From contig NZ_PDOB01000002.1 of the NCBI RefSeq assembly GCF_002760665.1, positions 124,001 to 188,000 of the forward strand: a DNA stretch of 64,000 nt, in the 5' to 3' direction. This DNA comes from Massilia psychrophila. Lineage in GTDB: Bacteria; Pseudomonadota; Gammaproteobacteria; Burkholderiales; Burkholderiaceae_D. Numbering within the stretch: position 1 is the stretch's first letter; every line of letters begins with the position of its first letter. Positions 1 through 64,000 of the stretch are shown one piece after another. The notes under the pieces were generated by a model that saw nothing but the letters and a program-made list of their open reading frames with translations, was not told the origin of the DNA and searched no databases. A program made the position numbers and the translations under genes.

Positions 1-615
1 GCCGGTAAGCGGGTTGAGGCGATTCAGTACGCTGAGGACTCGACAGGACTGAATGCGCCGCTTGCGGCCATTGCGGCGTTCTGTGAAGGCGTCTTGTTAG
101 CGTCTGGATTTGCGGATGAAGCATATTCGCGCTACGCGATCGAGGCGACGTACGCGACGACCCACCTGGCGACATTTAAGGCCATCGTAAAGAAGTACCC
201 GGGCAGGCCAAGGGAGACCATCTTGCGCGACCTGGTTGCGAGCCAGCCGGGCCAAGAGGGCAAATGGTTTGCTGCTGCCAAGGACGCCGGGTTCTTCGAG
301 CTTGCCATCGAACTGGCCAACAGCAGTCCGTCAGACCCGCGCACGCTCATACGAGCTGCACGGGACTTCGCGCTGGAACGGCCAGAGTTTGCGCTGGCGG
401 CCGGCATGACTGGGCTGCGTGGTATCGCCAATGGATGGGGTTACGACATCACCGGTGTCGACGTGCTGGACGCGTACGCCGCCGTTATGGCGGCGGCCAG
501 CGCTGGGGGAGTGGATAAGGCAAGGGTGAAGTCCAGGGTGAGGGAGCTAATCGCTGCCAGCGGCACCGGCGGCGACTTCGTTCTAAAAGTTCTGGCACGA
601 CAGTTGATGGAGTGA
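1..615 (+). CDS. Unrecognised protein, C-terminal part (5' end outside window)
   Basis: The reading frame is open from the first base to a TGA at 613-615, so the true start lies upstream; an in-window TTG at 94 is only a nominal start. The visible part is about 204 residues, Ala-rich, without cysteine clusters, signal peptide or membrane segment, and looks all-helical, perhaps a helical-repeat protein. I do not recognise the family. A tRNA-like 3' end overlaps its stop codon, so it may be the last gene of an integrated element rather than core genome; that is inference. Confidence 0.6.
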   Translation, partial: AGKRVEAIQYAEDSTGLNAPLAAIAAFCEGVLLASGFADEAYSRYAIEATYATTHLATFKAIVKKYPGRPRETILRDLVASQPGQEGKWFAAAKDAGFFELAIELANSSPSDPRTLIRAARDFALERPEFALAAGMTGLRGIANGWGYDITGVDVLDAYAAVMAAASAGGVDKARVKSRVRELIAASGTGGDFVLKVLARQLME

Positions 616-672
616 GAGACCCGGCGCCTGCGGAACCAGAGGCCGCAGGCTCGAATCCTCTCACCCCGACCA
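612..672 (+). other. tRNA-Pro 3'-end-like sequence, possible att site remnant
   Basis: The segment ends in a T-loop-like CTCGAAT (650-656), CACCCCG, discriminator A and CCA (670-672), as in the 3' end of bacterial tRNA-Pro with a CGGGGTG acceptor. No matching 5' half lies upstream, so it is not an intact tRNA. It also contains nested inverted repeats: GTGAGAG (612-618) with CTCTCAC (658-664), and CCTGCGG (627-633) with CCGCAGG (643-649). Duplicated tRNA 3' ends are classic integration scars; the same structure could instead act as a terminator for the preceding gene. Confidence 0.4.
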
Positions 673-842
673 GACACACGCGCTTCCTCCGTCGGGCGCG
701 CCCTGCGCCTCCAGCACCGCCTTCACGCAGCAAAAAAAAGCCTCCGCGCTTCGATGTTGTCGCAATGAGTAAATTGCAATACTATCTGGAACGCCACGGT
801 GTGCCGCACCGGCTTCTCGTTATATTGTAAGGACTCGATTGC

Positions 843-3680
843 ATGAAGACTGTTCCCTCCTCTCTGTTGCTGGCGGCGTGCTTCACGTCAGCCTTGCTGA
901 TCCCGGCGCACGCCGCAACGCCGAAAGCACCAGCGCCGAACGCGGTGCTGAAAGTGGACTTCCAGAAGTTCACGCTGGCAAATGGCCTGGAGGTGATTTT
1001 TCACATCGACCGCTCCGATCCCGTGGTTGCCGTGAACCTGACGGCGCACGTCGGCTCGGCCCGTGAAAAGGCCGGGCGCACCGGCTTCGCGCATTTGTTC
1101 GAACACTTGCTGTTTCTGGAATCGGAGAACCTGGGCAAGGGAGGCCTGGACAAGATGAGCGCGCGCATCGGCGGCTCCGGCGCCAATGGGTCGACCTCGC
1201 AGGACCGTACCAATTATTTACAGACGGTTCCCAAAGATGCGCTCGAAAAAATGATCTGGGCCGAAGCGGACAAGCTCGGCTGGTTTATCAACACCGTCAC
1301 CGAACCGGTGCTGGCCAAAGAAAAACAGGTCGTCAAAAATGAAAAGCGCCAGAGCGTCGACAACGCGCCGTACGGCCACACGTTTTACGTCATCAACAAG
1401 GCCTTGTACCCGACGGACCACCCGTACAACTGGCAGGTCATCGGTTCGCTCGACGACCTGCAGAATGCGAACGTCGACGACGTCAAGGAATTCTTTCGAC
1501 TCTGGTACGTGCCGAACAATGTGACACTCGTGCTGGCAGGCGATTTCGATCCTGTGCAGGCGCGCAAGTGGGTCGAAAAGTATTTTTCCGAGATCAAGCG
1601 CGGCGAGTCGATCAAGCCAATGGCCAAACGCCCTGGCGTCATCAAGGACAACGTGAAGCTGGCGCACGAAGACAACTTCGCCAAACTGCCGGAGTTGAAT
1701 ATGGCATGGCCTAGCGTGGAGGACTTGCACGCGGATTCCTATGCGCTCGAAGTGCTGGCTGAATACCTGTCGGAGACGAAGCGCGCGCCGTTCTACAAAG
1801 TGCTCGTCGAAGACAGCAAGCTGACCTCGAAAGTAAGGATCAACAACCTCACGTCCGAACTGGCGGGCCAGTTCATGCTGACGGTGCGCGCCTTCGAAGG
1901 AAAGAAGCTCGATGACGTCGTCGCCGCAGTCGACCAGGCTTTTGCCAGCTTCGAACAGGAAGGCATTTCCCAGAAAGACCTGAACCGGATCAAGGCCGGT
2001 CTCGAAACCAGGTTCTACAACGCGGTTTCCAGCGTACTCGGCAAATCGGCACTGCTTGCCGAATACAATTATTTGAGCGGCAACCCAGGCTATGTCGAGG
2101 AAGGCGTCAAGAAAACGCTCGCCGTCACGCCGGCCGACGTGCGGCGGGTGTACAACACCTATATCAAGGGTAAGCCTTTTGTTGCGACCAGTTTCGTCCC
2201 GAAAGGCCAACTGTCGCTGGCCCTGAGCGGCTCGGACAAGGCCGAGGTCGTCGAAGAGAAGCTTGTGCAAGGGGCGGAGGATGCGGTCGACGCCAGCGCC
2301 GATGCCGCTTATACGAAAACCCCGTCGCGGTTTGATCGCAGCCGTGAACCTGCCTACGGCGCAGCGCTCGCCGTCAAGGTACCGCAGGTGTGGGACACCA
2401 GGCTGTCGAACGGCATGCGCGTGCATGGCATCCGCAACAGCGAAGTGCCGCTGGTGCAGTTCGATATCGCCATCGACGGCGGCCTGCTGCTCGACCAGCT
2501 CGACAAGGTAGGGGTCGCCAACCTGATGGCGCGCATGATGACACAGGGAACCGCCAACAGGACGCCGCAGGAACTGGAAGAAGCGATCTTGCAATTGGGC
2601 GCGACGATCAATGTTGCGGCTGGCACCGAAGAGGTGCGCGTCAGCGTGACGACCCTGGCCCGCAATTATCAGGCAACCTTGGCCCTGGTCCAGGAAATGT
2701 TGTTGCAGCCGCGTTGGGACGAGAAGGAATTTGCCCTGATCAAGCAAAGCGTGCTGAGCCAGATTCGCCAGCAGGAAGCCGATCCGAACGCGCTGGCAAA
2801 CAGCAATTACAGAAATCTCATCTACGGAAACGACACTATCCGTTCGCGCAATATCCTTGGTACGGCCGAGACCGTGAACGCGATCGCGATCGCGGACTTG
2901 AAGCAGTACTACCGTGCCAATTTGTCGCCATCGGTCGCGCGCATGCATGTGATCGGCGCCTTGCCGAAACAGGCCGTTGGCCGTTCGCTGGCCGAACTCA
3001 GTGGAAAATGGCAAGCCCGGCCGGTCACGCTGCCGGCGGCGACGGCGGCGACCGATCAGGTTCCGGCCAAAGTGTATTTTGTCGATGTGCCCGATGCGAA
3101 GCAATCGGTCGTGCACGTCGGCTATCGCGCGCTGGCGGCGACCGATACCGACTATCACCCGGCCACGGTGGCGAACTATATCCTGGGCGGCGGCAGCTTC
3201 GCCTCGCGCCTGACCCAGCAATTGCGTGAAGGTAAGGGTTACACCTACGGCATCAGTTCGAATTTCTCCGGCAGCAAGAGCGCGGGGCCATTTACGATCG
3301 CCAGCGGCGTGCGCAGTAACGTGACGCTCGAGTCCACCCAACTGGTGAAACAGATCCTCCTGGACTACGCCCCAACCTACTCCGAAGCCGACCTGGAAAC
3401 GACCAAAAACTTCCTCATCAAGAGCACCGCGCGCGCCTTCGAGACGTCTGGCGCCAAACTGGGCATGCTCGACAATATCAGCAAGTACGGCTGGCGCGCC
3501 AACTACGTCAAGGACCGCGAACAGATCGTCAAGGCAATGACGCTGCCGCAGATCCAGGCACTGTCGCAAAAATACCTGAACCCCTCGAAGATGGTTTGGC
3601 TGGTGGTCGGGGATGCAAAAACGCAATTACCAAGGATGAAGGACCTTGGCTTCGGCGAGCCGGTCCTGATCGGCAAGTAA
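843..3680 (+). CDS. Exported M16 (pitrilysin/insulinase) family zinc metallopeptidase
   Basis: 945 residues, the usual size for bacterial two-lobe M16 peptidases. An N-terminal signal peptide (basic start, hydrophobic core, PAHA-A cleavage near residue 24) predicts export to the periplasm. The inverted zinc motif HLFEH is at residues 84-88. The N-terminal M16 half is followed by an inactive C-terminal half (from about residue 500), with the GYTYGISS-type segment near residue 800. Expected role is degradation of peptides in the envelope. An AAGGA lies about 10 nt before the ATG. It stands alone, convergent with the next gene, with no evident link to the nucleotide genes. Confidence 0.92.
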   Translation: MKTVPSSLLLAACFTSALLIPAHAATPKAPAPNAVLKVDFQKFTLANGLEVIFHIDRSDPVVAVNLTAHVGSAREKAGRTGFAHLFEHLLFLESENLGKGGLDKMSARIGGSGANGSTSQDRTNYLQTVPKDALEKMIWAEADKLGWFINTVTEPVLAKEKQVVKNEKRQSVDNAPYGHTFYVINKALYPTDHPYNWQVIGSLDDLQNANVDDVKEFFRLWYVPNNVTLVLAGDFDPVQARKWVEKYFSEIKRGESIKPMAKRPGVIKDNVKLAHEDNFAKLPELNMAWPSVEDLHADSYALEVLAEYLSETKRAPFYKVLVEDSKLTSKVRINNLTSELAGQFMLTVRAFEGKKLDDVVAAVDQAFASFEQEGISQKDLNRIKAGLETRFYNAVSSVLGKSALLAEYNYLSGNPGYVEEGVKKTLAVTPADVRRVYNTYIKGKPFVATSFVPKGQLSLALSGSDKAEVVEEKLVQGAEDAVDASADAAYTKTPSRFDRSREPAYGAALAVKVPQVWDTRLSNGMRVHGIRNSEVPLVQFDIAIDGGLLLDQLDKVGVANLMARMMTQGTANRTPQELEEAILQLGATINVAAGTEEVRVSVTTLARNYQATLALVQEMLLQPRWDEKEFALIKQSVLSQIRQQEADPNALANSNYRNLIYGNDTIRSRNILGTAETVNAIAIADLKQYYRANLSPSVARMHVIGALPKQAVGRSLAELSGKWQARPVTLPAATAATDQVPAKVYFVDVPDAKQSVVHVGYRALAATDTDYHPATVANYILGGGSFASRLTQQLREGKGYTYGISSNFSGSKSAGPFTIASGVRSNVTLESTQLVKQILLDYAPTYSEADLETTKNFLIKSTARAFETSGAKLGMLDNISKYGWRANYVKDREQIVKAMTLPQIQALSQKYLNPSKMVWLVVGDAKTQLPRMKDLGFGEPVLIGK

Positions 3681-3702
3681 ATCGCAGCAATCCGGATGGC
3701 AG

Positions 3703-4188
3703 TTAATGCAAACTGCCATTCCGGACGCGAACCTGCTGGCCTGCGCGGCGGTGGCTGGCGCCGGATTCGGTAAAGGTCCGCACCTTGCCATTGCTCATCC
3801 GAACCCGTACTTCCGCCATTGTCGTCGTGCGCGAACGTTTTTCGATCTCGTTGCCGGCATAGCCGCCGCCGACTGCGCCCGCCACGGTGGCCAACGAACG
3901 GCCATTGCCGCCGCCAATCTGGTTGCCCAACAACCCACCCACCACCGCTCCCGTCGCAATACCAAGGCCACTGCCGCGTTGCGCCGCGCGTTGATAGGTG
4001 TGCGTGGAAATCACCGTGCCGCAATTGGAACAACGGGCGGCAGTTGAACCGTGGTTGGACGACGCTGCCTGCACGGCAACGGGCGCCATGGCGAACATGG
4101 CAAACATGGCAACGACTACAGCCGCCGCACTTGCCCCCCGTGCAGCGTGCGCGCGCAAGGCCGAAATTCGGTGGGAGAACTCGTTCAT
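3703..4188 (-). CDS. Glycine-zipper (2TM / 17 kDa antigen-like) envelope protein
   Basis: 161 residues from the chosen ATG at 4188, which has AGGAA 6 nt upstream; a GTG at 4215 would add nine residues but lacks a ribosome site. The N-terminus is a signal or anchor segment (AVVVAMFAMFAMAPVAVQA). A CSNC pair follows, then a glycine-rich stretch (GAVVGGLLGNQIGGGNG, GAVGGGYAGNEIE) typical of the glycine-zipper 2TM domain of SlyB/PcpY-like outer-membrane proteins. The C-terminal 40 residues are basic (RVRMSNGKVRTF). Likely an envelope structural protein; exact function unknown. Convergent with the M16 peptidase gene, 22 bp apart. Confidence 0.75.
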   Translation of the reverse strand: MNEFSHRISALRAHAARGASAAAVVVAMFAMFAMAPVAVQAASSNHGSTAARCSNCGTVISTHTYQRAAQRGSGLGIATGAVVGGLLGNQIGGGNGRSLATVAGAVGGGYAGNEIEKRSRTTTMAEVRVRMSNGKVRTFTESGASHRRAGQQVRVRNGSLH

Positions 4189-4455
4189 GTTGTTCCTGAC
4201 TGTGATGGTGGCCACTGTGGCGAGAACTCAGCCTACCGCAGTGCGGCCGCCACGGGTAGGCCGTGAACGTTTCAAGCGAAAGCATTTGTAACAGCAACGC
4301 GTAGCCGCTTGGCAATGTCATTCAGGTAAGTTATGAAGCGGATACAACCAGACATTCACATTTTGTATGGGTGACATCATAAATCGCAATTTCATTTATG
4401 GCGTCAAGCCACTTATACTGCAATGCAACAACGCATTCTGCCTAAGGAGTTCACC

Positions 4456-4722
4456 ATGACCACCGCTACTTTCACCACCGCGCCAGCCGGTTCGCTGCGC
4501 CACTACCTGAAAGATGTCGGCACTGCCGCCCGCGCCTTCGCGGAAGCACTGTTCGCAGCGCAAAGCCGCCAGTTCGTCGCCCAGGAAGTACGCACGTCGC
4601 AAGCCGCATCCGCGCGCGACATGGCAAAAGGCCGCCGCCAGATGCTGTCGCTGGCCAAGCAGCACGAAGGCTTTTCGCCGAACCTGTCGGCCGAATTGCG
4701 CGCCATCGCTGGGCGGGATTGA
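4456..4722 (+). CDS. Small conserved-looking helical protein, function unknown
   Basis: 88 residues (start MTTATF). The ATG at 4456 is chosen because AAGGAG lies 7 nt upstream; an in-frame ATG at 4423 would add eleven residues without a ribosome site. The product is soluble, helix-prone and Ala/Arg/Gln-rich with no cysteine or membrane segment. A TATACT near 4413 could be a -10 box. The stop TGA overlaps the ATG of a 35-residue membrane peptide (TGATG), which implies translational coupling. I do not recognise a family. Confidence 0.65.
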   Translation: MTTATFTTAPAGSLRHYLKDVGTAARAFAEALFAAQSRQFVAQEVRTSQAASARDMAKGRRQMLSLAKQHEGFSPNLSAELRAIAGRD

Positions 4723-4829
4723 TGACGGAATTCGTCGAAACCATTTTGGTAGCGCTTGCCGTGATCGCCACTTTTGTCCGCGTTGCCATGATTCGTCCCC
4801 ACCCCCGCGCGGGCGCGGTCAGGAAGTAA
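4722..4829 (+). CDS. 35-residue single-pass membrane micropeptide, coupled to upstream gene
   Basis: ATG at 4722 overlaps the TGA of the preceding small gene; stop TAA at 4827-4829. The peptide begins MTEFVETILVALAVIATF, giving one hydrophobic helix of about 17 residues, then a basic, proline-containing tail (RPHPRAGAVRK). That is the typical layout of a small inner-membrane protein with its basic end in the cytoplasm. The overlap, the codon use resembling its neighbours and the hairpin just after it support a real gene, but a 35-codon frame can also arise by chance. Confidence 0.45.
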   Translation: MTEFVETILVALAVIATFVRVAMIRPHPRAGAVRK

Positions 4830-4838
4830 CCCTGACGG

Positions 4839-4875
4839 CTGCCCTTGCCGGTCGCGCAATGCCCGGCAAGGGCAG
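4839..4875. terminator. Hairpin between convergent genes, likely bidirectional terminator
   Basis: A perfect 13-bp inverted repeat, CTGCCCTTGCCGG (4839-4851) with its complement at 4863-4875 and an 11-nt loop, lies between the micropeptide stop and the stop of the minus-strand M20 gene. There is no T-run, so termination efficiency is uncertain. Confidence 0.55.
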
Positions 4876-4887
4876 CAAACGTCGCTT

Positions 4888-6117
4888 TCACGCTTGCAAA
4901 AAATCCAGCAGCGTCAGCGCAAGCACTTTGGTCGCCTTGCGCAAATCGTCCAGCGCCAGCCGCTCGTCGGCCTTCTTCGCATTCGATTCGGGCACCGTGC
5001 GCGGGCCAGCGCCGTACAGCACGGCGGGAATCCCGTGCTCGCCATACAAGCGGGCGTCGGCATACAGCGGCGTGCCCTGTGCGGTAACGGCTTCGCCGAG
5101 CACCTGCATGGCGTTCTTCTGCAGGCTGGCCACCAGCTTGCTTGAACCCGGCAGCGGGCGCAGCGCGTGCGACAGCAGCAGGCGCCGGATCTCGACGCGG
5201 ATGCCCGGCAAGCCCTGCACCGCATGGTCGATCAACGCGCGCACTTGCGCCTCGACCGCCACCGGATCTTCATCCGGAATCATGCGGCGGTCCATTTTGA
5301 GCACCACCTTGCCGGGAACCACATTGGTGTTGGTGCCGCCATCGATGCGGCCCACCAGCATGGTCGGCGAATCGATGCCCGGCACGCTCGACTTGATCTT
5401 TTTCAGCGCCGGCAGCTCGTCGTAGATCGCGTTGAGGATTTTCGTCGCCGCCTGCAGTGCATCGTGGCCGGTCTCCGGCATCGCGCCGTGGCCTGACTTG
5501 CCGTGCACCGTCACTTCGAGCTGCAGGCAGGCGTTGTGGGCGGTCACGATGTTGTAGCTGAAGCCGGCGGCGATGACGAAGTCGGGCCGGGTCAGTTTTT
5601 GTTCGAGCAGCCAGCCCGGGCCGAGCAGGCCGCCGAATTCTTCATCATAAGTAAAATGCAGCTCCACGCCGCCCTTGAGCGGCAGTCCTGGCGCCTCGAG
5701 CGCGCGCACGGCGAAAATGAAGGTGGCGAAATCGCATTTCGACACCGCCGCCGCGCGCCCGTAAATAAAACCGTCTTCGATGACGCCGCCGTAGGGTGGC
5801 TTGGTCCAGCCCTCGCCGGGGGGTACCACGTCGCCATGGGCGTTGAGGGCAATCGTCGGGCCGCCGGCCTGGTAGGGGCGCCGCACGATCAGGTTGGTGA
5901 TGCTCTGCATGCCGTAGTCGCGCACCGCCTGCGCCGGCACCGGGTGTTTTTCGGCGCTCCAGCCGAACGCCTCGACCATGGCGGCCACCGCGTCCGCGTG
6001 CGGCGCATTGTCCCCCGGTGGCGTGTCCGTTGGAATCCGGATCACTTGCTGGAGGAAGGCGACTTCCTCGTCGAAGTGGGCATCGATCCAGTCGACCAGT
6101 TTTTGTCGTGCGTCCAT
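4888..6117 (-). CDS. M20 family zinc amidohydrolase/peptidase (ArgE/DapE-like)
   Basis: 409 residues, the normal length for the ArgE/DapE/CPG2 group. Metal-site landmarks are visible: NAHGDVVPP (first metal ligand region, near residue 93), TYDEEFGG (catalytic Glu pair), HGKSGHGAMPE (lid-domain start) and a C-terminal YGEHGIPAVLYGAG in place of the final His-containing motif. These enzymes hydrolyse N-acyl or carbamoyl amides. Position 24 bp downstream of puuD on the same strand suggests co-transcription and a role in purine-derived amide breakdown, but that is inference; the substrate cannot be read from the sequence. Confidence 0.85.
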   Translation of the reverse strand: MDARQKLVDWIDAHFDEEVAFLQQVIRIPTDTPPGDNAPHADAVAAMVEAFGWSAEKHPVPAQAVRDYGMQSITNLIVRRPYQAGGPTIALNAHGDVVPPGEGWTKPPYGGVIEDGFIYGRAAAVSKCDFATFIFAVRALEAPGLPLKGGVELHFTYDEEFGGLLGPGWLLEQKLTRPDFVIAAGFSYNIVTAHNACLQLEVTVHGKSGHGAMPETGHDALQAATKILNAIYDELPALKKIKSSVPGIDSPTMLVGRIDGGTNTNVVPGKVVLKMDRRMIPDEDPVAVEAQVRALIDHAVQGLPGIRVEIRRLLLSHALRPLPGSSKLVASLQKNAMQVLGEAVTAQGTPLYADARLYGEHGIPAVLYGAGPRTVPESNAKKADERLALDDLRKATKVLALTLLDFLQA

Positions 6118-6141
6118 GGCAGTCCTCTTTTGGTTCTTTTC

Positions 6142-7356
6142 TCATTTCGCGCCCGCTTCAAACCAGGCGCCTACTTGCGCGCGTTCGGCGTCCGTCATGT
6201 TGGTCAGGTTCGCCAGCGGCATGGCTTTCATCTGCACCGCCTGCTGGTAGATTTTCACCGCATTCTGGCGGATGTCTTCCGGTGTATTCAACGCGATGCC
6301 GGCCGGCGCCGTGGCAAATCCCGGCTGGGTCGGATGGTCTGCGTGACAGGTGGCGCAGCGCTGGATCACGATCGCCTGCACCTGCGCGAATTGGACCGCC
6401 TTGGTGGCCACCTCGGCCGCCCTTGGGGGCTGCGGCGCAAGCGCTACCACCAGCGCCAGCAACAGCAGCACGCCAATGGCCGGGTACTTCCATTCGGTGC
6501 GGCCCTTGTGGCGCAAATTAAAAAAATGGCGGATGACGACGCCGGCCGCCATGATCACCGCCAGCACCGCCCACGCGTGCTGATGGCGGTAGGTCATCGC
6601 GTAGTGATTGCTGATCATGATGAACAGCACCGGCAAGGTGAAGTAATTATTGTGGACGCTGCGCTGCTTGGCACGCAGGCCATGGATCGGGTCAGGCTTG
6701 CCGCCGGCCGCCATCGCCGCGACCATCTTGCGTTGGCCGGGGATGATCAGCATCAGCACGTTGGCCACCATGATGGTGCCGATCATCGCGCCGACATGGA
6801 TGTAGGCCGCGCGTCCGCTCAGATAGTGGCCCAGCACCCAGGCGCTGGCGACCAGGAAGGCGAACATGACGACGCCAAACGCAACGTCGCGCTGGCCCAG
6901 CTTCGAGCGGCACAGCAGGTCGTACACGGTCCAGCCGAGCAGCAGGCTGCCAAGGCCGATGCCGACCGCCTGCCAGCTGCCGATGTCGGCGACCGACTTG
7001 TCGACCATCATCGCCTGGGCGTTGAAGTAGTAGACGATGGTGAGCAGCGCAAAGCCCGACAGCCAGGTCGAATAGGCCTCCCATTTGAACCAGTGCAGTT
7101 CCTTCGGCAGTTCGCTTGGCGCCACCAGGTATTTTTGCGGGTTGTAGAAGCCGCCGCCGTGCACCGCCCACAGTTCGCCCGACACGCCTTTTTTCGCCAG
7201 TTCGGAGCCGGCCGCCGGCGCACGGATGGTGTTGTCGAGCCAGACGAAGTAGAACGACGCGCCGATCCAGGCAATGCCGGTGATAAGGTGCAGCCAGCGC
7301 ACGACCAGGTTGAGCCAGTCGAGGGCGTACGGGATCAGGTAGTCGAACACGTCCAT
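6142..7356 (-). CDS. puuD: Membrane urate hydroxylase PuuD with cytochrome c domain
   Basis: 404 residues: an N-terminal membrane domain of about eight helices (starting with LHLITGIAWIGASFYFVWLD) and a C-terminal cytochrome c domain with haem-binding CATCH at residues 334-338. This architecture is specific for PuuD, which oxidises urate to 5-hydroxyisourate and passes electrons to the respiratory chain instead of making hydrogen peroxide like soluble uricase. The ribosome site AGGAA lies 5 nt before the ATG, inside a 9-nt repeat array. Divergent from a lysR gene, with other purine genes nearby. No HIU hydrolase gene is seen next to it. Confidence 0.93.
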   Translation of the reverse strand: MDVFDYLIPYALDWLNLVVRWLHLITGIAWIGASFYFVWLDNTIRAPAAGSELAKKGVSGELWAVHGGGFYNPQKYLVAPSELPKELHWFKWEAYSTWLSGFALLTIVYYFNAQAMMVDKSVADIGSWQAVGIGLGSLLLGWTVYDLLCRSKLGQRDVAFGVVMFAFLVASAWVLGHYLSGRAAYIHVGAMIGTIMVANVLMLIIPGQRKMVAAMAAGGKPDPIHGLRAKQRSVHNNYFTLPVLFIMISNHYAMTYRHQHAWAVLAVIMAAGVVIRHFFNLRHKGRTEWKYPAIGVLLLLALVVALAPQPPRAAEVATKAVQFAQVQAIVIQRCATCHADHPTQPGFATAPAGIALNTPEDIRQNAVKIYQQAVQMKAMPLANLTNMTDAERAQVGAWFEAGAK

Positions 7357-7357
7357 G

Positions 7358-7384
7358 GGGGTTCCTGGGGTTGCCGGGGTTGCG
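7358..7384. repeat. Three 9-nt tandem repeats in puuD leader
   Basis: Units GGGGTTCCT, GGGGTTGCC and GGGGTTGCG follow one another directly upstream of the puuD start (read on plus strand). The minus-strand complement includes the puuD ribosome-binding AGGAA, so changes in copy number would sit beside the translation signal. Confidence 0.8.
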
Positions 7385-7455
7385 AACGCTGGGAAAACAG
7401 CGCCGGCAGTGTGGGCAAGATAGTCTGATTCCTGCCGCGCAACATAAAAATCGGC

Positions 7456-7484
7456 GTATATTCAACATCTTCGATTGCATATAC
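7456..7484. promoter_or_regulatory. Inverted repeat in puuD/lysR intergenic region, possible LysR site
   Basis: GTATAT (7456-7461) and ATATAC (7479-7484) form a 6-bp inverted repeat with a 17-bp spacer, six bases before the lysR start codon. LysR proteins often bind GTAT/ATAC-like dyads between divergent genes. The match is short, so this is a candidate only. Confidence 0.3.
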
Positions 7485-7489
7485 CCGAC

Positions 7490-8425
7490 ATGGCCAGTCT
7501 ACCCCAGCACCTCGACCTGCACCTGATCCGCATTTTGTACCTTTTGCTGGTCGAAAAAAACGTCTCGCGCGTCGCCCTCAAGCTGAACCAGCCGCAGCCC
7601 TCGATTTCGGCGTCGCTGCGCAAACTGCGCGAGCTGACGGGCGACCCGCTGCTGGTGCGCGGCGCGCGCGGCATGGTGCCGACCCAGCACGGCGAGAGCC
7701 TGCTGAAACCGGCCAAGCGCATCCTCGACGAGACCGAGAGCCTGTTTATCAAAAAGTCGCCGTTCGTGCCGCAGCAAGAGTCGCGCACCTTCCAGATCGC
7801 CGCCCCCGATTACCTCGACAGCCAGTTCCTGCCGAACGTGGTGGCGGCGCTGCGGCGCGGTTCGCCCGGCAGCCGCGTCGTGATCCATAGCCTGGGCGCC
7901 GGCGTCGACTACACGCGCATGCTCTCCGACGGCGACATGGATCTCGTCATCGCCAACTGGGACGAGCCGCCCGCCCACCTGCACATCTCGAAGCTGTTCG
8001 AAGACCCGATTATCTGCACCATGCGCGCCGACAGTGCGTATGCGAAGCGCACCGCCAGCGACGCCATGACGGTCGCGGACTACCTGCTGCTGCCGCACGT
8101 GGCGCCGTCGCAGATGGTGCCGGGCAAACTCGGCGTGATCGACTCCTTCCTCGAGCGTCAAGGCATGCGGCGCAACGTCGCGGTGGAGTCGCCCTACTTC
8201 GGCCTGATCCCTTACATGCTCACGCAAACCGACCTGGTACTCACCACCGGGCGCCAGTTCATGCGCTTCTATGAAAAGACGCTGCCTTTGAAAAGTTTTA
8301 CGGTGCCGGTCAAGTTCCCGCCGATGCGCTTCTACCAGCTGTGGCACGAGCGGGTGCACCAGGCGCCCGAACACAAATGGCTGCGCGACCAGGTCAGCGC
8401 GACCGCCACGGCGCTGACGCGGTAG
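7490..8425 (+). CDS. LysR-family transcriptional regulator
   Basis: 311 residues from the ATG at 7490; an upstream in-frame TTG at 7475 has no ribosome site. N-terminal winged helix-turn-helix (LYLLLVEKNVSRVALKLNQ, then QPSISASLRKLRELTGDPL) of about 60 residues, then an effector domain starting near FQIAAPDYLDSQFLPN. It is transcribed away from puuD and towards the OHCU decarboxylase/allantoate amidohydrolase gene, so urate or allantoin-pathway genes are the natural targets. The ligand is not readable from sequence. Confidence 0.88.
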   Translation: MASLPQHLDLHLIRILYLLLVEKNVSRVALKLNQPQPSISASLRKLRELTGDPLLVRGARGMVPTQHGESLLKPAKRILDETESLFIKKSPFVPQQESRTFQIAAPDYLDSQFLPNVVAALRRGSPGSRVVIHSLGAGVDYTRMLSDGDMDLVIANWDEPPAHLHISKLFEDPIICTMRADSAYAKRTASDAMTVADYLLLPHVAPSQMVPGKLGVIDSFLERQGMRRNVAVESPYFGLIPYMLTQTDLVLTTGRQFMRFYEKTLPLKSFTVPVKFPPMRFYQLWHERVHQAPEHKWLRDQVSATATALTR

Positions 8426-8483
8426 GCACCGTGGCGGAGTTAAACTCGGCCCTGCGATGCGATATCATCGAACGCCTGCACAA

Positions 8484-8519
8484 TCGGATAACAAGTCGGA
8501 TAACAAGTCGGATAACAAG
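8484..8519 (+). repeat. Three perfect 12-nt tandem repeats before uraD-allC start
   Basis: The unit TCGGATAACAAG occurs three times in a row, ending 2 nt before the ATG at 8522. There is no clear AGGA ribosome site in front of that ATG, so the array occupies the translation-initiation region. GGATAACAA also matches a lac-operator half-site by chance or as an operator core. Confidence 0.85.
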
Positions 8520-8521
8520 CC

Positions 8522-10279
8522 ATGACGACACTTTCGGAATTAAACAGCTGCGCCGAGGACGTTTTCATCGACTCGCTAAAAGGAATTTACGAGTATTCGC
8601 CGTGGATTGCGCAGCGTGCGGCCAGCAGCCGTCCGTTCGCCAGCGTCGTCGCGCTCAAGCTGGCGCTGCACGCCGTGGTCGCCGCCGCCAGCCTTGACGA
8701 ACAATTGGCGCTGATCCGCTTTCATCCCGAACTGGCCGGCAAGGCCGCCCTCGCCGGCGAGCTGACCGAAGAGTCGACGCAGGAGCAGGCGAAATCCGGC
8801 TTGACCCTGTGCAGCGCGCAAGAGTACGTGGCGCTGCACCAGCTCAACGCCGACTACAGGCGCAAGTTCGGCTTTCCTTTTATCCTCGCGGTAAAAGGCC
8901 CGGACGGCAATGGCCTGACGCGCCAGGCCATCATCGAGACGTTCGCGCGGCGGCTGAAAAACGCCCATGCCGGCGAAATGGCTGAATGCCTACGCCAGAT
9001 CGACCGCATCGCCGAACTGCGTATCAACGACCTGTTATCGATCCGGCTCGCGTTCGGCCCGGCCATCATGGGGTGGTGCGAGCACCTCGCCGCCTGGAGC
9101 GACATGGAGGACGGCCTGACCTGTTCCTACCTGACGCCGGCGCACCGGCGCACCGCCGCGCAGCTGCTCGATTGGATGGTTGAGGCCGGCATGCAGGCGC
9201 ACATCGACGCCGTCGGCAACGTCGTCGGGCGCTACCTGTCGGACCAGCTTGACGCCAAAACCCTGCTCACCGGTTCGCATTACGACACCGTGCGCGACGG
9301 CGGCAAATACGATGGCCGGCTTGGCATCCTGCTGCCGCTGGCGATCGTGCGCCACCTGCATGAGCGCGGCGAGCGGCTGCCGTTCCACCTCGAGGTGATC
9401 GGCTTCGCCGAAGAAGAAGGCGTGCGCTTCAAAAGCACATTCCTGGGCAGTAACGCCGTCACCGGGCAATTCGACATGGCGCTGCTCGACGGGGTCGATG
9501 CCGACGGCATCACCATGCGCGCTGCGCTCGCCGAAGCCGGCCACGACATCCAGCAGATCGGCGCCATCGCGCGGAATCCGTTTGACGTGCTCGGTTTTGT
9601 CGAGGTGCATATCGAGCAGGGTCCCGTGCTGCTCGAGCACGGCCTGGCGCTGGGCGTGGTGACGGCGATTGCCGGCAGCTCGCGCTACCTGGTCGAGCTG
9701 ACAGGCCTGGCCAGCCACGCCGGCACGACGCCGATGACCATGCGCCGCGACGCTGCCGCCGCGGCGGCTGAAATCGTGCTGATGGTGGAGGCACGCTGCA
9801 GTCAAGCAGCGTCGTTGGTCGGCACCGTCGGCCAGCTTGAGGTGCCGAATGGCTCGGTCAACGTGATTGCCGGTCATTGCAAGCTGTCGCTCGACATCCG
9901 GGCGGCGGACGACGCGGTGCGGTTGGCGGCGGTGCGCGATGTGCGCGACGCGATCGCGGCAATCTGCGCGCGGCGCCACGTCGACGCCGACATCCGCCAG
10001 GTGGTGTCGGCGCAAGCGGCGCCGTGTGCGCCATGGCTGATGGACCAGATGAAAGCGGCGATCGAACGCGCCGGCTTGCCGCGTTTCGACCTCGCCTCTG
10101 GCGCGGGGCACGACGCGATGGCGATGGCAAAAATGACGGACGTCGCAATGCTCTTCACGCGCTGCGGCAATGGCGGCATCAGCCATAATCGCCTGGAAAC
10201 GATGACGGCCGACGACGCCGATATCGCCGCGCGGGTGCTGCTCGATTTCCTGCGCTCGTTCAGGCCGCGGCAATCCTGA
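8522..10279 (+). CDS. Fused OHCU decarboxylase / allantoate amidohydrolase
   Basis: 585 residues in one uninterrupted frame. Residues 1 to about 170 are OHCU decarboxylase (UraD/PucL-N type): FHPELAGKAALAGE carries the catalytic His, and ESTQEQAKSGL the catalytic Glu and substrate loop. Residues about 175-585 are an M20-type allantoate amidohydrolase (AllC/HyuC group): GSHYDTVRDGGKYDGRLG, FAEEEGVRF, HIEQGPVLLEHG and SHNRLE mark the metal and substrate site. The first part makes S-allantoin from OHCU, the second hydrolyses allantoate, so two non-consecutive steps are joined; PuuE would act between them. The start is fixed by the decarboxylase N-terminus. Likely regulated by the upstream LysR protein. 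Confidence 0.92.
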   Translation: MTTLSELNSCAEDVFIDSLKGIYEYSPWIAQRAASSRPFASVVALKLALHAVVAAASLDEQLALIRFHPELAGKAALAGELTEESTQEQAKSGLTLCSAQEYVALHQLNADYRRKFGFPFILAVKGPDGNGLTRQAIIETFARRLKNAHAGEMAECLRQIDRIAELRINDLLSIRLAFGPAIMGWCEHLAAWSDMEDGLTCSYLTPAHRRTAAQLLDWMVEAGMQAHIDAVGNVVGRYLSDQLDAKTLLTGSHYDTVRDGGKYDGRLGILLPLAIVRHLHERGERLPFHLEVIGFAEEEGVRFKSTFLGSNAVTGQFDMALLDGVDADGITMRAALAEAGHDIQQIGAIARNPFDVLGFVEVHIEQGPVLLEHGLALGVVTAIAGSSRYLVELTGLASHAGTTPMTMRRDAAAAAAEIVLMVEARCSQAASLVGTVGQLEVPNGSVNVIAGHCKLSLDIRAADDAVRLAAVRDVRDAIAAICARRHVDADIRQVVSAQAAPCAPWLMDQMKAAIERAGLPRFDLASGAGHDAMAMAKMTDVAMLFTRCGNGGISHNRLETMTADDADIAARVLLDFLRSFRPRQS

Positions 10280-10317
10280 CCCAAACACCCCTCACGGCGT
10301 CAGCATCACCTGGCGGC

Positions 10318-10354
10318 GCACAATGTTGGTGCAATCCGTGCGCAGTAAAGGTGC
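10318..10354 (+). promoter_or_regulatory. Two NtrC-type enhancer sites upstream of amt
   Basis: GCAC-N7-GTGC at 10318-10332 fits the NtrC dyad exactly; GCGC-N7-GTGC at 10340-10354 is a second copy with one mismatch. Their centres are 22 bp apart, two helical turns, and lie about 80-100 bp upstream of the sigma-54 promoter, the normal enhancer distance. Confidence 0.75.
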
Positions 10355-10402
10355 AATCCTCTACGCAGAGCGCACATCACCGCGCCGCAGCCCGCACTTA
10401 AT

Positions 10403-10417
10403 TGGCACGTTTTTTGC
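10403..10417 (+). promoter_or_regulatory. Sigma-54 promoter of amt
   Basis: TGGCACG-N4-TTGC matches the sigma-54 -24/-12 consensus without mismatch: GG at 10404-10405 and GC at 10416-10417, separated by 10 nt. The predicted start is near 10429, about 40 nt before the amt ATG. With the NtrC-like sites this indicates expression under nitrogen limitation. Confidence 0.88.
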
Positions 10418-10468
10418 TTTACACCAATCCATCGGCCGCGTTGCTGCACACTTTCAGGGAGTTTTCGG

Positions 10469-11671
10469 ATGGACGGATATAAAAACGGTGCGGATGCACT
10501 CTTTATCATGCTCGGCGGCATAATGATTCTGGCGATGCACGCCGGCTTCGCTTTTCTCGAACTGGGTACGGTGCGCAAGAAAAACCAGGTCAACGCGCTG
10601 GTTAAAATCCTGGTCGATTTCGCCATGTCGACCATCGCCTATTTCTTTGTCGGCTACAGCATCGCCTACGGTATCAATTTTTTCAGCGCGACCGACACCT
10701 TGGTTGCCAAAAACGGCTACGAACTGGTGAAGTTCTTTTTCCTGCTCACCTTCGCCGCGGCGATTCCCGCCATCGTCTCGGGCGGCATCGCCGAACGCGC
10801 CCGGTTCTATCCGCAGGTGGTGGCCACTGCCTTGCTGGTCGGCCTGGTCTACCCGCTGTTCGAGGGCATCGCGTGGAACCATCGTTTCGGCGTGCAGGCG
10901 GCGTTCCAGTCGCTGTTCGGCTTCGAATTCCACGACTTTGCCGGTTCCGTGGTGGTGCACGCGGTGGGCGGCTGGGTCGCGCTGCCGGCGATCCTGCTGC
11001 TGGGCGCCAGGCGCGGCCGCTACACCAAGGAAGGCAAGATCGCCGCCCATCCGCCGTCGTCGATTCCCTTCCTGGCGCTGGGCGCGTGGATCCTGACGGT
11101 CGGCTGGTTCGGCTTCAACGTCATGAGCGCGCAGACGCTCGACAAGATGAACGGGCTGGTGGCAGTCAATTCGCTGATGGCGCTGGTCGGCGGCACGCTT
11201 ACCGCACTGGTGATGGGCCGTAACGATCCGGGCTTCGTCTACAACGGGCCGCTGGCCGGCCTGGTGGCGGTGTGCGCCGGATCGGACCTGATGCATCCGC
11301 TTGGCGCGCTGGCAACCGGCGCGGTGGCGGGCGCGATCTTTGTTTTGATGTTCACCTGGACGCAGAACACGTGGAAGAAGGACGACGTGCTGGGTGTGTG
11401 GCCACTGCACGGCCTGTGCGGCGCGTGGGGCGGCCTGGCCGCAGGCATCTTTGGCAGCAAGGCGCTGGGCGGGCTGGGCGGGGTATCGTTCCTGGCACAG
11501 CTGGCGGGCACCGCGCTGGGGATCGCGATCGCCGCCGGCGGCGGCTTCGCGGTGTACGGTTTGATTAAAATAACGGTGGGCCTGCGCCTCGATCCCGAGC
11601 AGGAATTCGACGGCGCCGACCTGTCGATTCACAATATCAGCGCGACGCCGGAGCGCGAGACCTCGTTTTAA
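10469..11671 (+). CDS. amt: Amt/MEP/Rh-family ammonium transporter
   Basis: 400 residues, about eleven hydrophobic helices. Typical segments: MHAGFAFLELGTVRKKN (helix 1-2), VVVHAVGGW (first pore histidine), GFNVMSAQ and GVWPLHGLCGAWGG (second pore histidine). The inner-membrane channel moves ammonium/ammonia. No glnK-like P-II gene lies next to it, unlike the common glnK-amtB pair. Upstream DNA carries a sigma-54 promoter and two NtrC-type sites, so it is probably induced by nitrogen shortage, which suits a locus that frees ammonia from purines and pyrimidines. Confidence 0.93.
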   Translation: MDGYKNGADALFIMLGGIMILAMHAGFAFLELGTVRKKNQVNALVKILVDFAMSTIAYFFVGYSIAYGINFFSATDTLVAKNGYELVKFFFLLTFAAAIPAIVSGGIAERARFYPQVVATALLVGLVYPLFEGIAWNHRFGVQAAFQSLFGFEFHDFAGSVVVHAVGGWVALPAILLLGARRGRYTKEGKIAAHPPSSIPFLALGAWILTVGWFGFNVMSAQTLDKMNGLVAVNSLMALVGGTLTALVMGRNDPGFVYNGPLAGLVAVCAGSDLMHPLGALATGAVAGAIFVLMFTWTQNTWKKDDVLGVWPLHGLCGAWGGLAAGIFGSKALGGLGGVSFLAQLAGTALGIAIAAGGGFAVYGLIKITVGLRLDPEQEFDGADLSIHNISATPERETSF

Positions 11672-11692
11672 GGGGGCCGACCTTTCAGCGTT

Positions 11693-11743
11693 GTCGTCCT
11701 CGCACACGCGGGGACCCAAGCTCCCCGTATGCGCGACGACGAC
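11693..11743. repeat. REP-like palindromic element between convergent genes
   Basis: GTCGTCCTCGCACACGCGGG and the partly complementary CCCCGTATGCGCGACGACGA form an imperfect inverted repeat between the amt and beta-ureidopropionase stops. The core resembles the array at 15934-16122. It may work as a bidirectional terminator or mRNA stabiliser. Confidence 0.65.
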
Positions 11744-11753
11744 GAGGTGGCTT

Positions 11754-12995
11754 TTAACTCACCACCACCTTGGCGCACGCCAGCATCGCATGCAACAGCA
11801 CGTTGCAGCCCGCTTCCAGATGCTCCGCTTTCGCGTCCTCGATTTCGTTGTGGCTGATGCCGTCCTTGCATGGCACGAAAATCATGCCGGCCGGGGCCAG
11901 GCGCGCCGCGTAGATGGCGTCGTGGCCGGCGCCGGACACCACGTCCATCGTCGAGTAGCCGAGCTTTTCGGTGGCCGCGCGCACGGCGCCCACGCAATCG
12001 GGGTGAAACGCGCATGGCGGGTAGTACGACACGCGCTCGATGCTGATCGCCAGGCCGCTGCCCACGCGCGTCTGGTCGATAAACGCCAGCATCTCGCGGT
12101 GCATGGTGTCTAACAGTTCGTCGTTCACGTTGCGCAGGTCGATGCTGAATTTGACTTCGCCTGGAATCACATTGCGGCTGTTGGGGAACAGCTGCACCAT
12201 GCCGACGGTGCCGCGGCCATACGGCGGGTAGCGGTTGGCGATCGCCACCACTTCCTGCATGATGCGGGTCGACACCTGCAGCGCATCCTTGCGCAAGCCC
12301 ATCGGCGTCGGTCCCGCATGCGCTTCCATCCCGGTCACCACGCAGTCGTACCACGACAGTCCCATCACCGCCGGCACCACGCCGATCACCTTGTCGGCGT
12401 CTTCCAGCACCGGTCCCTGCTCGATATGGGTTTCAAAATACGCGCCGATCGGATGCTGGCCCGGCACCTGCTCGCCCAGGTAGCCGATGCGCGCCAGTTC
12501 ATCCTTTACCGTCTTGCCCTCGAGGTCTTTCGCCGCATATGCCGTCTCCAGGCTGAAGGCGCCGCAAAAGACGCCGGAACCCATCATCACCGGCACGAAG
12601 CGCGAGCCTTCCTCGTTGGTCCAGAACGCGACCTCGATCGGCGCCTCGGTGGTGATGTTCGCATCGTTCAGCGTGCGCACCACCTCGAGGCCGGCCAGCA
12701 CGCCGTAGTTGCCGTCGAACTTGCCGCCGGTCGGCTGGGTGTCGATATGGCTGCCGGTGACAATCGGCGCGAGTGCCGGATTGCTGCCTTCGCGGCGCAT
12801 GAAGACGTTGCCGATCTGGTCGACCGTGACCGCCAGGCCCGCTTTTTTCCCCCAGCCGACCACGAGGTCGCGGCCCTGGCGGTCGAGGTCGGTCAACGCC
12901 AGGCGTTTGACGCCGCCTTTCGGCGTGGCGCCGATGTGCGCCAGTTCCATCAGCGACGCCCACAGGCGGCTGCCGTCGATTCGAAGTTCGTTCAT
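11754..12995 (-). CDS. Beta-ureidopropionase / N-carbamoyl-beta-alanine amidohydrolase
   Basis: 413 residues, Zn-dependent hydantoinase/carbamoylase amidase family. Motifs: GSHIDTQPTGGKFDGNYG (metal ligands), NEEGSRF, HIEQGPVLED and VSGAGHDAIYA. It is the last gene of the pyrimidine operon, 12 bp after dihydropyrimidinase, so the expected reaction is N-carbamoyl-beta-alanine to beta-alanine, CO2 and ammonia. It is related to the allantoate amidohydrolase domain at 8.5-10.3 kb, but the context and the PTGGKFDG variant favour the ureidopropionase role. Confidence 0.87.
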   Translation of the reverse strand: MNELRIDGSRLWASLMELAHIGATPKGGVKRLALTDLDRQGRDLVVGWGKKAGLAVTVDQIGNVFMRREGSNPALAPIVTGSHIDTQPTGGKFDGNYGVLAGLEVVRTLNDANITTEAPIEVAFWTNEEGSRFVPVMMGSGVFCGAFSLETAYAAKDLEGKTVKDELARIGYLGEQVPGQHPIGAYFETHIEQGPVLEDADKVIGVVPAVMGLSWYDCVVTGMEAHAGPTPMGLRKDALQVSTRIMQEVVAIANRYPPYGRGTVGMVQLFPNSRNVIPGEVKFSIDLRNVNDELLDTMHREMLAFIDQTRVGSGLAISIERVSYYPPCAFHPDCVGAVRAATEKLGYSTMDVVSGAGHDAIYAARLAPAGMIFVPCKDGISHNEIEDAKAEHLEAGCNVLLHAMLACAKVVVS

Positions 12996-13007
12996 TAATG
13001 ACTCCTG

Positions 13008-15912
<2,905 letters not shown>

Positions 15913-15933
15913 GGTGGTGTTCGTAGGTTGAGT

Positions 15934-16122
15934 GATTGGATCCCCGCATGCGCGAGGATGACGGTTTTAAAGCCAGTAGTCTCAACGCCGTCGATTGGAT
16001 CCCCGCATGCGCGAGGATGACGGTTTTAAAGCCTGTAGTCTCAACGCCGTCGATTGGGTCCCCGCATGCGCGAGGATGACGGTGGTCTCAACGCCGTCGT
16101 CCTCGCGCATGCGGGGACCCAA
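15934..16122. repeat. 59-bp tandem repeat array with terminal inverted copy
   Basis: Units beginning GATTGGATCCCCGCATGCGC start at 15934, 15993 and 16052, exactly 59 bp apart, and include GAGGATGACGGTTTTAAAGC and GTCTCAACGCCGTC. At 16097-16122 the core returns inverted (GTCGTCCTCGCGCATGCGGG), so the last copies can form a long hairpin. The array lies between preA and the NCS1 gene within one operon; a related single element lies at 11693-11743. No protein-coding signal is seen. Confidence 0.9.
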
Positions 16123-16125
16123 TTT

Positions 16126-17397
16126 CTAAGCTACCCGATGCGGATTGCGTTCATCCTGCGTCCAGTTCATATACCCCTTGCCGCTGTCGACCGGCACCAT
16201 CGTGATGCACGCCTCCACCGGGCAGGTAATCTCGCACAGGTTGCAGCCGACGCACTCCGACCCGATCACCTCGTACTTGCGGCTACCCGCCGCGTCGATC
16301 AACTGGGCGATCGACTGGTGCGACGTATCTTCGCAGGCGACATAACACTTGCCGCACTTGATGCACATGTCCTGGTCGATCTTCGCGATCACCTGGTAAT
16401 TCATGTCGAGGTATTTCCAGTCGGTGGTGTTGACCACCGCCTTGCCGGCGAAATCGGCGATCGTTTGGTACCCCTTGCCGTCCATCCAGCGCGACAGGCC
16501 ATCCTTCATCTGTTCGACAATGCGAAAGCCGTGCAGCATGGCCGCGGTGCACACTTGCACCGAGCCGGCGCCAAGCGCGATGAACTCGGCCGCGTCGCGC
16601 CAGTTGCCGATGCCGCCGATGCCGGAAATCGGTAAATTGCGGGTGGCCGGGTCGCGCGCAATTTCAGCCACCATGTTGAGCGCAATCGGTTTCACCGCCG
16701 AGCCGCAGTAACCGCCGTGGGTGCTGGCGTTGCCGACGATCGGCAAGGCGATCATGCGGTCCAGGTCCAGGTGGGTGATCGAATTGATGGTGTTGATCAA
16801 CGAGACCGCGTCCGCCCCGCCGGCCAGCGCGGCCCTGGCTGGCGCGCGCACGTCGGTGATGTTGGGCGTGAGCTTGACGATGACGGGCAGCGTCGAGTGC
16901 TGCTTGCACCAGCGCGTGACCATCTCGACGTATTCGGGCACCTGGCCGACGGCGGCGCCCATGCCGCGCTCGGGCATGCCGTGCGGGCAGCCGAAATTGA
17001 GTTCGATGCCGTCGGCGCCGGTCGCCTCGACCTTCGGCAAAATTTCCGCCCACAGCGTTTCCTCGCACGGCAGCATCAAGGAGACGATCATGGCGCGGTC
17101 CGGCCAGTCCTTTTTTACTTGGGTGATCTCGCGCAGGTTGATCTCCAGGCTGCGGTCGGTGATCAGTTCGATGTTGTTAAAGCCCAGCACTTCGCGGTTC
17201 TTGCCGTAGAGGGCGGAGTAGCGCGACGACACGTTGACCGCAGCCGGGTCTTGGCCCAGGGTTTTCCACACCACCCCGCCCCACCCGGCCTCGAAGGCGC
17301 GCACCACGTTGTAGGCTTTGTCGGTCGGCGGCGCGGACGCCAGCCAGAACGGATTGGGCGACTTGATGCCACAGAAATCGATGCTCAGGTCGGCCAT
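16126..17397 (-). CDS. preA: NAD-dependent dihydropyrimidine dehydrogenase, subunit PreA
   Basis: 423 residues. The start ATG at 17397 (MADLSIDFCGIKSPNPF) is chosen; a longer frame reaching 17499 only reads through the preT coding region. A TIM-barrel dihydroorotate-dehydrogenase-like FMN domain (KSPNPFWLASAPPTDKAYN, NFGCPHGMPERGMG) is followed by two C-terminal [4Fe-4S] clusters: CIKCGKCYVAC and CVGCNLCEITC. PreA with PreT reduces uracil or thymine to the dihydro forms. The gene overlaps preT by 13 bp, a sign of coupled translation. Confidence 0.94.
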   Translation of the reverse strand: MADLSIDFCGIKSPNPFWLASAPPTDKAYNVVRAFEAGWGGVVWKTLGQDPAAVNVSSRYSALYGKNREVLGFNNIELITDRSLEINLREITQVKKDWPDRAMIVSLMLPCEETLWAEILPKVEATGADGIELNFGCPHGMPERGMGAAVGQVPEYVEMVTRWCKQHSTLPVIVKLTPNITDVRAPARAALAGGADAVSLINTINSITHLDLDRMIALPIVGNASTHGGYCGSAVKPIALNMVAEIARDPATRNLPISGIGGIGNWRDAAEFIALGAGSVQVCTAAMLHGFRIVEQMKDGLSRWMDGKGYQTIADFAGKAVVNTTDWKYLDMNYQVIAKIDQDMCIKCGKCYVACEDTSHQSIAQLIDAAGSRKYEVIGSECVGCNLCEITCPVEACITMVPVDSGKGYMNWTQDERNPHRVA

Positions 17398-18785
17398 GCT
17401 GCCCCCGCTTTGGTGTGGATGTCGTTGTGGATCGCGTGTGCGGCGAGCTTGCCGTGCTGGACGGCTTGCACCGTCAGGTCCTGCCCCGGGGCGACGCAAT
17501 CACCGCCGGCGTAGATGCCGGCCAGCGCGGTGCGGAACTGCGCATCGACGTGGATCTTGTCGCCGGCCCGCCCGAGTTGCATGGCCATCGGGTCCGCAAG
17601 GCTGGAACCGTCGAGGCTCTGGCCGATCGCCTTGAACACGGCGTCGGCGGCGATGTCGATAAAAACGCCGGTGCCGACCAAAGAGCCGCCATTCCTGCCG
17701 GTTTGTTCAAGCCGGGTTTTCTCGAAACGCATGGCGCGCACGCTGCCGGCGTCATCCAACAACACTTCGAGCGGCGCGGCCCAGGTACGCATGCGCACGA
17801 AATTCGCCTTGGCGATAGCCTGTTCATGGCTTGTTGCGCTCATCGACTCGAAGCCGCGCCGGTACACCAGCGTGACCTGTTCGGCGCCGAGGCGCTTGAT
17901 CTGCACCGCCATGTCGATGGCGGTGTTGCCGGCGCCGATCACGATGGCGCGCTTGGGCACCGGCAGCGCCGCCAGGTCGCTTGACTGGCGCAGCGCGGAT
18001 ATGTAATCGACCGCGGCCAACAGGCCCGGCGCGTCTTCGCCCGTCAGGCCGAGCCGGCGGCTGGCGTTCAGGCCCAGGCCGAGAAACACCGCGTCGTATT
18101 GCGTGTGCAGCTCTTGCAAGCTGAGGTTGACGCCGAGGGTGCGGCCGTGGCGCACGTCGATGCCGCCGATCGACAGCAGGAAGTCGACTTCCTGCTGTGC
18201 GAAGTCACCCGTCAGCTTGTATTTGGCGATGCCGTATTCGTTCAGGCCGCCGGATTTTTCGCGCGTTTCGAAGATGACCACGTCGTTGCCCAGCATCGCC
18301 AGGCGGTGCGCGCAGGCCAGCCCGGCCGGACCGGCCCCGACCACCGCAATGTGCTTGCCGGTGGGCGCGGCGCGTTCAAACGGATGCTGGATAAAACTGG
18401 CCGAATCGAGGGCGTGACGCTGCAGCAGGCCAATTTTGACCGGCTGGCCTTCTGCGTCATGGTTGCGCACGCAAGCGTCTTCGCACAGGATTTCGGTCGG
18501 GCAAACGCGCGCGCAGCTGCCGCCGAGGATGTTCTGCTTGAGGATGCCGTGGGCGGCGCCGTTGATGTTGTGCTCGTGAATGTTGCGGATGAAGCTGGCG
18601 ACGTCGATCCCGGTAGGACAGATGCGGGTGCACGGCGCGTCGTAACAGTAGAGGCAACGCGCCGCTTCGATGGTGGCCTGGCGCGCGGTCAGCGGCGGCG
18701 CCAGGTCGGTGAATTGCGCCTCCAGTTGCGCGCCGGCGGCAGCCGCCGCGCGCGGCAAATGGTTGAATGAATCGATCATATGCAT
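17385..18785 (-). CDS. preT: Dihydropyrimidine dehydrogenase, NAD(P)-binding subunit PreT
   Basis: 466 residues, glutamate-synthase small-subunit-like flavoprotein. N-terminal Fe-S ligands CLYCYDAPCTRICPTGID and CARVCPTEILCEDAC; then FAD dinucleotide-binding VVGAGPAGLACAHRL and NAD-binding VIGAGNTAIDMAVQ. It feeds electrons from NAD(P)H to PreA. The start could be 18785 or the ATG at 18779; GGGGG precedes both. It follows the semialdehyde dehydrogenase gene after a strong intercistronic hairpin. Confidence 0.93.
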   Translation of the reverse strand: MHMIDSFNHLPRAAAAAGAQLEAQFTDLAPPLTARQATIEAARCLYCYDAPCTRICPTGIDVASFIRNIHEHNINGAAHGILKQNILGGSCARVCPTEILCEDACVRNHDAEGQPVKIGLLQRHALDSASFIQHPFERAAPTGKHIAVVGAGPAGLACAHRLAMLGNDVVIFETREKSGGLNEYGIAKYKLTGDFAQQEVDFLLSIGGIDVRHGRTLGVNLSLQELHTQYDAVFLGLGLNASRRLGLTGEDAPGLLAAVDYISALRQSSDLAALPVPKRAIVIGAGNTAIDMAVQIKRLGAEQVTLVYRRGFESMSATSHEQAIAKANFVRMRTWAAPLEVLLDDAGSVRAMRFEKTRLEQTGRNGGSLVGTGVFIDIAADAVFKAIGQSLDGSSLADPMAMQLGRAGDKIHVDAQFRTALAGIYAGGDCVAPGQDLTVQAVQHGKLAAHAIHNDIHTKAGAAWPT

Positions 18786-18808
18786 CCCCCGGCGTGGTAG
18801 GTTTTATG

Positions 18809-18833
18809 GTGCAGCAAGCGGCGCTTGCTGCAC
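18809..18833 (-). other. Intercistronic hairpin between dehydrogenase gene and preT
   Basis: GTGCAGCAAGC (18809-18819) and its perfect complement GCTTGCTGCAC (18823-18833) enclose a 3-nt loop. There is no U-run on the transcribed strand, so it is more likely an RNA-processing or stability element that separates mRNA levels within the operon than a full terminator. Confidence 0.6.
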
Positions 18834-18841
18834 CCGCATGA

Positions 18842-20371
18842 CTACTTCATCTGTGGAAAAGAAAATTCCGCGCCCGCGCTGGCGGTGTTCGGCCAGCGCT
18901 GCATCACCGCCTTGTGGCGGGTGTAGAAGCGCACCCCTTCCGGACCGTAAGCGTGATGGTCGCCGAACATGCTGCGCTTCCAGCCGCCGAAGCTGTTGAA
19001 GGCCATCGGCACCGGCAGTGGCACGTTGACGCCGACCATGCCGACCTGGATCTGGCGCACGAATTCGCGCGCCACGCCACCGTCGCGGGTGTAGATCGCC
19101 ACACCGTTGCCGTACTCGTTGGCGTTGATCAGCCGCAACGCACTGCCGACGTCCGGCAGGCGCATCACGCACAGCACCGGCCCGAAAATTTCTTCCTTGT
19201 AAATCGTCATGTCGGGCGTGACGTGATCGAACAAGGTACCGCCGACAAAAAAGCCGTTTTCGCGGCCCGGCACCTTGAAATTGCGCCCGTCCACCAGCAG
19301 GCTGGCGCCCTGCTCGACGCCTTCGCCGATCAGCTTTTCGATGCGCGCTTTGGCGCTGGCGGTAACGACCGGCCCCATTTCGGCGCCGTGCTCCATGCCG
19401 TCGTCTACTTTCAGTGCAGCGGTGCGTTTTGCCAGTGCGTCGACCAGCTTGTCGGCGGCGTCGCCAACCGCCACCACCACCGAGATGGCCATGCAGCGCT
19501 CACCGGCGGAGCCGTAGGCGGCGCCCATCAGCGCGTCGACCGTCATCTCCATGTCGGCGTCGGGCATGACCACCATGTGGTTCTTGGCGCCGCCCAGGGC
19601 CTGGACGCGCTTGCCGGCGGCGCTGCCGCGGGCGTAGATGTATTCGGCGACATGGGTCGAGCCGACGAAGCTGATGGCCTGCACTTCAGGATGGTCGAGC
19701 AGTGCGTCGACGGTGATTTTGTCGCCCTGGATGACGTTGAAGACGCCGTCCGGCAAACCGGCTTCTTTCAGCAGTCTGGCGTGCAGCAGCGACGCCGATG
19801 GATCGCGCTCGGATGGCTTGAGGATGAAGCAGTTGCCGCACGCGAGGGCGACCGGGAACATCCACATCGGCACCATTACTGGAAAATTGAACGGGGTGAT
19901 GCCGGCGACGACGCCAAGCGGCATGCGCATCGACCAGGCGTCGATGCCGCGCGCGATCTGGTCGGTGAATTCGCCTTTCAGCAGGTGCGGGATGCCGACC
20001 GCGAATTCGACGACCTCGATGCCGCGCGCCACTTCGCCCTTGGCGTCGTCGAACGTCTTGCCGTGCTCGCGCGTGAGCATCGTGGCAAATTCGTCGGTGT
20101 GCTGCTGGCACAGTTGCAGGAATTTGAACAGCACCCGCGCGCGCGCCAGCGGCGGCGTGTTCGACCATGCCGGGAAAGCGGCCGAGGCCGCGGCGACGGC
20201 TTGATCGACTTCGGCGGCGGAGCCGAGCGCGACGCGCGCGCAAGGGCTGCCGATGGCCGGATTGAAAACGTCGGCGTAACGCCCGCTGGCGGTGTCGACT
20301 TTCTGGCCATTGATGAAATGGGTGATGGTGTCGATGGTGTCGGTGGTATCGATGGTGTCAAGGTTACTCAT
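18842..20371 (-). CDS. mmsA: CoA-acylating (methyl)malonate-semialdehyde dehydrogenase
   Basis: 509 residues, aldehyde-dehydrogenase fold. The MmsA group is indicated by [36 protein letters not shown] and the nucleophile context [12 protein letters not shown]. Expected reaction: malonate semialdehyde (from beta-alanine) or methylmalonate semialdehyde (from beta-aminoisobutyrate) plus CoA and NAD to acetyl-/propionyl-CoA and CO2. It follows the aminotransferase gene by 13 bp, which closes the pyrimidine pathway. The first residues contain IDT/DTI repeats encoded by four 9-nt units, an odd extension ahead of the conserved THFINGQ. Confidence 0.9.
20324..20359. repeat. Four 9-nt tandem repeats coding the MmsA N-terminus
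   Basis: On the plus strand the units are GATGGTGTC, GATGGTGTC, GGTGGTATC, GATGGTGTC. They encode the Asp-Thr-Ile-type repeats before the first conserved residue. In-frame unit gain or loss would change only the N-terminal length. Confidence 0.9.
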
Positions 20372-20384
20372 GAGGTGCTTTCGG

Positions 20385-21701
20385 TCAGTCGAGGTTGTTA
20401 AGAACGGTAGTCAGTTTGCCAAATAATTCGTCGATGTGGTGTTTGTCGATCACGAGCGGCGGCGACAGGGCGATGATGTCGCCGGTGGTGCGGATCAGCA
20501 GGCCGTCGGCGAACGCCTTTTTAAAAGCGGTAAAGGCGCGCGTGCCAGGTTTACCGGCGATCGGCGCGAGCTCGATGCCAGCGATCAGGCCGATGGTGCG
20601 CAGGTCGATTACGTGCGGCAGGCCCTTGAGCGAGTGGACCGCGTCTTCCCAGTAGCCTTGCACGCTTTGGGCATGGCCGAGGATATCCTGGTCCTTGAAC
20701 ACCTCGAGCGTGGCCAGCGCGGCGGCGCAGGCGACCGGGTGACCGGAATAGGTATAACCGTGGAATAGTTCGATGCCGGCCGGCACGTCTATGAAAGCGT
20801 CGTGGATATGCTTCTTGGTAAACACCGCGCCCATCGGGATGACGCCGTTGGTCAAGCCTTTGGCGGTCGCCATCATGTCCGGCTCGACGTCGAAATAATC
20901 GGCGGCGAATGGCGTGCCGAGGCGGCCGAAGCCGGTGATGACTTCATCGAAAATGAGCAGGATGCCGTGCTTGGTGCACAGCTCGCGCAGCCGCTTCAGG
21001 TAGCCCTTCGGGGGAATCAGCACGCCGGTGGAGCCGGCCACCGGCTCGACGATCACGGCGGCGATGTTGGAAGCGTCGTGCAGGGCGACGAGGCGTTCGA
21101 GTTCGTCGGCCAGGTGGCTGCCGTAGTCGGGTTGGCCGCGGGTGTAGGCGTTGCGCTCGAGGTTATGGGTGTGCGGCAGGTGGTCGACGCCAGGCAGCAG
21201 CGGGCCGAAACTCTTGCGGTTGCCGCCGATGCCGCCCACCGACAGGCCGCCGAAGCCGACGCCGTGGTAGCCGCGCTCGCGGCCGATCAGGCGCGTGCGG
21301 CTGCCCTCGCCGCGCGCCTTGTGATACGCCAGCGCCATTTTCAAGGCAGTGTCGACCGCTTCGGAGCCGGAGTTGGTGTAGAACACATGGCCGAATTTGT
21401 GGCCGCTGTACTCCATCAGTTGCTCAGCCAGGTCGAAGGCGGCCGGGTGGCCCATCTGGAACGTCGGGGCGAAGTCGAGCTGGCCGACCATCTCGCGCAC
21501 GGCGCTGACAATCTTTGGCTGTGCATGGCCGCAAGGGACGCACCACAATCCGGCTGTACCGTCGAGCACGCTGTTGCCGTCGACGTCCTTGTAATACATG
21601 CCTTCCGCCGACACCAGCAGGCGCGGGTTGGCCTTGAAGTCGCGGTTATTGGTAAATGGCATCCAGAACGAAGACATCGATGCGGGTCGGGACTGGTTCA
21701 T
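20385..21701 (-). CDS. Omega-aminotransferase, beta-alanine:pyruvate type
   Basis: 438 residues from the ATG at 21701, which has GGAG 6 nt upstream; a TTG at 21713 would place that site inside the gene. Class III PLP aminotransferase: [10 protein letters not shown] near the N-terminus, [15 protein letters not shown] (phosphate site), [20 protein letters not shown] and a lysine in [17 protein letters not shown] that binds PLP. The WMPFT start and the operon with dehydrogenase and beta-ureidopropionase favour beta-alanine (and beta-aminoisobutyrate) transamination to the semialdehyde. It is the first gene of the reductive pyrimidine operon. Confidence 0.9.
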
Positions 21702-21734
21702 GCGACTCTCCAAAATTTTTACGGCTAAAAATTA

Positions 21735-21750
21735 TTTACCAGTTGGCAAA
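21735..21750. promoter_or_regulatory. RutR-box-like operator
   Basis: TTTACCAGTTGGCAAA is an imperfect 16-bp palindrome that matches 11 of the 14 specified positions of the E. coli RutR box TTGACCANNTGGTCAA. It lies 34 bp upstream of the first pyrimidine-operon gene, and a rutR-like gene is encoded in the divergent operon. This points to repression relieved by uracil or thymine. Confidence 0.6.
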
Positions 21751-21833
21751 ATGATGGTGCAATAATAGACAGCGAGACAATGATCACACAGATACACGAA
21801 TCGCAAAAGCGGCCAACCGTATTGGTCTGAGTC

Positions 21834-21843
21834 ACTGTACAGT
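21834..21843. promoter_or_regulatory. 10-bp palindrome upstream of mocR-like gene
   Basis: ACTGTACAGT is a perfect palindrome 29 bp before the preferred start of the MocR-type regulator, a position suited to an autoregulatory operator. No known consensus is matched. Confidence 0.3.
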
Positions 21844-21872
21844 TTTACGCGATGCAACACAACGAGGCGCGG

Positions 21873-23354
21873 ATGGATGAAACGGCGGCATCGACTGAAC
21901 ATGTTCAGGTCGACAACAGCGGCGCAAGTGCCATCGGCTGGCCCGTGTTGGCGATCGACCGCGCAAAACGCGGCAGCCTGGTCGACCAGATTGTGGCAGC
22001 GATTGCGCTGATGGTAAACCGGCGCGATTTACGGGTCGGTACCAAAATGCCATCGGTGCGACAATTCGCAAAATGTAACGCCGTCAGCACTTTTACCGTC
22101 GTCGAGGCCTACGACAGGCTGCTGGGTGTCGGCCTGCTATCGTCGCGCCGCGGTTCCGGATTTTTCGTCGCCCGCAGCGATGTCGCCCCTGCGCCCCAGT
22201 GGGCGCTCTCAAGCACGCCCACCGCCATCGACGCCCTCACGCCGGACCTGTATTCGGGCGTGTCGGAGGCGTTGCCGGTGGGCGCCGGCTGGCTGCCGCC
22301 GGAGTGGTATGGCGAGACCACCGTCCTCGATGCGGTGCGCCATGCAATGAAGATCCCGGCCAGCCGCCTGCGCGGCTACGGCCATCCGCTCGGCTTCCCT
22401 ACCCTGCGCCAGCACGTAGCAAGCACCTTGACCGAAGACCTGTTCACGGCCGAACCGGAGCAGGTGCTGCTCACGCACGGCGCCACCCACGCGTTCGACC
22501 TGATTTTGCGCACCTTGACGAAACCGGGCGACACCGTGTTCGTCGAGGATCCCGGTTACAGCAACCTGTTGTCGCTGATCCGCCACCACGGCTGCATCGC
22601 GGTCGGCATCCCGCGCACTGAATCCGGGCTCGACTTCGAGGTGCTCATGGCGCAGGCGGCCGTGACCCAGCCCAAGCTCATGTTCGTCAACACGGTGCTG
22701 CAAAATCCGCTCGGCACCTCGCTGACCCAGGCCCAGGCCCACCGACTTCTTGCAACAGCCGAGCAGTTCGATTTCTGGCTGGTGGAAGACGACATCTACC
22801 GCGAACTGGCAACCCGCGGCGAAGCGTCGCTGGCGGCGATGGATGGGCTGCGGCGGGTGATCCGGGTCGGCAGCTTTTCGAAGACGCTGTCGCCGGTACT
22901 GCGGGTCGGCTCGATCTGCGCGTCCCATTCGCTGGTACCGGAACTGCTGCGGGTCAAAATGCTGGCCGGCCTGACGACGTCCGAAATCAATGAGCGCGCA
23001 GTGTACCACGCGGTTTCCGCGCGGCCGTACAAGCGCATGCTCGACAAGCTGGTCGGCAAACTGGCATCCAGCCGCGAGCGCACCACCTTGCGCCTGCTCG
23101 AGGCAGGCATGACGCCGATCGCCAAACCGCGCGGCGGCATGTTCGTCAGCGCCGGCTGGGCCCTGGCCCCCACGGTCGAATGGAACGGCAAGGTGATCGC
23201 CGACCTGGCTTTAAAATCCGGCATCCTGCTCTCGCCGAACGAATTTTTCATGCTGCGCCCATCAAGCTCGATCTGGTTCCGCTTCAATGTCGCCTACGCC
23301 GACACGCCGGCGCTGGTCGACTTCTTCAACGCGATTCGGCGCGAGCGCGCATGA
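21873..23354 (+). CDS. MocR/GntR-type regulator with aminotransferase domain
   Basis: About 493 residues. The ATG at 21873 has GAGG 6 nt upstream; an in-frame ATG at 21852 adds seven residues but lacks a site. The N-terminus is a GntR-type winged helix (SLVDQIVAAIALMVN, KMPSVRQFAKCNAVSTFTVVEAYDRL), followed by a fold-type I aminotransferase domain with the PLP lysine in VGSFSKTLSP. MocR regulators often sense amino-compounds through PLP. Divergent from the beta-alanine aminotransferase operon, so beta-alanine or a related amine is a plausible signal. Its stop overlaps the rutR start (ATGA). Confidence 0.88.
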   Translation: MDETAASTEHVQVDNSGASAIGWPVLAIDRAKRGSLVDQIVAAIALMVNRRDLRVGTKMPSVRQFAKCNAVSTFTVVEAYDRLLGVGLLSSRRGSGFFVARSDVAPAPQWALSSTPTAIDALTPDLYSGVSEALPVGAGWLPPEWYGETTVLDAVRHAMKIPASRLRGYGHPLGFPTLRQHVASTLTEDLFTAEPEQVLLTHGATHAFDLILRTLTKPGDTVFVEDPGYSNLLSLIRHHGCIAVGIPRTESGLDFEVLMAQAAVTQPKLMFVNTVLQNPLGTSLTQAQAHRLLATAEQFDFWLVEDDIYRELATRGEASLAAMDGLRRVIRVGSFSKTLSPVLRVGSICASHSLVPELLRVKMLAGLTTSEINERAVYHAVSARPYKRMLDKLVGKLASSRERTTLRLLEAGMTPIAKPRGGMFVSAGWALAPTVEWNGKVIADLALKSGILLSPNEFFMLRPSSSIWFRFNVAYADTPALVDFFNAIRRERA

Positions 23355-24049
23355 GGATTGGCAAAACGGTCAACGCGCACGGTACTGACGCCGCCCCCGC
23401 CGCGATCAAGCGCCGCGCCCTCAACCGCGACAAGCTGGAAGCCGAGATCCTGGCGGGAGCGGTGCGCGTGTTTGCCGAATACGGCTACGAAGGCGCCTCG
23501 ATCGCCGCCGTGGCCGACAACGCCGGGCTGTCGAAGCAAAACCTGATGTACTATTTTCCGACCAAGCAGGCACTCTACCAGCGCGTGCTGGACGACGTGC
23601 TCGACGAATGGCTGGCGCGGATGGACACGCTGGCCGACCCGACAGGCAAGCCGCGCGACATGTTGCGCGCCTACGTCCAGGCCAAGCTGCGCTTCTCGCG
23701 CGAGCAGCCGTTCGCGTCGCGGGTGTATGCAATGGAGGTGATCAGCGGCGCGCCGTTGTACGGCGAACAGATCCGCGCAAGCGTGGTGCCGCTGATGCGC
23801 AAGGATATCGATGTGTTCGAGCGCTGGATCAATGAGGGCCGCATCGGCCACGTCAACGCCACCCACCTGCTGTTCGCGATCTGGGCGATGACGCAGTCGT
23901 ACGCCGACTTCGGCGCCCAGATGGCGCTGGTACTAGGCCGCAAGCTCACGCGCCGTGACTTCGACGACGCCGAGGAAATGATCGTCAACATGGTCTTGTC
24001 CGCGGTGGCGCTGCCGGTGCAGGTGCAAGCGGCGGGGGCTGCGCAATGA
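23351..24049 (+). CDS. rutR: RutR-like TetR-family regulator of pyrimidine catabolism
   Basis: 232 residues from the ATG at 23351, which overlaps the MocR gene's TGA; a longer frame from 23180 only overlaps that gene. The TetR helix-turn-helix is GASIAAVADNAGLSKQNLMYYF. The ligand domain matches the RutR pattern: SREQPFASRVYAMEVISGAP, then HLLFAIWAMTQSYADFGAQM. RutR binds uracil or thymine and releases its operator. A RutR-box-like palindrome lies 1.6 kb upstream before the divergent catabolic operon. The stop codon lies inside a duplicated 9-nt unit. Confidence 0.85.
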   Translation: MRIGKTVNAHGTDAAPAAIKRRALNRDKLEAEILAGAVRVFAEYGYEGASIAAVADNAGLSKQNLMYYFPTKQALYQRVLDDVLDEWLARMDTLADPTGKPRDMLRAYVQAKLRFSREQPFASRVYAMEVISGAPLYGEQIRASVVPLMRKDIDVFERWINEGRIGHVNATHLLFAIWAMTQSYADFGAQMALVLGRKLTRRDFDDAEEMIVNMVLSAVALPVQVQAAGAAQ

Positions 24050-24060
24050 GCGCAATGAGC
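24043..24060. repeat. Duplicated 9-nt unit spanning the rutR stop
   Basis: GCAATGAGC occurs twice in tandem (24043-24051, 24052-24060), followed by the related GCCATGGCG. The first copy contains the rutR TGA. The following stretch to 24291 has no gene I can support; a short frame there (24046-24258) has no recognisable features. Confidence 0.7.
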
Positions 24061-24291
24061 GCCATGGCGGCGGCGCCCCCGGTGTTTCATGCAAGCGCGG
24101 TTGGCGGGTACGCCAGCGTTTGGTGGACAAATACCAGCCGCTCGGCGTTCTCGCGCCTGGCATTGACGGCACTTACCTCAGCCTGCCGGTCAAGATGCTG
24201 GCGGTACCGTTCGCGGTCCACCTGCTTCAGTAACCTACGACATCATGGAAGATGGTGACATGGGTTTTTACCAAACATCACCAGGATAAAC

Positions 24292-24849
24292 ATGTTGACC
24301 GAAACCGTACTTCATACCGAACGCCTGGTGCTGCGCCCGTTGGTGGCGACCGACGCCGGCGCCCTGTTTGCCGTGTTTTCCGATCCCGAAGTGATGCGTT
24401 ACTGGAGCTGCGCGCCGTGGACCGGCATCGCGCAGGCAGATCACGACATCGCCGGTGCCGGCGAAGGCCTGGCCAGCGGCGCCATGCTGCGCTTGGGGAT
24501 TGAGCTCGCCGCCAGCGGTGAATTGGCCGGCCAGATCAGGATGCACCGTTTCGACCAGCAGAACCGGCGCTGCGAAGTCGGCTACGCCCTCGGCCGCCCC
24601 TATTGGGGCCGCGGCTACCTTGGCGAGGCGATGAAAGCAATGCTCGACCATGGCTTCAGCGCGCTCGATCTGAACCGGGTCGAAGCCGACGTCGACCCGC
24701 GCAACGCTGCCTCCGCCAGGCTGCTGGAGCGGATGGGTTTTGAGCGCGAAGGCCTGCTGCGCGAACGCTGGATCGTCGCCGGCGAGGTGTGCGACACCGC
24801 CTTCTATGGCCTGCTCAAGAGCGACTGGGACGAGCGCCGTTCCCGTTAA
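24292..24849 (+). CDS. GNAT N-acetyltransferase, RimJ/RimL type
   Basis: 185 residues. ETVLHTERLVLRPLVATDA is the typical beta-1/alpha-1 start of the RimJ/RimL subgroup; RRCEVGYALGRPYWGRGYLG carries the acetyl-CoA pyrophosphate-binding loop; NAASARLLERMGFEREGLLR is the conserved C-terminal motif. These enzymes acetylate N-terminal or small-molecule amines with acetyl-CoA. The substrate is unknown. CCAGGA lies about 7 nt before the ATG. It is not clearly linked to its neighbours. Confidence 0.9.
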   Translation: MLTETVLHTERLVLRPLVATDAGALFAVFSDPEVMRYWSCAPWTGIAQADHDIAGAGEGLASGAMLRLGIELAASGELAGQIRMHRFDQQNRRCEVGYALGRPYWGRGYLGEAMKAMLDHGFSALDLNRVEADVDPRNAASARLLERMGFEREGLLRERWIVAGEVCDTAFYGLLKSDWDERRSR

Positions 24850-24967
24850 TCGCCCCGATTGACCGGCTATGCCGTGGTTTGCCTGCTTCGTCGGACGCGG
24901 ATGGTATGAAAACGGCGCCCTTGCTAAAGTTCCGTTATCGACAACCGACACGACCAGGAGTTCAAGT

Positions 24968-25216
24968 ATGAAAAACGCCACCTTCGCCTCGTTCACCGAA
25001 CTGCTTGGAGAGATCGGCCGGGCCTTGGCCCAGGCGCTGCGCCAGGGCTCGCGCACCATCGCCACCATGGCGTGGCCGCAACTGCTGGTGACCTGCGTCG
25101 CCCTGGCGCTGGTCCTCACCATCCTGCCGCTGGCGCTCTGCCTGTTCATCGTCTTCATGGCGATCAAGCTGGCGGTGGCGGCAATCGTCATCAACACCCG
25201 CCGCCGCAAGGAGTAA
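24968..25216 (+). CDS. Small membrane protein upstream of sensor kinase
   Basis: 82 residues; ATG at 24968 with AGGAG 8 nt upstream. A soluble, helical N-terminus of about 35 residues precedes a long hydrophobic stretch (LLVTCVALALVLTILPLALC and onward) that could form two closely packed helices, then a basic RRRKE end. The stop overlaps the ribosome site (AAGGAG) of the following histidine kinase gene, so it is part of that operon and may be an accessory to the sensor. Family not recognised. Confidence 0.7.
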   Translation: MKNATFASFTELLGEIGRALAQALRQGSRTIATMAWPQLLVTCVALALVLTILPLALCLFIVFMAIKLAVAAIVINTRRRKE

Positions 25217-25218
25217 CT

Positions 25219-26121
25219 GTGCAGGCATCGCAGCTGAACCGCGCAGTCGACGTGGTGCGAGAAGCCGGCGCCGTGGTCAGCGCGACCTGGTGGCGCTTCT
25301 TCGACTGGCTGGCGGTGACGGAATGGCGCCAGCTGATCATCATCTGGTTGCTCGGCCTGGTTACTTTCGGCATGCTGCAAACGCCCGAGCCGGCGGTGTG
25401 GTTCGTGCTGATCTCGTTTGCCGTCAAGGTGCTGGCCGGCGCCAAGCGCAAGGCCGAGCTGGAAGCGGCAACGGCCGGCCGCAAGGCCGATGTGGCGACG
25501 CTCGAGCGCATGCTGATGGAAGCGCAGATGGCGACCCTGCAGGCGCAGGTCGAGCCGCACTTCCTGTTCAATACGCTGGCCCTGATCGGCCAGCTGATCG
25601 AGACCGATCCAGCCGAAGCGGCGCGTATCCACGCCTGCCTGATCGACTACCTGCGCGCCACGTTGCCGCAGATGCGCGCGTCCGGCGGCGGCACGCTGGG
25701 CAAGCAGGTCGAACTGTCGCACGCCTACCTGGCCATCATGCAGGCCAGGATGAAGGAGCGGCTGGCGGTCGGCTTCGAGGTGCCCGATTTCCTCGCCAGC
25801 GCGCCGTTCCCGACGATGATGCTGCAAACGCTGATCGAGAACGCCATCAAGCACGGGCTGGAGCCGAAGATCGAGGGCGGGCGCATCGACATCACGGCAA
25901 AGGTGGTGCACGCCACGCTGCAGGTCGACGTCCGCGACAACGGCGCCGGCTTCGATGTGCATGCGGACGACGGCGTCGGCCTGGCCAACATCCGCGAGCG
26001 CCTGCGCCTGCTGTACGGTACCCAGGCCGAACTGGTGATCGAGGCGCCGCCCGGCGGCGGGGCCCTGGCATCGATCCGGATTCCCTACTCGATGATGGAA
26101 GTTCACCAAGATGGCAGCTGA
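25219..26121 (+). CDS. LytS/YehU-type sensor histidine kinase
   Basis: 300 residues with a GTG start at 25219, fixed by AAGGAG 6 nt upstream; the longer frame from 25072 lies inside the preceding gene. Two membrane helices (residues about 38-53 and 58-73) are joined by a very short loop, so there is no extracellular sensor domain. A coiled linker leads to the His_kinase domain with phospho-acceptor H114 in QVEPHFLFNTL, then an HATPase region (TLIENAIKHGLEP, DNGAGF, GVGLANIRERL). It pairs with the overlapping response regulator gene. Confidence 0.88.
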   Translation: MQASQLNRAVDVVREAGAVVSATWWRFFDWLAVTEWRQLIIIWLLGLVTFGMLQTPEPAVWFVLISFAVKVLAGAKRKAELEAATAGRKADVATLERMLMEAQMATLQAQVEPHFLFNTLALIGQLIETDPAEAARIHACLIDYLRATLPQMRASGGGTLGKQVELSHAYLAIMQARMKERLAVGFEVPDFLASAPFPTMMLQTLIENAIKHGLEPKIEGGRIDITAKVVHATLQVDVRDNGAGFDVHADDGVGLANIRERLRLLYGTQAELVIEAPPGGGALASIRIPYSMMEVHQDGS

Positions 26122-26953
26122 CATCGCAGCTGAAACGCCGCTTGCGCAGAAGGCGCAGAAGGAAATTACCGCGCTGATCGTCGACGATGAGGCGCCGATG
26201 CGCGACCAGTTGCGCGCGCGCCTGGCCGAGGTGTGGCCGGCGTTGACGATTGTCGGCGAAGCGGCCAACGGCGGGCAAGCGCTGGCGATGGCGGCCCGCC
26301 ATGCGCCCGACATCGTGTTCCTCGACATCCGCATGCCGGGCCAAAGCGGCATCGAAGCAGCGGGCGAACTGTGCAAGCGCTGCCATATCGTCTTCGTCAC
26401 CGCCTACGACCAGTACGCGGTCGATGCGTTCGAACAGGGCGCGATGGATTACCTGCTCAAACCGGTGTCGGCGGCACGCCTCGAGAACACCTGCGAACGG
26501 CTGCGGCGGCGCCTGCGCCTGGGGCTGCCGCTACGGTCGGACCTGGCGTCACAGGACATCGGCCTGCAACTGGCGCACCTGGCGACGCTGGCCGACGCGC
26601 TTGCCAAAGGCGGCGCGGCCAAGCCGGCCTGGCTGCGCTGGATCCAGGCGCAAGTAGGCGGCAGCCTGCGCATGATCAGCACGCGCGAGGTGCTATTCTT
26701 CCGCTCCGACGACAAATACACGCGGGTGCAGACCGCGCAGGCCGAACTGCTGATCCGTAAAACGCTCAAGGAACTGGCCGACGAACTCGACCCCGACGAG
26801 TTCTGGCGCATCCACCGCTCGACCCTGGTGCGGGTCGACGCGATTGCCGCCGTCACGCGCGACATGCGCGGGCGGCAGATGCTCAAGCTGCGCGGTTTCG
26901 CCGAAGAGCTCGAAGTCAGCCGCAATCACGCACATTTATTCCAGCAGATGTGA
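26111..26953 (+). CDS. LytTR-family response regulator
   Basis: 280 residues. Receiver domain with VDDE (24-27), phospho-acceptor D72 in IVFLDIRMP and a conserved VTAYDQYAVDAFEQGAMDYL, KPV end. An extended linker (about 145-180) leads to a LytTR DNA-binding domain (VLFFRSDDKYTRVQT, LADELDPDEFWRIHRSTLV). The gene overlaps the kinase gene by 11 bp. LytTR regulators bind direct repeats; the target genes are not evident here. A second such pair lies at 45.5-47.4 kb. Confidence 0.9.
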   Translation: MAADIAAETPLAQKAQKEITALIVDDEAPMRDQLRARLAEVWPALTIVGEAANGGQALAMAARHAPDIVFLDIRMPGQSGIEAAGELCKRCHIVFVTAYDQYAVDAFEQGAMDYLLKPVSAARLENTCERLRRRLRLGLPLRSDLASQDIGLQLAHLATLADALAKGGAAKPAWLRWIQAQVGGSLRMISTREVLFFRSDDKYTRVQTAQAELLIRKTLKELADELDPDEFWRIHRSTLVRVDAIAAVTRDMRGRQMLKLRGFAEELEVSRNHAHLFQQM

Positions 26954-26980
26954 GGCTGTGGCGTCTGCGTTGCATGCGTT

Positions 26981-27148
26981 TCAGGTCAACGCGGCAAATG
27001 TGCCGCGTACCTTGTTGACAAACGGAGCGACGGTCGCCGCGATGGCGGACGACGCGCGTGCCAGCAGGTGCGGGTCGAGTACCAGCATGACCAGCAGCGC
27101 GACGAAAATCACCAGATAAATGTAAAACCGCAGTTTCATCGCGAGCAT
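26981..27148 (-). CDS. Small single-pass membrane protein
   Basis: 55 residues from ATG 27148, chosen because AGGGG lies 7 nt upstream; a longer frame reaching 27199 lacks a site. One hydrophobic helix (FYIYLVIFVALLVMLVLDP) follows a basic MLAMKLR, then an amphipathic C-terminus. A good sigma-70 promoter lies 60-90 bp upstream. Convergent with the LytTR regulator gene. Function unknown. Confidence 0.6.
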   Translation of the reverse strand: MLAMKLRFYIYLVIFVALLVMLVLDPHLLARASSAIAATVAPFVNKVRGTFAALT

Positions 27149-27207
27149 CGCGCCACCCCTTGTTGTTGACCAGCAGTTCACCAGTGACGCGGCGACCAAA
27201 CTGCTGC

Positions 27208-27236
27208 ATTATTGCAATAATAGCAATTATTGACAA
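27208..27236 (-). promoter_or_regulatory. Sigma-70 promoter of small membrane protein gene
   Basis: On the minus strand TTGTCA (27236-27231) and AATAAT (27213-27208) are separated by exactly 17 bp, a close match to -35/-10. The -10 region lies in a perfect 14-bp palindrome, ATTATTGCAATAAT (27208-27221), which could also be an operator. Confidence 0.6.
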
Positions 27237-27300
27237 TCTAAAATTGAGGCCACGCAAAGCATTTGCACGCCTGCAGGAAGCGATGTAAGGTGTCTTTTGG

Positions 27301-27456
27301 AAAAACTCCGGCGAGCTGATGGTGCAGCCGGGCGACATCGGCGGCGCCCAGACCCAGACCACTTACCTGGTCGTCGACGAAGACTACGGCGGGCGCGGCT
27401 GCACCTGCCGCAATCCCGAAGGCCACATCTGGAGCATCGGCAGCTACTATCCCTGA
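27301..27456 (+). pseudogene. Remnant of VOC/PhnB-like glyoxalase-family gene
   Basis: The frame encodes NSGELMVQPGDIGG, then TTYLVVDEDYGGRGCTCRNP and EGHIWSIGSYYP before TGA. The YGGRG-CRNPEGH-W pattern is the C-terminal strand of PhnB-like VOC proteins. The N-terminal two-thirds is missing and the usual stretch between VVVD and DYGGRG has been lost, so this is a decayed fragment. The rest of 27149-27594 contains the promoter above and no other gene I can support. Confidence 0.6.
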
Positions 27457-27594
27457 CAAGCACAGGCATAGATCCGGCCCGACGGCGAAACTGCCATGGT
27501 GAACGAAGCGAACGATGAGCAGGCGATCCGGGGCCTGACCTGCTGGCGGCGCCTGGTTAAACGCGGCCCGACCGGGACACGACCAAGATTACGG

Positions 27595-28830
<1,236 letters not shown>

Positions 28831-29235
28831 TTACTTCTTCAGGTCCCAGCCGCCGAACGCGTTCGGCAACTGGTCGGCAGCGGTGGTTTCCAGCAAATCT
28901 CCCTTGAGGTTGGTGAGGATCACCGGCAGGTCGTTGCCACCCAATTCGAGCACCACCTGGCGGCACGCGCCACAGGGGGCGATCGGGCCATCGGTCGAGC
29001 CGATCACCGCCAGCGCCGTGAAGTCGCCCGGCTTGTAGCCATGCGCGATGGCGCTGAAAAACGCGGTGCGCTCGGCGCAATTGCACAAGCCGTAAGAGGC
29101 GTTTTCGACGTTACAGCCGCGGAAAATGCGGCCGTCCTTGCATTCGAGGGCGGCGCCCACCTGGAAATTCGAGTAAGGCACGTAAGCCAGTTCGCGCGCG
29201 GCGCGGGCTTCGTCGATCAGTTTTGCGTATTTCAT
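28831..29235 (-). CDS. cdd: Cytidine deaminase
   Basis: 134 residues, the short tetrameric type. YVPYSNFQVGAAL, GCNVENASYG, NCAERTA (zinc Cys and catalytic Glu) and APCGACRQV (two zinc Cys) are all present. It converts cytidine and deoxycytidine to uridine and deoxyuridine, feeding the phosphorylase. Spaced 13 bp after deoA and 15 bp before the deaminase-like gene. Confidence 0.95.
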   Translation of the reverse strand: MKYAKLIDEARAARELAYVPYSNFQVGAALECKDGRIFRGCNVENASYGLCNCAERTAFFSAIAHGYKPGDFTALAVIGSTDGPIAPCGACRQVVLELGGNDLPVILTNLKGDLLETTAADQLPNAFGGWDLKK

Positions 29236-29248
29236 GGCGTTTTCTCTT

Positions 29249-30589
29249 TTATGGGCCGATGGTGCGGATGGTGCGGATAGTACGATACGTGACCAGGTTC
29301 GGCGCGGCCTTGATCGGACCGAGCTGGTAGGCCGCCTGCACTTCGCGCACTGCCTGTTCGGCCGCCGCTTCGGTGCGCGCGTGAACCATCGCCAGCGGCG
29401 CGCCGACGGCCAGTTCCTGGCCCAGTTCCGCCAGCCCCGTCAAGCCGACCGCGAAGTCGATCGCGTCTTGCGGACGGCGGCGCCCGCCGCCCAGGCTGAC
29501 CACGGCCAGGCCGAGCGAACGGCAATCGACGGTAGTGGCAAAACCGGCGCGCAGCGACGGCACCGGCACGATGACCGGCGCCTGCTCGAGGTAGGCATCG
29601 GGACGCTCCAGCAGGTCGGCCGGTCCGCCCAGCGCCGCCACCATGCGGGCGAAGCGTTCGGCCGCCGCCCCTGAATCGAGGGCAAGCTGCAGCTTTGCGC
29701 GGGCCTCGGTGCCGGTGGCGGCAAGCCCGCTCAACACCAACATTTCGGCGCACAGCGCCATCGTTACTTCATGCAGGCGCGCCGGGCGCGAGCGGCCGGT
29801 CAGGTAATCCATGGCAAGACGCACTTCGAGGGCGTTGCCGGCGACAGGGCCAAGCGACTCGTTCATATCGGTCAAAATGGCCGACGTGCGGGTGCCGGCG
29901 CCGTTGCCGACGGCGACGATACTCTCGGCCAGATCGACCGATTTGTCGAAGCTCGGCATGAAAGCGCCGCTGCCGACCTTGACGTCCATGACCAGCGCGT
30001 CGAGACCGGCGGAGAGCTTCTTCGACAGGATCGAGCCGGTGATCATGGCCACCGATTCGACCGTGGCGGTGGTATCGCGGATGCTGTAGAAACGCTTGTC
30101 GGCCGGCGCCAGCTCGGCGGTCTGACCGATGATGGCCACGCCCACTTCGCGCACGACTTTGCGAAACAGCGCCGCATCGGGCACAGTACTGTAGCCGGGG
30201 ATGGCGTCGAACTTGTCGAGCGTGCCGCCGGTGTGGCCGAGGCCGCGGCCGGAGATCATCGGCACGAAGCCGCCGCATGCGGCCACCATGGGTCCGAGCA
30301 TCAGCGAGACGACGTCGCCCACGCCGCCGGTCGAATGCTTGTCAACGACGGGACCGGGCAAATCGAGTGAACGCCACTCCAGCACCCGGCCCGAATCGCG
30401 CATCGCCAGCGTGAAGGCAACGCGCTCGTCCATGTCCATGTCGTTGAAATAGACCGCCATCGCCAGTGCGGCGATCTGGCCTTCGGTGGTGGCGCCGGTG
30501 GTGATGCCGGCGACGAAAAACTCGATCTCCTGAACGCTCAGGGCGAGGCCGTTGCGCTTTTTACGGATGATCTCTTGGTTTAAAAACAT
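29249..30589 (-). CDS. deoA: Thymidine phosphorylase
   Basis: 446 residues. Start [14 protein letters not shown], then KHSTGGVGD (phosphate/substrate loop), [24 protein letters not shown] and [11 protein letters not shown], all diagnostic for pyrimidine nucleoside phosphorylase. It splits thymidine or deoxyuridine into base and deoxyribose-1-phosphate, which DeoB and DeoC degrade. A 53-bp repeat array separates it from the ALDH gene upstream. The last residues read RTIRTIRTI, encoded by a 9-nt tandem repeat beyond the conserved domain. Confidence 0.95.
29258..29284. repeat. Three 9-nt tandem repeats coding the DeoA C-terminus
   Basis: Plus-strand units GATGGTGCG, GATGGTGCG, GATAGTACG encode an Arg-Thr-Ile-type repeat at the end of DeoA. 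The unit closely resembles the one in the MmsA N-terminus (GATGGTGTC). Confidence 0.85.
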
Positions 30590-30642
30590 ACATTCTCGCT
30601 ATAAAAAAGAAACCGATTTGCAACCCCGGCTTCCAAAAAAAT

Positions 30643-30765
30643 GGGGTCAGACCCCATTTTTATACGACAGACGTGCCCATAAACCGAATAAGAAACGGGT
30701 CTGACCCCATTTTTATACGGCAGACCTGCGCTTACACCGACTAAGAAACGGGTCTGACCCTGTTT
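30643..30765. repeat. 53-bp tandem repeat with palindromic GGGGTCAGACCCC core
   Basis: Three copies of a GGGTCTGACCCC-centred unit lie at a 53-bp period (equivalent bases at 30650, 30703 and 30756), each followed in the first two by CATTTTTATACG and CAGAC. The first copy has the near-perfect palindrome ATGGGGTCAGACCCCAT. The array fills the deoA-ALDH gap inside the operon. Confidence 0.9.
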
Positions 30766-30773
30766 TGGGGCAA

Positions 30774-33188
30774 CTAAACGCCGTATGGAATCCAGACATT
30801 CTTGACCTGGCTGGCGTGCGCCAGTACCGCGCGACCGCCCGACTGCCTGGTGCTGTACCAGTCGCGGCCCTTGGCGCCGCCGACCCAGGTGCGCTTGAGC
30901 GATTCGGCCGACAGGCGCTCGACTTCGGCGCAGCCCTCTGCAGAACCGTCGTGGCGCCATACCGCATCGACGTCCGAGTGGGTCGCCAACGTGCGCGCCA
31001 ACTCGTCGGCGCTGCCGGTGACGATATTGAGCGCACCGCCCGGCAGGTCCGAGGTGTCGAGCACCTGGTACAAGTCGGTGGTGGCCAGTGGGTACGCTTC
31101 CGACGGCACGGCGATGACGCGGTTGCCCAGCGCCAGCGCGGGAGCTACCAGCGAGATGAAGCCGAGCAGCGGCGCTTCATTCGGGCAGATGATGCCGATC
31201 ACGCCGACCGGCTCGTTGAGCGCGACGGTGATGCCGTGCATCGGCGGCTGGTGCGCCAGGCCGTCGTACTTGTCGGCCCAGGCGGCGTAGTAGAACAGGC
31301 GCTCGATCGAGGCCTGCACTTCCTTTGCGGGATTGGCCGAGCCGGTCATCGCGGCCAGGCGGGCGGCAAATTCGTCGGCGCGGATTGCCAGGTTTTCGGC
31401 GATGTAGTACAGCACTTGCGCGCGGTTGTGCGCGGTCGCCTTGGCCCAGCCGGACGCTTTGTGCGCCGCTTCCACGGCGTTGCGGATGTCCTTGCGGTTG
31501 CCTTCGCCGACATCGGCGATGAAGGCGCCGTCGGCGCCAACGATGGCGCGGCTGTAGGCGCCGTCAGGGCGGGCTTGCTTACCGCCGATGTACAGCTTGG
31601 CGGTGCGGTCGATGCCGAACACGTTGCCTGAGCCGGAAGACTGCGACGACGGCGACGACAGCGACGACGGCGACGACTTGAGCGCGCCCTTCGCTTCCAC
31701 CACCGGCAACGCCGGACGGGCGTCTTCCGACAGCGCCGTCATGTATTCGTACATGCCTTCCTTGCCGCCTTCGCGTCCAAAACCCGATTCGCGGTAGCCG
31801 CCGAAGCCGCAGGCAGCGTCGAACTGGTTGGCGGTGTTGATCCAGACGACGCCGGCCTTGATCTGCGGCGCGACGTCGAGCGCCAGGCTGATCGACTCCG
31901 ACCAGACGCAGGCGGCCAGGCCGTACACCGTGTTGTTGGCCAATTGAATCGCTTCGGCCGGAGTACGGAAACTCATGGCGACCAGCACCGGCCCGAAGAT
32001 CTCGGCCTGCGCGACGGCGGCCGAAGTGGAGGCGCCGGTGATGAGCGTCGGCAGGAACCAGGAACCGGTGCTTGGGATCTCGCAGTTCGGCTGCCAGATG
32101 GTGCAGCCTTCGGCGCGGGCCGCTTCGACCAGGCCGTGGATGCGCTGCTGCTGCACCGGATCGACCAGCGCGCCGACGTCCATCGACTTGTCGAGGGGCG
32201 AGCCGAGGCGCAGGTTTTCCATGCGTGCGCGCACCTTGCCAAGGAAGCGTTCTTGGATCGACTCCTGCACCAGCAGGCGCGAACCGGCGCAGCAGACCTG
32301 GCCCTGGTTGAACCAGATCGAATCGACCAGGCCTTCGACGGCGGCGTCCAGGTCGGCGTCTTCGAACACGATGAAGGGTGACTTGCCGCCCAATTCCAGC
32401 GAGAGCTTCTTGCCGCTGCCGGCGCTCGCCTTGCGGATCAGGCGGCCCACTTCGGTCGAGCCGGTAAACGCCAGCTTGTCGATACCCGGATGGTTGACGA
32501 TCGCTTCGCCTACCCGTCCATCGCCGGTGACGACGTTGACGACGCCGGCCGGCACGCCGGCCTGCTGGCAGATCTCGGCGAACAGCAGCGCCGACAAGGA
32601 GGTGAATTCGGCCGGCTTGAAGACGACGGTGTTACCGGCGGCCAGGGCCGGGGCGATTTTCCACGCCAGCATCAGCAGCGGAAAATTCCAGGGGACGATC
32701 TGCCCCACCACGCCGACGGCGCGGTAGTCGGCAAATTCTTCCGATTGCAGCTGGGCCCAGCCGGCGTGGTGATAAAAATGGCGGGCGGCCAGCGGCAGGT
32801 CGGCGTCGCGCGTTTCGCGGATCGTCTTGCCGTTGTCGAGCGTCTCGATCACCGCGAACAGGCGCGCATGCTTTTGCAGCAGGCGCGCCAGCGCGTACAG
32901 CACGCGCGCGCGGCCATGGCCGCCGAGGCCGACCCAGCCCGGCTGGGCGCGGCGCGCCGCGGCCACCGCGCGGTCGACGTCCTGCGAGCTGGCTTGCGTC
33001 AGCTGCGCCAGTTCAACGCCATCGGCCGGATTGGTCGAGGCGAAGGTGTCGGACGCCGCACTCCAGGCGTTGTCGATGAACAGGCCGAAGCGGCGCTCGT
33101 GCCGGTCGAGCCAGGCAAGCGCCTCTTTGGTGCTTTCGGGAGCTGGGCCGTAATCCATGGTGGTGAGAATCTCGTTGATAGTTGGCAT
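30774..33188 (-). CDS. Two-domain ALDH16-type aldehyde dehydrogenase
   Basis: 804 residues in one frame. Domain 1 (about 35-485) is a full aldehyde dehydrogenase: VPWNFPLLMLAWKIAPALA, FTGSTEVG, LELGGKSP (general-base Glu) and NQGQVCCAGSRLL (nucleophile Cys). A Ser-rich linker (about 515-530) leads to domain 2 (about 545-800), a shorter ALDH fold (ICPNEAPLLGFISLVAPALA) that lacks the catalytic Cys loop. This matches ALDH16, whose second domain is non-catalytic. Directly after deoC it probably oxidises the acetaldehyde that DeoC releases; that is inference from context. Confidence 0.88.
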   Translation of the reverse strand: MPTINEILTTMDYGPAPESTKEALAWLDRHERRFGLFIDNAWSAASDTFASTNPADGVELAQLTQASSQDVDRAVAAARRAQPGWVGLGGHGRARVLYALARLLQKHARLFAVIETLDNGKTIRETRDADLPLAARHFYHHAGWAQLQSEEFADYRAVGVVGQIVPWNFPLLMLAWKIAPALAAGNTVVFKPAEFTSLSALLFAEICQQAGVPAGVVNVVTGDGRVGEAIVNHPGIDKLAFTGSTEVGRLIRKASAGSGKKLSLELGGKSPFIVFEDADLDAAVEGLVDSIWFNQGQVCCAGSRLLVQESIQERFLGKVRARMENLRLGSPLDKSMDVGALVDPVQQQRIHGLVEAARAEGCTIWQPNCEIPSTGSWFLPTLITGASTSAAVAQAEIFGPVLVAMSFRTPAEAIQLANNTVYGLAACVWSESISLALDVAPQIKAGVVWINTANQFDAACGFGGYRESGFGREGGKEGMYEYMTALSEDARPALPVVEAKGALKSSPSSLSSPSSQSSGSGNVFGIDRTAKLYIGGKQARPDGAYSRAIVGADGAFIADVGEGNRKDIRNAVEAAHKASGWAKATAHNRAQVLYYIAENLAIRADEFAARLAAMTGSANPAKEVQASIERLFYYAAWADKYDGLAHQPPMHGITVALNEPVGVIGIICPNEAPLLGFISLVAPALALGNRVIAVPSEAYPLATTDLYQVLDTSDLPGGALNIVTGSADELARTLATHSDVDAVWRHDGSAEGCAEVERLSAESLKRTWVGGAKGRDWYSTRQSGGRAVLAHASQVKNVWIPYGV
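31645..31680. repeat. Four 9-nt repeats coding the ALDH16 linker
   Basis: Plus-strand units GACGACGGC, GACGACAGC, GACGACGGC, GACGACTTG encode the Ser-rich linker (SSLSSPSSQSS) between the catalytic and non-catalytic domains, so unit changes would alter linker length in frame. Confidence 0.9.
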
Positions 33189-33225
33189 GGCGAATCCGTT
33201 ACGGTTTAGTGCTGATTATGGGTGC

Positions 33226-34182
33226 TTATGGCTGCGCGTGGCGGTGGTTCGCCGAGTAGTTGCCCGTGACGTAGTGTTCGAGTTGGCGCTCGATGTCGGT
33301 CAGGAGGCTTGACGCACCGATGCGAAACAGGTGCGGCTCGAGCCACTCGCGGCCCAGTTCTTCCTTCATCAGCGCCAGGTACTGCAGCGCGCTCTTGGCC
33401 GAGCTGACGCCGCCGGCCGGCTTGAAGCCGACCTGGAAGCCCGTTTGCTCATGGTATTCACGGATTGCCCGCACCATCGTCAGCGCGACTGGAATAGTGG
33501 CGTTGACGCCTTCCTTGCCGGTCGACGTCTTGATGAAGTCGGATCCGGCCATCATGCACACCCACGACGCCTTGGCGACGTTTTCCAGCGTGGTCAGGTC
33601 GCCGGTGCCGAGGATGGACTTGATGTGCGCATCGCCGCAAGCCTTGCGGTAAGCGACCATCTCGTCGTATAGCGCCTGCCAGTTGGCGTTCAGGACGTGC
33701 TGGCGGGTGATGACGATATCGATTTCGGTGGCGCCGGCGGCGACCGACAGTTCGATCTCGCGCACCTTCGTTTCCATGCTGGCCAGACCGGCCGGGAAAG
33801 CGGTCGACACGGCGGCGATCGGCAGCCGGCCTTGCAAGATCCTGCCGGCCGGGGCGATCATCTCGTGGTACACGCAGACGGCGCCGGTCGAGAGACTGGC
33901 GACGCCGAGCGCCTCCATGATGTCGGTTCGCAGCGGGCGCATCGCCTTCATGCACAAGCGCTCGACGCGGCCCGGCGTGTCGTCGCCGCCGAGGGTGGTC
34001 AGGTCGATGCACTTGATCGCCTGGACCAGCCACGCGGCCTGGTACTCCTTCTTGACGGTGCGGCGGTTGGCTAAACTGACCGCGCGGCGGTCGGCGGCGT
34101 TGCGGTTGACCTTGATCTGGTTGACCCAGCCGAGATCGAGTCCGCTGGCTTCGTTGCGTTTGAAATCAAGAGCTTGGATCAT
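33226..34182 (-). CDS. deoC: Deoxyribose-phosphate aldolase
   Basis: 318 residues, the longer DeoC type. SDFIKTSTGKEGVNAT holds the Schiff-base lysine, GFKPAGGVSS the second lysine, and CIDLTTLGGDDTPGRV the N-terminal strand. It cleaves 2-deoxyribose-5-phosphate to glyceraldehyde-3-phosphate and acetaldehyde. Its start overlaps the deoB stop (ATGA, 34179-34182), and the ALDH16-type gene follows after 37 bp, so its aldehyde product has an enzyme at hand. Confidence 0.95.
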   Translation of the reverse strand: MIQALDFKRNEASGLDLGWVNQIKVNRNAADRRAVSLANRRTVKKEYQAAWLVQAIKCIDLTTLGGDDTPGRVERLCMKAMRPLRTDIMEALGVASLSTGAVCVYHEMIAPAGRILQGRLPIAAVSTAFPAGLASMETKVREIELSVAAGATEIDIVITRQHVLNANWQALYDEMVAYRKACGDAHIKSILGTGDLTTLENVAKASWVCMMAGSDFIKTSTGKEGVNATIPVALTMVRAIREYHEQTGFQVGFKPAGGVSSAKSALQYLALMKEELGREWLEPHLFRIGASSLLTDIERQLEHYVTGNYSANHRHAQP

Positions 34183-35372
34183 AGCAAAGGTGTTCCGTTG
34201 GAGAGAGGTGTGACGCCCAGGTGGCTTGCCAAGGTGGCGCCGATGTCGGCGAAGGTGTTCGATATCGGCAGCGCGCGCGGTGGCACGCCCGGGCCGAAGA
34301 AAATCATCGGGATGTGTTCGCGCGTATGGTCCGACCCCGGCCAGCTCGGGTCGCAGCCATGGTCGGCGGTGATGACGGCGATGTCGCCTTGCTTCAGTTT
34401 GGCGATGAATTCGGGCAGGCGCGCGTCCAGTTCCTGCAACGCGTTGGCGTAGCCGGCGATGTCGCGGCGGTGACCGAAAGCCTGGTCGAAGTCGACGAAA
34501 TTGACGAAACTGAGCGACTTGTCGCCCACTTCGTCGGTGACCTTGAGCAGCGCGTCGAACAGCGCCATGTTATCGATGCCCTTGACCACGCGCGAGATGC
34601 CCTGGGTAGCGAAGATGTCGCTGATTTTACCGAGGCCGACGACTTCGCCGCCCGCGTCCTTCACATGGTCGAGCAAGGTCCGGCTTGGCGGCGGTACTGC
34701 GTAATCGTGGCGATTGCTGGTGCGGCGGTAGTTGCCGTTCGCGCCCACGAAAGGACGGGCGATGACGCGGCCGATGTTGTATGGCTTGACCAGCTCGAAC
34801 GCCGCTTCGCAGACGGCATACAGGCGCTCGAGGCCGAAGTGTTCTTCGTGCGCGGCGATCTGCATCACCGAGTCGCCCGACGTATAAATGATCACTTTGT
34901 TGGTGGCGACATGCTCGTCGCCGTGCAAATTGATGATGTCGGTGCCGGAGGCGTGGCAGTTGCCGAGAAAGCCAGCCACGCCGGTGATGGCTTGCAGCTT
35001 GTCGGTCAGGTCAAGCGGCATCGACGGCACCGCGCGCGGAAAATAGCCCCATTCAAAAGTGACCGGCACACCGGCGATCTCCCAGTGGCCGCTTTGGGTG
35101 TCCTTGCCGGTCGAACGCTCGCAGGCAGCGCCGTAAGCGCCCGTAAAACCGTCGCGCAGCGTAAAACCCGCAGCCCATTCGCCGCAAGCCTGGTGAGCGG
35201 CGGCGGCAAGGCCGAGACGCTCGAGGTTCGGCAGCCGCAGCGGCGCGCCGGCGTCTTGCGCCCAGCTGGCGATGTGGCCGAACGTGTTGGCGCCGACGTC
35301 GCCGAATTTTTCGGCATCGGGCGCGGCGCCAAGGCCGAAGGAATCAAGCAGGAGGATGAATGCACGGGACAT
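34179..35372 (-). CDS. deoB: Phosphopentomutase
   Basis: 397 residues, alkaline-phosphatase superfamily. LLLDSFGLGAAPDAEKFGD carries the first metal Asp; ITADHGCDPSWPGSDHTREH the C-terminal metal ligands; CERSTGKDTQSGHWE the phospho-acceptor Thr. It interconverts (deoxy)ribose-1- and -5-phosphate, linking the phosphorylases to DeoC. It starts 27 bp after the purine nucleoside phosphorylase and overlaps deoC. Confidence 0.95.
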   Translation of the reverse strand: MSRAFILLLDSFGLGAAPDAEKFGDVGANTFGHIASWAQDAGAPLRLPNLERLGLAAAAHQACGEWAAGFTLRDGFTGAYGAACERSTGKDTQSGHWEIAGVPVTFEWGYFPRAVPSMPLDLTDKLQAITGVAGFLGNCHASGTDIINLHGDEHVATNKVIIYTSGDSVMQIAAHEEHFGLERLYAVCEAAFELVKPYNIGRVIARPFVGANGNYRRTSNRHDYAVPPPSRTLLDHVKDAGGEVVGLGKISDIFATQGISRVVKGIDNMALFDALLKVTDEVGDKSLSFVNFVDFDQAFGHRRDIAGYANALQELDARLPEFIAKLKQGDIAVITADHGCDPSWPGSDHTREHIPMIFFGPGVPPRALPISNTFADIGATLASHLGVTPLSNGTPLL

Positions 35373-35399
35373 GATGGTGGCTCGAAAAAAGTAGGTAGG

Positions 35400-36272
35400 T
35401 CAGGCGTTGGCGCGCGGCGAAGCGTCGCGCGGCGAAGCGTCGCTCGGCGTCTTCGCCAGGTCGGCCAGAAAAGCGAGGATCAGCTTGACGAGTTCCTTGG
35501 CGCCGATCGCGGCATACTTGAGGGTCTGTTCGTGCGATAGCGGAAACGGCGACATGCCTTCGGCCAGGTTGGTAATCACCGACACGCCCGTCACTTTCAG
35601 GCCGCAGTGGCGGGCCGAGACCACTTCGGGCACCACCGACATGCCGACGACGTCGGCGCCGAGCCGGGCCATCATGCGGATTTCGGCGGCGGTTTCGAAG
35701 TTCGGTCCCGGGTAGGCGACGAACACGCCCTGGTGCAAGGTGATGCCGTTGGCGGCGGCCGTTGCCAAAACCCGGTCGCGGATGTCGGCGTCGTAGCAAT
35801 TGGCCATGCTGAAAAAGCGCGGCCCGAAGCGCTCGTCGTTCGGTCCGATCATCGGCGTGCCCGGCAACAGGTTGATATGGTCGGTCAGCGCGACCAGGCT
35901 GCCGGCGTCGACTTCAGGTCGCAGCGAACCGGCGGCGTTGGTCACGAACAGCATCTCGCAGCCGAGCAGCTTGATGGTGCGCACGGCCGACGTCATCACG
36001 CCCATGCCGTAGCCTTCGTAGAAGTGGCCGCGCCCCTTCATGCACACCACGTCGACGCCGGCCAGGGTGCCGGCCACCAGTTCGCCGGCGTGGCCGTGCA
36101 CGGTGGAGATCGGAAAACCCGGCAGTTCGTCGAAACCGATGGTCACTGCGTCCGTCATCTGCTCGGCCAACACGCCCAGTCCGGAACCGAGGATCAACGC
36201 CACGCGCGGCGCGAAACCAGGTTTGCGCGCGCGGATCAGGTCGGCCGCTTCGAAGGGAGTGTTGTTGGACAT
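35400..36272 (-). CDS. xapA: Trimeric purine nucleoside phosphorylase, XapA-like
   Basis: 290 residues from ATG 36272, which has AAGGA 7 nt upstream; the frame to 36341 adds 23 residues without a site. PNP/MTAP class: VALILGSGLG (phosphate loop), FPISTVHGHAGELV, FVTNAAGSLRPEV and YPGPNFETAAEIRM. It phosphorolyses purine nucleosides such as inosine, guanosine or xanthosine; XapA versus PunA is a guess. It is the first gene of the deo operon, behind a sigma-70-like promoter with an inverted repeat downstream. The C-terminus carries a duplicated DASPR from a 15-nt repeat. Confidence 0.88.
   Translation of the reverse strand: MSNNTPFEAADLIRARKPGFAPRVALILGSGLGVLAEQMTDAVTIGFDELPGFPISTVHGHAGELVAGTLAGVDVVCMKGRGHFYEGYGMGVMTSAVRTIKLLGCEMLFVTNAAGSLRPEVDAGSLVALTDHINLLPGTPMIGPNDERFGPRFFSMANCYDADIRDRVLATAAANGITLHQGVFVAYPGPNFETAAEIRMMARLGADVVGMSVVPEVVSARHCGLKVTGVSVITNLAEGMSPFPLSHEQTLKYAAIGAKELVKLILAFLADLAKTPSDASPRDASPRANA
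35412..35441. repeat. Duplicated 15-nt unit coding the PNP C-terminus
   Basis: GCGCGGCGAAGCGTC is present twice in tandem (35412-35426, 35427-35441) and encodes DASPR repeats just before the stop of the purine nucleoside phosphorylase. Confidence 0.85.
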
Positions 36273-36372
36273 GCTGGTTCCTTGTTGGGTAAGAATGATC
36301 GTGGTATCGGCGGCCGGCGTGAAATTTTTATTGCTAACCACCTTTTACTACTATGCATTAATTCGAATATGT

Positions 36373-36399
36373 ATGGCAAATACCAATTTTCTTTGCCAT
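36373..36399. promoter_or_regulatory. Inverted-repeat operator downstream of xapA promoter
   Basis: ATGGCAAA (36373-36380) and TTTGCCAT (36392-36399) form a perfect 8-bp inverted repeat with an 11-bp spacer, just downstream of the predicted transcription start of the xapA-deo operon, a repressor position. The left arm lies inside an 18-bp sequence (36366-36383) found inverted upstream of the BMP importer. Confidence 0.6.
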
Positions 36400-36409
36400 T
36401 TAGAGCTTT

Positions 36410-36438
36410 ATAGTATAAATGCTCTGTGAAACTGTAAA
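36410..36438 (-). promoter_or_regulatory. Sigma-70-like promoter of xapA-deo operon
   Basis: On the minus strand TTTACA (36438-36433) and TACTAT (36415-36410) are 17 bp apart. Transcription would begin near 36403, about 130 nt before the xapA ATG, leaving a leader that carries the inverted-repeat operator. Confidence 0.5.
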
Positions 36439-36487
36439 TGGTGCATGACGATCTTTTCCAGCGCACAGAGCGAACAGCCGGGATCGA

Positions 36488-36516
36488 TTGACACTTTGAA
36501 AACAACTGTTTACGAT
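36488..36516 (+). promoter_or_regulatory. Sigma-70 promoter of psuK-psuG
   Basis: A perfect -35 TTGACA (36488-36493) is followed after 17 bp by TACGAT (36511-36516). Transcription would start near 36523, about 24 nt before the GTG start of the kinase gene. Confidence 0.7.
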
Positions 36517-36533
36517 CAAAGACAATTGTTTAC
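36502..36533 (+). promoter_or_regulatory. Tandem operator-like repeats over psuK promoter
   Basis: ACAACTGTTTAC (36502-36513) and ACAATTGTTTAC (36522-36533) are direct repeats 20 bp apart, on the same face of the helix. The first covers the -10 spacer, the second the start site, which suits a repressor. The second contains the palindrome ACAATTGT. Confidence 0.6.
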
Positions 36534-36546
36534 CGGATAGTGCCAA

Positions 36547-37692
36547 GTGAGTGATGTGTCGAAAAAAGAACAGCTCTATCAACTGATTTGTGCGGATCCT
36601 TTCATTTCCCAGCAGGACCTGGCGGCCCGCTTGCGCCTGTCGCGCTCGGCGGTGGCCGGCCATGTCGCCGGCCTGATCCGCGACGGCCGCCTGCTCGGGC
36701 GCGCCTACGTCATCCCAAGCCTGCGCCCGATCGCCTGCATCGGCGCGGCCAACCTGGACCGCAAACTGCGTTCGCTGGCAACGCTGACGATGGGCACTTC
36801 CAATCCCGCGCGCCAGGACGAATCGTTTGGTGGCGTGGCGCGCAACATCGCCGAAAACCTGGCACGCCTTGGCGCCCCCGTCAGCCTGACGACGGCGATC
36901 GGCGACGACGCGTCGGGCCGCGCGCTGCTGGCCCACGCCGAGGCGGCCGGCATCGACATGCGCCACACCCTCAAACTCGACAACGCCTGCAGTGGTACCT
37001 ACACCGCGGTGCTCGACGAGCACGGCGAGATGATGCTGGCGCTGGCCGACATGGCGCTGTACGACCTGATCACGCCCGATGTGCTGGCCAATCGCCAGCC
37101 GCGCCGCGCTGCCCCGGCCTTGATCGTGGCCGACCTGAACCTGCCGCGCGAGACGCTGGCAATGCTGTTGGCCGAAAGCCGGCGCGAGCAAGCGCAAGCG
37201 CCGCTGGTGATGGTGGCGGTGTCGCAGCCGAAGATGGCGCGCCTGCCGATCGATCTGCGCGGGTTGCGTGTGCTGATCCTCAACCAGGGCGAACTCGAAA
37301 CCCGGGTCGGTGCGCCGCTGCGCACCGACGCCGACTTCGCCGCCGCCTGCGCTGCCGTGCAGGAACAGGGCGCGCAGGACGTGATCGTCACGCGCGGCGC
37401 CGCCGGTGTACTGTTTACGCATGCCGGCGGCGTCAGGCATCTGGCCGCGCGGGATGCCGACGTGGTCGACGTCACCGGCGCCGGCGACGCTTTTGCGGCA
37501 GCCGTATGCTGGTCGCTGTTTCACGGCAGCGATGACCTTGAACTGGCATGCCGGCGCGGGCTGAAGCTCTCCGCCATCACGCTCGGTTGCGCGGCAACGG
37601 TCTGCCCGTGGCTACGCGCCGACAGCCTCGACGGGATCGACGACGAGGCCCACACCCCGGGCACCGATTTCAACACCCTCTACCAGGAATGA
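36547..37692 (+). CDS. psuK: PfkB-family (pseudouridine) kinase with N-terminal winged helix
   Basis: 381 residues, GTG start. Residues 1 to about 60 are a helix-turn-helix (EQLYQLICADPFISQQDLAA, RLRLSRSAVAGHVAGLIRDG), followed by a PfkB sugar kinase (ACIGAANLDRKLR, FGGVARNIAENLARLG, and the ATP/anion-hole motif DVTGAGDAFAAA). Next to psuG this is most likely pseudouridine kinase, making pseudouridine-5-phosphate. The fused DNA-binding domain suggests that it may also regulate its own promoter, where two tandem repeats are seen. The stop is 2 bp before the psuG start. Confidence 0.88.
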   Translation: MSDVSKKEQLYQLICADPFISQQDLAARLRLSRSAVAGHVAGLIRDGRLLGRAYVIPSLRPIACIGAANLDRKLRSLATLTMGTSNPARQDESFGGVARNIAENLARLGAPVSLTTAIGDDASGRALLAHAEAAGIDMRHTLKLDNACSGTYTAVLDEHGEMMLALADMALYDLITPDVLANRQPRRAAPALIVADLNLPRETLAMLLAESRREQAQAPLVMVAVSQPKMARLPIDLRGLRVLILNQGELETRVGAPLRTDADFAAACAAVQEQGAQDVIVTRGAAGVLFTHAGGVRHLAARDADVVDVTGAGDAFAAAVCWSLFHGSDDLELACRRGLKLSAITLGCAATVCPWLRADSLDGIDDEAHTPGTDFNTLYQE

Positions 37693-37694
37693 CC

Positions 37695-38633
37695 ATGCAG
37701 CAGTTTCTCTTGTTCTCTCCCGAAGTCGCCGCCGCGCGCGCCGCCGGCAAACCGGTGGTGGCCCTCGAATCGACCATTATTTCGCATGGCATGCCGTATC
37801 CACAGAACGTGACGATGGCGCGCGAAGTCGAACAAGTCATCCGCGACGCCGGCGCCGTGCCGGCGACGATCGCCATCATCAAAGGCAAGATCTGCATTGG
37901 CCTGTCAAACCAGCAGCTCGAACTGCTGGGCACCGCGCCGGACGCGATGAAGGTAAGCCGGCGCGACCTGCCGTTCGTCGTCGCCACCGGCCGGCTCGGC
38001 GCCACCACCGTGGCCGCCACCATGATCTGCGCGGCGCTGGCCGGCGTCAACGTGTTCGTCACCGGCGGCATTGGCGGCGTGCACCGTGGCGCCGCGACCA
38101 GCTTCGACATCTCGGCCGACCTGCAAGAACTGGCGCACACCAGCGTGGCGGTGGTGTGCGCCGGCGTCAAGTCGATCCTCGACATCGGCCTCACGCTCGA
38201 GTACCTCGAGACACACGGCGTGCCAGTGATCAGCGTCGGCCAGGCCGGTTTCCCGGCCTTTTTTACGCGCGAGAGCGGCTTCGATGCCGACTTCCGCTGC
38301 GACAGCGCGCTCGAGCAGGCCGGGTTCATCCACGCCAAGTGGGCGCTGGGATTGGCTGGCGGCGTCGTCGTCGCCAATCCGGTGCCGGCCGCGTTTGCGA
38401 TGGAAAAGGAAGAAATCGACCGTATTACCAGCCAGGCCCTGTTTGAAGCGGAGCAGCACGGCGTGACGGGCAAGGCGGTGACGCCGTTCCTGCTTGGCCG
38501 GATCAAGGAGCTGACCGGCGGGCGCAGCTTAGCCACCAACATCGCCCTGGTCAAACACAACGCGCTGGTCGGCGCGCACCTGGCGCTGGCGTTGCAGCAG
38601 TTACCCGGCCTGCCCGGCCTGACCCCGCTCTGA
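37695..38633 (+). CDS. psuG: Pseudouridine-5'-phosphate glycosidase
   Basis: 312 residues from ATG 37695, which has AGGA 6 nt upstream; the ATG at 37689 is too close to the site, and the frame back to 37548 overlaps the kinase. Family motifs: VALESTIISHGMPYPQNV, CIGLSNQQLE, FVTGGIGGVHRGA (catalytic region) and VANPVPAAFAME. It splits the C-C glycosidic bond of pseudouridine-5-phosphate into uracil and ribose-5-phosphate. Uracil would enter the Pre pathway encoded 16 kb away. Confidence 0.94.
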   Translation: MQQFLLFSPEVAAARAAGKPVVALESTIISHGMPYPQNVTMAREVEQVIRDAGAVPATIAIIKGKICIGLSNQQLELLGTAPDAMKVSRRDLPFVVATGRLGATTVAATMICAALAGVNVFVTGGIGGVHRGAATSFDISADLQELAHTSVAVVCAGVKSILDIGLTLEYLETHGVPVISVGQAGFPAFFTRESGFDADFRCDSALEQAGFIHAKWALGLAGGVVVANPVPAAFAMEKEEIDRITSQALFEAEQHGVTGKAVTPFLLGRIKELTGGRSLATNIALVKHNALVGAHLALALQQLPGLPGLTPL

Positions 38634-38656
38634 CCGCGATCTGACTGAAAAACGCC

Positions 38657-39562
38657 ATGTCCATCGACCTGAAACAGCTGAAGTACTTCCTCGCCGTCGC
38701 GGAAGAAAAGAGCTTCTCGCGCGCGGCCGAACGGCTGCATATTTCGCAGCCGCCGCTGAGCCAGCAGATCATGAAGCTCGAGAGCGAGCTGGGAGTCAAA
38801 CTGTTCGCCCGCACCACCCGCACGTTCGAACTGACGGTGGCCGGCAAGGCGCTGATGGTGGAGGCATCCGAACTGCTGGCCAAGATGCGCATGACGATCG
38901 ACACCATCCGCCAGATCGACCGCGGCGAAGTAGGCCGGCTGCGGGTCGGCATCGTCGGCTCGGCGATGTGGGGACCGATTCCGAGCCTGCTCGAACAGTT
39001 CCAGACCAAATTCCCGCGCGTGACGTGGACGCTGCACGAGGCCGGGCCGAACGTGCAGTACGAAGCGCTGCGCGCCAAGCAGATCGACGTCGGTTTCTGG
39101 CGCGAACCGAAGCTGGGCGATGACGAACTCAAGCATGACAACCTGCGCCAGGAGCTGTGCTTTCGCGAGAACGTCTGCGTCGCCGTCAACGAACACCATC
39201 GGCTCGCCAGCAAGGGTTACGTCGAACTGACCGACCTTGCCGACCAGCCGATGCTGACGCTGGCGCTGGACAAGTCGGCCTTCCCGCGCTACCTGATCCA
39301 GTGCTGCGTCGACGCGGGTTTTCAGCCGACCATTTTCCAGGAAGCGTCCGAGCCGCAGACCTTGCTGGCGATGGTCGGCGCCGGCCTCGGCGTCGCCCTC
39401 ATGCCCGAGACCACCAGCCGGATCGGCTGGCCAGGGGTGATCTTTTTGCCGATCAAGACCAACCCGCCGTCGGCCAACCTGTACATCGCCTACACGGCCC
39501 AGGACGACGCGCCCGTGGTGCGCGCTTTCCTCAATATACTCAACCCCGCCGCTGCCGAATAA
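38657..39562 (+). CDS. LysR-family transcriptional regulator
   Basis: 301 residues. Helix-turn-helix: LKQLKYFLAVAEEKSFSRAA followed by RLHISQPPLSQQIMKLE, then the effector domain from LRVGIVGSAMWG. It lies 23 bp after psuG on the same strand, so it is probably co-transcribed with psuKG, and it precedes the BMP importer, whose upstream region carries the motif shared with the xapA promoter. Either could be its target; the ligand is unknown. Confidence 0.88.
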   Translation: MSIDLKQLKYFLAVAEEKSFSRAAERLHISQPPLSQQIMKLESELGVKLFARTTRTFELTVAGKALMVEASELLAKMRMTIDTIRQIDRGEVGRLRVGIVGSAMWGPIPSLLEQFQTKFPRVTWTLHEAGPNVQYEALRAKQIDVGFWREPKLGDDELKHDNLRQELCFRENVCVAVNEHHRLASKGYVELTDLADQPMLTLALDKSAFPRYLIQCCVDAGFQPTIFQEASEPQTLLAMVGAGLGVALMPETTSRIGWPGVIFLPIKTNPPSANLYIAYTAQDDAPVVRAFLNILNPAAAE

Positions 39563-39613
39563 TTGGGGTCGGCAAGATATATACTGTAAAAATATAAATC
39601 ATTAAGAAAAAAC

Positions 39614-39631
39614 GTATTTGCCATACATATT
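39614..39631. promoter_or_regulatory. 18-bp motif shared with xapA-deo promoter
   Basis: Read on the minus strand this is AATATGTATGGCAAATAC, identical over 18 bp to 36366-36383 downstream of the xapA promoter. It lies 190 bp before the BMP lipoprotein-type gene. A shared regulator of nucleoside import and nucleoside cleavage is the simplest explanation. Confidence 0.6.
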
Positions 39632-39820
39632 AATCGTCACGCATAGTTGAAAGAATCCGATCGATACAATTGGTAACGACCTGCCGCCTGTCGGTCTGAC
39701 ACAATGCGGGCACGGGAATGCTGAACTGGAGAGTTCGCCTGTTTAGTTTTGATTAAGCTACACCGCCCCTCCCAACTCAGCCGTTGCGCCGGGTACAATA
39801 TCGATATTCCAGGAGCGTCC

Positions 39821-40816
39821 ATGAAACTCAAGCAACTCAGTATCACGATCGCGGCGCTGTGCGTCGCGGCCAGCGCCGTGGCGGCCGATCCGAAACTGGC
39901 TATCGTCTACGACGCCGGCGGCAAGTTCGACAAATCGTTCAATCAGTCGGCCTTCGAGGGCGCCAACCGCTTCAAGGCTGAAACAAAAATCGGCTATATC
40001 GAAGTCCAGGCCAGCAGCGATACGCAGGCCGAGCAGGTGCTGCGCGGCCTGGCGCGCAAGAAGCTCGATTTGATCGCGGCGATCGGCTTTTCCCAGACCC
40101 AGGCAGTGCAAAAGGTCGCGGCCGAATTCCCGAACGTGAAGTTCGTGCTGATCGACAGCATCGCCAAGGGTCCGAACATCAACTCGGTGCTGTTCCGCGA
40201 GGAAGAAGGCTCCTACCTGGTCGGCGTGGCCGCCTCGATGGCGTCGAAATCGAAAAAGCTCGGCTTCGTCGGCGGCATGGACATCCCGCTGATCCGCGCC
40301 TTCGCCTGCGGCTACAGCCAGGGCGCGAAAGCGAACAACGCGAAAGTGGATGTGCTGCAGAACATGGTGGGCACCACCAGCGCCGCCTGGAACGATCCGG
40401 CCAAGGGCGGCGAACTGGCGCGCGCGCAGTTCGACCGCGGCGTCGACGTGGTGTTCGCGGTGGCCGGCGGTTCCGGCATGGGCACGCTGCAGACGGCCAA
40501 GGAAAAAGGCAAGCTGGCCATCGGTGTCGACTCGAACCAGAACCACCTCCATCCGGGCACCATGCTGACCTCGATGGTCAAGCGGGTCGACGGCGCCGTC
40601 TACGACTCCTTCATGGCGGTCAAGAACGGTACGTGGAAGCCGGGCGTGAGCTACCGCGGCCTGAAAGAAGGCGGCGTCGACTGGGTGATCGACAAGGACA
40701 ACCGCAGCGTAGTGTCGCCCGACATCGAGAAGAAGGTCAACGAAGCGAAGGCCGCCATCATCAGCGGCAAGATCAAGGTCATCGATTACCGCGTTGGCAG
40801 CAGCTGCCCGGTCTGA
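39821..40816 (+). CDS. BMP-family nucleoside ABC transporter, substrate-binding protein
   Basis: 331 residues from ATG 39821, with AGGAG 5 nt upstream; a longer frame from 39749 lacks a site. Signal peptide MKLKQLSITIAALCVAASAV with AA-DP cleavage, without a lipobox Cys, so a free periplasmic protein. BMP/PnrA-like features: KLAIVYDAGGKFDKSFNQSA, GFSQTQAVQKVAAEFP and VFAVAGGSGMGTL. BMP proteins with this permease type bind purine or pyrimidine nucleosides. A strong terminator follows, which would give more binding protein than transporter. Confidence 0.92.
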   Translation: MKLKQLSITIAALCVAASAVAADPKLAIVYDAGGKFDKSFNQSAFEGANRFKAETKIGYIEVQASSDTQAEQVLRGLARKKLDLIAAIGFSQTQAVQKVAAEFPNVKFVLIDSIAKGPNINSVLFREEEGSYLVGVAASMASKSKKLGFVGGMDIPLIRAFACGYSQGAKANNAKVDVLQNMVGTTSAAWNDPAKGGELARAQFDRGVDVVFAVAGGSGMGTLQTAKEKGKLAIGVDSNQNHLHPGTMLTSMVKRVDGAVYDSFMAVKNGTWKPGVSYRGLKEGGVDWVIDKDNRSVVSPDIEKKVNEAKAAIISGKIKVIDYRVGSSCPV

Positions 40817-40843
40817 TCTTTTCGGCTTTCGACAGCATCATAA

Positions 40844-40883
40844 AAAAGCGCGCCGCACCGGGCTTCCGGTGCGGCGCGCTTTT
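40844..40883 (+). terminator. Strong intrinsic terminator after BMP gene
   Basis: GCGCGCCGCACCGG (40848-40861) pairs perfectly with 40866-40879 around a GCTT loop; the stem is flanked by A4 and T4 (T at 40880-40883). It lies between the binding-protein gene and the ATPase gene, so partial read-through is expected. Confidence 0.88.
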
Positions 40884-40932
40884 AAGCTCACCATCAACTT
40901 CATTTGACTACCACCTCACCTACTGATTCGCT

Positions 40933-42462
40933 ATGCAGCCAGCCGTAGAATTTCGCAACATATGCAAGGCCTTCGGCCCGGTGCAGGCGAACGCCGACGT
41001 CAGCTTTACCATCGCCAAGGGGTCGATCCATGGCGTGATCGGCGAAAACGGCGCCGGCAAGTCGACCCTGATGAGCATCCTGTACGGCTACTACAATGCC
41101 GACAGCGGCCAGTTGCTGGTCGACGGCGAGGCGCGCTCGATCCGCACCAGCCACGAGGCGATCGCGCTCGGCATCGGCATGGTGCATCAGCACTTCATGC
41201 TGGTCGAGAACATGACGGTGCTGGACAACGTCATGCTCGGCGCCGAAGGCGGTTTCCGCCTGGCCTTGCAACGCGCCGCCATCGAGGCCAAGCTGCGCGA
41301 CATCTGCACCCGCTACCGGCTCGACGTCGATCCGCTGGCGACCATCCACGACCTGTCGGTCGGCGCCCAGCAGCGCGTCGAAATCCTCAAGCAGATCTAC
41401 CGCAGCGCGAATATCCTGATCCTCGACGAGCCGACAGCGGTGCTGACGGCGCAGGAAACGGCGTCGCTGTTCGAGATCCTGCGCCTGTTCAAGGAGCAGG
41501 GCAAGACCATCATCCTGATCACCCACAAGTTAGGCGAGATCCTCGACATCACCGACCAGGTGACGGTGATGCGCGCCGGCCGCGTGGTCGGCGCCGTCGC
41601 CACCGCCACCACGTCGAAAGAACAACTGGCCACCATGATGGTCGGCCGGCCGATCGAGGGCGAACTGCCGCGCGCGCCGTTCAAGCCGGGCGCCGCGGTG
41701 CTCAAGGTCGAGAAACTGCAGCTGATCGACAAGGCTGGCGTGCGCCTGCTGGCCGACGTCGGTTTTACCTTGCGCGCCGGTGAAATCGTGGCCATTGCCG
41801 GCGTCTCCGGCAACGGCCAGAGCGAGCTGCTCGAGATCCTGTCGGGCATGCGCCTGCCGACGTCGGGCCAGGTCGAGGTGCTGGGCAAGGCGCTGCCGTT
41901 CGCCGGCAGGGTCGATGCCGACGGCCTGCCGGCCACCTTCCGCAAGCTGGGCATCGGCCACGTGCCGGAAGACCGCCTGCGCGACGGCGTGATCAAGGAT
42001 TTCTCGGTCATGCAAAACACCGTGTTCGGCTACCAGGACCGGGTTCGCAACCGTTGGGGGCTGTTCGACTTCGCCGCCATCGCCCAACGCTGCGCGCACC
42101 TGCTGACGGCGTTCGACGTGCGCCCGGCGAATCCGGACATCCGCATTGGCCTGCTTTCAGGCGGCAACCAGCAGAAGGTAGTGATCGCGCGCGAAGTGTC
42201 GGCCGCGCCAAAACTGATGCTGGTCGGCCAGCCGACCCGTGGGGTCGACATCGGCACCATCGAGAGCATCCACAAGCAATTACTGAAAATGCGCGACGAA
42301 GGCGTCGCGATCCTGCTGGTGTCGGTCGAACTGGAGGAAGTGCGGGCGCTGGCCGACCGCATCATCGTCATGTCGGGCGGGCGCATCACCGGCGAACTGA
42401 ACATCGAAGAATTCGACACCACCCGCCTTGGCCTGTTGATGGGCGGGATGCATACATCATGA
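40933..42462 (+). CDS. Nucleoside ABC transporter, double ATP-binding protein
   Basis: 509 residues with two ABC cassettes. First: Walker A GENGAGKST, Q-loop VHQHFMLVENMTV, signature LSVGAQQRVEI and Walker B ILILDEPTAVL. Second: degenerate Walker A GVSGNGQSE, signature LLSGGNQQKVVIARE and a degenerate Walker B (LMLVGQPTRGVD). This asymmetric layout is typical of ribose/nucleoside (YufO/NupA-like) importers. Its stop overlaps the first permease start (ATGA). Confidence 0.93.
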   Translation: MQPAVEFRNICKAFGPVQANADVSFTIAKGSIHGVIGENGAGKSTLMSILYGYYNADSGQLLVDGEARSIRTSHEAIALGIGMVHQHFMLVENMTVLDNVMLGAEGGFRLALQRAAIEAKLRDICTRYRLDVDPLATIHDLSVGAQQRVEILKQIYRSANILILDEPTAVLTAQETASLFEILRLFKEQGKTIILITHKLGEILDITDQVTVMRAGRVVGAVATATTSKEQLATMMVGRPIEGELPRAPFKPGAAVLKVEKLQLIDKAGVRLLADVGFTLRAGEIVAIAGVSGNGQSELLEILSGMRLPTSGQVEVLGKALPFAGRVDADGLPATFRKLGIGHVPEDRLRDGVIKDFSVMQNTVFGYQDRVRNRWGLFDFAAIAQRCAHLLTAFDVRPANPDIRIGLLSGGNQQKVVIAREVSAAPKLMLVGQPTRGVDIGTIESIHKQLLKMRDEGVAILLVSVELEEVRALADRIIVMSGGRITGELNIEEFDTTRLGLLMGGMHTS

Positions 42463-43544
42463 AAACGACCGAACTCCCACGCTGGGCCACCGCACTGGTG
42501 CTGCCCGTCCTGAACCTGGTATCGGCGCTGCTGGTCGCCGCGCTGGTAATCCACCTGCTTGGCGAAAGCCCGGTCGAATCGATGACGATTTTGATCAACA
42601 GCGCCATCATCAATCCGGAAGGTTTGTCGTACACGCTGTTCTATGCCTCGACCTTCATCTTCACCGGGCTGTCGGTATCGATCGCGATGAAGGCGGGCCT
42701 GTTCAACATTGGCAGCGAAGGCCAGATGTATCTCGGCGGCCTTGGCCTGACGCTGGCGATGCTGGCGTTCGACGCGTCGCTGCCGGCATGGCTCCTGATT
42801 CCCGCCGCTATGCTGGGGGCCTCGCTGTTCGGCGCCTTGTGGGCCTTCATTCCCGGCTACCTGCAGGCGAAACGCGGCAGCCACGTGGTGGTCACCACCA
42901 TCATGTTCAACTTCATCGCCGCCAGCCTGATGAATTTCATCATCGTCAAATACCTGATTCCCGAGGGCCAGCAAAATCCGGCCAGCCGCGTGTCCGCCGA
43001 TGCTGGTGCGATGCCGCGCCTGAACGCGTGGTTTCCGGTGCTGGGCGACACGCCGCTCAACGTCAGCTTCCTGCTGGCCATCGTGGCGCTGGTCATTTAT
43101 GGCGTCATGGTGTGGCGCTCGGCGTGGGGTTACCAGCTGCGCGCAACCGGCCTCAATCAGCACGCGGCGCATTACGCCGGCGTGTCGATCAACCGCACCA
43201 TCATTGTCGCGATGCTGATCTCCGGCGCCCTCGCCGGCTTGGCCGCCGTCAATTCGATCATGGGTTCGACCCACTACCTGTCGCTCAATTTCCCGGCCGG
43301 CGCCGGCTTTGTCGGCATCGCCATCGCGCTGATGGGGCGCCAGCACCCGGTCGGCATCTTCCTGTCGGCGGTGCTGTTCGGCGCGCTGATCCAGGGCGGC
43401 TTCGACCTGTCGCTGGAAAAACCGAACATCCCGCAGGAAACCTTCATTTTCATCCAGGGTTTGATCATCCTGTTCTGCGGCGCGATGGAAAATTTTTACG
43501 GCCCCGCCGTCCTCAAGCTGATCAACCTGCGCCGGAAGGGATAA
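42459..43544 (+). CDS. Nucleoside ABC transporter permease 1
   Basis: 361 residues from ATG 42459, which overlaps the ATPase stop. About nine membrane helices; ASTFIFTGLSVSIAMKAGLF, NIGSEGQMYLGG and the loop GLNQHAAHYAGVSINRT are typical of BranchedChain_AA/ribose-type permeases of BMP systems (YufP/NupB-like). It would form a heterodimer with the next gene's product. Confidence 0.92.
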   Translation: MKTTELPRWATALVLPVLNLVSALLVAALVIHLLGESPVESMTILINSAIINPEGLSYTLFYASTFIFTGLSVSIAMKAGLFNIGSEGQMYLGGLGLTLAMLAFDASLPAWLLIPAAMLGASLFGALWAFIPGYLQAKRGSHVVVTTIMFNFIAASLMNFIIVKYLIPEGQQNPASRVSADAGAMPRLNAWFPVLGDTPLNVSFLLAIVALVIYGVMVWRSAWGYQLRATGLNQHAAHYAGVSINRTIIVAMLISGALAGLAAVNSIMGSTHYLSLNFPAGAGFVGIAIALMGRQHPVGIFLSAVLFGALIQGGFDLSLEKPNIPQETFIFIQGLIILFCGAMENFYGPAVLKLINLRRKG

Positions 43545-43547
43545 GCC

Positions 43548-44516
43548 ATGTTCGAAGACCTGCATTTAGCCAGCATCGTGGTGGCGACCATCCGCAGCGC
43601 GCCGGTATTGATCTTCGCCGCGTTGGCCGGCCTGTTCGCCGAACGCAGCGGCGTGATCGACCTGGCGCTCGAGGGCAAGATCCTGGCCAGCGCGTTCGCC
43701 TCGGCGGCGGTCGCCTACACGACGCAAAACCCGTGGTATGGCGTCGCCGCCGGCCTGGCCGTGTCGGCCACGCTGGCGCTGCTGCAGGGGTATGTCAGCA
43801 TCACGCAAAAAGGCAACCAGCTGGTGGCCGGCATTGCGATTAACATCGCCGTGAGCGGGCTGACGTTCGTGCTGGCGCAGTTCTTTTACCAGCAGGGCGG
43901 GCGCACGCCGGACCTCGGCGGTGCCCGCCTGTTCGACATCGTCCTGCCCGGCACCGCCGCGCTGGCAAACGTCCCCTTCATCGGCTGGTTCTACGGCCAC
44001 GTGATTGGCGGCCATTCGGTGCTGGTGTACCTGGCGTTCGCCCTGATCCCGCTGGTGCACTGGGTCGTCTACCACAGCCGATTCGGCCTGCGCCTGCGCG
44101 CCTGCGGCGAAAACCCGCACGCGGCCGACGCTGCCGGCGTCAACGTCGTAGCGACGCGTTACATGGCGATGCTGATCGCCGGCGTACTGTGTTCGTTTTC
44201 GGGCGCCTACCTGGCGATCGTGCAAAGCGGCTTCTTCTTGCGCGACATGTCGGCCGGCGCCGGCTACCTTGCCCTCGCCGCCCTCGTGTTCGGCAACTGG
44301 CGGCCAATCCATACAGCGCTCGGCTGCGTCATGTTCGGCTTCTTTTCGGCGGTGCAGATTCAAATGGAGGGCGTCGACCTGCCGGGCGTGGGCCGCATCC
44401 CCGGCTCGCTGATCCAGATGATCCCGTACGTCGTCACCGTCATCGTGCTGGCCGGCCTGATGGCCAAGTCGGTGGCGCCGAAATCGATCGGCAAACCGTT
44501 CGTCAAGTCGCGCTGA
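43548..44516 (+). CDS. Nucleoside ABC transporter permease 2
   Basis: 322 residues, about eight to nine membrane helices. APVLIFAALAGLFAERSGVI, then DLALEGKIL and the cytoplasmic loop RACGENPHAADAAGVNV match YufQ/NupC-like partners. Starts 3 bp after permease 1. The end of the importer operon is at 44516, convergent with a DUF2306 gene; the 37 bp between the two stops hold no clear terminator. Confidence 0.92.
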   Translation: MFEDLHLASIVVATIRSAPVLIFAALAGLFAERSGVIDLALEGKILASAFASAAVAYTTQNPWYGVAAGLAVSATLALLQGYVSITQKGNQLVAGIAINIAVSGLTFVLAQFFYQQGGRTPDLGGARLFDIVLPGTAALANVPFIGWFYGHVIGGHSVLVYLAFALIPLVHWVVYHSRFGLRLRACGENPHAADAAGVNVVATRYMAMLIAGVLCSFSGAYLAIVQSGFFLRDMSAGAGYLALAALVFGNWRPIHTALGCVMFGFFSAVQIQMEGVDLPGVGRIPGSLIQMIPYVVTVIVLAGLMAKSVAPKSIGKPFVKSR

Positions 44517-44553
44517 GCGCAGCATGGACGCGGTGGAGGTGATGCGCGGCAAA

Positions 44554-45417
44554 TCACAGCATCTTCGGTAGCCACATTCCCATCGTCGCGACCGCGATAC
44601 CGACCGCCATGGCGCCGGTGAGCGCAAACACCAGGCCGGCTGCCGATATCCGCGCGGCCGGCCGCGCGCTGCTTTTCGCAAAAAAGTACAACTCGAGCAC
44701 CGCAAGCGGCAGGACGTACTGAAGCAAGCCGATAGCCACCAGTGCCGGCCCCTGGAACGTCGTTGGATCGAAGCCGGCCGGGCCGCCGTTGAGCGCAATC
44801 CAGAACATCAATATCACCCGAAAAAACCAGCTGCCGCTCACTACCAGGAACAGGCGAAGCGCCCAACGGCGGTGTTCGGCCAATCGGCGAGCCACTGCAT
44901 GGCGCAGCGCAAACCAGGCTGCAATCAGGATAAGGACCGCATTGATGCTGATGGTGAGGTGCTGCAGGAAGCTGCCGTTCGCGCTGCGCGTCCATACGAC
45001 AAACAGGCCGCTAATGCTGGCCACGACAACCGTGGCGATGTAGACACGGCCGTTCCAGCGATGAAAGCGCGGGAAGCCGGCCCGGATCTTCGCCATCAGT
45101 TGAAGCGGCCCGCCGATGGTTACAACCGCAGCAATCAGGACATGGATCGCGATAGCGATGTTGCCTAGCGTATCGCCCGGCACATGCCCGGTTGGCAGCA
45201 CCTTGTTCCATGCCTGCATATTCCCCTGCAATGCCGAACTGGCATAGAACGACAGGATATAGAGGACGAAAATGAGCTGACCCGCGACCGCGACGACAAA
45301 CCAGGTGGTTGCGGCAGCGCTGAGCGCCTTGCCCGAAAAAGCGGACAGCGCGCCGTGCGCGCGCTCTTTCGGCTTTGCGTGTAGTGAATTAACGGCGTTC
45401 GGGCTGGCGATTGTCAT
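44554..45417 (-). CDS. DUF2306-type multi-pass membrane protein
   Basis: 287 residues from ATG 45417, with GAGGA 5-6 nt upstream; the frame to 45483 adds 22 residues without a site. Seven or more hydrophobic helices; FPRFHRWNGRVYIATVVVAS with HRW and AEHRRWALRLFLV are the conserved DUF2306 segments, including histidines that could bind haem. Function unknown. It lies downstream of a LytTR two-component pair on the same strand, so it may be the regulated gene. Confidence 0.75.
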   Translation of the reverse strand: MTIASPNAVNSLHAKPKERAHGALSAFSGKALSAAATTWFVVAVAGQLIFVLYILSFYASSALQGNMQAWNKVLPTGHVPGDTLGNIAIAIHVLIAAVVTIGGPLQLMAKIRAGFPRFHRWNGRVYIATVVVASISGLFVVWTRSANGSFLQHLTISINAVLILIAAWFALRHAVARRLAEHRRWALRLFLVVSGSWFFRVILMFWIALNGGPAGFDPTTFQGPALVAIGLLQYVLPLAVLELYFFAKSSARPAARISAAGLVFALTGAMAVGIAVATMGMWLPKML

Positions 45418-45515
45418 TTGATCCTCGAGAAGTTGCGGGAAGAGTGCAAGGTATCGGGACCGGCAATCGAATGACACTGCCATGCGACGAGTGACGGAAA
45501 TCGCGTTGCGCGTTA

Positions 45516-45535
45516 CGGCCTGTGCGTACAGGCCG
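45516..45535. terminator. Short hairpin after LytTR regulator gene
   Basis: CGGCCTGT (45516-45523) and ACAGGCCG (45528-45535) form a perfect 8-bp stem with a GCGT loop 6 bp after the regulator stop. No U-run follows on the minus strand, so termination may be weak and read-through into the DUF2306 gene possible. Confidence 0.4.
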
Positions 45536-45540
45536 CAGCC

Positions 45541-46323
45541 TTACATTTGCCGAAACAGGTGCAGGTAAGCCCGGCTGACCTTCAGCACGTCCTTGCGGCG
45601 TTTGAGATGAATATCGGCCGTTTCATTTGCACCGCGCAAAACGTGGCTGATCGCGTGCAGGTTGACGACGACCGAGCGATGCACCTGGACGAATTGGCCG
45701 GCGTCGAGCTGCGTAACCAGTTCACGTAACGGGGTTCGGATCAATGCTTCGGCCTGCATACCGTGACCGTCATGCCAGGCCACCAGGGTGTAGCGCTCGT
45801 CCGAGCGCAGGTAATCGATAGCGTCGACCGGAATCAAGTGCAGGGATTGCCCGACGCTGGCGCGAATCCAGCGCAAAGCGGCAGGCGCCGCGGCTGGACG
45901 CATGCGCTCCGCAAGCTGCTGCAACAACGCTTCGGTATTGAGCGCCGGCGCGGCCGTCTGCAGCCGCAGCTTGAGCCTGGCGACAGTGTCGTACAAGCGT
46001 TCCACCTCGACCGGTTTGACCAGATAGTCGAGCGCGCCCTCGGCGAATGCACGCACCGCATACTGATCGAAGGCTGTCACAAACACCAGGTGGGCGCGCC
46101 TGCCGATGGCGTGCGCGGCATCCATTCCCGACAGACCCGGCATGTGCACGTCGAGGAAACATACATCAGGTTTGAACTCTTCATACATGGCCACCGTTTC
46201 GCGCCCATTACGCGCAAGCGCGACGACGTGCAGTTCGGGCCAGACCCGCGCAAGCAGGCGCACCATGGTGTCGCGCAGCAGGGGTTCATCGTCTGCAATC
46301 AATGCGCTCGGCCGGCAGCTCAT
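45541..46323 (-). CDS. LytTR-family response regulator (second system)
   Basis: 260 residues from ATG 46323, which overlaps the kinase stop (ATGA); the long frame to 46524 runs antisense-free through the kinase but has no start signal. Receiver: IADDEPLLRDT, phospho-acceptor D58 in VCFLDVHMP, VTAFDQYAVRAFAEGALDYL. LytTR domain: AIDYLRSDERYTLVAW and LDAGQFVQVHRSVVVNL. It resembles the regulator at 26.1-26.9 kb in architecture, and the two may be paralogues. Confidence 0.9.
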   Translation of the reverse strand: MSCRPSALIADDEPLLRDTMVRLLARVWPELHVVALARNGRETVAMYEEFKPDVCFLDVHMPGLSGMDAAHAIGRRAHLVFVTAFDQYAVRAFAEGALDYLVKPVEVERLYDTVARLKLRLQTAAPALNTEALLQQLAERMRPAAAPAALRWIRASVGQSLHLIPVDAIDYLRSDERYTLVAWHDGHGMQAEALIRTPLRELVTQLDAGQFVQVHRSVVVNLHAISHVLRGANETADIHLKRRKDVLKVSRAYLHLFRQM

Positions 46324-47420
46324 GGCATGCTCTTTTGTGCGGGGAACAGCAACTCGGCGCAGACCCCGTGCGGCCGGACTTCGGTGAGCTTGAGGCCGGT
46401 ACCGGCGCCGAAGCTCAGTTGCAGCCGTTCGCGCAAGGTCGTCAGTCCGGTACCAAGGCCATGGCCGGTCTCTTGCAGGCCGACGCCGGTGTCGCTGACC
46501 AGCACGCGGCAGCGCTGTTGCCACAGCTGGACGTGGATCTCGATGCGGCCGCCTTCTTCGCTTGGATCGATTCCATGGCGCACCGCGTTTTCCACCAGTG
46601 TCAGCAGCGTAAGCGGCGGGCAGCGCATGGCGTTCGATTCCTCACAGGCATGGATGACATAGTCCAGCCGGTCTGGCATGCGCAGGTGCATCAGCTCGAG
46701 ATAGGCACGCGCCAGCGCCAGCTCATCGCGCAGCGTGCTGAAGGGCTCGTCGAGCAGGGGAACTGCCGCGCGAAGATAGGCGATCAGCGTGCCCAGGACG
46801 TGCGACGCCTTTGGCGAACCGGTATCGACCAACGCCTGGACGTTCGCCAGCGTATTGAAAAGAAAATGCGGCTGGACCTGGGCCTGCAGAAGGCGCATGC
46901 GCGCTTCCAGCGCTTCGCGTTCGAGCTTGCTTCGCTCCAGCTCGAACGCCGATTGCTGGCCGCGCGCGAACGCCTCGCGCTGGCGAACGATGGCGCCAAG
47001 CGCTATCCATGGCGCGAAAAAAATGCCGATCAAGCTCAGGCTCGCAAGGCCCTTCACGCGCATCGTGTCTTGCAAAAATCCGAAACTGCCACCCGTACCG
47101 ATCCAGTATGCCAGCAGTGCCGCAAATGGAATAGCCAGCACGACACCGATCAGTTGCAAGACCCAGCGGGCAAGCCAGGCCGGCAAATTGCGCGGCCATC
47201 GCTCGAGGATACAGAAGGCCAGCAAGGCACCCAGGCCAACCCCCCATGCGCGCTGCAATACCACCATGGTTGGAGAAACGGACGTCAGGCTGAGGACCAG
47301 GCCGAACAGGGTCGCGAAGCCCAAGGTGTATTTCAGCCGGCGGGCGAGCACGCGCACGCATTCTCGTGTAATAAAGTGCATTGCGTTGTGGATCATGTCG
47401 GCCCAAGGCTGGTGATGCAT
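46320..47420 (-). CDS. LytS/YehU-type sensor histidine kinase (second system)
   Basis: 366 residues from ATG 47420; the ATG at 47396 is also possible and neither has a strong ribosome site. Four membrane helices occupy residues about 33-145 (for example TLGFATLFGLVLSLTSV, LQLIGVVLAIPFAALLAYW). A coiled segment leads to H185 in QVQPHFLFNTL, then ATP-binding motifs LVENAVRHGIDP and DTGVGLQE. The membrane part is larger than in the kinase at 25.2 kb, so the signal probably differs. Confidence 0.86.
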   Translation of the reverse strand: MHHQPWADMIHNAMHFITRECVRVLARRLKYTLGFATLFGLVLSLTSVSPTMVVLQRAWGVGLGALLAFCILERWPRNLPAWLARWVLQLIGVVLAIPFAALLAYWIGTGGSFGFLQDTMRVKGLASLSLIGIFFAPWIALGAIVRQREAFARGQQSAFELERSKLEREALEARMRLLQAQVQPHFLFNTLANVQALVDTGSPKASHVLGTLIAYLRAAVPLLDEPFSTLRDELALARAYLELMHLRMPDRLDYVIHACEESNAMRCPPLTLLTLVENAVRHGIDPSEEGGRIEIHVQLWQQRCRVLVSDTGVGLQETGHGLGTGLTTLRERLQLSFGAGTGLKLTEVRPHGVCAELLFPAQKSMP

Positions 47421-47496
47421 GACTGTAGCGCGGGGTGCGAGCCCCGGCAAGCTGCATCGGGTGAACGGATAAGCGGGGTCGCCGACGCTACGCCTC

Positions 47497-48330
47497 CTAG
47501 TCGGCGGCAAGCACGCTGGAACGGCCAAGCGTCCACGAAAAGCCGCCGCCGATCGATGTGCCGCTGTTTCTCCTCATCAAAGGGCTGTCGCGGTTGGCCG
47601 CGCCGGCATAGCTCTCGCCGCGCACGTAGCCGAACAGGCGCACGTCCTCGTTGAGCCGGTAGGACGCCGATAGTCCGGCGCGCGCCAGCATCAGGCCCGA
47701 TCTGGCCCGGTACGCCGGCCGCGCGGCAGTCGCATACTGCGGCGCCACTTCGTAGAAATAGCGATTGATGCCGCCGTCGCCGACCACCAGGCCGACGCTG
47801 GCGTCGATGCTCCAGTCGCTGCCGATGTCGCGCGTTGCGTATGTCAGGCGCGGCTCGAACGTGGTGCCCTGGCGCCGCACGCCGCCGCGAAACTCCATCA
47901 CGGCGCGCAGCGGCAAGTCGAGGCGCAAGCGGCTGGTCGGCGTCGGATTGGCCAACAAGACTTTTACGCGCGGCCCGAACTCGCCAAGGAAACCCAGGTC
48001 CGGCATGCCGGCGCGGGCGGCGCCGGCATTTGAGCGCGCCGGCAGCGAGGCGGCAAAGCCGATGTCCAGTTCGTAGCGCTCGCTGCGCAGCAGGCGCGCA
48101 CCGATGCCGGACGCGTCCGAACGCAGCACCTTGCCCCGATAAATCAGGAACGGCGCCGCCAGCGCGCGCGAGGAGCGCTGATCGGCGCCGGGATAGGCCG
48201 GTCCCGACACGGCGCCGCCGACCAGGCCGGCCTCCCATAAGGGCAAGGCCGGGGCCGGGGCCGAGGCTTGCTGCGCGACGGCCGGCAGCATGAAAGTGAG
48301 CGTCAATGCGCCAAAAATGAGCGGGCGCAT
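47497..48330 (-). CDS. MipA/OmpV-family outer membrane protein
   Basis: 277 residues. Signal peptide MRPLIFGALTLTFMLPAVAQ; the mature part begins LPLWEAGLVGGAVSGPAYPG, the usual MipA/OmpV start, and alternates beta-strands to a C-terminal GGGFSWTLGRSSVL. The family forms outer-membrane beta-barrels, sometimes scaffolds for murein enzymes, in other cases induced by specific solutes. It starts 3 bp after the S1/P1 nuclease stop, so the two are co-transcribed. Confidence 0.88.
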   Translation of the reverse strand: MRPLIFGALTLTFMLPAVAQQASAPAPALPLWEAGLVGGAVSGPAYPGADQRSSRALAAPFLIYRGKVLRSDASGIGARLLRSERYELDIGFAASLPARSNAGAARAGMPDLGFLGEFGPRVKVLLANPTPTSRLRLDLPLRAVMEFRGGVRRQGTTFEPRLTYATRDIGSDWSIDASVGLVVGDGGINRYFYEVAPQYATAARPAYRARSGLMLARAGLSASYRLNEDVRLFGYVRGESYAGAANRDSPLMRRNSGTSIGGGFSWTLGRSSVLAAD

Positions 48331-48333
48331 GGC

Positions 48334-49383
48334 TTAAGGCCAGATGGTTTGCAACAGCGCGGCGAGCTTGTAGCCGCCCTTGATCAGCTGCGTCTTGGCG
48401 ATCGCTGAACTGGGCACCGGATAGTTGGCCGGCACTTCGAGGTTCCAGTTGTAATAGACGTCGCCCTTCTTGCTGGTCTGCCGGATGCCGGGGCCGGTAG
48501 TGACGCCGGCGTAGGCCAGCTTGGCGACCACCAGCACATCGTCGGCCCACTGGTACGGCCAGGTGGCCGGGTCGCCATTGTTTTTGCTGACCGCCGGCTT
48601 GCCGTCGATCACGGCCTGGGCGAATTTTTCCGGCGTGCGGGTGCTCATGCGGCGCATTGCGTAATCGACCGTGGTGCTGTCCCAGTACGAGTGGAACGGC
48701 TTGGTCAGCGCGCGCGGCACGCCTTCGCGCGGTTTCGGATTTTCGCCCGGGATGTGGCTTGCGCCCATGGCGGCGACCTTGTCGTCGTCCATCAGGAAGT
48801 TATTGCCGCCGCGCGAATCGAAGATCGCCACGGCGTCGATGTCGGTGTGCTTGTTGGGCACCACGAATTTGCCGTCCTTGCCAACGAAGGCGGCGCCGAC
48901 GTGCAGCGGCTGGTGGATGTCGCCGGTCATATGGGCTACCAGCAGCAGCGCCTGGCGCTTCGAAAAGCCATGCGGGTTCAGCGCCGGGTCCAGCTTACCC
49001 TGCAAGACGGCGATGGCCTGCTTGAGCGTCTGCACGATGTCGTGATGCGTGGTGCCGACGTCGCCGTCGTGGTAATGGTCCTTCTGGAACGGCACGCCGG
49101 TGTAATGGTATTCGCTCGCCTTTGGATTGGCGCCGACGTAGGCCACCATCTCGGGGGTCTGCGGGCCGCACCAGTCGCCCTTGACGCAGTCGGCCCAGAC
49201 CGAGACCGATTCGAGGCTTTCGCCGGGCAGCAGCAGCGCGCCGACCTGTTTCTCGGCGTTGCTGCCCTTGATCAGTTTGTCGGCGATGGCGCCGACGGCG
49301 CGGTGGCCGTCATTACCCCACGCGAGGGCGTCAAAGGACAGGAAGGCGCCGGTCAGGGCGATCACGCAAGCGAGTTTTTTCAT
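48334..49383 (-). CDS. Secreted S1/P1-type nuclease
   Basis: 349 residues from ATG 49383, with AAGGA 8-10 nt upstream. Signal peptide MKKLACVIALTGAFLSFDAL, cleaved after ALA so that the mature chain starts WGNDGHRAVG, as in S1/P1 nucleases whose N-terminal Trp and His bind zinc. Further zinc ligands appear in LVAHMTGDIHQPLHVGA and SRGGNNF. The family hydrolyses single-stranded DNA and RNA to 5'-nucleotides and has 3'-nucleotidase activity. With the adjacent 5'-nucleotidase it would turn external nucleic acid into nucleosides. Confidence 0.92.
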   Translation of the reverse strand: MKKLACVIALTGAFLSFDALAWGNDGHRAVGAIADKLIKGSNAEKQVGALLLPGESLESVSVWADCVKGDWCGPQTPEMVAYVGANPKASEYHYTGVPFQKDHYHDGDVGTTHHDIVQTLKQAIAVLQGKLDPALNPHGFSKRQALLLVAHMTGDIHQPLHVGAAFVGKDGKFVVPNKHTDIDAVAIFDSRGGNNFLMDDDKVAAMGASHIPGENPKPREGVPRALTKPFHSYWDSTTVDYAMRRMSTRTPEKFAQAVIDGKPAVSKNNGDPATWPYQWADDVLVVAKLAYAGVTTGPGIRQTSKKGDVYYNWNLEVPANYPVPSSAIAKTQLIKGGYKLAALLQTIWP

Positions 49384-49438
49384 GTTGGTTTTCCTTGAGT
49401 TTGAACCGTAGCGCTTGATCCGAGCCGGGGCATGCATC

Positions 49439-51130
49439 TTAGTTTACTCTTTCAATGCGCGCAGAAGGAAGAGCCGGCGCCGCCAATGCCGCGCCAGCGG
49501 CGCCAGGCTGGTTCCTGGCCAGGTAGCCGATCAAGGCTTCGAGGTCGAGGATGCGGGTGTCGGCCTTGTTGGCCGCCTGCCTGAACGCCGGGTAGCCGTC
49601 GCCGCCTTCGGCCAGGAAGTTATTGGCCACCACCTTGTAGGTCCTGGCGTCGTCGAGCGGCGCACCGTTGATCCGCACACTGCCTGGCACCACGCGCTGG
49701 CCATCCGGCCTGGCGTTGTCCCATTGGTAGTACAGGGAGCGCGACACCTGCAGCATCGCACGGCCCGAGGCACGCAGCCACTGTTGCTCGAGCACTGCGC
49801 GCAGCTGGGCGCCGGTCATGTCCATCACCACCAACGTGTTCGAGAAAGGCAGCACAGCCTGTGCCTGGCCAAAGGTCGCAACAAGGTTCTCGGACACGTC
49901 GAAATCGCTGCGCAGGCCGCCCATGTTCATGAAGCCGACCTGCACGCCCTCGGCGCGAGTGGCATCGACGACGGCGTCGGCAACCAGGTTGCCGAGCGCC
50001 GATTCGCCCGCATCGTTCATCCGGCGCGCGGTGCTGCGCTGCGCCACGCGCGCAACCGGCCGCGCCAGCGCGGCCGAACTTTGCGCCTTGACCGCGGCGA
50101 GGTAGCCGGCCACTTTCGGGTCGGCCGGGTATTCGCCCGGCCGCACCGCCACGTTGCGCACGACGACGTCACGCACGCTGCCGCTGGCCGGATCGATCGA
50201 CAGTTTTATGCGCGACAGCACATGGCCGCCCATCTGCGCCTGCGTAATGGTGCGCCCGCCTGCCTTGCATTGAAAACCGCTGTGGCTATGGCCACTGATG
50301 ACCAAGCGGATGGCCGGGTCGAGCCTTTCGGCGATGCCCACCACCGGCCCTTTGAGTTCGGTGCAGTCGGCCTGGTCGAACGGCTCGGTGGTGTTGCCGC
50401 CTTCGTGGATCAGCGCCACGAACACGCTTGCTCCTTGCGCGCGTGCCTGCACCAGCGCGGCGTTGATGGCGTCCGCTTCGTCGGTAAACGCCAGGCCCTC
50501 GATGCTGGAGGCCAGCACCACTGACGGCGTGTTTTTCAGCACCGCGCCGATGAAGGCCACCTTGACGCCCTTGACCTGTTCGATCGAGAAGGCCGGCAGC
50601 AGCGGCTTGCCGGTGACCTTGTCGATCACGTTGGCGCCCAGGTAGGTAAAGGCGGCGCCGCGGAAATCGGGCGCTAGCTTGCAGGCTTTACCACCGGGTT
50701 CGCCCTGGCAGCCGCCATGCTGCTTGCGCAGCAGTTCGGCGCGGCCCAGGTCGAATTCGTGGTTGCCGACCGAGCTGAATTTCATGCCGAGCATGCTCAG
50801 TGCGACGATGCTCGGCTCGTCGGCCCACATCGACGACATGGCCGGCGTACCGCCCACCAGGTCGCCGGCACCGACCAGCACCAGGTCCTTGTCTTCGAGC
50901 CTAAAAGCCTGCAGGGCGGCGGCCAGGTTGTCGATGCCGCCGGCCATGATGGTGTTTTCCTTGCCGTCGCGCGCGCTGGTGTAGACGAATTTGCTCGCCT
51001 CTAAGTGGCCGTGGAAGTCGTTCAATGCGACCAGGTTGATCTCGATCGGAGCCGGCGGCGTGGGCGCCAGCGGGGCGCAGCCGGCGGCGAGGCAGGCGAC
51101 GACGAGCAGGCAGAGCGGGGTTTTAATCAT
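49439..51130 (-). CDS. 5'-nucleotidase/2',3'-cyclic phosphodiesterase-type lipoprotein
   Basis: 563 residues from ATG 51130; the frame to 51241 adds 37 residues of non-signal sequence. MIKTPLCLLVVACLAAGC has a lipobox (LAAGC, Cys 18). N-terminal metallophosphatase: VALNDFHGHLE, GAGDLVGGTPA, GNHEFDLG and SGHSHSG. C-terminal 5'-nucleotidase substrate domain: GNLVADAVVDATR, FMNMGGLRSDF and a C-terminal FLAEGGDGYPAF stacking motif. It removes phosphate from nucleotides at the cell surface or in the periplasm. Confidence 0.92.
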   Translation of the reverse strand: MIKTPLCLLVVACLAAGCAPLAPTPPAPIEINLVALNDFHGHLEASKFVYTSARDGKENTIMAGGIDNLAAALQAFRLEDKDLVLVGAGDLVGGTPAMSSMWADEPSIVALSMLGMKFSSVGNHEFDLGRAELLRKQHGGCQGEPGGKACKLAPDFRGAAFTYLGANVIDKVTGKPLLPAFSIEQVKGVKVAFIGAVLKNTPSVVLASSIEGLAFTDEADAINAALVQARAQGASVFVALIHEGGNTTEPFDQADCTELKGPVVGIAERLDPAIRLVISGHSHSGFQCKAGGRTITQAQMGGHVLSRIKLSIDPASGSVRDVVVRNVAVRPGEYPADPKVAGYLAAVKAQSSAALARPVARVAQRSTARRMNDAGESALGNLVADAVVDATRAEGVQVGFMNMGGLRSDFDVSENLVATFGQAQAVLPFSNTLVVMDMTGAQLRAVLEQQWLRASGRAMLQVSRSLYYQWDNARPDGQRVVPGSVRINGAPLDDARTYKVVANNFLAEGGDGYPAFRQAANKADTRILDLEALIGYLARNQPGAAGAALAAPALPSARIERVN

Positions 51131-51219
51131 AAGTTGGAAGCATAAAGAAGTTTTCGGGGCAGCGCCAGCACAGGCTGCATGGCGGCGGGAGGCGCCGTCA
51201 ATACAAAGCGGCGCGCAAT

Positions 51220-51247
51220 AAAAAAGGGCTGGTGTCGCCACCAGCCC
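51220..51247 (-). terminator. Intrinsic terminator of TonB receptor gene
   Basis: GGGCTGGTG (51226-51234) pairs with CACCAGCCC (51239-51247) around a TCGC loop; on the minus strand the stem is followed by six T (A at 51220-51225 on the plus strand). It lies just after the receptor stop codon, so the 5'-nucleotidase gene downstream needs read-through or its own promoter. Confidence 0.85.
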
Positions 51248-51270
51248 CTCGTTTCAATCAAGCGGATTCC

Positions 51271-54200
51271 TTAGAAATCGTACTTGAAGGTAGCTTGCAC
51301 GGCCCACTGCGATTCGCCCTTGGCCTGACGAACGTCGAGGTTTTCCACTTGCGGACGCACGGCGTAAATGTACTTGCCGGTGGCAGCATCGGTACCGACA
51401 TAGTCGACGAAGCTGCGCGCCAGACCGCCATTGCTCTGGAAGCCGACTTCATTGATACGGCCCCATTTTTTGTTCAGCAGGTTACCGAAGTTAAGGAAGT
51501 CGAGGCTGAAGCTTGCCTTGTTACGGGCAAACAGGCCTGGAATTTCCTGGCTGATGCGCAGGTCGATGCTGTTGGTCCATGGCGAGAAGTCGGTGTTACG
51601 GCCGACGATACCACCAGCTGAGCGGCTGAGCACCTTGTTGGCATTGACCACATCCCAGAATTTCTGCTCGTTGCCATGGCTGGTGGCGCTGTCGCCAGCG
51701 AACAGCACGTCGCCCGAACCAAAGGCCTTCGGAATGTACATGCGGTCATTGCCACCGAGGCCGTCACCGTTCAAGTCGTTGTTGACGGTCCAGCTGAAAG
51801 GCTTGCCCGAACGACCTTCATAGAACACGCCGAAACGGGTGTTGTAGGTGCTGAAGAACTTCTTCTGGAAGTTGAACAAGGCGTTGATACGGTCCTTCAC
51901 CAGGTAGCTCGAATTGGTGGCGGTGTTTTCATTCGGATTGAATACCGAGCGACCGTTCCAGTTCGAGGTCGACACCGACGAAGTCAGCGACGACACTTCC
52001 GTCGAGGTGGTCTTCGTGGCAGCGATCGACCAGCCATAGCCTTTGCTCAGCGGACGCGAGAACGACACGGTGCCGACATTGGCGCTGCCCAGATCGGTGC
52101 CTTTGGCGAGCATCACGTTACCGTAGCTCAGGTTGCTCAAAGCCTTGCTGGTGACGCAGTTCGGCGTGATGGTGACGGTGCCATTACTGGCCACGTAGCA
52201 GCTGGCCCGGTAGCCGCCGGCGTTGTAGTACAGATTACGACCGTCGGTACCGATCCTGGTTGGCGCGCCCAGGTTCAGGCTTTCGTAGTAAATCGCATCC
52301 TTGTTCTTGGTATGCAGAAATTCAGCCGAAAACACGATATTTTGCCATGGCAGTTCGGTATCGAACGCGATGTTGGCTTTCCACACTGCTGGTTGGTGGA
52401 AGTTCGGGTCGAGGAAGTCGACGTTGGAGGCCGGGGTGGCGCCAACAACCGATGGCTGGCTGTCCGGGTTGGTGCTGAAGGTATTGTCGGCGGTCGGGCA
52501 CTTGGTGGCGCCCGTGCCGGAGCAGGTGATGATGCGCGACGCCACGCCAGGGTTGGAAAACTGGTTCGACATCCACACGGCCGCTGCAGCGCCCTGGAAC
52601 AGGCCGACACCGCCGCGCAACTGCATGGTGCGCTCGGTCGGCAGTTTCAGGTTGAAGCCAATACGCGGCTGCACCAACTTCTGGCCGTCAATAGTCTGGG
52701 TGTTGTCGTAGCCGAAGCCGCCCGACTGGCGCACGCCGGTGGTGGCGTTACCGGCCACCATCGGTGCAGCAGCGGCACTGTTAGCCAGCGGACGGCCGGT
52801 GACGCCGTTGTAGTCAACGCGCACGCCGCCCGTGAGGGTCAGGCTCTTGTTGACGTTCCAGGTATCCTGCACGAACACGCCGGTGTCTTGCAGGGCGAAC
52901 TGGGCGACGGCGTTGGCGAGCGTACCGCCGGCAACCGCTTGCTGCACCGTGTACGAACTTGGACGGCCACGCGAAAAATTCTCCAGCACGGCCGCTTCGA
53001 TTTGCGCGGTGCTGCCGGTGGCGCACTTGAACCCGGCCAGGCCGGCCGAAGTGTAGGTCACGTCGTCGCGGCAGCCAAATGTGTAGTTGCCGTTGATGTT
53101 TTGCAGGAAGGCGTTGTAAATCTTGGTGCTGGTGTAGTCGCTGCCAAACTTGATTTCATGATCGCCACGGGTCCAGGTGCCGCCCGCATACAGGTCGCGG
53201 GTGTCATTGCGCAGCACGTTCAAGTGGCGGCTCGACTCGGTACCGGCGTTGATGAAGCGGTTACCGACCGGGGTGCCGGGCGCCGCGCCTGCAGGCAGTG
53301 GGCCGCTCAATTGCAGCGAAATGGCCGGCAGGCGGGTGCTGTTGGTCGGCATCGAATCGTAGTCGCGCGTCGAGTACTTGAACTCGGTCGAGAAATTCGG
53401 GGTCCAGTCCGACAGCACCTGGCCGACGATGGTCTCGATGCTCTTGCCCTGGTTGTAGAACTGCGAGGCAAGGGTGACGCCGGTGGCGGAGAAGCCCGGG
53501 TAAATCGGGTCGGCCTGCGAGGTCTTCGAGTAACGCACGCTGGCGCGGTGGTTATCGTTGATGTTGTAGTCGAGCTTGATCATCTGCTCGCGCGAGACGA
53601 ACTGGGCCCCCTCCGGCACCGCGGTGGTGCCGAGGTCGAGGCCATAACGGGACTGGCCGATCGCGCGGGCGCTGTCGATCGACGACTGGGTGATCGGCAC
53701 GGTGGTGCCGGCATTGCTACCGACCTGGCCGAATCCAGGCGCGGAGCGCGAGCTCTTCGACTCTTCCAGCAGGGCGAACAGAAACAGTTTGTCCTGGATC
53801 AGCGGGGCGCTGACATAACCACCCTTGGTGGTTTCCTTGAATTTCGGCGCTGCGACATAGGTGTCGGAGGTGATGTTGTAACGGTCGCCCACCAGGCGGT
53901 CGTCGCGGGTGACGTAGTAAATGCCGCCCTTGACGTCGTTGGTGCCGGACTTGGTCACGGCATTGATGTTGGCGCCCGTGTAGCCTTTTTGGGTGACGTC
54001 GTAGTTGGCGACGTTCACTTGCACCGACTGGATCGCTTCGATCGAGATCGGCTGGCGCGCAGTCGGCGAGCCATTGCCTTCCAGGCCGAAGGTGTCGTTG
54101 ACGGCCACGCCATCGATGGTGATGGTGTTGTAGCGCGAGTTCTGGCCGGCGACGGAGATTTCGCCACGTTCCTTGTCGGTCTGCGACACGCGCGGGTCAG

Positions 54201-54690
54201 CGCGGGCGTAGTCTTGCAAGTTGCGCTGGATCGATGCCTGGGTGGCCAGTTCGGTGGCGCCGATGTTGGTGCCCGAACCCATGGTATTGCGCGAGAATTT
54301 ATCCGAACGGCTGGCGGCGCCAGTGACGGTCACGGTCTGGATCTGCGCGCCCAGGGTGGCGTCGATGGCAGCAGTTTCAGCCAACTGGGTATAGATGTCA
54401 GTGCGCTTTTCCGAAATACCGTTCTTGGTGATGGTGATCGTAAACGGGCCACCGGTACGCAGGCCGCGGGCGTTATAGCGGCCTTCGGCGTCGGTAGTGA
54501 CGGTGCTGACGGAACCGGACTCGTTGTGCACGATCTGGACCGTGGCGCCTGCCGCCGGCTTGCCGTCGGCGCCAGAAATGCGGCCGGCGATTGCCGAGGT
54601 CGTGTTTTGCGCGAACGCAGGCGCGGTAGCCAGCGCGATCGACAGCGCGAGCGCCATCTTGGTCAGCTGGATCCGTTTGTGATTGATCAT
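51271..54690 (-). CDS. Oar-like TonB-dependent outer membrane receptor
   Basis: 1139 residues from ATG 54690, chosen because MINHKRIQLTKMALALSIAL is a clear signal peptide (cleavage at AFA-Q); the longer frame has no signal. A carboxypeptidase-regulatory-like domain (AIAGRISGADGKPAAGATVQ) precedes the plug (ISVAGQNSRYNTITIDGVAV, NAVTKSGTNDVKGGIYY) and a large beta-barrel that ends in aromatic AVQATFKYDF. Oar-like receptors import large or unusual substrates with TonB energy. Position between a secreted nuclease/nucleotidase pair and an adenosine deaminase suggests a nucleic-acid-derived ligand, which is inference only. Confidence 0.9.
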   Translation of the reverse strand: MINHKRIQLTKMALALSIALATAPAFAQNTTSAIAGRISGADGKPAAGATVQIVHNESGSVSTVTTDAEGRYNARGLRTGGPFTITITKNGISEKRTDIYTQLAETAAIDATLGAQIQTVTVTGAASRSDKFSRNTMGSGTNIGATELATQASIQRNLQDYARADPRVSQTDKERGEISVAGQNSRYNTITIDGVAVNDTFGLEGNGSPTARQPISIEAIQSVQVNVANYDVTQKGYTGANINAVTKSGTNDVKGGIYYVTRDDRLVGDRYNITSDTYVAAPKFKETTKGGYVSAPLIQDKLFLFALLEESKSSRSAPGFGQVGSNAGTTVPITQSSIDSARAIGQSRYGLDLGTTAVPEGAQFVSREQMIKLDYNINDNHRASVRYSKTSQADPIYPGFSATGVTLASQFYNQGKSIETIVGQVLSDWTPNFSTEFKYSTRDYDSMPTNSTRLPAISLQLSGPLPAGAAPGTPVGNRFINAGTESSRHLNVLRNDTRDLYAGGTWTRGDHEIKFGSDYTSTKIYNAFLQNINGNYTFGCRDDVTYTSAGLAGFKCATGSTAQIEAAVLENFSRGRPSSYTVQQAVAGGTLANAVAQFALQDTGVFVQDTWNVNKSLTLTGGVRVDYNGVTGRPLANSAAAAPMVAGNATTGVRQSGGFGYDNTQTIDGQKLVQPRIGFNLKLPTERTMQLRGGVGLFQGAAAAVWMSNQFSNPGVASRIITCSGTGATKCPTADNTFSTNPDSQPSVVGATPASNVDFLDPNFHQPAVWKANIAFDTELPWQNIVFSAEFLHTKNKDAIYYESLNLGAPTRIGTDGRNLYYNAGGYRASCYVASNGTVTITPNCVTSKALSNLSYGNVMLAKGTDLGSANVGTVSFSRPLSKGYGWSIAATKTTSTEVSSLTSSVSTSNWNGRSVFNPNENTATNSSYLVKDRINALFNFQKKFFSTYNTRFGVFYEGRSGKPFSWTVNNDLNGDGLGGNDRMYIPKAFGSGDVLFAGDSATSHGNEQKFWDVVNANKVLSRSAGGIVGRNTDFSPWTNSIDLRISQEIPGLFARNKASFSLDFLNFGNLLNKKWGRINEVGFQSNGGLARSFVDYVGTDAATGKYIYAVRPQVENLDVRQAKGESQWAVQATFKYDF

Positions 54691-55226
54691 TGTATAATCC
54701 CTAAGATACAAATAGTTATGTGGAGTCCCCACCCGGCTTGTAGCCGTCGGAAAACTTCCCTGGTTACCGAGTACAAAACACCTTTGCCGCCACCTGTTGC
54801 GAGGAAAGCCATGCAATTTGCCGCGCGGAACTTGCAAGCATGACGTCTTGATATGTCATGTTGATGACAACATCGTCACAAACAGCGGCTGTACCTCGTT
54901 CGCTTATCAACTATGCATCACCCCCCCAGGCATGGCTAATACGTTTTGCCTGCTACATTTATATGAAAAAGCTATAAATGATCTTGAAGATTGGAAGCGA
55001 ACGACAATTTTTACGACGCGAATAAGGGAAGTAACCGCTGACGGATTATAAAGGAGGCATTCTTGTAAGAAATTCTTTCCAGTAGAATTTCAGTTTTGCC
55101 ACCGTGCAGTGTTCAATTGTGTCGCGGCATGACCACAAAGCTGCCGCCGACGTCTTTACAGCGAACAATTTCGTCGACAATGGGCACCGGCGTAAAGACG
55201 CCGGCTCATTCCCTGTAGCAGGGTAA
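54691..55226. other. 536-bp gene-free region upstream of TonB receptor
   Basis: No coding frame here is convincing on either strand. The region is clearly more AT-rich around 54900-55080 than its surroundings and should hold the receptor promoter. CCGGCGT (55187-55193) with ACGCCGG (55198-55204) forms a short hairpin 22 bp after the adenosine deaminase stop, a possible weak terminator. AGGG lies 9 nt before the receptor ATG. Confidence 0.5.
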
Positions 55227-56768
55227 TCAGTGCGCCGCGTGGACCGCGGCTTTGCGTGCGGCCGGCGCGGCGGCCAGCGCCGCAATCTGCGCCTCGAAGC
55301 GGCTGAAACGCCCATCCAGCTGCTTCGTCAACCGTTGTTTTTGCGCATTTGGCAGGAAGGCATAGCGCACGCCGTTGTACGACAGCTTCTTCACTTCGGC
55401 ATAGTCCGGCCGATAGCGGCTGGCAAACAGCACGTATTCGTTCGACAAGTCGTGGCGCGTAACACCGGCGTCGTCGGTCGACAGCACAAACGGCACGCCA
55501 TGCTTGCGGTACAGGGTGACCGGATGGTTGGCGCCGCGCACGCCGTTGATGAAGCCGTTGCTGGTCAGGTTGACTTCGACCGGGATGCCGAACTCGCGCA
55601 TTGTCTTCATCAGGCCGAGCGCGTTCGATTCGTGGGCCAGGTCGAGGCCATGGCCGATGCGATCGGCGCCAGCCAGGTTGACGGCCTGGTCGATGTGGAA
55701 CTTCAGCCCCTCGGGTGGCACGTCGCCGAGCGCCAGTTCGCCGGCATGCAGCGCGACTTTCACTGTTGGGTAGCGGCTTTTCAAGAAGCCGAACATTTTC
55801 ATGTGCAAGGTGTAGTCGCGCATCGACACGGCCTGGCTTTCTTGGCCGACGATGTTGACGCCGACGATCAGCTCGCTCTGGCCGGCTGCCTTGAAGCCGG
55901 CCACCATCGACGAAAACACCTGCGACGGCGCCAGCAGGCGCAGCACGTAGGCGTGGTAACGCATGGTGAAGTCGGCGTCGTCGATGCCGGCCGCGGCGGC
56001 GGCGATTTTCGCCACGTAGTCGGTTACGCCGCGGTTGAAGCCGGCGTCGCCCTCTAACTGGGCCAGCTGGCTGCGCATCAGCGCGGTAAAGCCGGCGTCG
56101 TCCTGGCCCTGTTGCCAGGCCTTCGCATCGAAGCCGGCGTCCGCCACGAAGGGCGCCAACTTGAACATGGTTTCGATGTAGCTGACGTTCTCGGCAATGG
56201 CGCGCGCCTTGAGCGTTTGCAGGCCGTCATTGAAATTGGCGTTCGAGACTGGGCCGAAAAAGCCGAAGGTCTGGAAGAACTGGCGATCCGGCGGCGGCTG
56301 GATCGCGCCGTGGTTATCAAAATCCTTGCTCGACCAGCGCTGCAGCAGTTCGCGGTAAGTAAAATCGTCGGCCACCAGTTCGCTCGACGACAGGCAGGTG
56401 CGGGCTGCCGGCGCCAAGGCGCGCTCGGCGTCGATGACCGCCTTGTCGGTCACCACGCGGTAACTCAGCTTGTTGACGCAGTAGCCCTGCTTGTCGAGAA
56501 ATTCCACGTACTGCTCGGCGTACAACGAGCCCGAATAATGATGGTGCAGGTCGGCGCCTTTCGGCATCTGCGAGAAAAACATCGTCAGTTCGGCCAGTTG
56601 CGGTTCGTCGCCCTGGCCGCGACCGTGGCCGCCGAGCAGCGCGGCGAAATAGCGCGCCGTGGCCGCTTCGTTGCCCTTTGGCGCGGGGCCTTTGGCGTCG
56701 GCGGTGCCAGCCAAGCTGGCCAGGGCCAGGGCCAGGGAAACGGTGACGCTGTAGCGTGTCTTGTGCAT
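55227..56768 (-). CDS. Exported adenosine deaminase-like enzyme
   Basis: 513 residues from ATG 56768; the frame to 56960 continues upstream without a start signal. Signal peptide MHKTRYSVTVSLALALASLA ending TADA-KG predicts export. Metal-dependent deaminase motifs are in order: KGADLHHHYSGSL (two zinc His), VALHAGE (His and catalytic Glu), RIGHGLDL and FVLSTDDAGV (zinc Asp). An insert of about 130 residues after the first motif makes it longer than cytoplasmic Add, like secreted ADGF-type enzymes. It would deaminate adenosine outside the cytoplasm to inosine. Ends with Ala-rich AALAAAPAARKAAVHAAH. Confidence 0.88.
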   Translation of the reverse strand: MHKTRYSVTVSLALALASLAGTADAKGPAPKGNEAATARYFAALLGGHGRGQGDEPQLAELTMFFSQMPKGADLHHHYSGSLYAEQYVEFLDKQGYCVNKLSYRVVTDKAVIDAERALAPAARTCLSSSELVADDFTYRELLQRWSSKDFDNHGAIQPPPDRQFFQTFGFFGPVSNANFNDGLQTLKARAIAENVSYIETMFKLAPFVADAGFDAKAWQQGQDDAGFTALMRSQLAQLEGDAGFNRGVTDYVAKIAAAAAGIDDADFTMRYHAYVLRLLAPSQVFSSMVAGFKAAGQSELIVGVNIVGQESQAVSMRDYTLHMKMFGFLKSRYPTVKVALHAGELALGDVPPEGLKFHIDQAVNLAGADRIGHGLDLAHESNALGLMKTMREFGIPVEVNLTSNGFINGVRGANHPVTLYRKHGVPFVLSTDDAGVTRHDLSNEYVLFASRYRPDYAEVKKLSYNGVRYAFLPNAQKQRLTKQLDGRFSRFEAQIAALAAAPAARKAAVHAAH

Positions 56769-56937
56769 TCGATGCTCTCGATAAATGGGTGCCGGGCTGT
56801 TGCGCGCTACTGTATAGGCTTCATGGCAGGTTTGCAATATCGAGCGGCAGAGCGATAAGGTGTTGCTTATTAGAACTTTTTTATAGGCCAGAGTTATAGC
56901 GCCACTGTGTTCCGGCAGCCTTTCGATGGCAATCAGC

Positions 56938-57141
56938 TCCCCCGGGGTCAGTTCCGACATTCGGACACGAGCCCAACATTAGACTCCCTTTTACGAGTCT
57001 CCCCCGGGGTCAGTGTCCGAATGTCGGAACTGCCCCCCGGGTTACTGACCAGTCCGTGTCCGAATGTCGGAACTGACCCCCGGGTTAGAATGTCGGAACT
57101 GACCCCCGGGTTACGAATGTCGGAACTGACCCCCGGGTTAC
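56938..57141. repeat. Cluster of GTCCGAATGTCGGAACTGAC-type palindromic repeats
   Basis: A unit of about 25-31 bp, TGTCCGAATGTCGGAACTGA followed by CCCCCGGGTTA, occurs about four times in direct orientation (57014, 57056, 57088 and 57114 onwards), with inverted copies at 56938-56968 and 57000-57014. The remaining gap 56769-56937 holds no gene I can support. The cluster separates the adenosine deaminase start from the guanine deaminase stop. Confidence 0.9.
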
Positions 57142-57145
57142 TGGC

Positions 57146-58468
57146 TTAGGTCATCCCCGCCCGCTGGTGCACCAGCCGTCCACCTGAATAGGTAGCGCCG
57201 ATGGCGCGGTCGTCGCCCAGCAGCGCCAGTGCGAACAGCAGTTCTTCGAGGTTGTTGCACTCGGCGCTGCGGCGCGCCAGCAGCGGCGTCGCCTGCAAGT
57301 CGACGACGATGAAGTCAGCTTCAAGGCCGGGCGTGAAATTGCCGATCGACCCTTCCAGGCGCATGCTGCGCGCCGCGCCCAGGGTGGCCAAATAAAACAT
57401 GCGCGCCGCCGGCAGGTAGCTGCCCTTCATGCGCGCCACCTTGTACGCTTCGTTCATTGTGTGGAACATCGAGAACGAGGTGCCGGCGCCGACGTCGGAC
57501 GCCAGCGACAGCGTCACCGAAGCGGCGTCGGCGCCTTCGAAGTCGAACAGGCCGCTGCCCAAGAACAGGTTGGAGGTCGGGCAGACCGCCACCGCGGCCC
57601 CGCTCTCGGCCATGCGCGCGAAGTCGCGCTCATCGAACCAGATGCAGTGGCCCAGCATCGTGCGCTGGCGCAGCAGGCCGACACTGTCGTACACGTCGAG
57701 ATAGCTGCGCGAGGCCGGGAACAGCGACTGGACCCAGCGGCATTCGTCCGGGTTTTCCGACACGTGGGTCTGGATGAACGTATCCGGATAGGCTTGCGCC
57801 AGTTCGCCGGCCAGGCGCAGCTGGGTGTCGGTCGACGTCGGTGCGAAGCGCGGCGTGATGGCGTACAGCGAGCGGCCGTGCTTGTGCCATTTTTTGATCA
57901 GATCTTCGCTGTCACGCGCCCCGCCCTCGGCGGTATCGGCGAGAAAGTCGGGGCAGTTGCGGTCCATCAGGATCTTGCCGGCGACCATGCGCAAGCCGCG
58001 CGCCTCGCTGGCCTCAAAAAAAGCGTCGACCGACTCCTTGTGCACGGTGCAGTAGACCATCGCGGTGGTGGTGCCGCAGCGCAGCAGCTCGTCGAGGAAG
58101 AACTCGGCCACCTCGCGTCCGTGTGCCGGATCGGCGAACTGGCGCTCGGTCGGGAACGTGTACGTTTCCAGCCACGGCAACAGACCCGGCGCGGGCGAGG
58201 CGATCATGTCGGTCTGCGGGAAATGCAGGTGGGTGTCGATGAAGCCGGGCATGATCAGCTTGCCGCGGTAATCGACGACGTTCGTCCCTTCGGCCAGCAG
58301 TGGAGCCAATTGTGCATAGTCGCCGGCGGCGTGGATCTTGTCGCCGTCGACCAGCAGCAAGCCGTCCTCATGCCAGCAATAGGCATGTTCGGCGAACGCC
58401 GGGTCGGCGTGAAAATGCAGCAAGCTGGCTCGGTAAGCGCGCAGGTGAAGCGGTGTTGCTATCGACAT
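57146..58468 (-). CDS. guaD: Guanine deaminase
   Basis: 440 residues from ATG 58468 (a TTG lies directly before it). Amidohydrolase superfamily: GFIDTHLHFPQTD (two zinc His), TTTAMVYCTVHKES, FIQTHVSEN, LGHCIWF and SLASDVGAGTSFSMF. It deaminates guanine to xanthine, the substrate of the xanthine dehydrogenase encoded directly upstream in the operon (22 bp gap). Confidence 0.94.
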   Translation of the reverse strand: MSIATPLHLRAYRASLLHFHADPAFAEHAYCWHEDGLLLVDGDKIHAAGDYAQLAPLLAEGTNVVDYRGKLIMPGFIDTHLHFPQTDMIASPAPGLLPWLETYTFPTERQFADPAHGREVAEFFLDELLRCGTTTAMVYCTVHKESVDAFFEASEARGLRMVAGKILMDRNCPDFLADTAEGGARDSEDLIKKWHKHGRSLYAITPRFAPTSTDTQLRLAGELAQAYPDTFIQTHVSENPDECRWVQSLFPASRSYLDVYDSVGLLRQRTMLGHCIWFDERDFARMAESGAAVAVCPTSNLFLGSGLFDFEGADAASVTLSLASDVGAGTSFSMFHTMNEAYKVARMKGSYLPAARMFYLATLGAARSMRLEGSIGNFTPGLEADFIVVDLQATPLLARRSAECNNLEELLFALALLGDDRAIGATYSGGRLVHQRAGMT

Positions 58469-58490
58469 CAAAGATACTTTCCCAATACAG

Positions 58491-59492
58491 TCATGCAGAG
58501 CCTACCAGCCGCATCAAAGGTGCGCCGGCGTCGGCGCGGCAGCCAGCTTCCCATAAAATCAACAATTGTGCGCACACCGAGGCGGCGATCACGGCCGGCT
58601 CCTTGCTGGTGATGCCGGCCAGGCCGATCGGGCACGCCATCGCCTCGATGCGGGCGCAATCGAAACCGCGCGCGCGCAGCCGGTGTTCGAACTGCTGGCG
58701 CTTGGTGTTCGAGCCGATCAGGCCGAACCAGCCGACGTCACCGCGCGCGAGGATGGCTTCGGCCAGGCGCTGGTCGAGCGCGTGGCTGTGGGTCATGACC
58801 AGGTAGCTGGCCCCTGGCGGCGCATCCGCCACCATCGATTCGAGCGCATCGGTCGCTTCGATGCTGACGTTGGCCGGAACGTCACGCGGGAACATGTCGT
58901 CGCGCTCGTCGACCCAGGTGATGGTGCAAGGCAGGTCGGCCATCGCACGCACAACGGCGGCGCCGACATGGCCGGCGCCGAACAGCACCAGGTGAGCGCG
59001 CGGCGCCGCCACCGGCGCCACCAGCCAGCGGCGGCCATCCTGTTCCTGCATGACGTGGGCGCCGCGGGTGCGCGTAAAGACGGGTACTGGCGCGCCGGCG
59101 AGCTGCCCGCCGGCGCCGTCGAACAATGCGCTGTCGGGCGCGCCATCCAGCGCGGCCAGGCGCCAGGTATCAATAGTGCGGCGCCCGGCCAGCATCCGCG
59201 CCTGTTGCGGCTCCACCAGTTCGAACGCCAGGTGCACCACCCCGCCGCAGCACTGGCCCAGGCTGGGACCGAGCGCGAAGCGTTCGAAGTGGCGCGCGCG
59301 CGCGTCAAGCAGCATGGCGCGGCCGATGCCGATGGCGCGCCATTCGAGGTGGCCGCCGCCGACCGTGCCGGCCAGTGCGGCTGCGGCCACTACCATGCGC
59401 GCGCCCGGCTCGCGCGGACCGGAGCCTTCGACGATGGCGACCGTCACCAGCACCGCCGGTTCGCGCGCCGCCAGGGTCCATTCGTCCATCAT
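58491..59492 (-). CDS. xdhC: Xanthine dehydrogenase accessory protein XdhC
   Basis: 333 residues. Conserved VEGSGPREPGARMVV and LGPSLGQCCGGVVHLAFE (Cys pair that handles the molybdenum cofactor) in the N-terminal half; Rossmann-type LVLFGAGHVGAAVVRAMADL and VMTHSHALDQ in the C-terminal half. XdhC sulfurates and inserts the cofactor into XdhB. Its start overlaps the xdhB stop by 4 bp (ATGA). Confidence 0.94.
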   Translation of the reverse strand: MMDEWTLAAREPAVLVTVAIVEGSGPREPGARMVVAAAALAGTVGGGHLEWRAIGIGRAMLLDARARHFERFALGPSLGQCCGGVVHLAFELVEPQQARMLAGRRTIDTWRLAALDGAPDSALFDGAGGQLAGAPVPVFTRTRGAHVMQEQDGRRWLVAPVAAPRAHLVLFGAGHVGAAVVRAMADLPCTITWVDERDDMFPRDVPANVSIEATDALESMVADAPPGASYLVMTHSHALDQRLAEAILARGDVGWFGLIGSNTKRQQFEHRLRARGFDCARIEAMACPIGLAGITSKEPAVIAASVCAQLLILWEAGCRADAGAPLMRLVGSA

Positions 59493-61834
59493 GCGGCTCC
59501 ACCAATCGCCCCTTCAACGGCGGCGATCGACTTGAGGATTTCTTCGCAGGTCGCCGGCGCATTGAGCGGCGGGTTGACCTTGTGATCACCGACCGCTGAG
59601 ACGGCGTCGCGGATAGCGAAAAAAACCGAGAACGCCAGCAGCAGCGGCGGCTCGCCCACCGCTTTCGAGCGGTGAATGTTGTCGGCGACGTTGGCGTTGT
59701 CGTACAGTTTGACGCGGAAGTCTTGCGGGCAGTCCGACACGGCGGGAATCTTGTAGGTCGACGGCGCATGCGTCATCAACTTGCCGGCGCTGTTCCACCA
59801 CAACTCTTCGGTGGTGAGCCAGCCCATGCCCTGGATAAAAGCGCCCTCGACCTGGCCGATGTCGATCGCCGGGTTGAGCGAGCGGCCGGCGTCGTACAGC
59901 ACGTCGGCGCGCAGCAGCTTCGATTCGCCGGTAAGGGTATCGACGACGACTTCAGAAACAGCTGCGCCGTAGGCAAAATAGGAAAACGGATTGCCGCTCA
60001 TGGTTTTTGGATCCCAGTGCAGGCCAGGGGTCGCATAAAAGCCGTCGGACCACAGCTGCACGCGCGCCAGGTATGCCTTTTGCACCAGCTCCGGGAAGCG
60101 CACCTGGCGGCCGTTGACGAACACCGTGTCGGCCGCGAAGCACACCGCCTCGATGTCGCCGCCATACAGCTTGACGGCGTAGGCGGCCAGGCGGTTGCGG
60201 ATCTGGCGCGCCGCATCCTGCGCCGCCTTGCCGTTCAGGTCGGCGCCAGTCGACGCCGCCGTGGCCGAGGTATTGGCCACCTTGCTGGTGTCGGTCGCGG
60301 TGGCGCGCACGTTGGCCATGTCGACGCCCAGTTCGTGGGCCACCACCTGCATCACCTTGGTGTTGATGCCCTGCCCCATTTCGGTGCCGCCGTGGTTGAC
60401 CAGGATAGAGCCGTCGACGTAGACGTGGACCAGGGCGCCGGCCTGGTTCAGGTGGGTGACGTTGAAGGCGATGCCAAATTTTACCGGCGTGAGCGCGAGA
60501 CCTTTCTTGAGCACCGGGCTGGCGCGGTTGAAGGCGGTAATCGCTTCGCGGCGGGCGCGGTAGTCGCTCGATGCTTCGAGTTCCGCCGCCAGTGCGTCGA
60601 TGACGTTGTCGACGACTACCTGGCCGTACGGCGTGACGTTGCGGCCCTCACCTTCCTTGCCGTAAAAATTGAGGCGGCGGATGTCGAGCGGGTCGCGCCC
60701 GAGCTTGCGGGCGATGTCGTCGATCACGTATTCGATGGCGATCGCGCCCTGCGGTCCGCCGAAGCCGCGAAAAGCGGTGTTCGACTGGGTGTTGGTCTTG
60801 CCGCAGGCGGCGCGGATGTCGACATCCGACAGATAATACGTGTTGTCGAAGTGGCAGACCGCGCGCGTGGCGACCGGCCCCGACAGGTCGGCCGAGTAGC
60901 CGGCGCGGGTCACCATGTCGACCTTGGCGGCGAGGATACGGCCATCCGCGGCGTAGCCGACCTCGTATTCGTAATGAAAGCAGTGGCGTTTGCCGGTGAC
61001 GAGCATGTCGTCGTCGCGGTCGGCGCGCAGCTTGACCGGACGTTTCAGTTTCGCCGCCGCGATCGCCGCCGCCGCGCACCACAGTGCCGACTGCGATTCC
61101 TTGCCGCCGAAGCCGCCGCCCATGCGCCGGCATTCGACGACGATGTTATGCGAGTGGACGCCGAGCGCGTGGGCGACGACATGCTGCATCTCGCTCGGGT
61201 GCTGGGTCGAGCACAGCACCAGCATGCCCTTGTCTTCCTGCGGCACCGCGTAGGCGATCTGGCCTTCCAGGTAAAACTGCTCCTGGCCACCGACGTACAG
61301 TTCGCCTTTGACAAAATGGGGCGCAGCTTCGTACGCCTGGCGGTAATCGCCGCGCGTCAACCGCATCGGCGGCAGCACGTACGACTGCGCTGCCTTGGCC
61401 GCCTGCGGCGTCAGGATCGCCGGCAGGTCTTCGTAGACGATGTCAGCCAGGCGGGCGGCGCGGCGCGCCTGGTCGTGGGTGGTGGCGACAACGATAAACA
61501 TCGGCTGGCCGACGTACATGACGACGCCGTCGGCGAAAATCGGGTCGTCGTGGATGATCGGGCCGCAGTCGTTCAGGCCGGGGATGTCGCTGGCGGCGAA
61601 CACGTTCACCACGCCGGCGGCGGCGGCTACCCTTGAAAAATCCGTCGCGACGATGCGCGCGTGCGGCTTCGACGACAGCCCGAGGGCGCCGTGCAAGGTG
61701 CCCTGCACTTCCGGGATGTCATCGGTGTAGGTGGCCTGGCCGAGCACGTGCAGCGCGGCCGATTCATGGGCGCGCGGGACGCCGACGGCCTTCCATGCGG
61801 CTTCTTTCAATCCTGGGACGCCGGCGTCGTTCAT
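59489..61834 (-). CDS. xdhB: Xanthine dehydrogenase, molybdopterin-binding subunit
   Basis: 781 residues. GQATYTDDIPEVQGTLHGAL (domain start), VECRRMGGGFGGKESQ and AFRGFGGPQGAIAIEYV (cofactor/substrate loops), HGGTEMGQGINTKVMQVVA and a C-terminal GEPPLLLAFSVFFAIRDAV with the catalytic Glu before PPLL. It oxidises hypoxanthine and xanthine to urate. Overlaps xdhA and xdhC by 4 bp each. Confidence 0.96.
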   Translation of the reverse strand: MNDAGVPGLKEAAWKAVGVPRAHESAALHVLGQATYTDDIPEVQGTLHGALGLSSKPHARIVATDFSRVAAAAGVVNVFAASDIPGLNDCGPIIHDDPIFADGVVMYVGQPMFIVVATTHDQARRAARLADIVYEDLPAILTPQAAKAAQSYVLPPMRLTRGDYRQAYEAAPHFVKGELYVGGQEQFYLEGQIAYAVPQEDKGMLVLCSTQHPSEMQHVVAHALGVHSHNIVVECRRMGGGFGGKESQSALWCAAAAIAAAKLKRPVKLRADRDDDMLVTGKRHCFHYEYEVGYAADGRILAAKVDMVTRAGYSADLSGPVATRAVCHFDNTYYLSDVDIRAACGKTNTQSNTAFRGFGGPQGAIAIEYVIDDIARKLGRDPLDIRRLNFYGKEGEGRNVTPYGQVVVDNVIDALAAELEASSDYRARREAITAFNRASPVLKKGLALTPVKFGIAFNVTHLNQAGALVHVYVDGSILVNHGGTEMGQGINTKVMQVVAHELGVDMANVRATATDTSKVANTSATAASTGADLNGKAAQDAARQIRNRLAAYAVKLYGGDIEAVCFAADTVFVNGRQVRFPELVQKAYLARVQLWSDGFYATPGLHWDPKTMSGNPFSYFAYGAAVSEVVVDTLTGESKLLRADVLYDAGRSLNPAIDIGQVEGAFIQGMGWLTTEELWWNSAGKLMTHAPSTYKIPAVSDCPQDFRVKLYDNANVADNIHRSKAVGEPPLLLAFSVFFAIRDAVSAVGDHKVNPPLNAPATCEEILKSIAAVEGAIGGAA

Positions 61835-63324
61835 GCGCTCTCTCCTTCAGCGCGGGCGGCGAACACGTTGACTTCATTCGCAGTCAACGGCTGGTCGGCG
61901 CGCGTCTCGAACCAGAAACGGCGCAGCAGGTTTTGCGCGGCCTTCAGGCGGTAGGCGCTGGAGGCGCGCATGTCGGACAGCGGCGCGACATCCTCGGCCA
62001 GCATCGCCATCGCTTGTTTCAGCGTCGCTTCGCTCCATTGGCGGCCAATCAGCAGCGCTTCGGTGCGGGCGGCGCGTTGCGGCGTCGCCGCCATGCCGCC
62101 GAAGGCGATGCGGGCATCGGCAATCAGGTCACATTTACCCTCGCCGTCGAAACGAAACGCGAACGCCGCGCACACCGCCGAGATATCCTGGTCGAAGCGC
62201 TTGGCCAATTTATATGCACGGAACTGCACGCCGGCGCGCGGCATGGGCACCCGCACCGCCTGCACGAACTCGCCCGGCCTTACATCCTTTTGCTGGTAGC
62301 CGAGGTAAAAATCTTCCAGCGGCATGGCGCGCGTGCCGCTGGCCCCCCGCAGCACCAGTTCGGCGCCGAGCGCGATCAACCACGGCATCGAGTCGCCGAT
62401 CGGCGAGCCGTTGGCGACGTTGCCGCCCAGGGTGCCGGCGTTACGGATCGGCCTCGATGCGAAGCGCCGCCACATCTCGGACAGCTGCGCCGGGTAGTGC
62501 TCGCACACTGCCCGGTAGGCGTCGTCGAGCGTGGCGCCGGCGCCGATCCCGATCGTGCCGGAAGCTTGCGTGATGGTCTTGAGCGCATCGACGTGGCCGA
62601 TATAAATGATGTCGCCGATCTGGCGCAGCTGCTTGGTGACCCACAGGCCGACGTCGGTCGAGCCGGCCAGCAACAGCGCCTGCGGATGTTCGGCGCGCAC
62701 CCGCACCAGTTCGTCGATGGTGCGCGGGGCGAAAAAGCTGTGGCCGCCGGCGCGGTAAGTGGCCATCGCATCACGCTTCAATGCCGCCAGCTGGGCCGCA
62801 AGGGCGGCACGGTCGAACCCGACGGGCGGCAATTCGCCCATGCGGCGCGCGGCGTCGATGATCGGGCGGTAACCGGTGCAGCGGCACAGGTTGCCGGACA
62901 GGGCGTCGTCGATCTGGCAGCGGCTCGGCTGCCTGCCGTCCTGTGTCAGGTACATGGCCCACAGCGACATGACGAAGCCGGGCGTGCAGAACCCGCACTG
63001 GGAGCCGTGGCATTCGACCATCGCCTGCTGCACCGGGTGCAGCAGGCGATCGGCTTGCTGTATGTCTTCCACCGAGAACAGCGCGCGGCCGTCGAGCGTA
63101 GCGGCGAACTGGATGCAGGAATTGACGGCCTTTAGCGCCAGCTCGCCGTTTTCCAGCGAACCGATGACCACCATGCAGGCGCCGCAGTCGCCTTCGGCGC
63201 AACCTTCCTTGGTGCCGGTGCAATGCAGGTCCTCGCGCAAATACTGCAGCACGGTGCGGGTTGGCGCGATGTCGGCGAGCTCGTGGACCTTGCCTTGATA
63301 ATAAAAACGGATCGGTTCTGACAT
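61831..63324 (-). CDS. xdhA: Xanthine dehydrogenase, Fe-S/FAD subunit
   Basis: 497 residues. Two [2Fe-2S] sites: GCAEGDCGACMV in the plant-ferredoxin-like domain and QCGFCTPGFVMS with NLCRCTGYRP in the helical domain. The FAD domain follows (LLLAGSTDVGLWVTKQLR, NAGTLGGNVANGSPIGD). It passes electrons from XdhB to NAD. First gene of the xdhA-xdhB-xdhC-guaD run, 84 bp downstream of puuE. Confidence 0.96.
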   Translation of the reverse strand: MSEPIRFYYQGKVHELADIAPTRTVLQYLREDLHCTGTKEGCAEGDCGACMVVIGSLENGELALKAVNSCIQFAATLDGRALFSVEDIQQADRLLHPVQQAMVECHGSQCGFCTPGFVMSLWAMYLTQDGRQPSRCQIDDALSGNLCRCTGYRPIIDAARRMGELPPVGFDRAALAAQLAALKRDAMATYRAGGHSFFAPRTIDELVRVRAEHPQALLLAGSTDVGLWVTKQLRQIGDIIYIGHVDALKTITQASGTIGIGAGATLDDAYRAVCEHYPAQLSEMWRRFASRPIRNAGTLGGNVANGSPIGDSMPWLIALGAELVLRGASGTRAMPLEDFYLGYQQKDVRPGEFVQAVRVPMPRAGVQFRAYKLAKRFDQDISAVCAAFAFRFDGEGKCDLIADARIAFGGMAATPQRAARTEALLIGRQWSEATLKQAMAMLAEDVAPLSDMRASSAYRLKAAQNLLRRFWFETRADQPLTANEVNVFAARAEGESA

Positions 63325-63383
63325 GCTTGCCTCGGTTTTCTCCCAGCTTGACAGCTTGATAGGTTAACACCACGGGCACGCTA

Positions 63384-63415
63384 GGTTATACCGAATCGAT
63401 GATGTTGGTTATACC
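63384..63415. promoter_or_regulatory. Duplicated GGTTATACC in puuE-xdhA gap
   Basis: GGTTATACC occurs at 63384-63392 and 63407-63415, 23 bp apart, about 60-90 bp before the xdhA start; the second copy overlaps the puuE stop. It is a near-palindromic element and may be an operator for the xdh operon. Confidence 0.35.
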
Positions 63416-64000
63416 TTATTTTCCATACTAAAGGGGGTGGGGGCAGGATGAACCGCGCGCCAGTGCTCGGCGATGTCGATCCTGCGCGCGACCCACACCT
63501 TGTCGTGCCGTGCCACATAATCGAGAAAACGCGCCAGCGCGGCAGCCCTGCCCGGCCGGCCGATGATGCGACAATGCAAGCCGATCGACAACATCTTCGG
63601 CTGGTTTTGGCCGGCCGGATCGCCTTCGGCGTACAGCACGTCAAAGGCATCCTTGAGGTAATCGAAGAACTGGGTGCCGCAATTAAAACCCTGCATGGCG
63701 GCGAAGCGCATGTCATTGGTATCGAGGGTATAAGGCACGACCAGCTGCGCCCTGACGGTGCCTTGCACCGCAACCGGGTCCCAGAACGGCAGGTCGTCGC
63801 CATAATTGTCGGCGTCGTAGGCAAAGCCGCCGTGCTCGACGACGAGGCGGCGGGTATTTGGCGAATCGCGCCCGGTGTACCAGCCGAGCGGAGCAAAGCC
63901 GGTCAGTTCGCGCATGATGTGCACCGCTTCGGCCATGTGGGCGCGCTCGGTCGCCTCGTCGATGTGCTGGTACGAGATCCATTTCAGGCCGTGGCAGGCG
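63409..64000 (-). CDS. puuE: Allantoinase PuuE, C-terminal part (continues past window)
   Basis: The frame is open to the window edge; the first complete codons read ACHGLKWISYQHIDEATERA, the metal-site region of polysaccharide-deacetylase-type allantoinase. It continues with HIMRELTGFAPLGWYTGRDS, RLVVEHGGFAYDADNYGDDL and GFNCGTQFFDYLKDAFD, all typical of PuuE. The enzyme hydrolyses allantoin to allantoate without a classical amidohydrolase fold. It links the OHCU decarboxylase and allantoate amidohydrolase activities encoded at 8.5 kb. The N-terminal third lies outside the window. Confidence 0.93.
   Translation of the reverse strand, partial: ACHGLKWISYQHIDEATERAHMAEAVHIMRELTGFAPLGWYTGRDSPNTRRLVVEHGGFAYDADNYGDDLPFWDPVAVQGTVRAQLVVPYTLDTNDMRFAAMQGFNCGTQFFDYLKDAFDVLYAEGDPAGQNQPKMLSIGLHCRIIGRPGRAAALARFLDYVARHDKVWVARRIDIAEHWRAVHPAPTPFSMENKV

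Follow-up and report, generated by a model that had tools for sequence, protein, structure and literature searches.

An Oar-type TonB-dependent receptor gene of Massilia psychrophila lies among genes for exported enzymes that act on nucleic acids and their products, which raises the question of what the receptor carries and in which direction. The locus was analysed within a window, the whole 64-kb stretch of DNA, and compared with related genomes. All positions refer to the window.

The four-gene row and its island

Four genes lie in a row on the minus strand, as originally predicted, and their order recurs across the family. They encode an S1/P1 nuclease (48334..49383, likely start 49383), a 5'-nucleotidase (5'-NT) lipoprotein (49439..51130, likely start 51130, lipobox LAAG/C), the Oar-type receptor (51271..54690, likely start 54690) and an exported adenosine deaminase (ADA; 55227..56768, likely start 56768, which equals the end coordinate given originally). 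In many relatives the array continues with a MipA-family outer-membrane protein gene, here at 47497..48330 on the minus strand. Pfam matches of all four exceed curated cut-offs: S1-P1_nuclease at 94.2 bits, 5_nucleotid_C at 139.3 and Metallophos at 30.7, A_deaminase at 83.5, and, for the receptor, the OMP_b-brl_4 barrel (PF25183) at 155.8, CarboxypepD_reg (PF13620) at 53.8 and Plug at 25.4 against a cut-off of 23.9.

Catalytic residues of the three enzymes are intact on reading of their sequences. The predicted mature S1/P1 nuclease starts with the zinc-binding Trp and has a complete three-zinc site, whose ligands are taken to be W1, H6, D44, H72, H130, D134, H140, H210 and D214. The 5'-NT combines a metallophosphatase with a C-terminal nucleotide-binding domain (UshA/CD73 type) and scores below NCBIfam equivalog cut-offs. 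ADA carries HxH, HAGE, GHG and DD metal/catalytic motifs (presumably H139/H141, H405, E408, H437, D496 and D497); it scores below NCBIfam cut-offs, and adenosine is its predicted substrate.

The receptor has a signal peptide and is a TonB-dependent transporter by its plug domain and barrel fold. It is Oar-type by the CarboxypepD_reg extension that precedes the plug. A TVTVTG stretch ahead of the plug is a candidate TonB box. The predicted structure (pLDDT 69, pTM 0.63), in which the plug itself is poorly modelled, aligned to TonB-dependent transporters with VIA Z scores of 26.9 to PirA (rmsd 4.1 Å) and 25.9 to Cir (3.6 Å). Sequence searches for solved-structure relatives of both receptor types found at this locus in the family returned none at E 0.01.

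The original four-gene frame held for its genes and proved too narrow in extent. The row sits within a larger nucleoside/purine island at 29–64 kb of the window. To one side, on the minus strand, are guanine deaminase (guaD, 57146..58471; NCBIfam guan_deamin, 571 bits), the xanthine dehydrogenase genes xdhC, xdhB and xdhA (58491..63324) and part of allantoinase PuuE (63409..63999), a partial gene crossing the window end whose 302 bits over part of NCBIfam TIGR03212 fall below the whole-protein cut-off. To the other side, a minus-strand operon (29249..36341) encodes a xanthosine/purine nucleoside phosphorylase (xapA type), DeoB, DeoC, an aldehyde dehydrogenase and thymidine phosphorylase (DeoA). 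It is followed on the plus strand by genes for an HTH-PfkB kinase and a PF04227 protein, taken here to be PsuG-like (36547..38633; putative pseudouridine use), and a LysR-type regulator (38657..39562). A BMP-type ABC transporter operon, probably for nucleosides, follows at 39749..44516 on the plus strand (PF02608, ABC_tran, BPD_transp_2; genes presumably bmpA, nupA, nupB and nupC); its best NCBIfam models are putative vitamin-B6 transporters, far below cut-offs.

Shared element and conserved linkage

An element of the type ATTTATA-n9-TATAAAT ... GTATTTG (dyad and -35) precedes Oar (54933..54979, minus strand), the ABC transporter operon (39577..39623, plus strand) and the xapA-deoBC-deoA operon (36374..36420, minus strand). 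These sites scored 53.1, 63.7 and 54.6, respectively, with a position weight matrix (PWM) built from 63 relatives, window excluded. On the opposite strand the same dyads scored no more than 14.1, and a reversed-sequence control reached 10.7. Allowing up to three mismatches, the 43-base pattern matched exactly three times in the 4.73-Mb genome, at the same three places, and the reversed pattern did not match. The PWM scan of the window found no site before ADA, 5'-NT, S1/P1, guaD or xdh. Two to four sites were present in 18 of 20 chosen relatives; in the 20 regions fetched, the phosphorylase operon has 16 of the sites ahead of it and the ABC transporter 15, with two lying before something else.

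The element upstream of Oar may act as a promoter, with a putative TG-extended -10 hexamer CATAGT (54910..54915, minus strand) that was read from sequence and is conserved in relatives. The -35 in the window is weak. A simple promoter scan did not flag this putative promoter and showed promoters and terminators in the region not to be in excess. A terminator-like hairpin (51223..51250, minus strand) lies behind Oar, and hairpins occur in the receptor–5'-NT gaps of 63 of 69 relatives versus 6 of 69 shuffled sequences. With its own upstream element and a hairpin behind it, Oar does not appear to share one operon with its neighbours, which speaks against the predicted co-expression of the four genes. 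No Rfam family reached threshold anywhere in the 64-kb window, and a riboswitch upstream of the receptor was rejected on that ground.

The island LysR regulator probably binds the shared element. A LysR-controlled regulon would be expected to have a LysR gene and, some 65 bp ahead of the transcription start, a T-N11-A dyad; the gene is present in the island, and the dyad spacing was counted from the element. A lysR match occurs in all 16 motif-positive regions covering psuG and in neither of two motif-negative ones. The HTH-PfkB protein is an alternative binder.

ADA lies directly upstream of Oar in 72 of the 76 family genomes that have both, counting one Oar row per genome (a second G260 piece was left out) and, for ADA, two of the three G261 pieces. 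Two of the 78 Oar genomes have no ADA match: G264, which retains Oar-5'-NT, and G207, a fragment. Recurrence of the order guaD-ADA-Oar-5'-NT-S1/P1 indicates that the arrangement is more than chance. ADA-Oar-5'-NT order was found in 77 of 80 named loci, with two of the three exceptions interrupted by contig ends. Fetched regions were chosen, not random, and covered 46 of 78 Oar genomes and 31 of the 39 that have ADA and gave no Oar match.

More distant loci have other arrangements. In a distant betaproteobacterium (L350), Oar leads and is followed by a deaminase whose N-terminus resembles the cytosolic form, then phosphorylase, deoB, deoC, aldehyde dehydrogenase and deoA, with 5'-NT beside them. 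A g32 locus (L114) holds an ABC transporter, a nucleoside hydrolase, an oxygenase-like gene, Oar, 5'-NT, S1/P1 and ADA. The element is absent from g32 genomes and L350, where linkage is what backs the receptor role. A class-wide ADA search matched 18 of 369 genomes; one is the genome of the window itself, and none of the other 17 exceeds 40% identity.

Import of purine bases or of products of their oxidation (xanthine, urate), instead of nucleosides or larger fragments, would fit the gene order, since most of the 80 loci have guaD and xdh upstream of ADA and many have puuE there too. It is judged improbable: within the window the element is confined to nucleoside genes, with none before guaD or xdh, and L350 and L114 tie Oar to nucleoside genes in fetched stretches that gave no guaD or xdh matches.

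Receptor exchange at one position

Closely related species repeatedly swap the receptor for an unrelated one at exactly the same spot. At 23 of the 80 fetched loci another TonB receptor, matching PF00593 instead of PF25183, sits in this place, in most cases preceded by the shared element, and no fetched locus holds both types. Receptor type changes at least 11 to 14 times on flank trees, which included the 68 loci, window among them, with both ADA and a receptor (four ADA-tree rows are long-branched) and, for guaD plus xdhB, the 61 rows with long enough matches. Flanks are near-identical up to the cassette edges, where similarity stops, and most receptors have their own promoter element and terminator. 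In the most closely related pairs that differ in receptor type, the intergenic DNA is unlike except for the element, the sole stretch that is still similar.

With the best two or three candidates per genome scored, a classical receptor at 50% identity or more was found in one of 78 Oar genomes (G156), elsewhere in the genome. An ancestral tandem of both receptors with later losses is not favoured by these counts. A Fisher test of exclusivity among 115 ADA genomes gave p ~1e-22, a value that ignores relatedness and is not proof. Extra DNA between ADA and Oar at two loci (L115 and L116) was considered as the other receptor and rejected.

Within Oar the plug is conserved (0.81; N-terminal domain, 0.74) and the barrel variable, at 0.59 for strands, as taken from the middling model, and 0.57 for inter-strand segments. 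Strands and segments vary alike, so variation is barrel-wide and loop-specific variation was rejected.

A broad or unrelated substrate, with the linkage a frozen gene order and the element a general promoter type, would draw on the frequent inheritance of gene order and on sampling mostly from one family. It is no more probable than purine-base import: the genome has three element sites only, the element alone persists between swapped pairs, and the link to nucleoside genes survives in different gene orders.

The receptor would be a self-contained promoter-receptor-terminator cassette, repeatedly exchanged between Oar-type and classical TonB receptors. Barrel diversification around a conserved plug is as expected under phage or bacteriocin use of the receptor, the putative driver of exchange. 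The broadest formulation is tentative, falling a little short of an even call: two TonB-receptor families, with several barrel types each, would be swapped as cassettes in one fixed nucleoside-scavenging regulon family-wide, probably through phage or bacteriocin exploitation, with both versions performing TonB-driven uptake of DNA/RNA fragments.

Proposed role and known systems

Because the receptor gene shares a control element with genes for nucleoside uptake and breakdown, it probably imports pieces of DNA or RNA. Nucleic-acid products, the ligand class originally predicted, are backed as candidates by this element, conserved linkage and independent gene orders. Oar would be a TonB-driven importer in the outer membrane that delivers oligonucleotides, nucleotides or nucleosides to the periplasm. 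The S1/P1 nuclease would cut oligonucleotides to 5'-nucleotides, the lipoprotein 5'-NT would strip the phosphate and exported ADA would convert adenosine to inosine. Nucleosides would cross inward through the BMP-type ABC transporter, their sugar being used by the phosphorylases, DeoB and DeoC and the purine base by guanine deaminase, xanthine dehydrogenase and PuuE. The shared dyad-promoter element, probably LysR-bound, would switch on receptor, transporter and phosphorylases jointly. Among the points that count against import, the nucleoside substrate of the ABC transporter is itself a prediction, and porins could pass molecules as small as nucleosides, so the need for a TonB receptor is not obvious. 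As a whole, an importer in nucleic-acid scavenging with a shared-element regulon and an exchangeable receptor cassette is considered likely.

Tsx of Escherichia coli also provides an outer-membrane step in nucleoside use. It is a small barrel that works passively, with neither plug nor TonB, unlike the plugged TonB receptor here, and has no match in this genome. Xanthomonas carbohydrate utilisation loci reportedly group a TonB-dependent receptor with enzymes and an inner-membrane transporter; they serve another substrate class and differ from the present locus, where one receptor family replaces another at a fixed position. Likeness to Bacteroidetes SusCD-type loci, part of the original prediction, is loose, since no SusD family or SusD-like surface lipoprotein was found among the neighbouring genes scanned. 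An Oar-like subclass is named among Xanthomonas TonB-dependent receptors in passages of PMC1790865. In marine bacteria, TonB systems and NupC both belong to a transcript set common to nucleic-acid enrichments; these are community transcripts, and the passages concerned name no receptor family or locus (PMC7546218).

Oar of Myxococcus xanthus resembles this receptor in having an N-terminal extension, a plug and a barrel of TonB type and, in the passages on it, is needed for secretion of the protease PopC, not for import, whereas the gene here lies in a putative nucleoside regulon (PMC6434023). An outward receptor secreting ADA or S1/P1 across the outer membrane, as that precedent and the constant upstream position of ADA might suggest, is disfavoured and very improbable, given that the slot can hold a receptor from a different barrel family among the same neighbours, that the L350 deaminase starts cytosolic-like with Oar heading a catabolic operon, and that the shared element links the receptor to transporter and phosphorylases.

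Literature searches on Oar, on TonB receptors for nucleosides or nucleic acids and on receptor exchange, with incomplete coverage of subscription papers and preprints, did not return this system among the matches listed; DNA or RNA fragments as a substrate of Oar-type receptors were not found in the literature searched. Oar-type receptors with a known role are few, and one clade is now linked to nucleic-acid scavenging, probably as an importer, with a testable regulon. The recurrent replacement of one receptor family by another in place, with the promoter element kept constant, amounts to a natural experiment. The part that the pathway would need, an outer-membrane importer, is set apart from the freely changing part, the surface barrel. 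Closely related strains also allow a direct test of whether phages or bacteriocins exert pressure on a nutrient receptor.

Gene island and receptor–deaminase linkage

Gene calls and domain searches placed an S1/P1 nuclease, a 5′-nucleotidase lipoprotein (5NT), an Oar-type TonB-dependent receptor (Oar; PF25183 barrel) and an exported adenosine deaminase (ADA) at 48334–56768, in agreement with the original prediction, which held that these neighbors of Oar point to nucleic-acid ligands. A nucleoside/purine island of at least 35 kb encloses the four genes. Its forward strand encodes an HTH-PfkB kinase, a PF04227 (PsuG-like) gene, a LysR regulator and a BMP-type ABC transporter. Its reverse strand encodes a xanthosine/purine nucleoside phosphorylase, deoB, deoC, an aldehyde dehydrogenase, thymidine phosphorylase and, further along, guanine deaminase, xdhCBA and part of PuuE. 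The nuclease keeps 9/9 zinc ligands, with ligand Trp as the predicted mature N-terminus, and ADA keeps its metal and catalytic residues. 5NT contains a lipobox. The kinase adjoins the PF04227 gene (36547–38633), and the pair suggests pseudouridine use. Downstream of the nuclease on the same strand (45541–48330) are a MipA-family protein, a histidine kinase and a LytTR response regulator; mipA remains with the nuclease, 5NT and receptor array in several genus codes.

The family search covered 294 genomes at an E-value threshold of 1e-30 for Oar and exported ADA. Oar was found in 78, exported ADA in 115 and both in 76. ADA lies directly upstream of Oar, on the same strand and with a gap <1.5 kb, in 72/76; the other four have 3–4 kb spacing (two), ADA downstream (one) or the pair split over two contigs (one). 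Gene content was compared in 80 regions picked by choice: 43 have ADA, Oar, 5NT and the nuclease, 3 have Oar with some neighbors absent or cut off, 23 have ADA, 5NT and the nuclease with a different receptor, and 11 have ADA without a receptor, 5NT or nuclease match, one being truncated by a contig end. Such ADA-only fetched stretches (L082–L085, L087–L090, L092, L098) belong mostly to other genus codes. The order ADA-Oar-5NT occurs in 77 of 80 named loci (Massilia, Telluria, Duganella, Rugamonas, Pseudoduganella, Janthinobacterium and others), a set that overlaps the chosen regions, with some strains identical. In L115 and L116, ADA and Oar are separated by ~3 kb of additional, unrelated genes.

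Receptor exchange and diversity

In 20 Oar-less loci the ADA-5NT gap of ~3 kb is occupied by a classical TonB receptor of ~800 residues (PF00593 and Plug in the two members scanned), and three loci of genus code g32 place one between an oxygenase-like gene and 5NT. No fetched locus carries both types. An ADA tree of 68 loci shows 17 changes of receptor type, of which well-supported branches force at least 11; shuffled labels give 19.6 (60/500 as low). For 61 loci on a guaD+xdhB tree there are 16 changes (at least 14 forced), against 16.6 with shuffled labels (216/500 as low). Receptor type therefore carries little or no signal of flank history on these quick trees, which have one support measure and flanks that may recombine too.

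Fourteen receptor-swapped pairs were aligned by BLAST. In the three closest, flanks are 91–93% identical, and homology ends 13 bases before the ADA match end and resumes at the 5NT match start (in one pair ~190 bases inside it); the sole BLAST match between is a short upstream element, described below. BLAST detected this element in 5/14 pairs; more distant pairs gave no match or other short ones. A terminator-like hairpin lies 3′ of the receptor in 63/69 loci versus 6/69 shuffled gaps, and also 3′ of Oar in the window; the wider region has fewer such hairpins (7) than its shuffled versions (13.2). From these homology breaks at the cassette edges, the element and the hairpin, the exchanged segment seems to be a whole transcription unit.

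Diversity is also found within each type. Among 22 Oar pairs whose XdhB proteins share at least 94% identity, mean receptor identity is 90% over the N-terminal part and plug and 72% (60–96%) over the barrel; six classical pairs follow the same trend. Receptor distance correlates weakly with XdhB distance (r 0.43 and 0.47), and ADA distance gives r 0.75 and 0.92, by comparison. The nearest receptor is from the same genus for 41/45 Oar and 17/23 classical proteins, yet it is also nearest by XdhB for only 20/43 and 4/20, and all six genus codes contain both types, which suggests that the receptors are alternatives maintained over long periods and redistributed mostly between close relatives. Pressure on the cell surface by phages or bacteriocins is a usual cause of such a pattern and may lie behind it here; change of ligand is an alternative driver.

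Shared upstream element

One stretch of the ADA-receptor gap is common to genomes whose receptors are unrelated. It consists, in this order, of ATTTATA-n9-TATAAAT, CGTATTTGTCA, ~17 bases and TGCATAGT. It is clear by eye in 64/68 loci; in four g32 loci a regular expression matched unrelated sequence only. A matrix built from 63 element-bearing loci, leaving out the window, found three window sites: before Oar (53.1), bmpA of the ABC transporter (63.7) and the phosphorylase operon (54.6). Below these come scores of ≤14.1, from the same dyads on the opposite strand, and no site was found for ADA, 5NT, the nuclease, guaD or xdh. Genome-wide, the 43-base pattern with ≤3 mismatches matched the same three places and no others, and the reversed pattern had 0 matches. 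Among 20 chosen relatives, 18 have 2–4 sites, and the two without any are g32 genomes; the reversed control matched once (G132). Sites in 20 fetched regions lead into the phosphorylase operon (16), the transporter (15) or elsewhere (two).

LysR-type activation uses a T-N11-A dyad at about 65 bases before the start. The dyad contains T-N11-A and, counted from the element, lies ~65 bases upstream of the expected start. A lysR match occurs in 16/16 motif-positive regions covering psuG and 0/2 g32 regions. The HTH-PfkB protein is a second possible regulator. A simple sigma-70 scan of the window left the Oar promoter, with its weak −35 hexamer, unflagged. From the placement of the sites and lysR co-occurrence, it appears that the receptor shares its control with the uptake and breakdown of nucleosides. 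Two genomes of genus code g5 have a fourth copy of the element upstream of a response-regulator gene (L260:4835–4881; L261:5022–5068). The product of the adjoining gene is large and of secreted type, carries lamin-tail and endonuclease domains and is presumably ExeM-like, and nearby L261 genes are presumably GspF/GspE-like; a regulon link to secreted nucleases is possible.

Direction of transport and ligand

The Oar AlphaFold model (pLDDT 69, pTM 0.63, plug poorly modeled) matches the fold of TonB-dependent importers such as PirA, Cir and BtuB, a fold that gives no ligand. By analogy to Myxococcus Oar, described in PMC6434023 as serving PopC secretion, Oar could be an exporter, but this reading is disfavored by the other receptor family taking the same place, the shared element and the gene order of L350. 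This groundwater betaproteobacterial MAG has an Oar 58% identical, followed by a cytosolic-type deaminase, purine nucleoside phosphorylase, deoB, deoC, aldehyde dehydrogenase and deoA, with a 5′-nucleotidase on the opposite side. Another order occurs in g32: ABC transporter, nucleoside hydrolase, oxygenase-like gene, receptor, 5NT, nuclease and ADA, the receptor being Oar in L114 and classical in L094, L097 and L104. Outside the ADA array, classical-receptor relatives adjoin a 5′-nucleotidase in 11/20 fetched loci (L209, L210, L212, L217–L222, L224, L226), so receptor and 5′-nucleotidase may be the core pair.

No Tsx match was found in the genome. For marine enrichments, PMC7546218 reports TonB systems and NupC among the transcripts common to the nucleic-acid treatments. 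The BMP-type ABC transporter probably carries nucleosides, to judge by its family and gene context; its NCBIfam matches were limited to vitamin-B6 transporter models and fell below threshold. The putative pseudouridine genes of the island hint that RNA may be one source.
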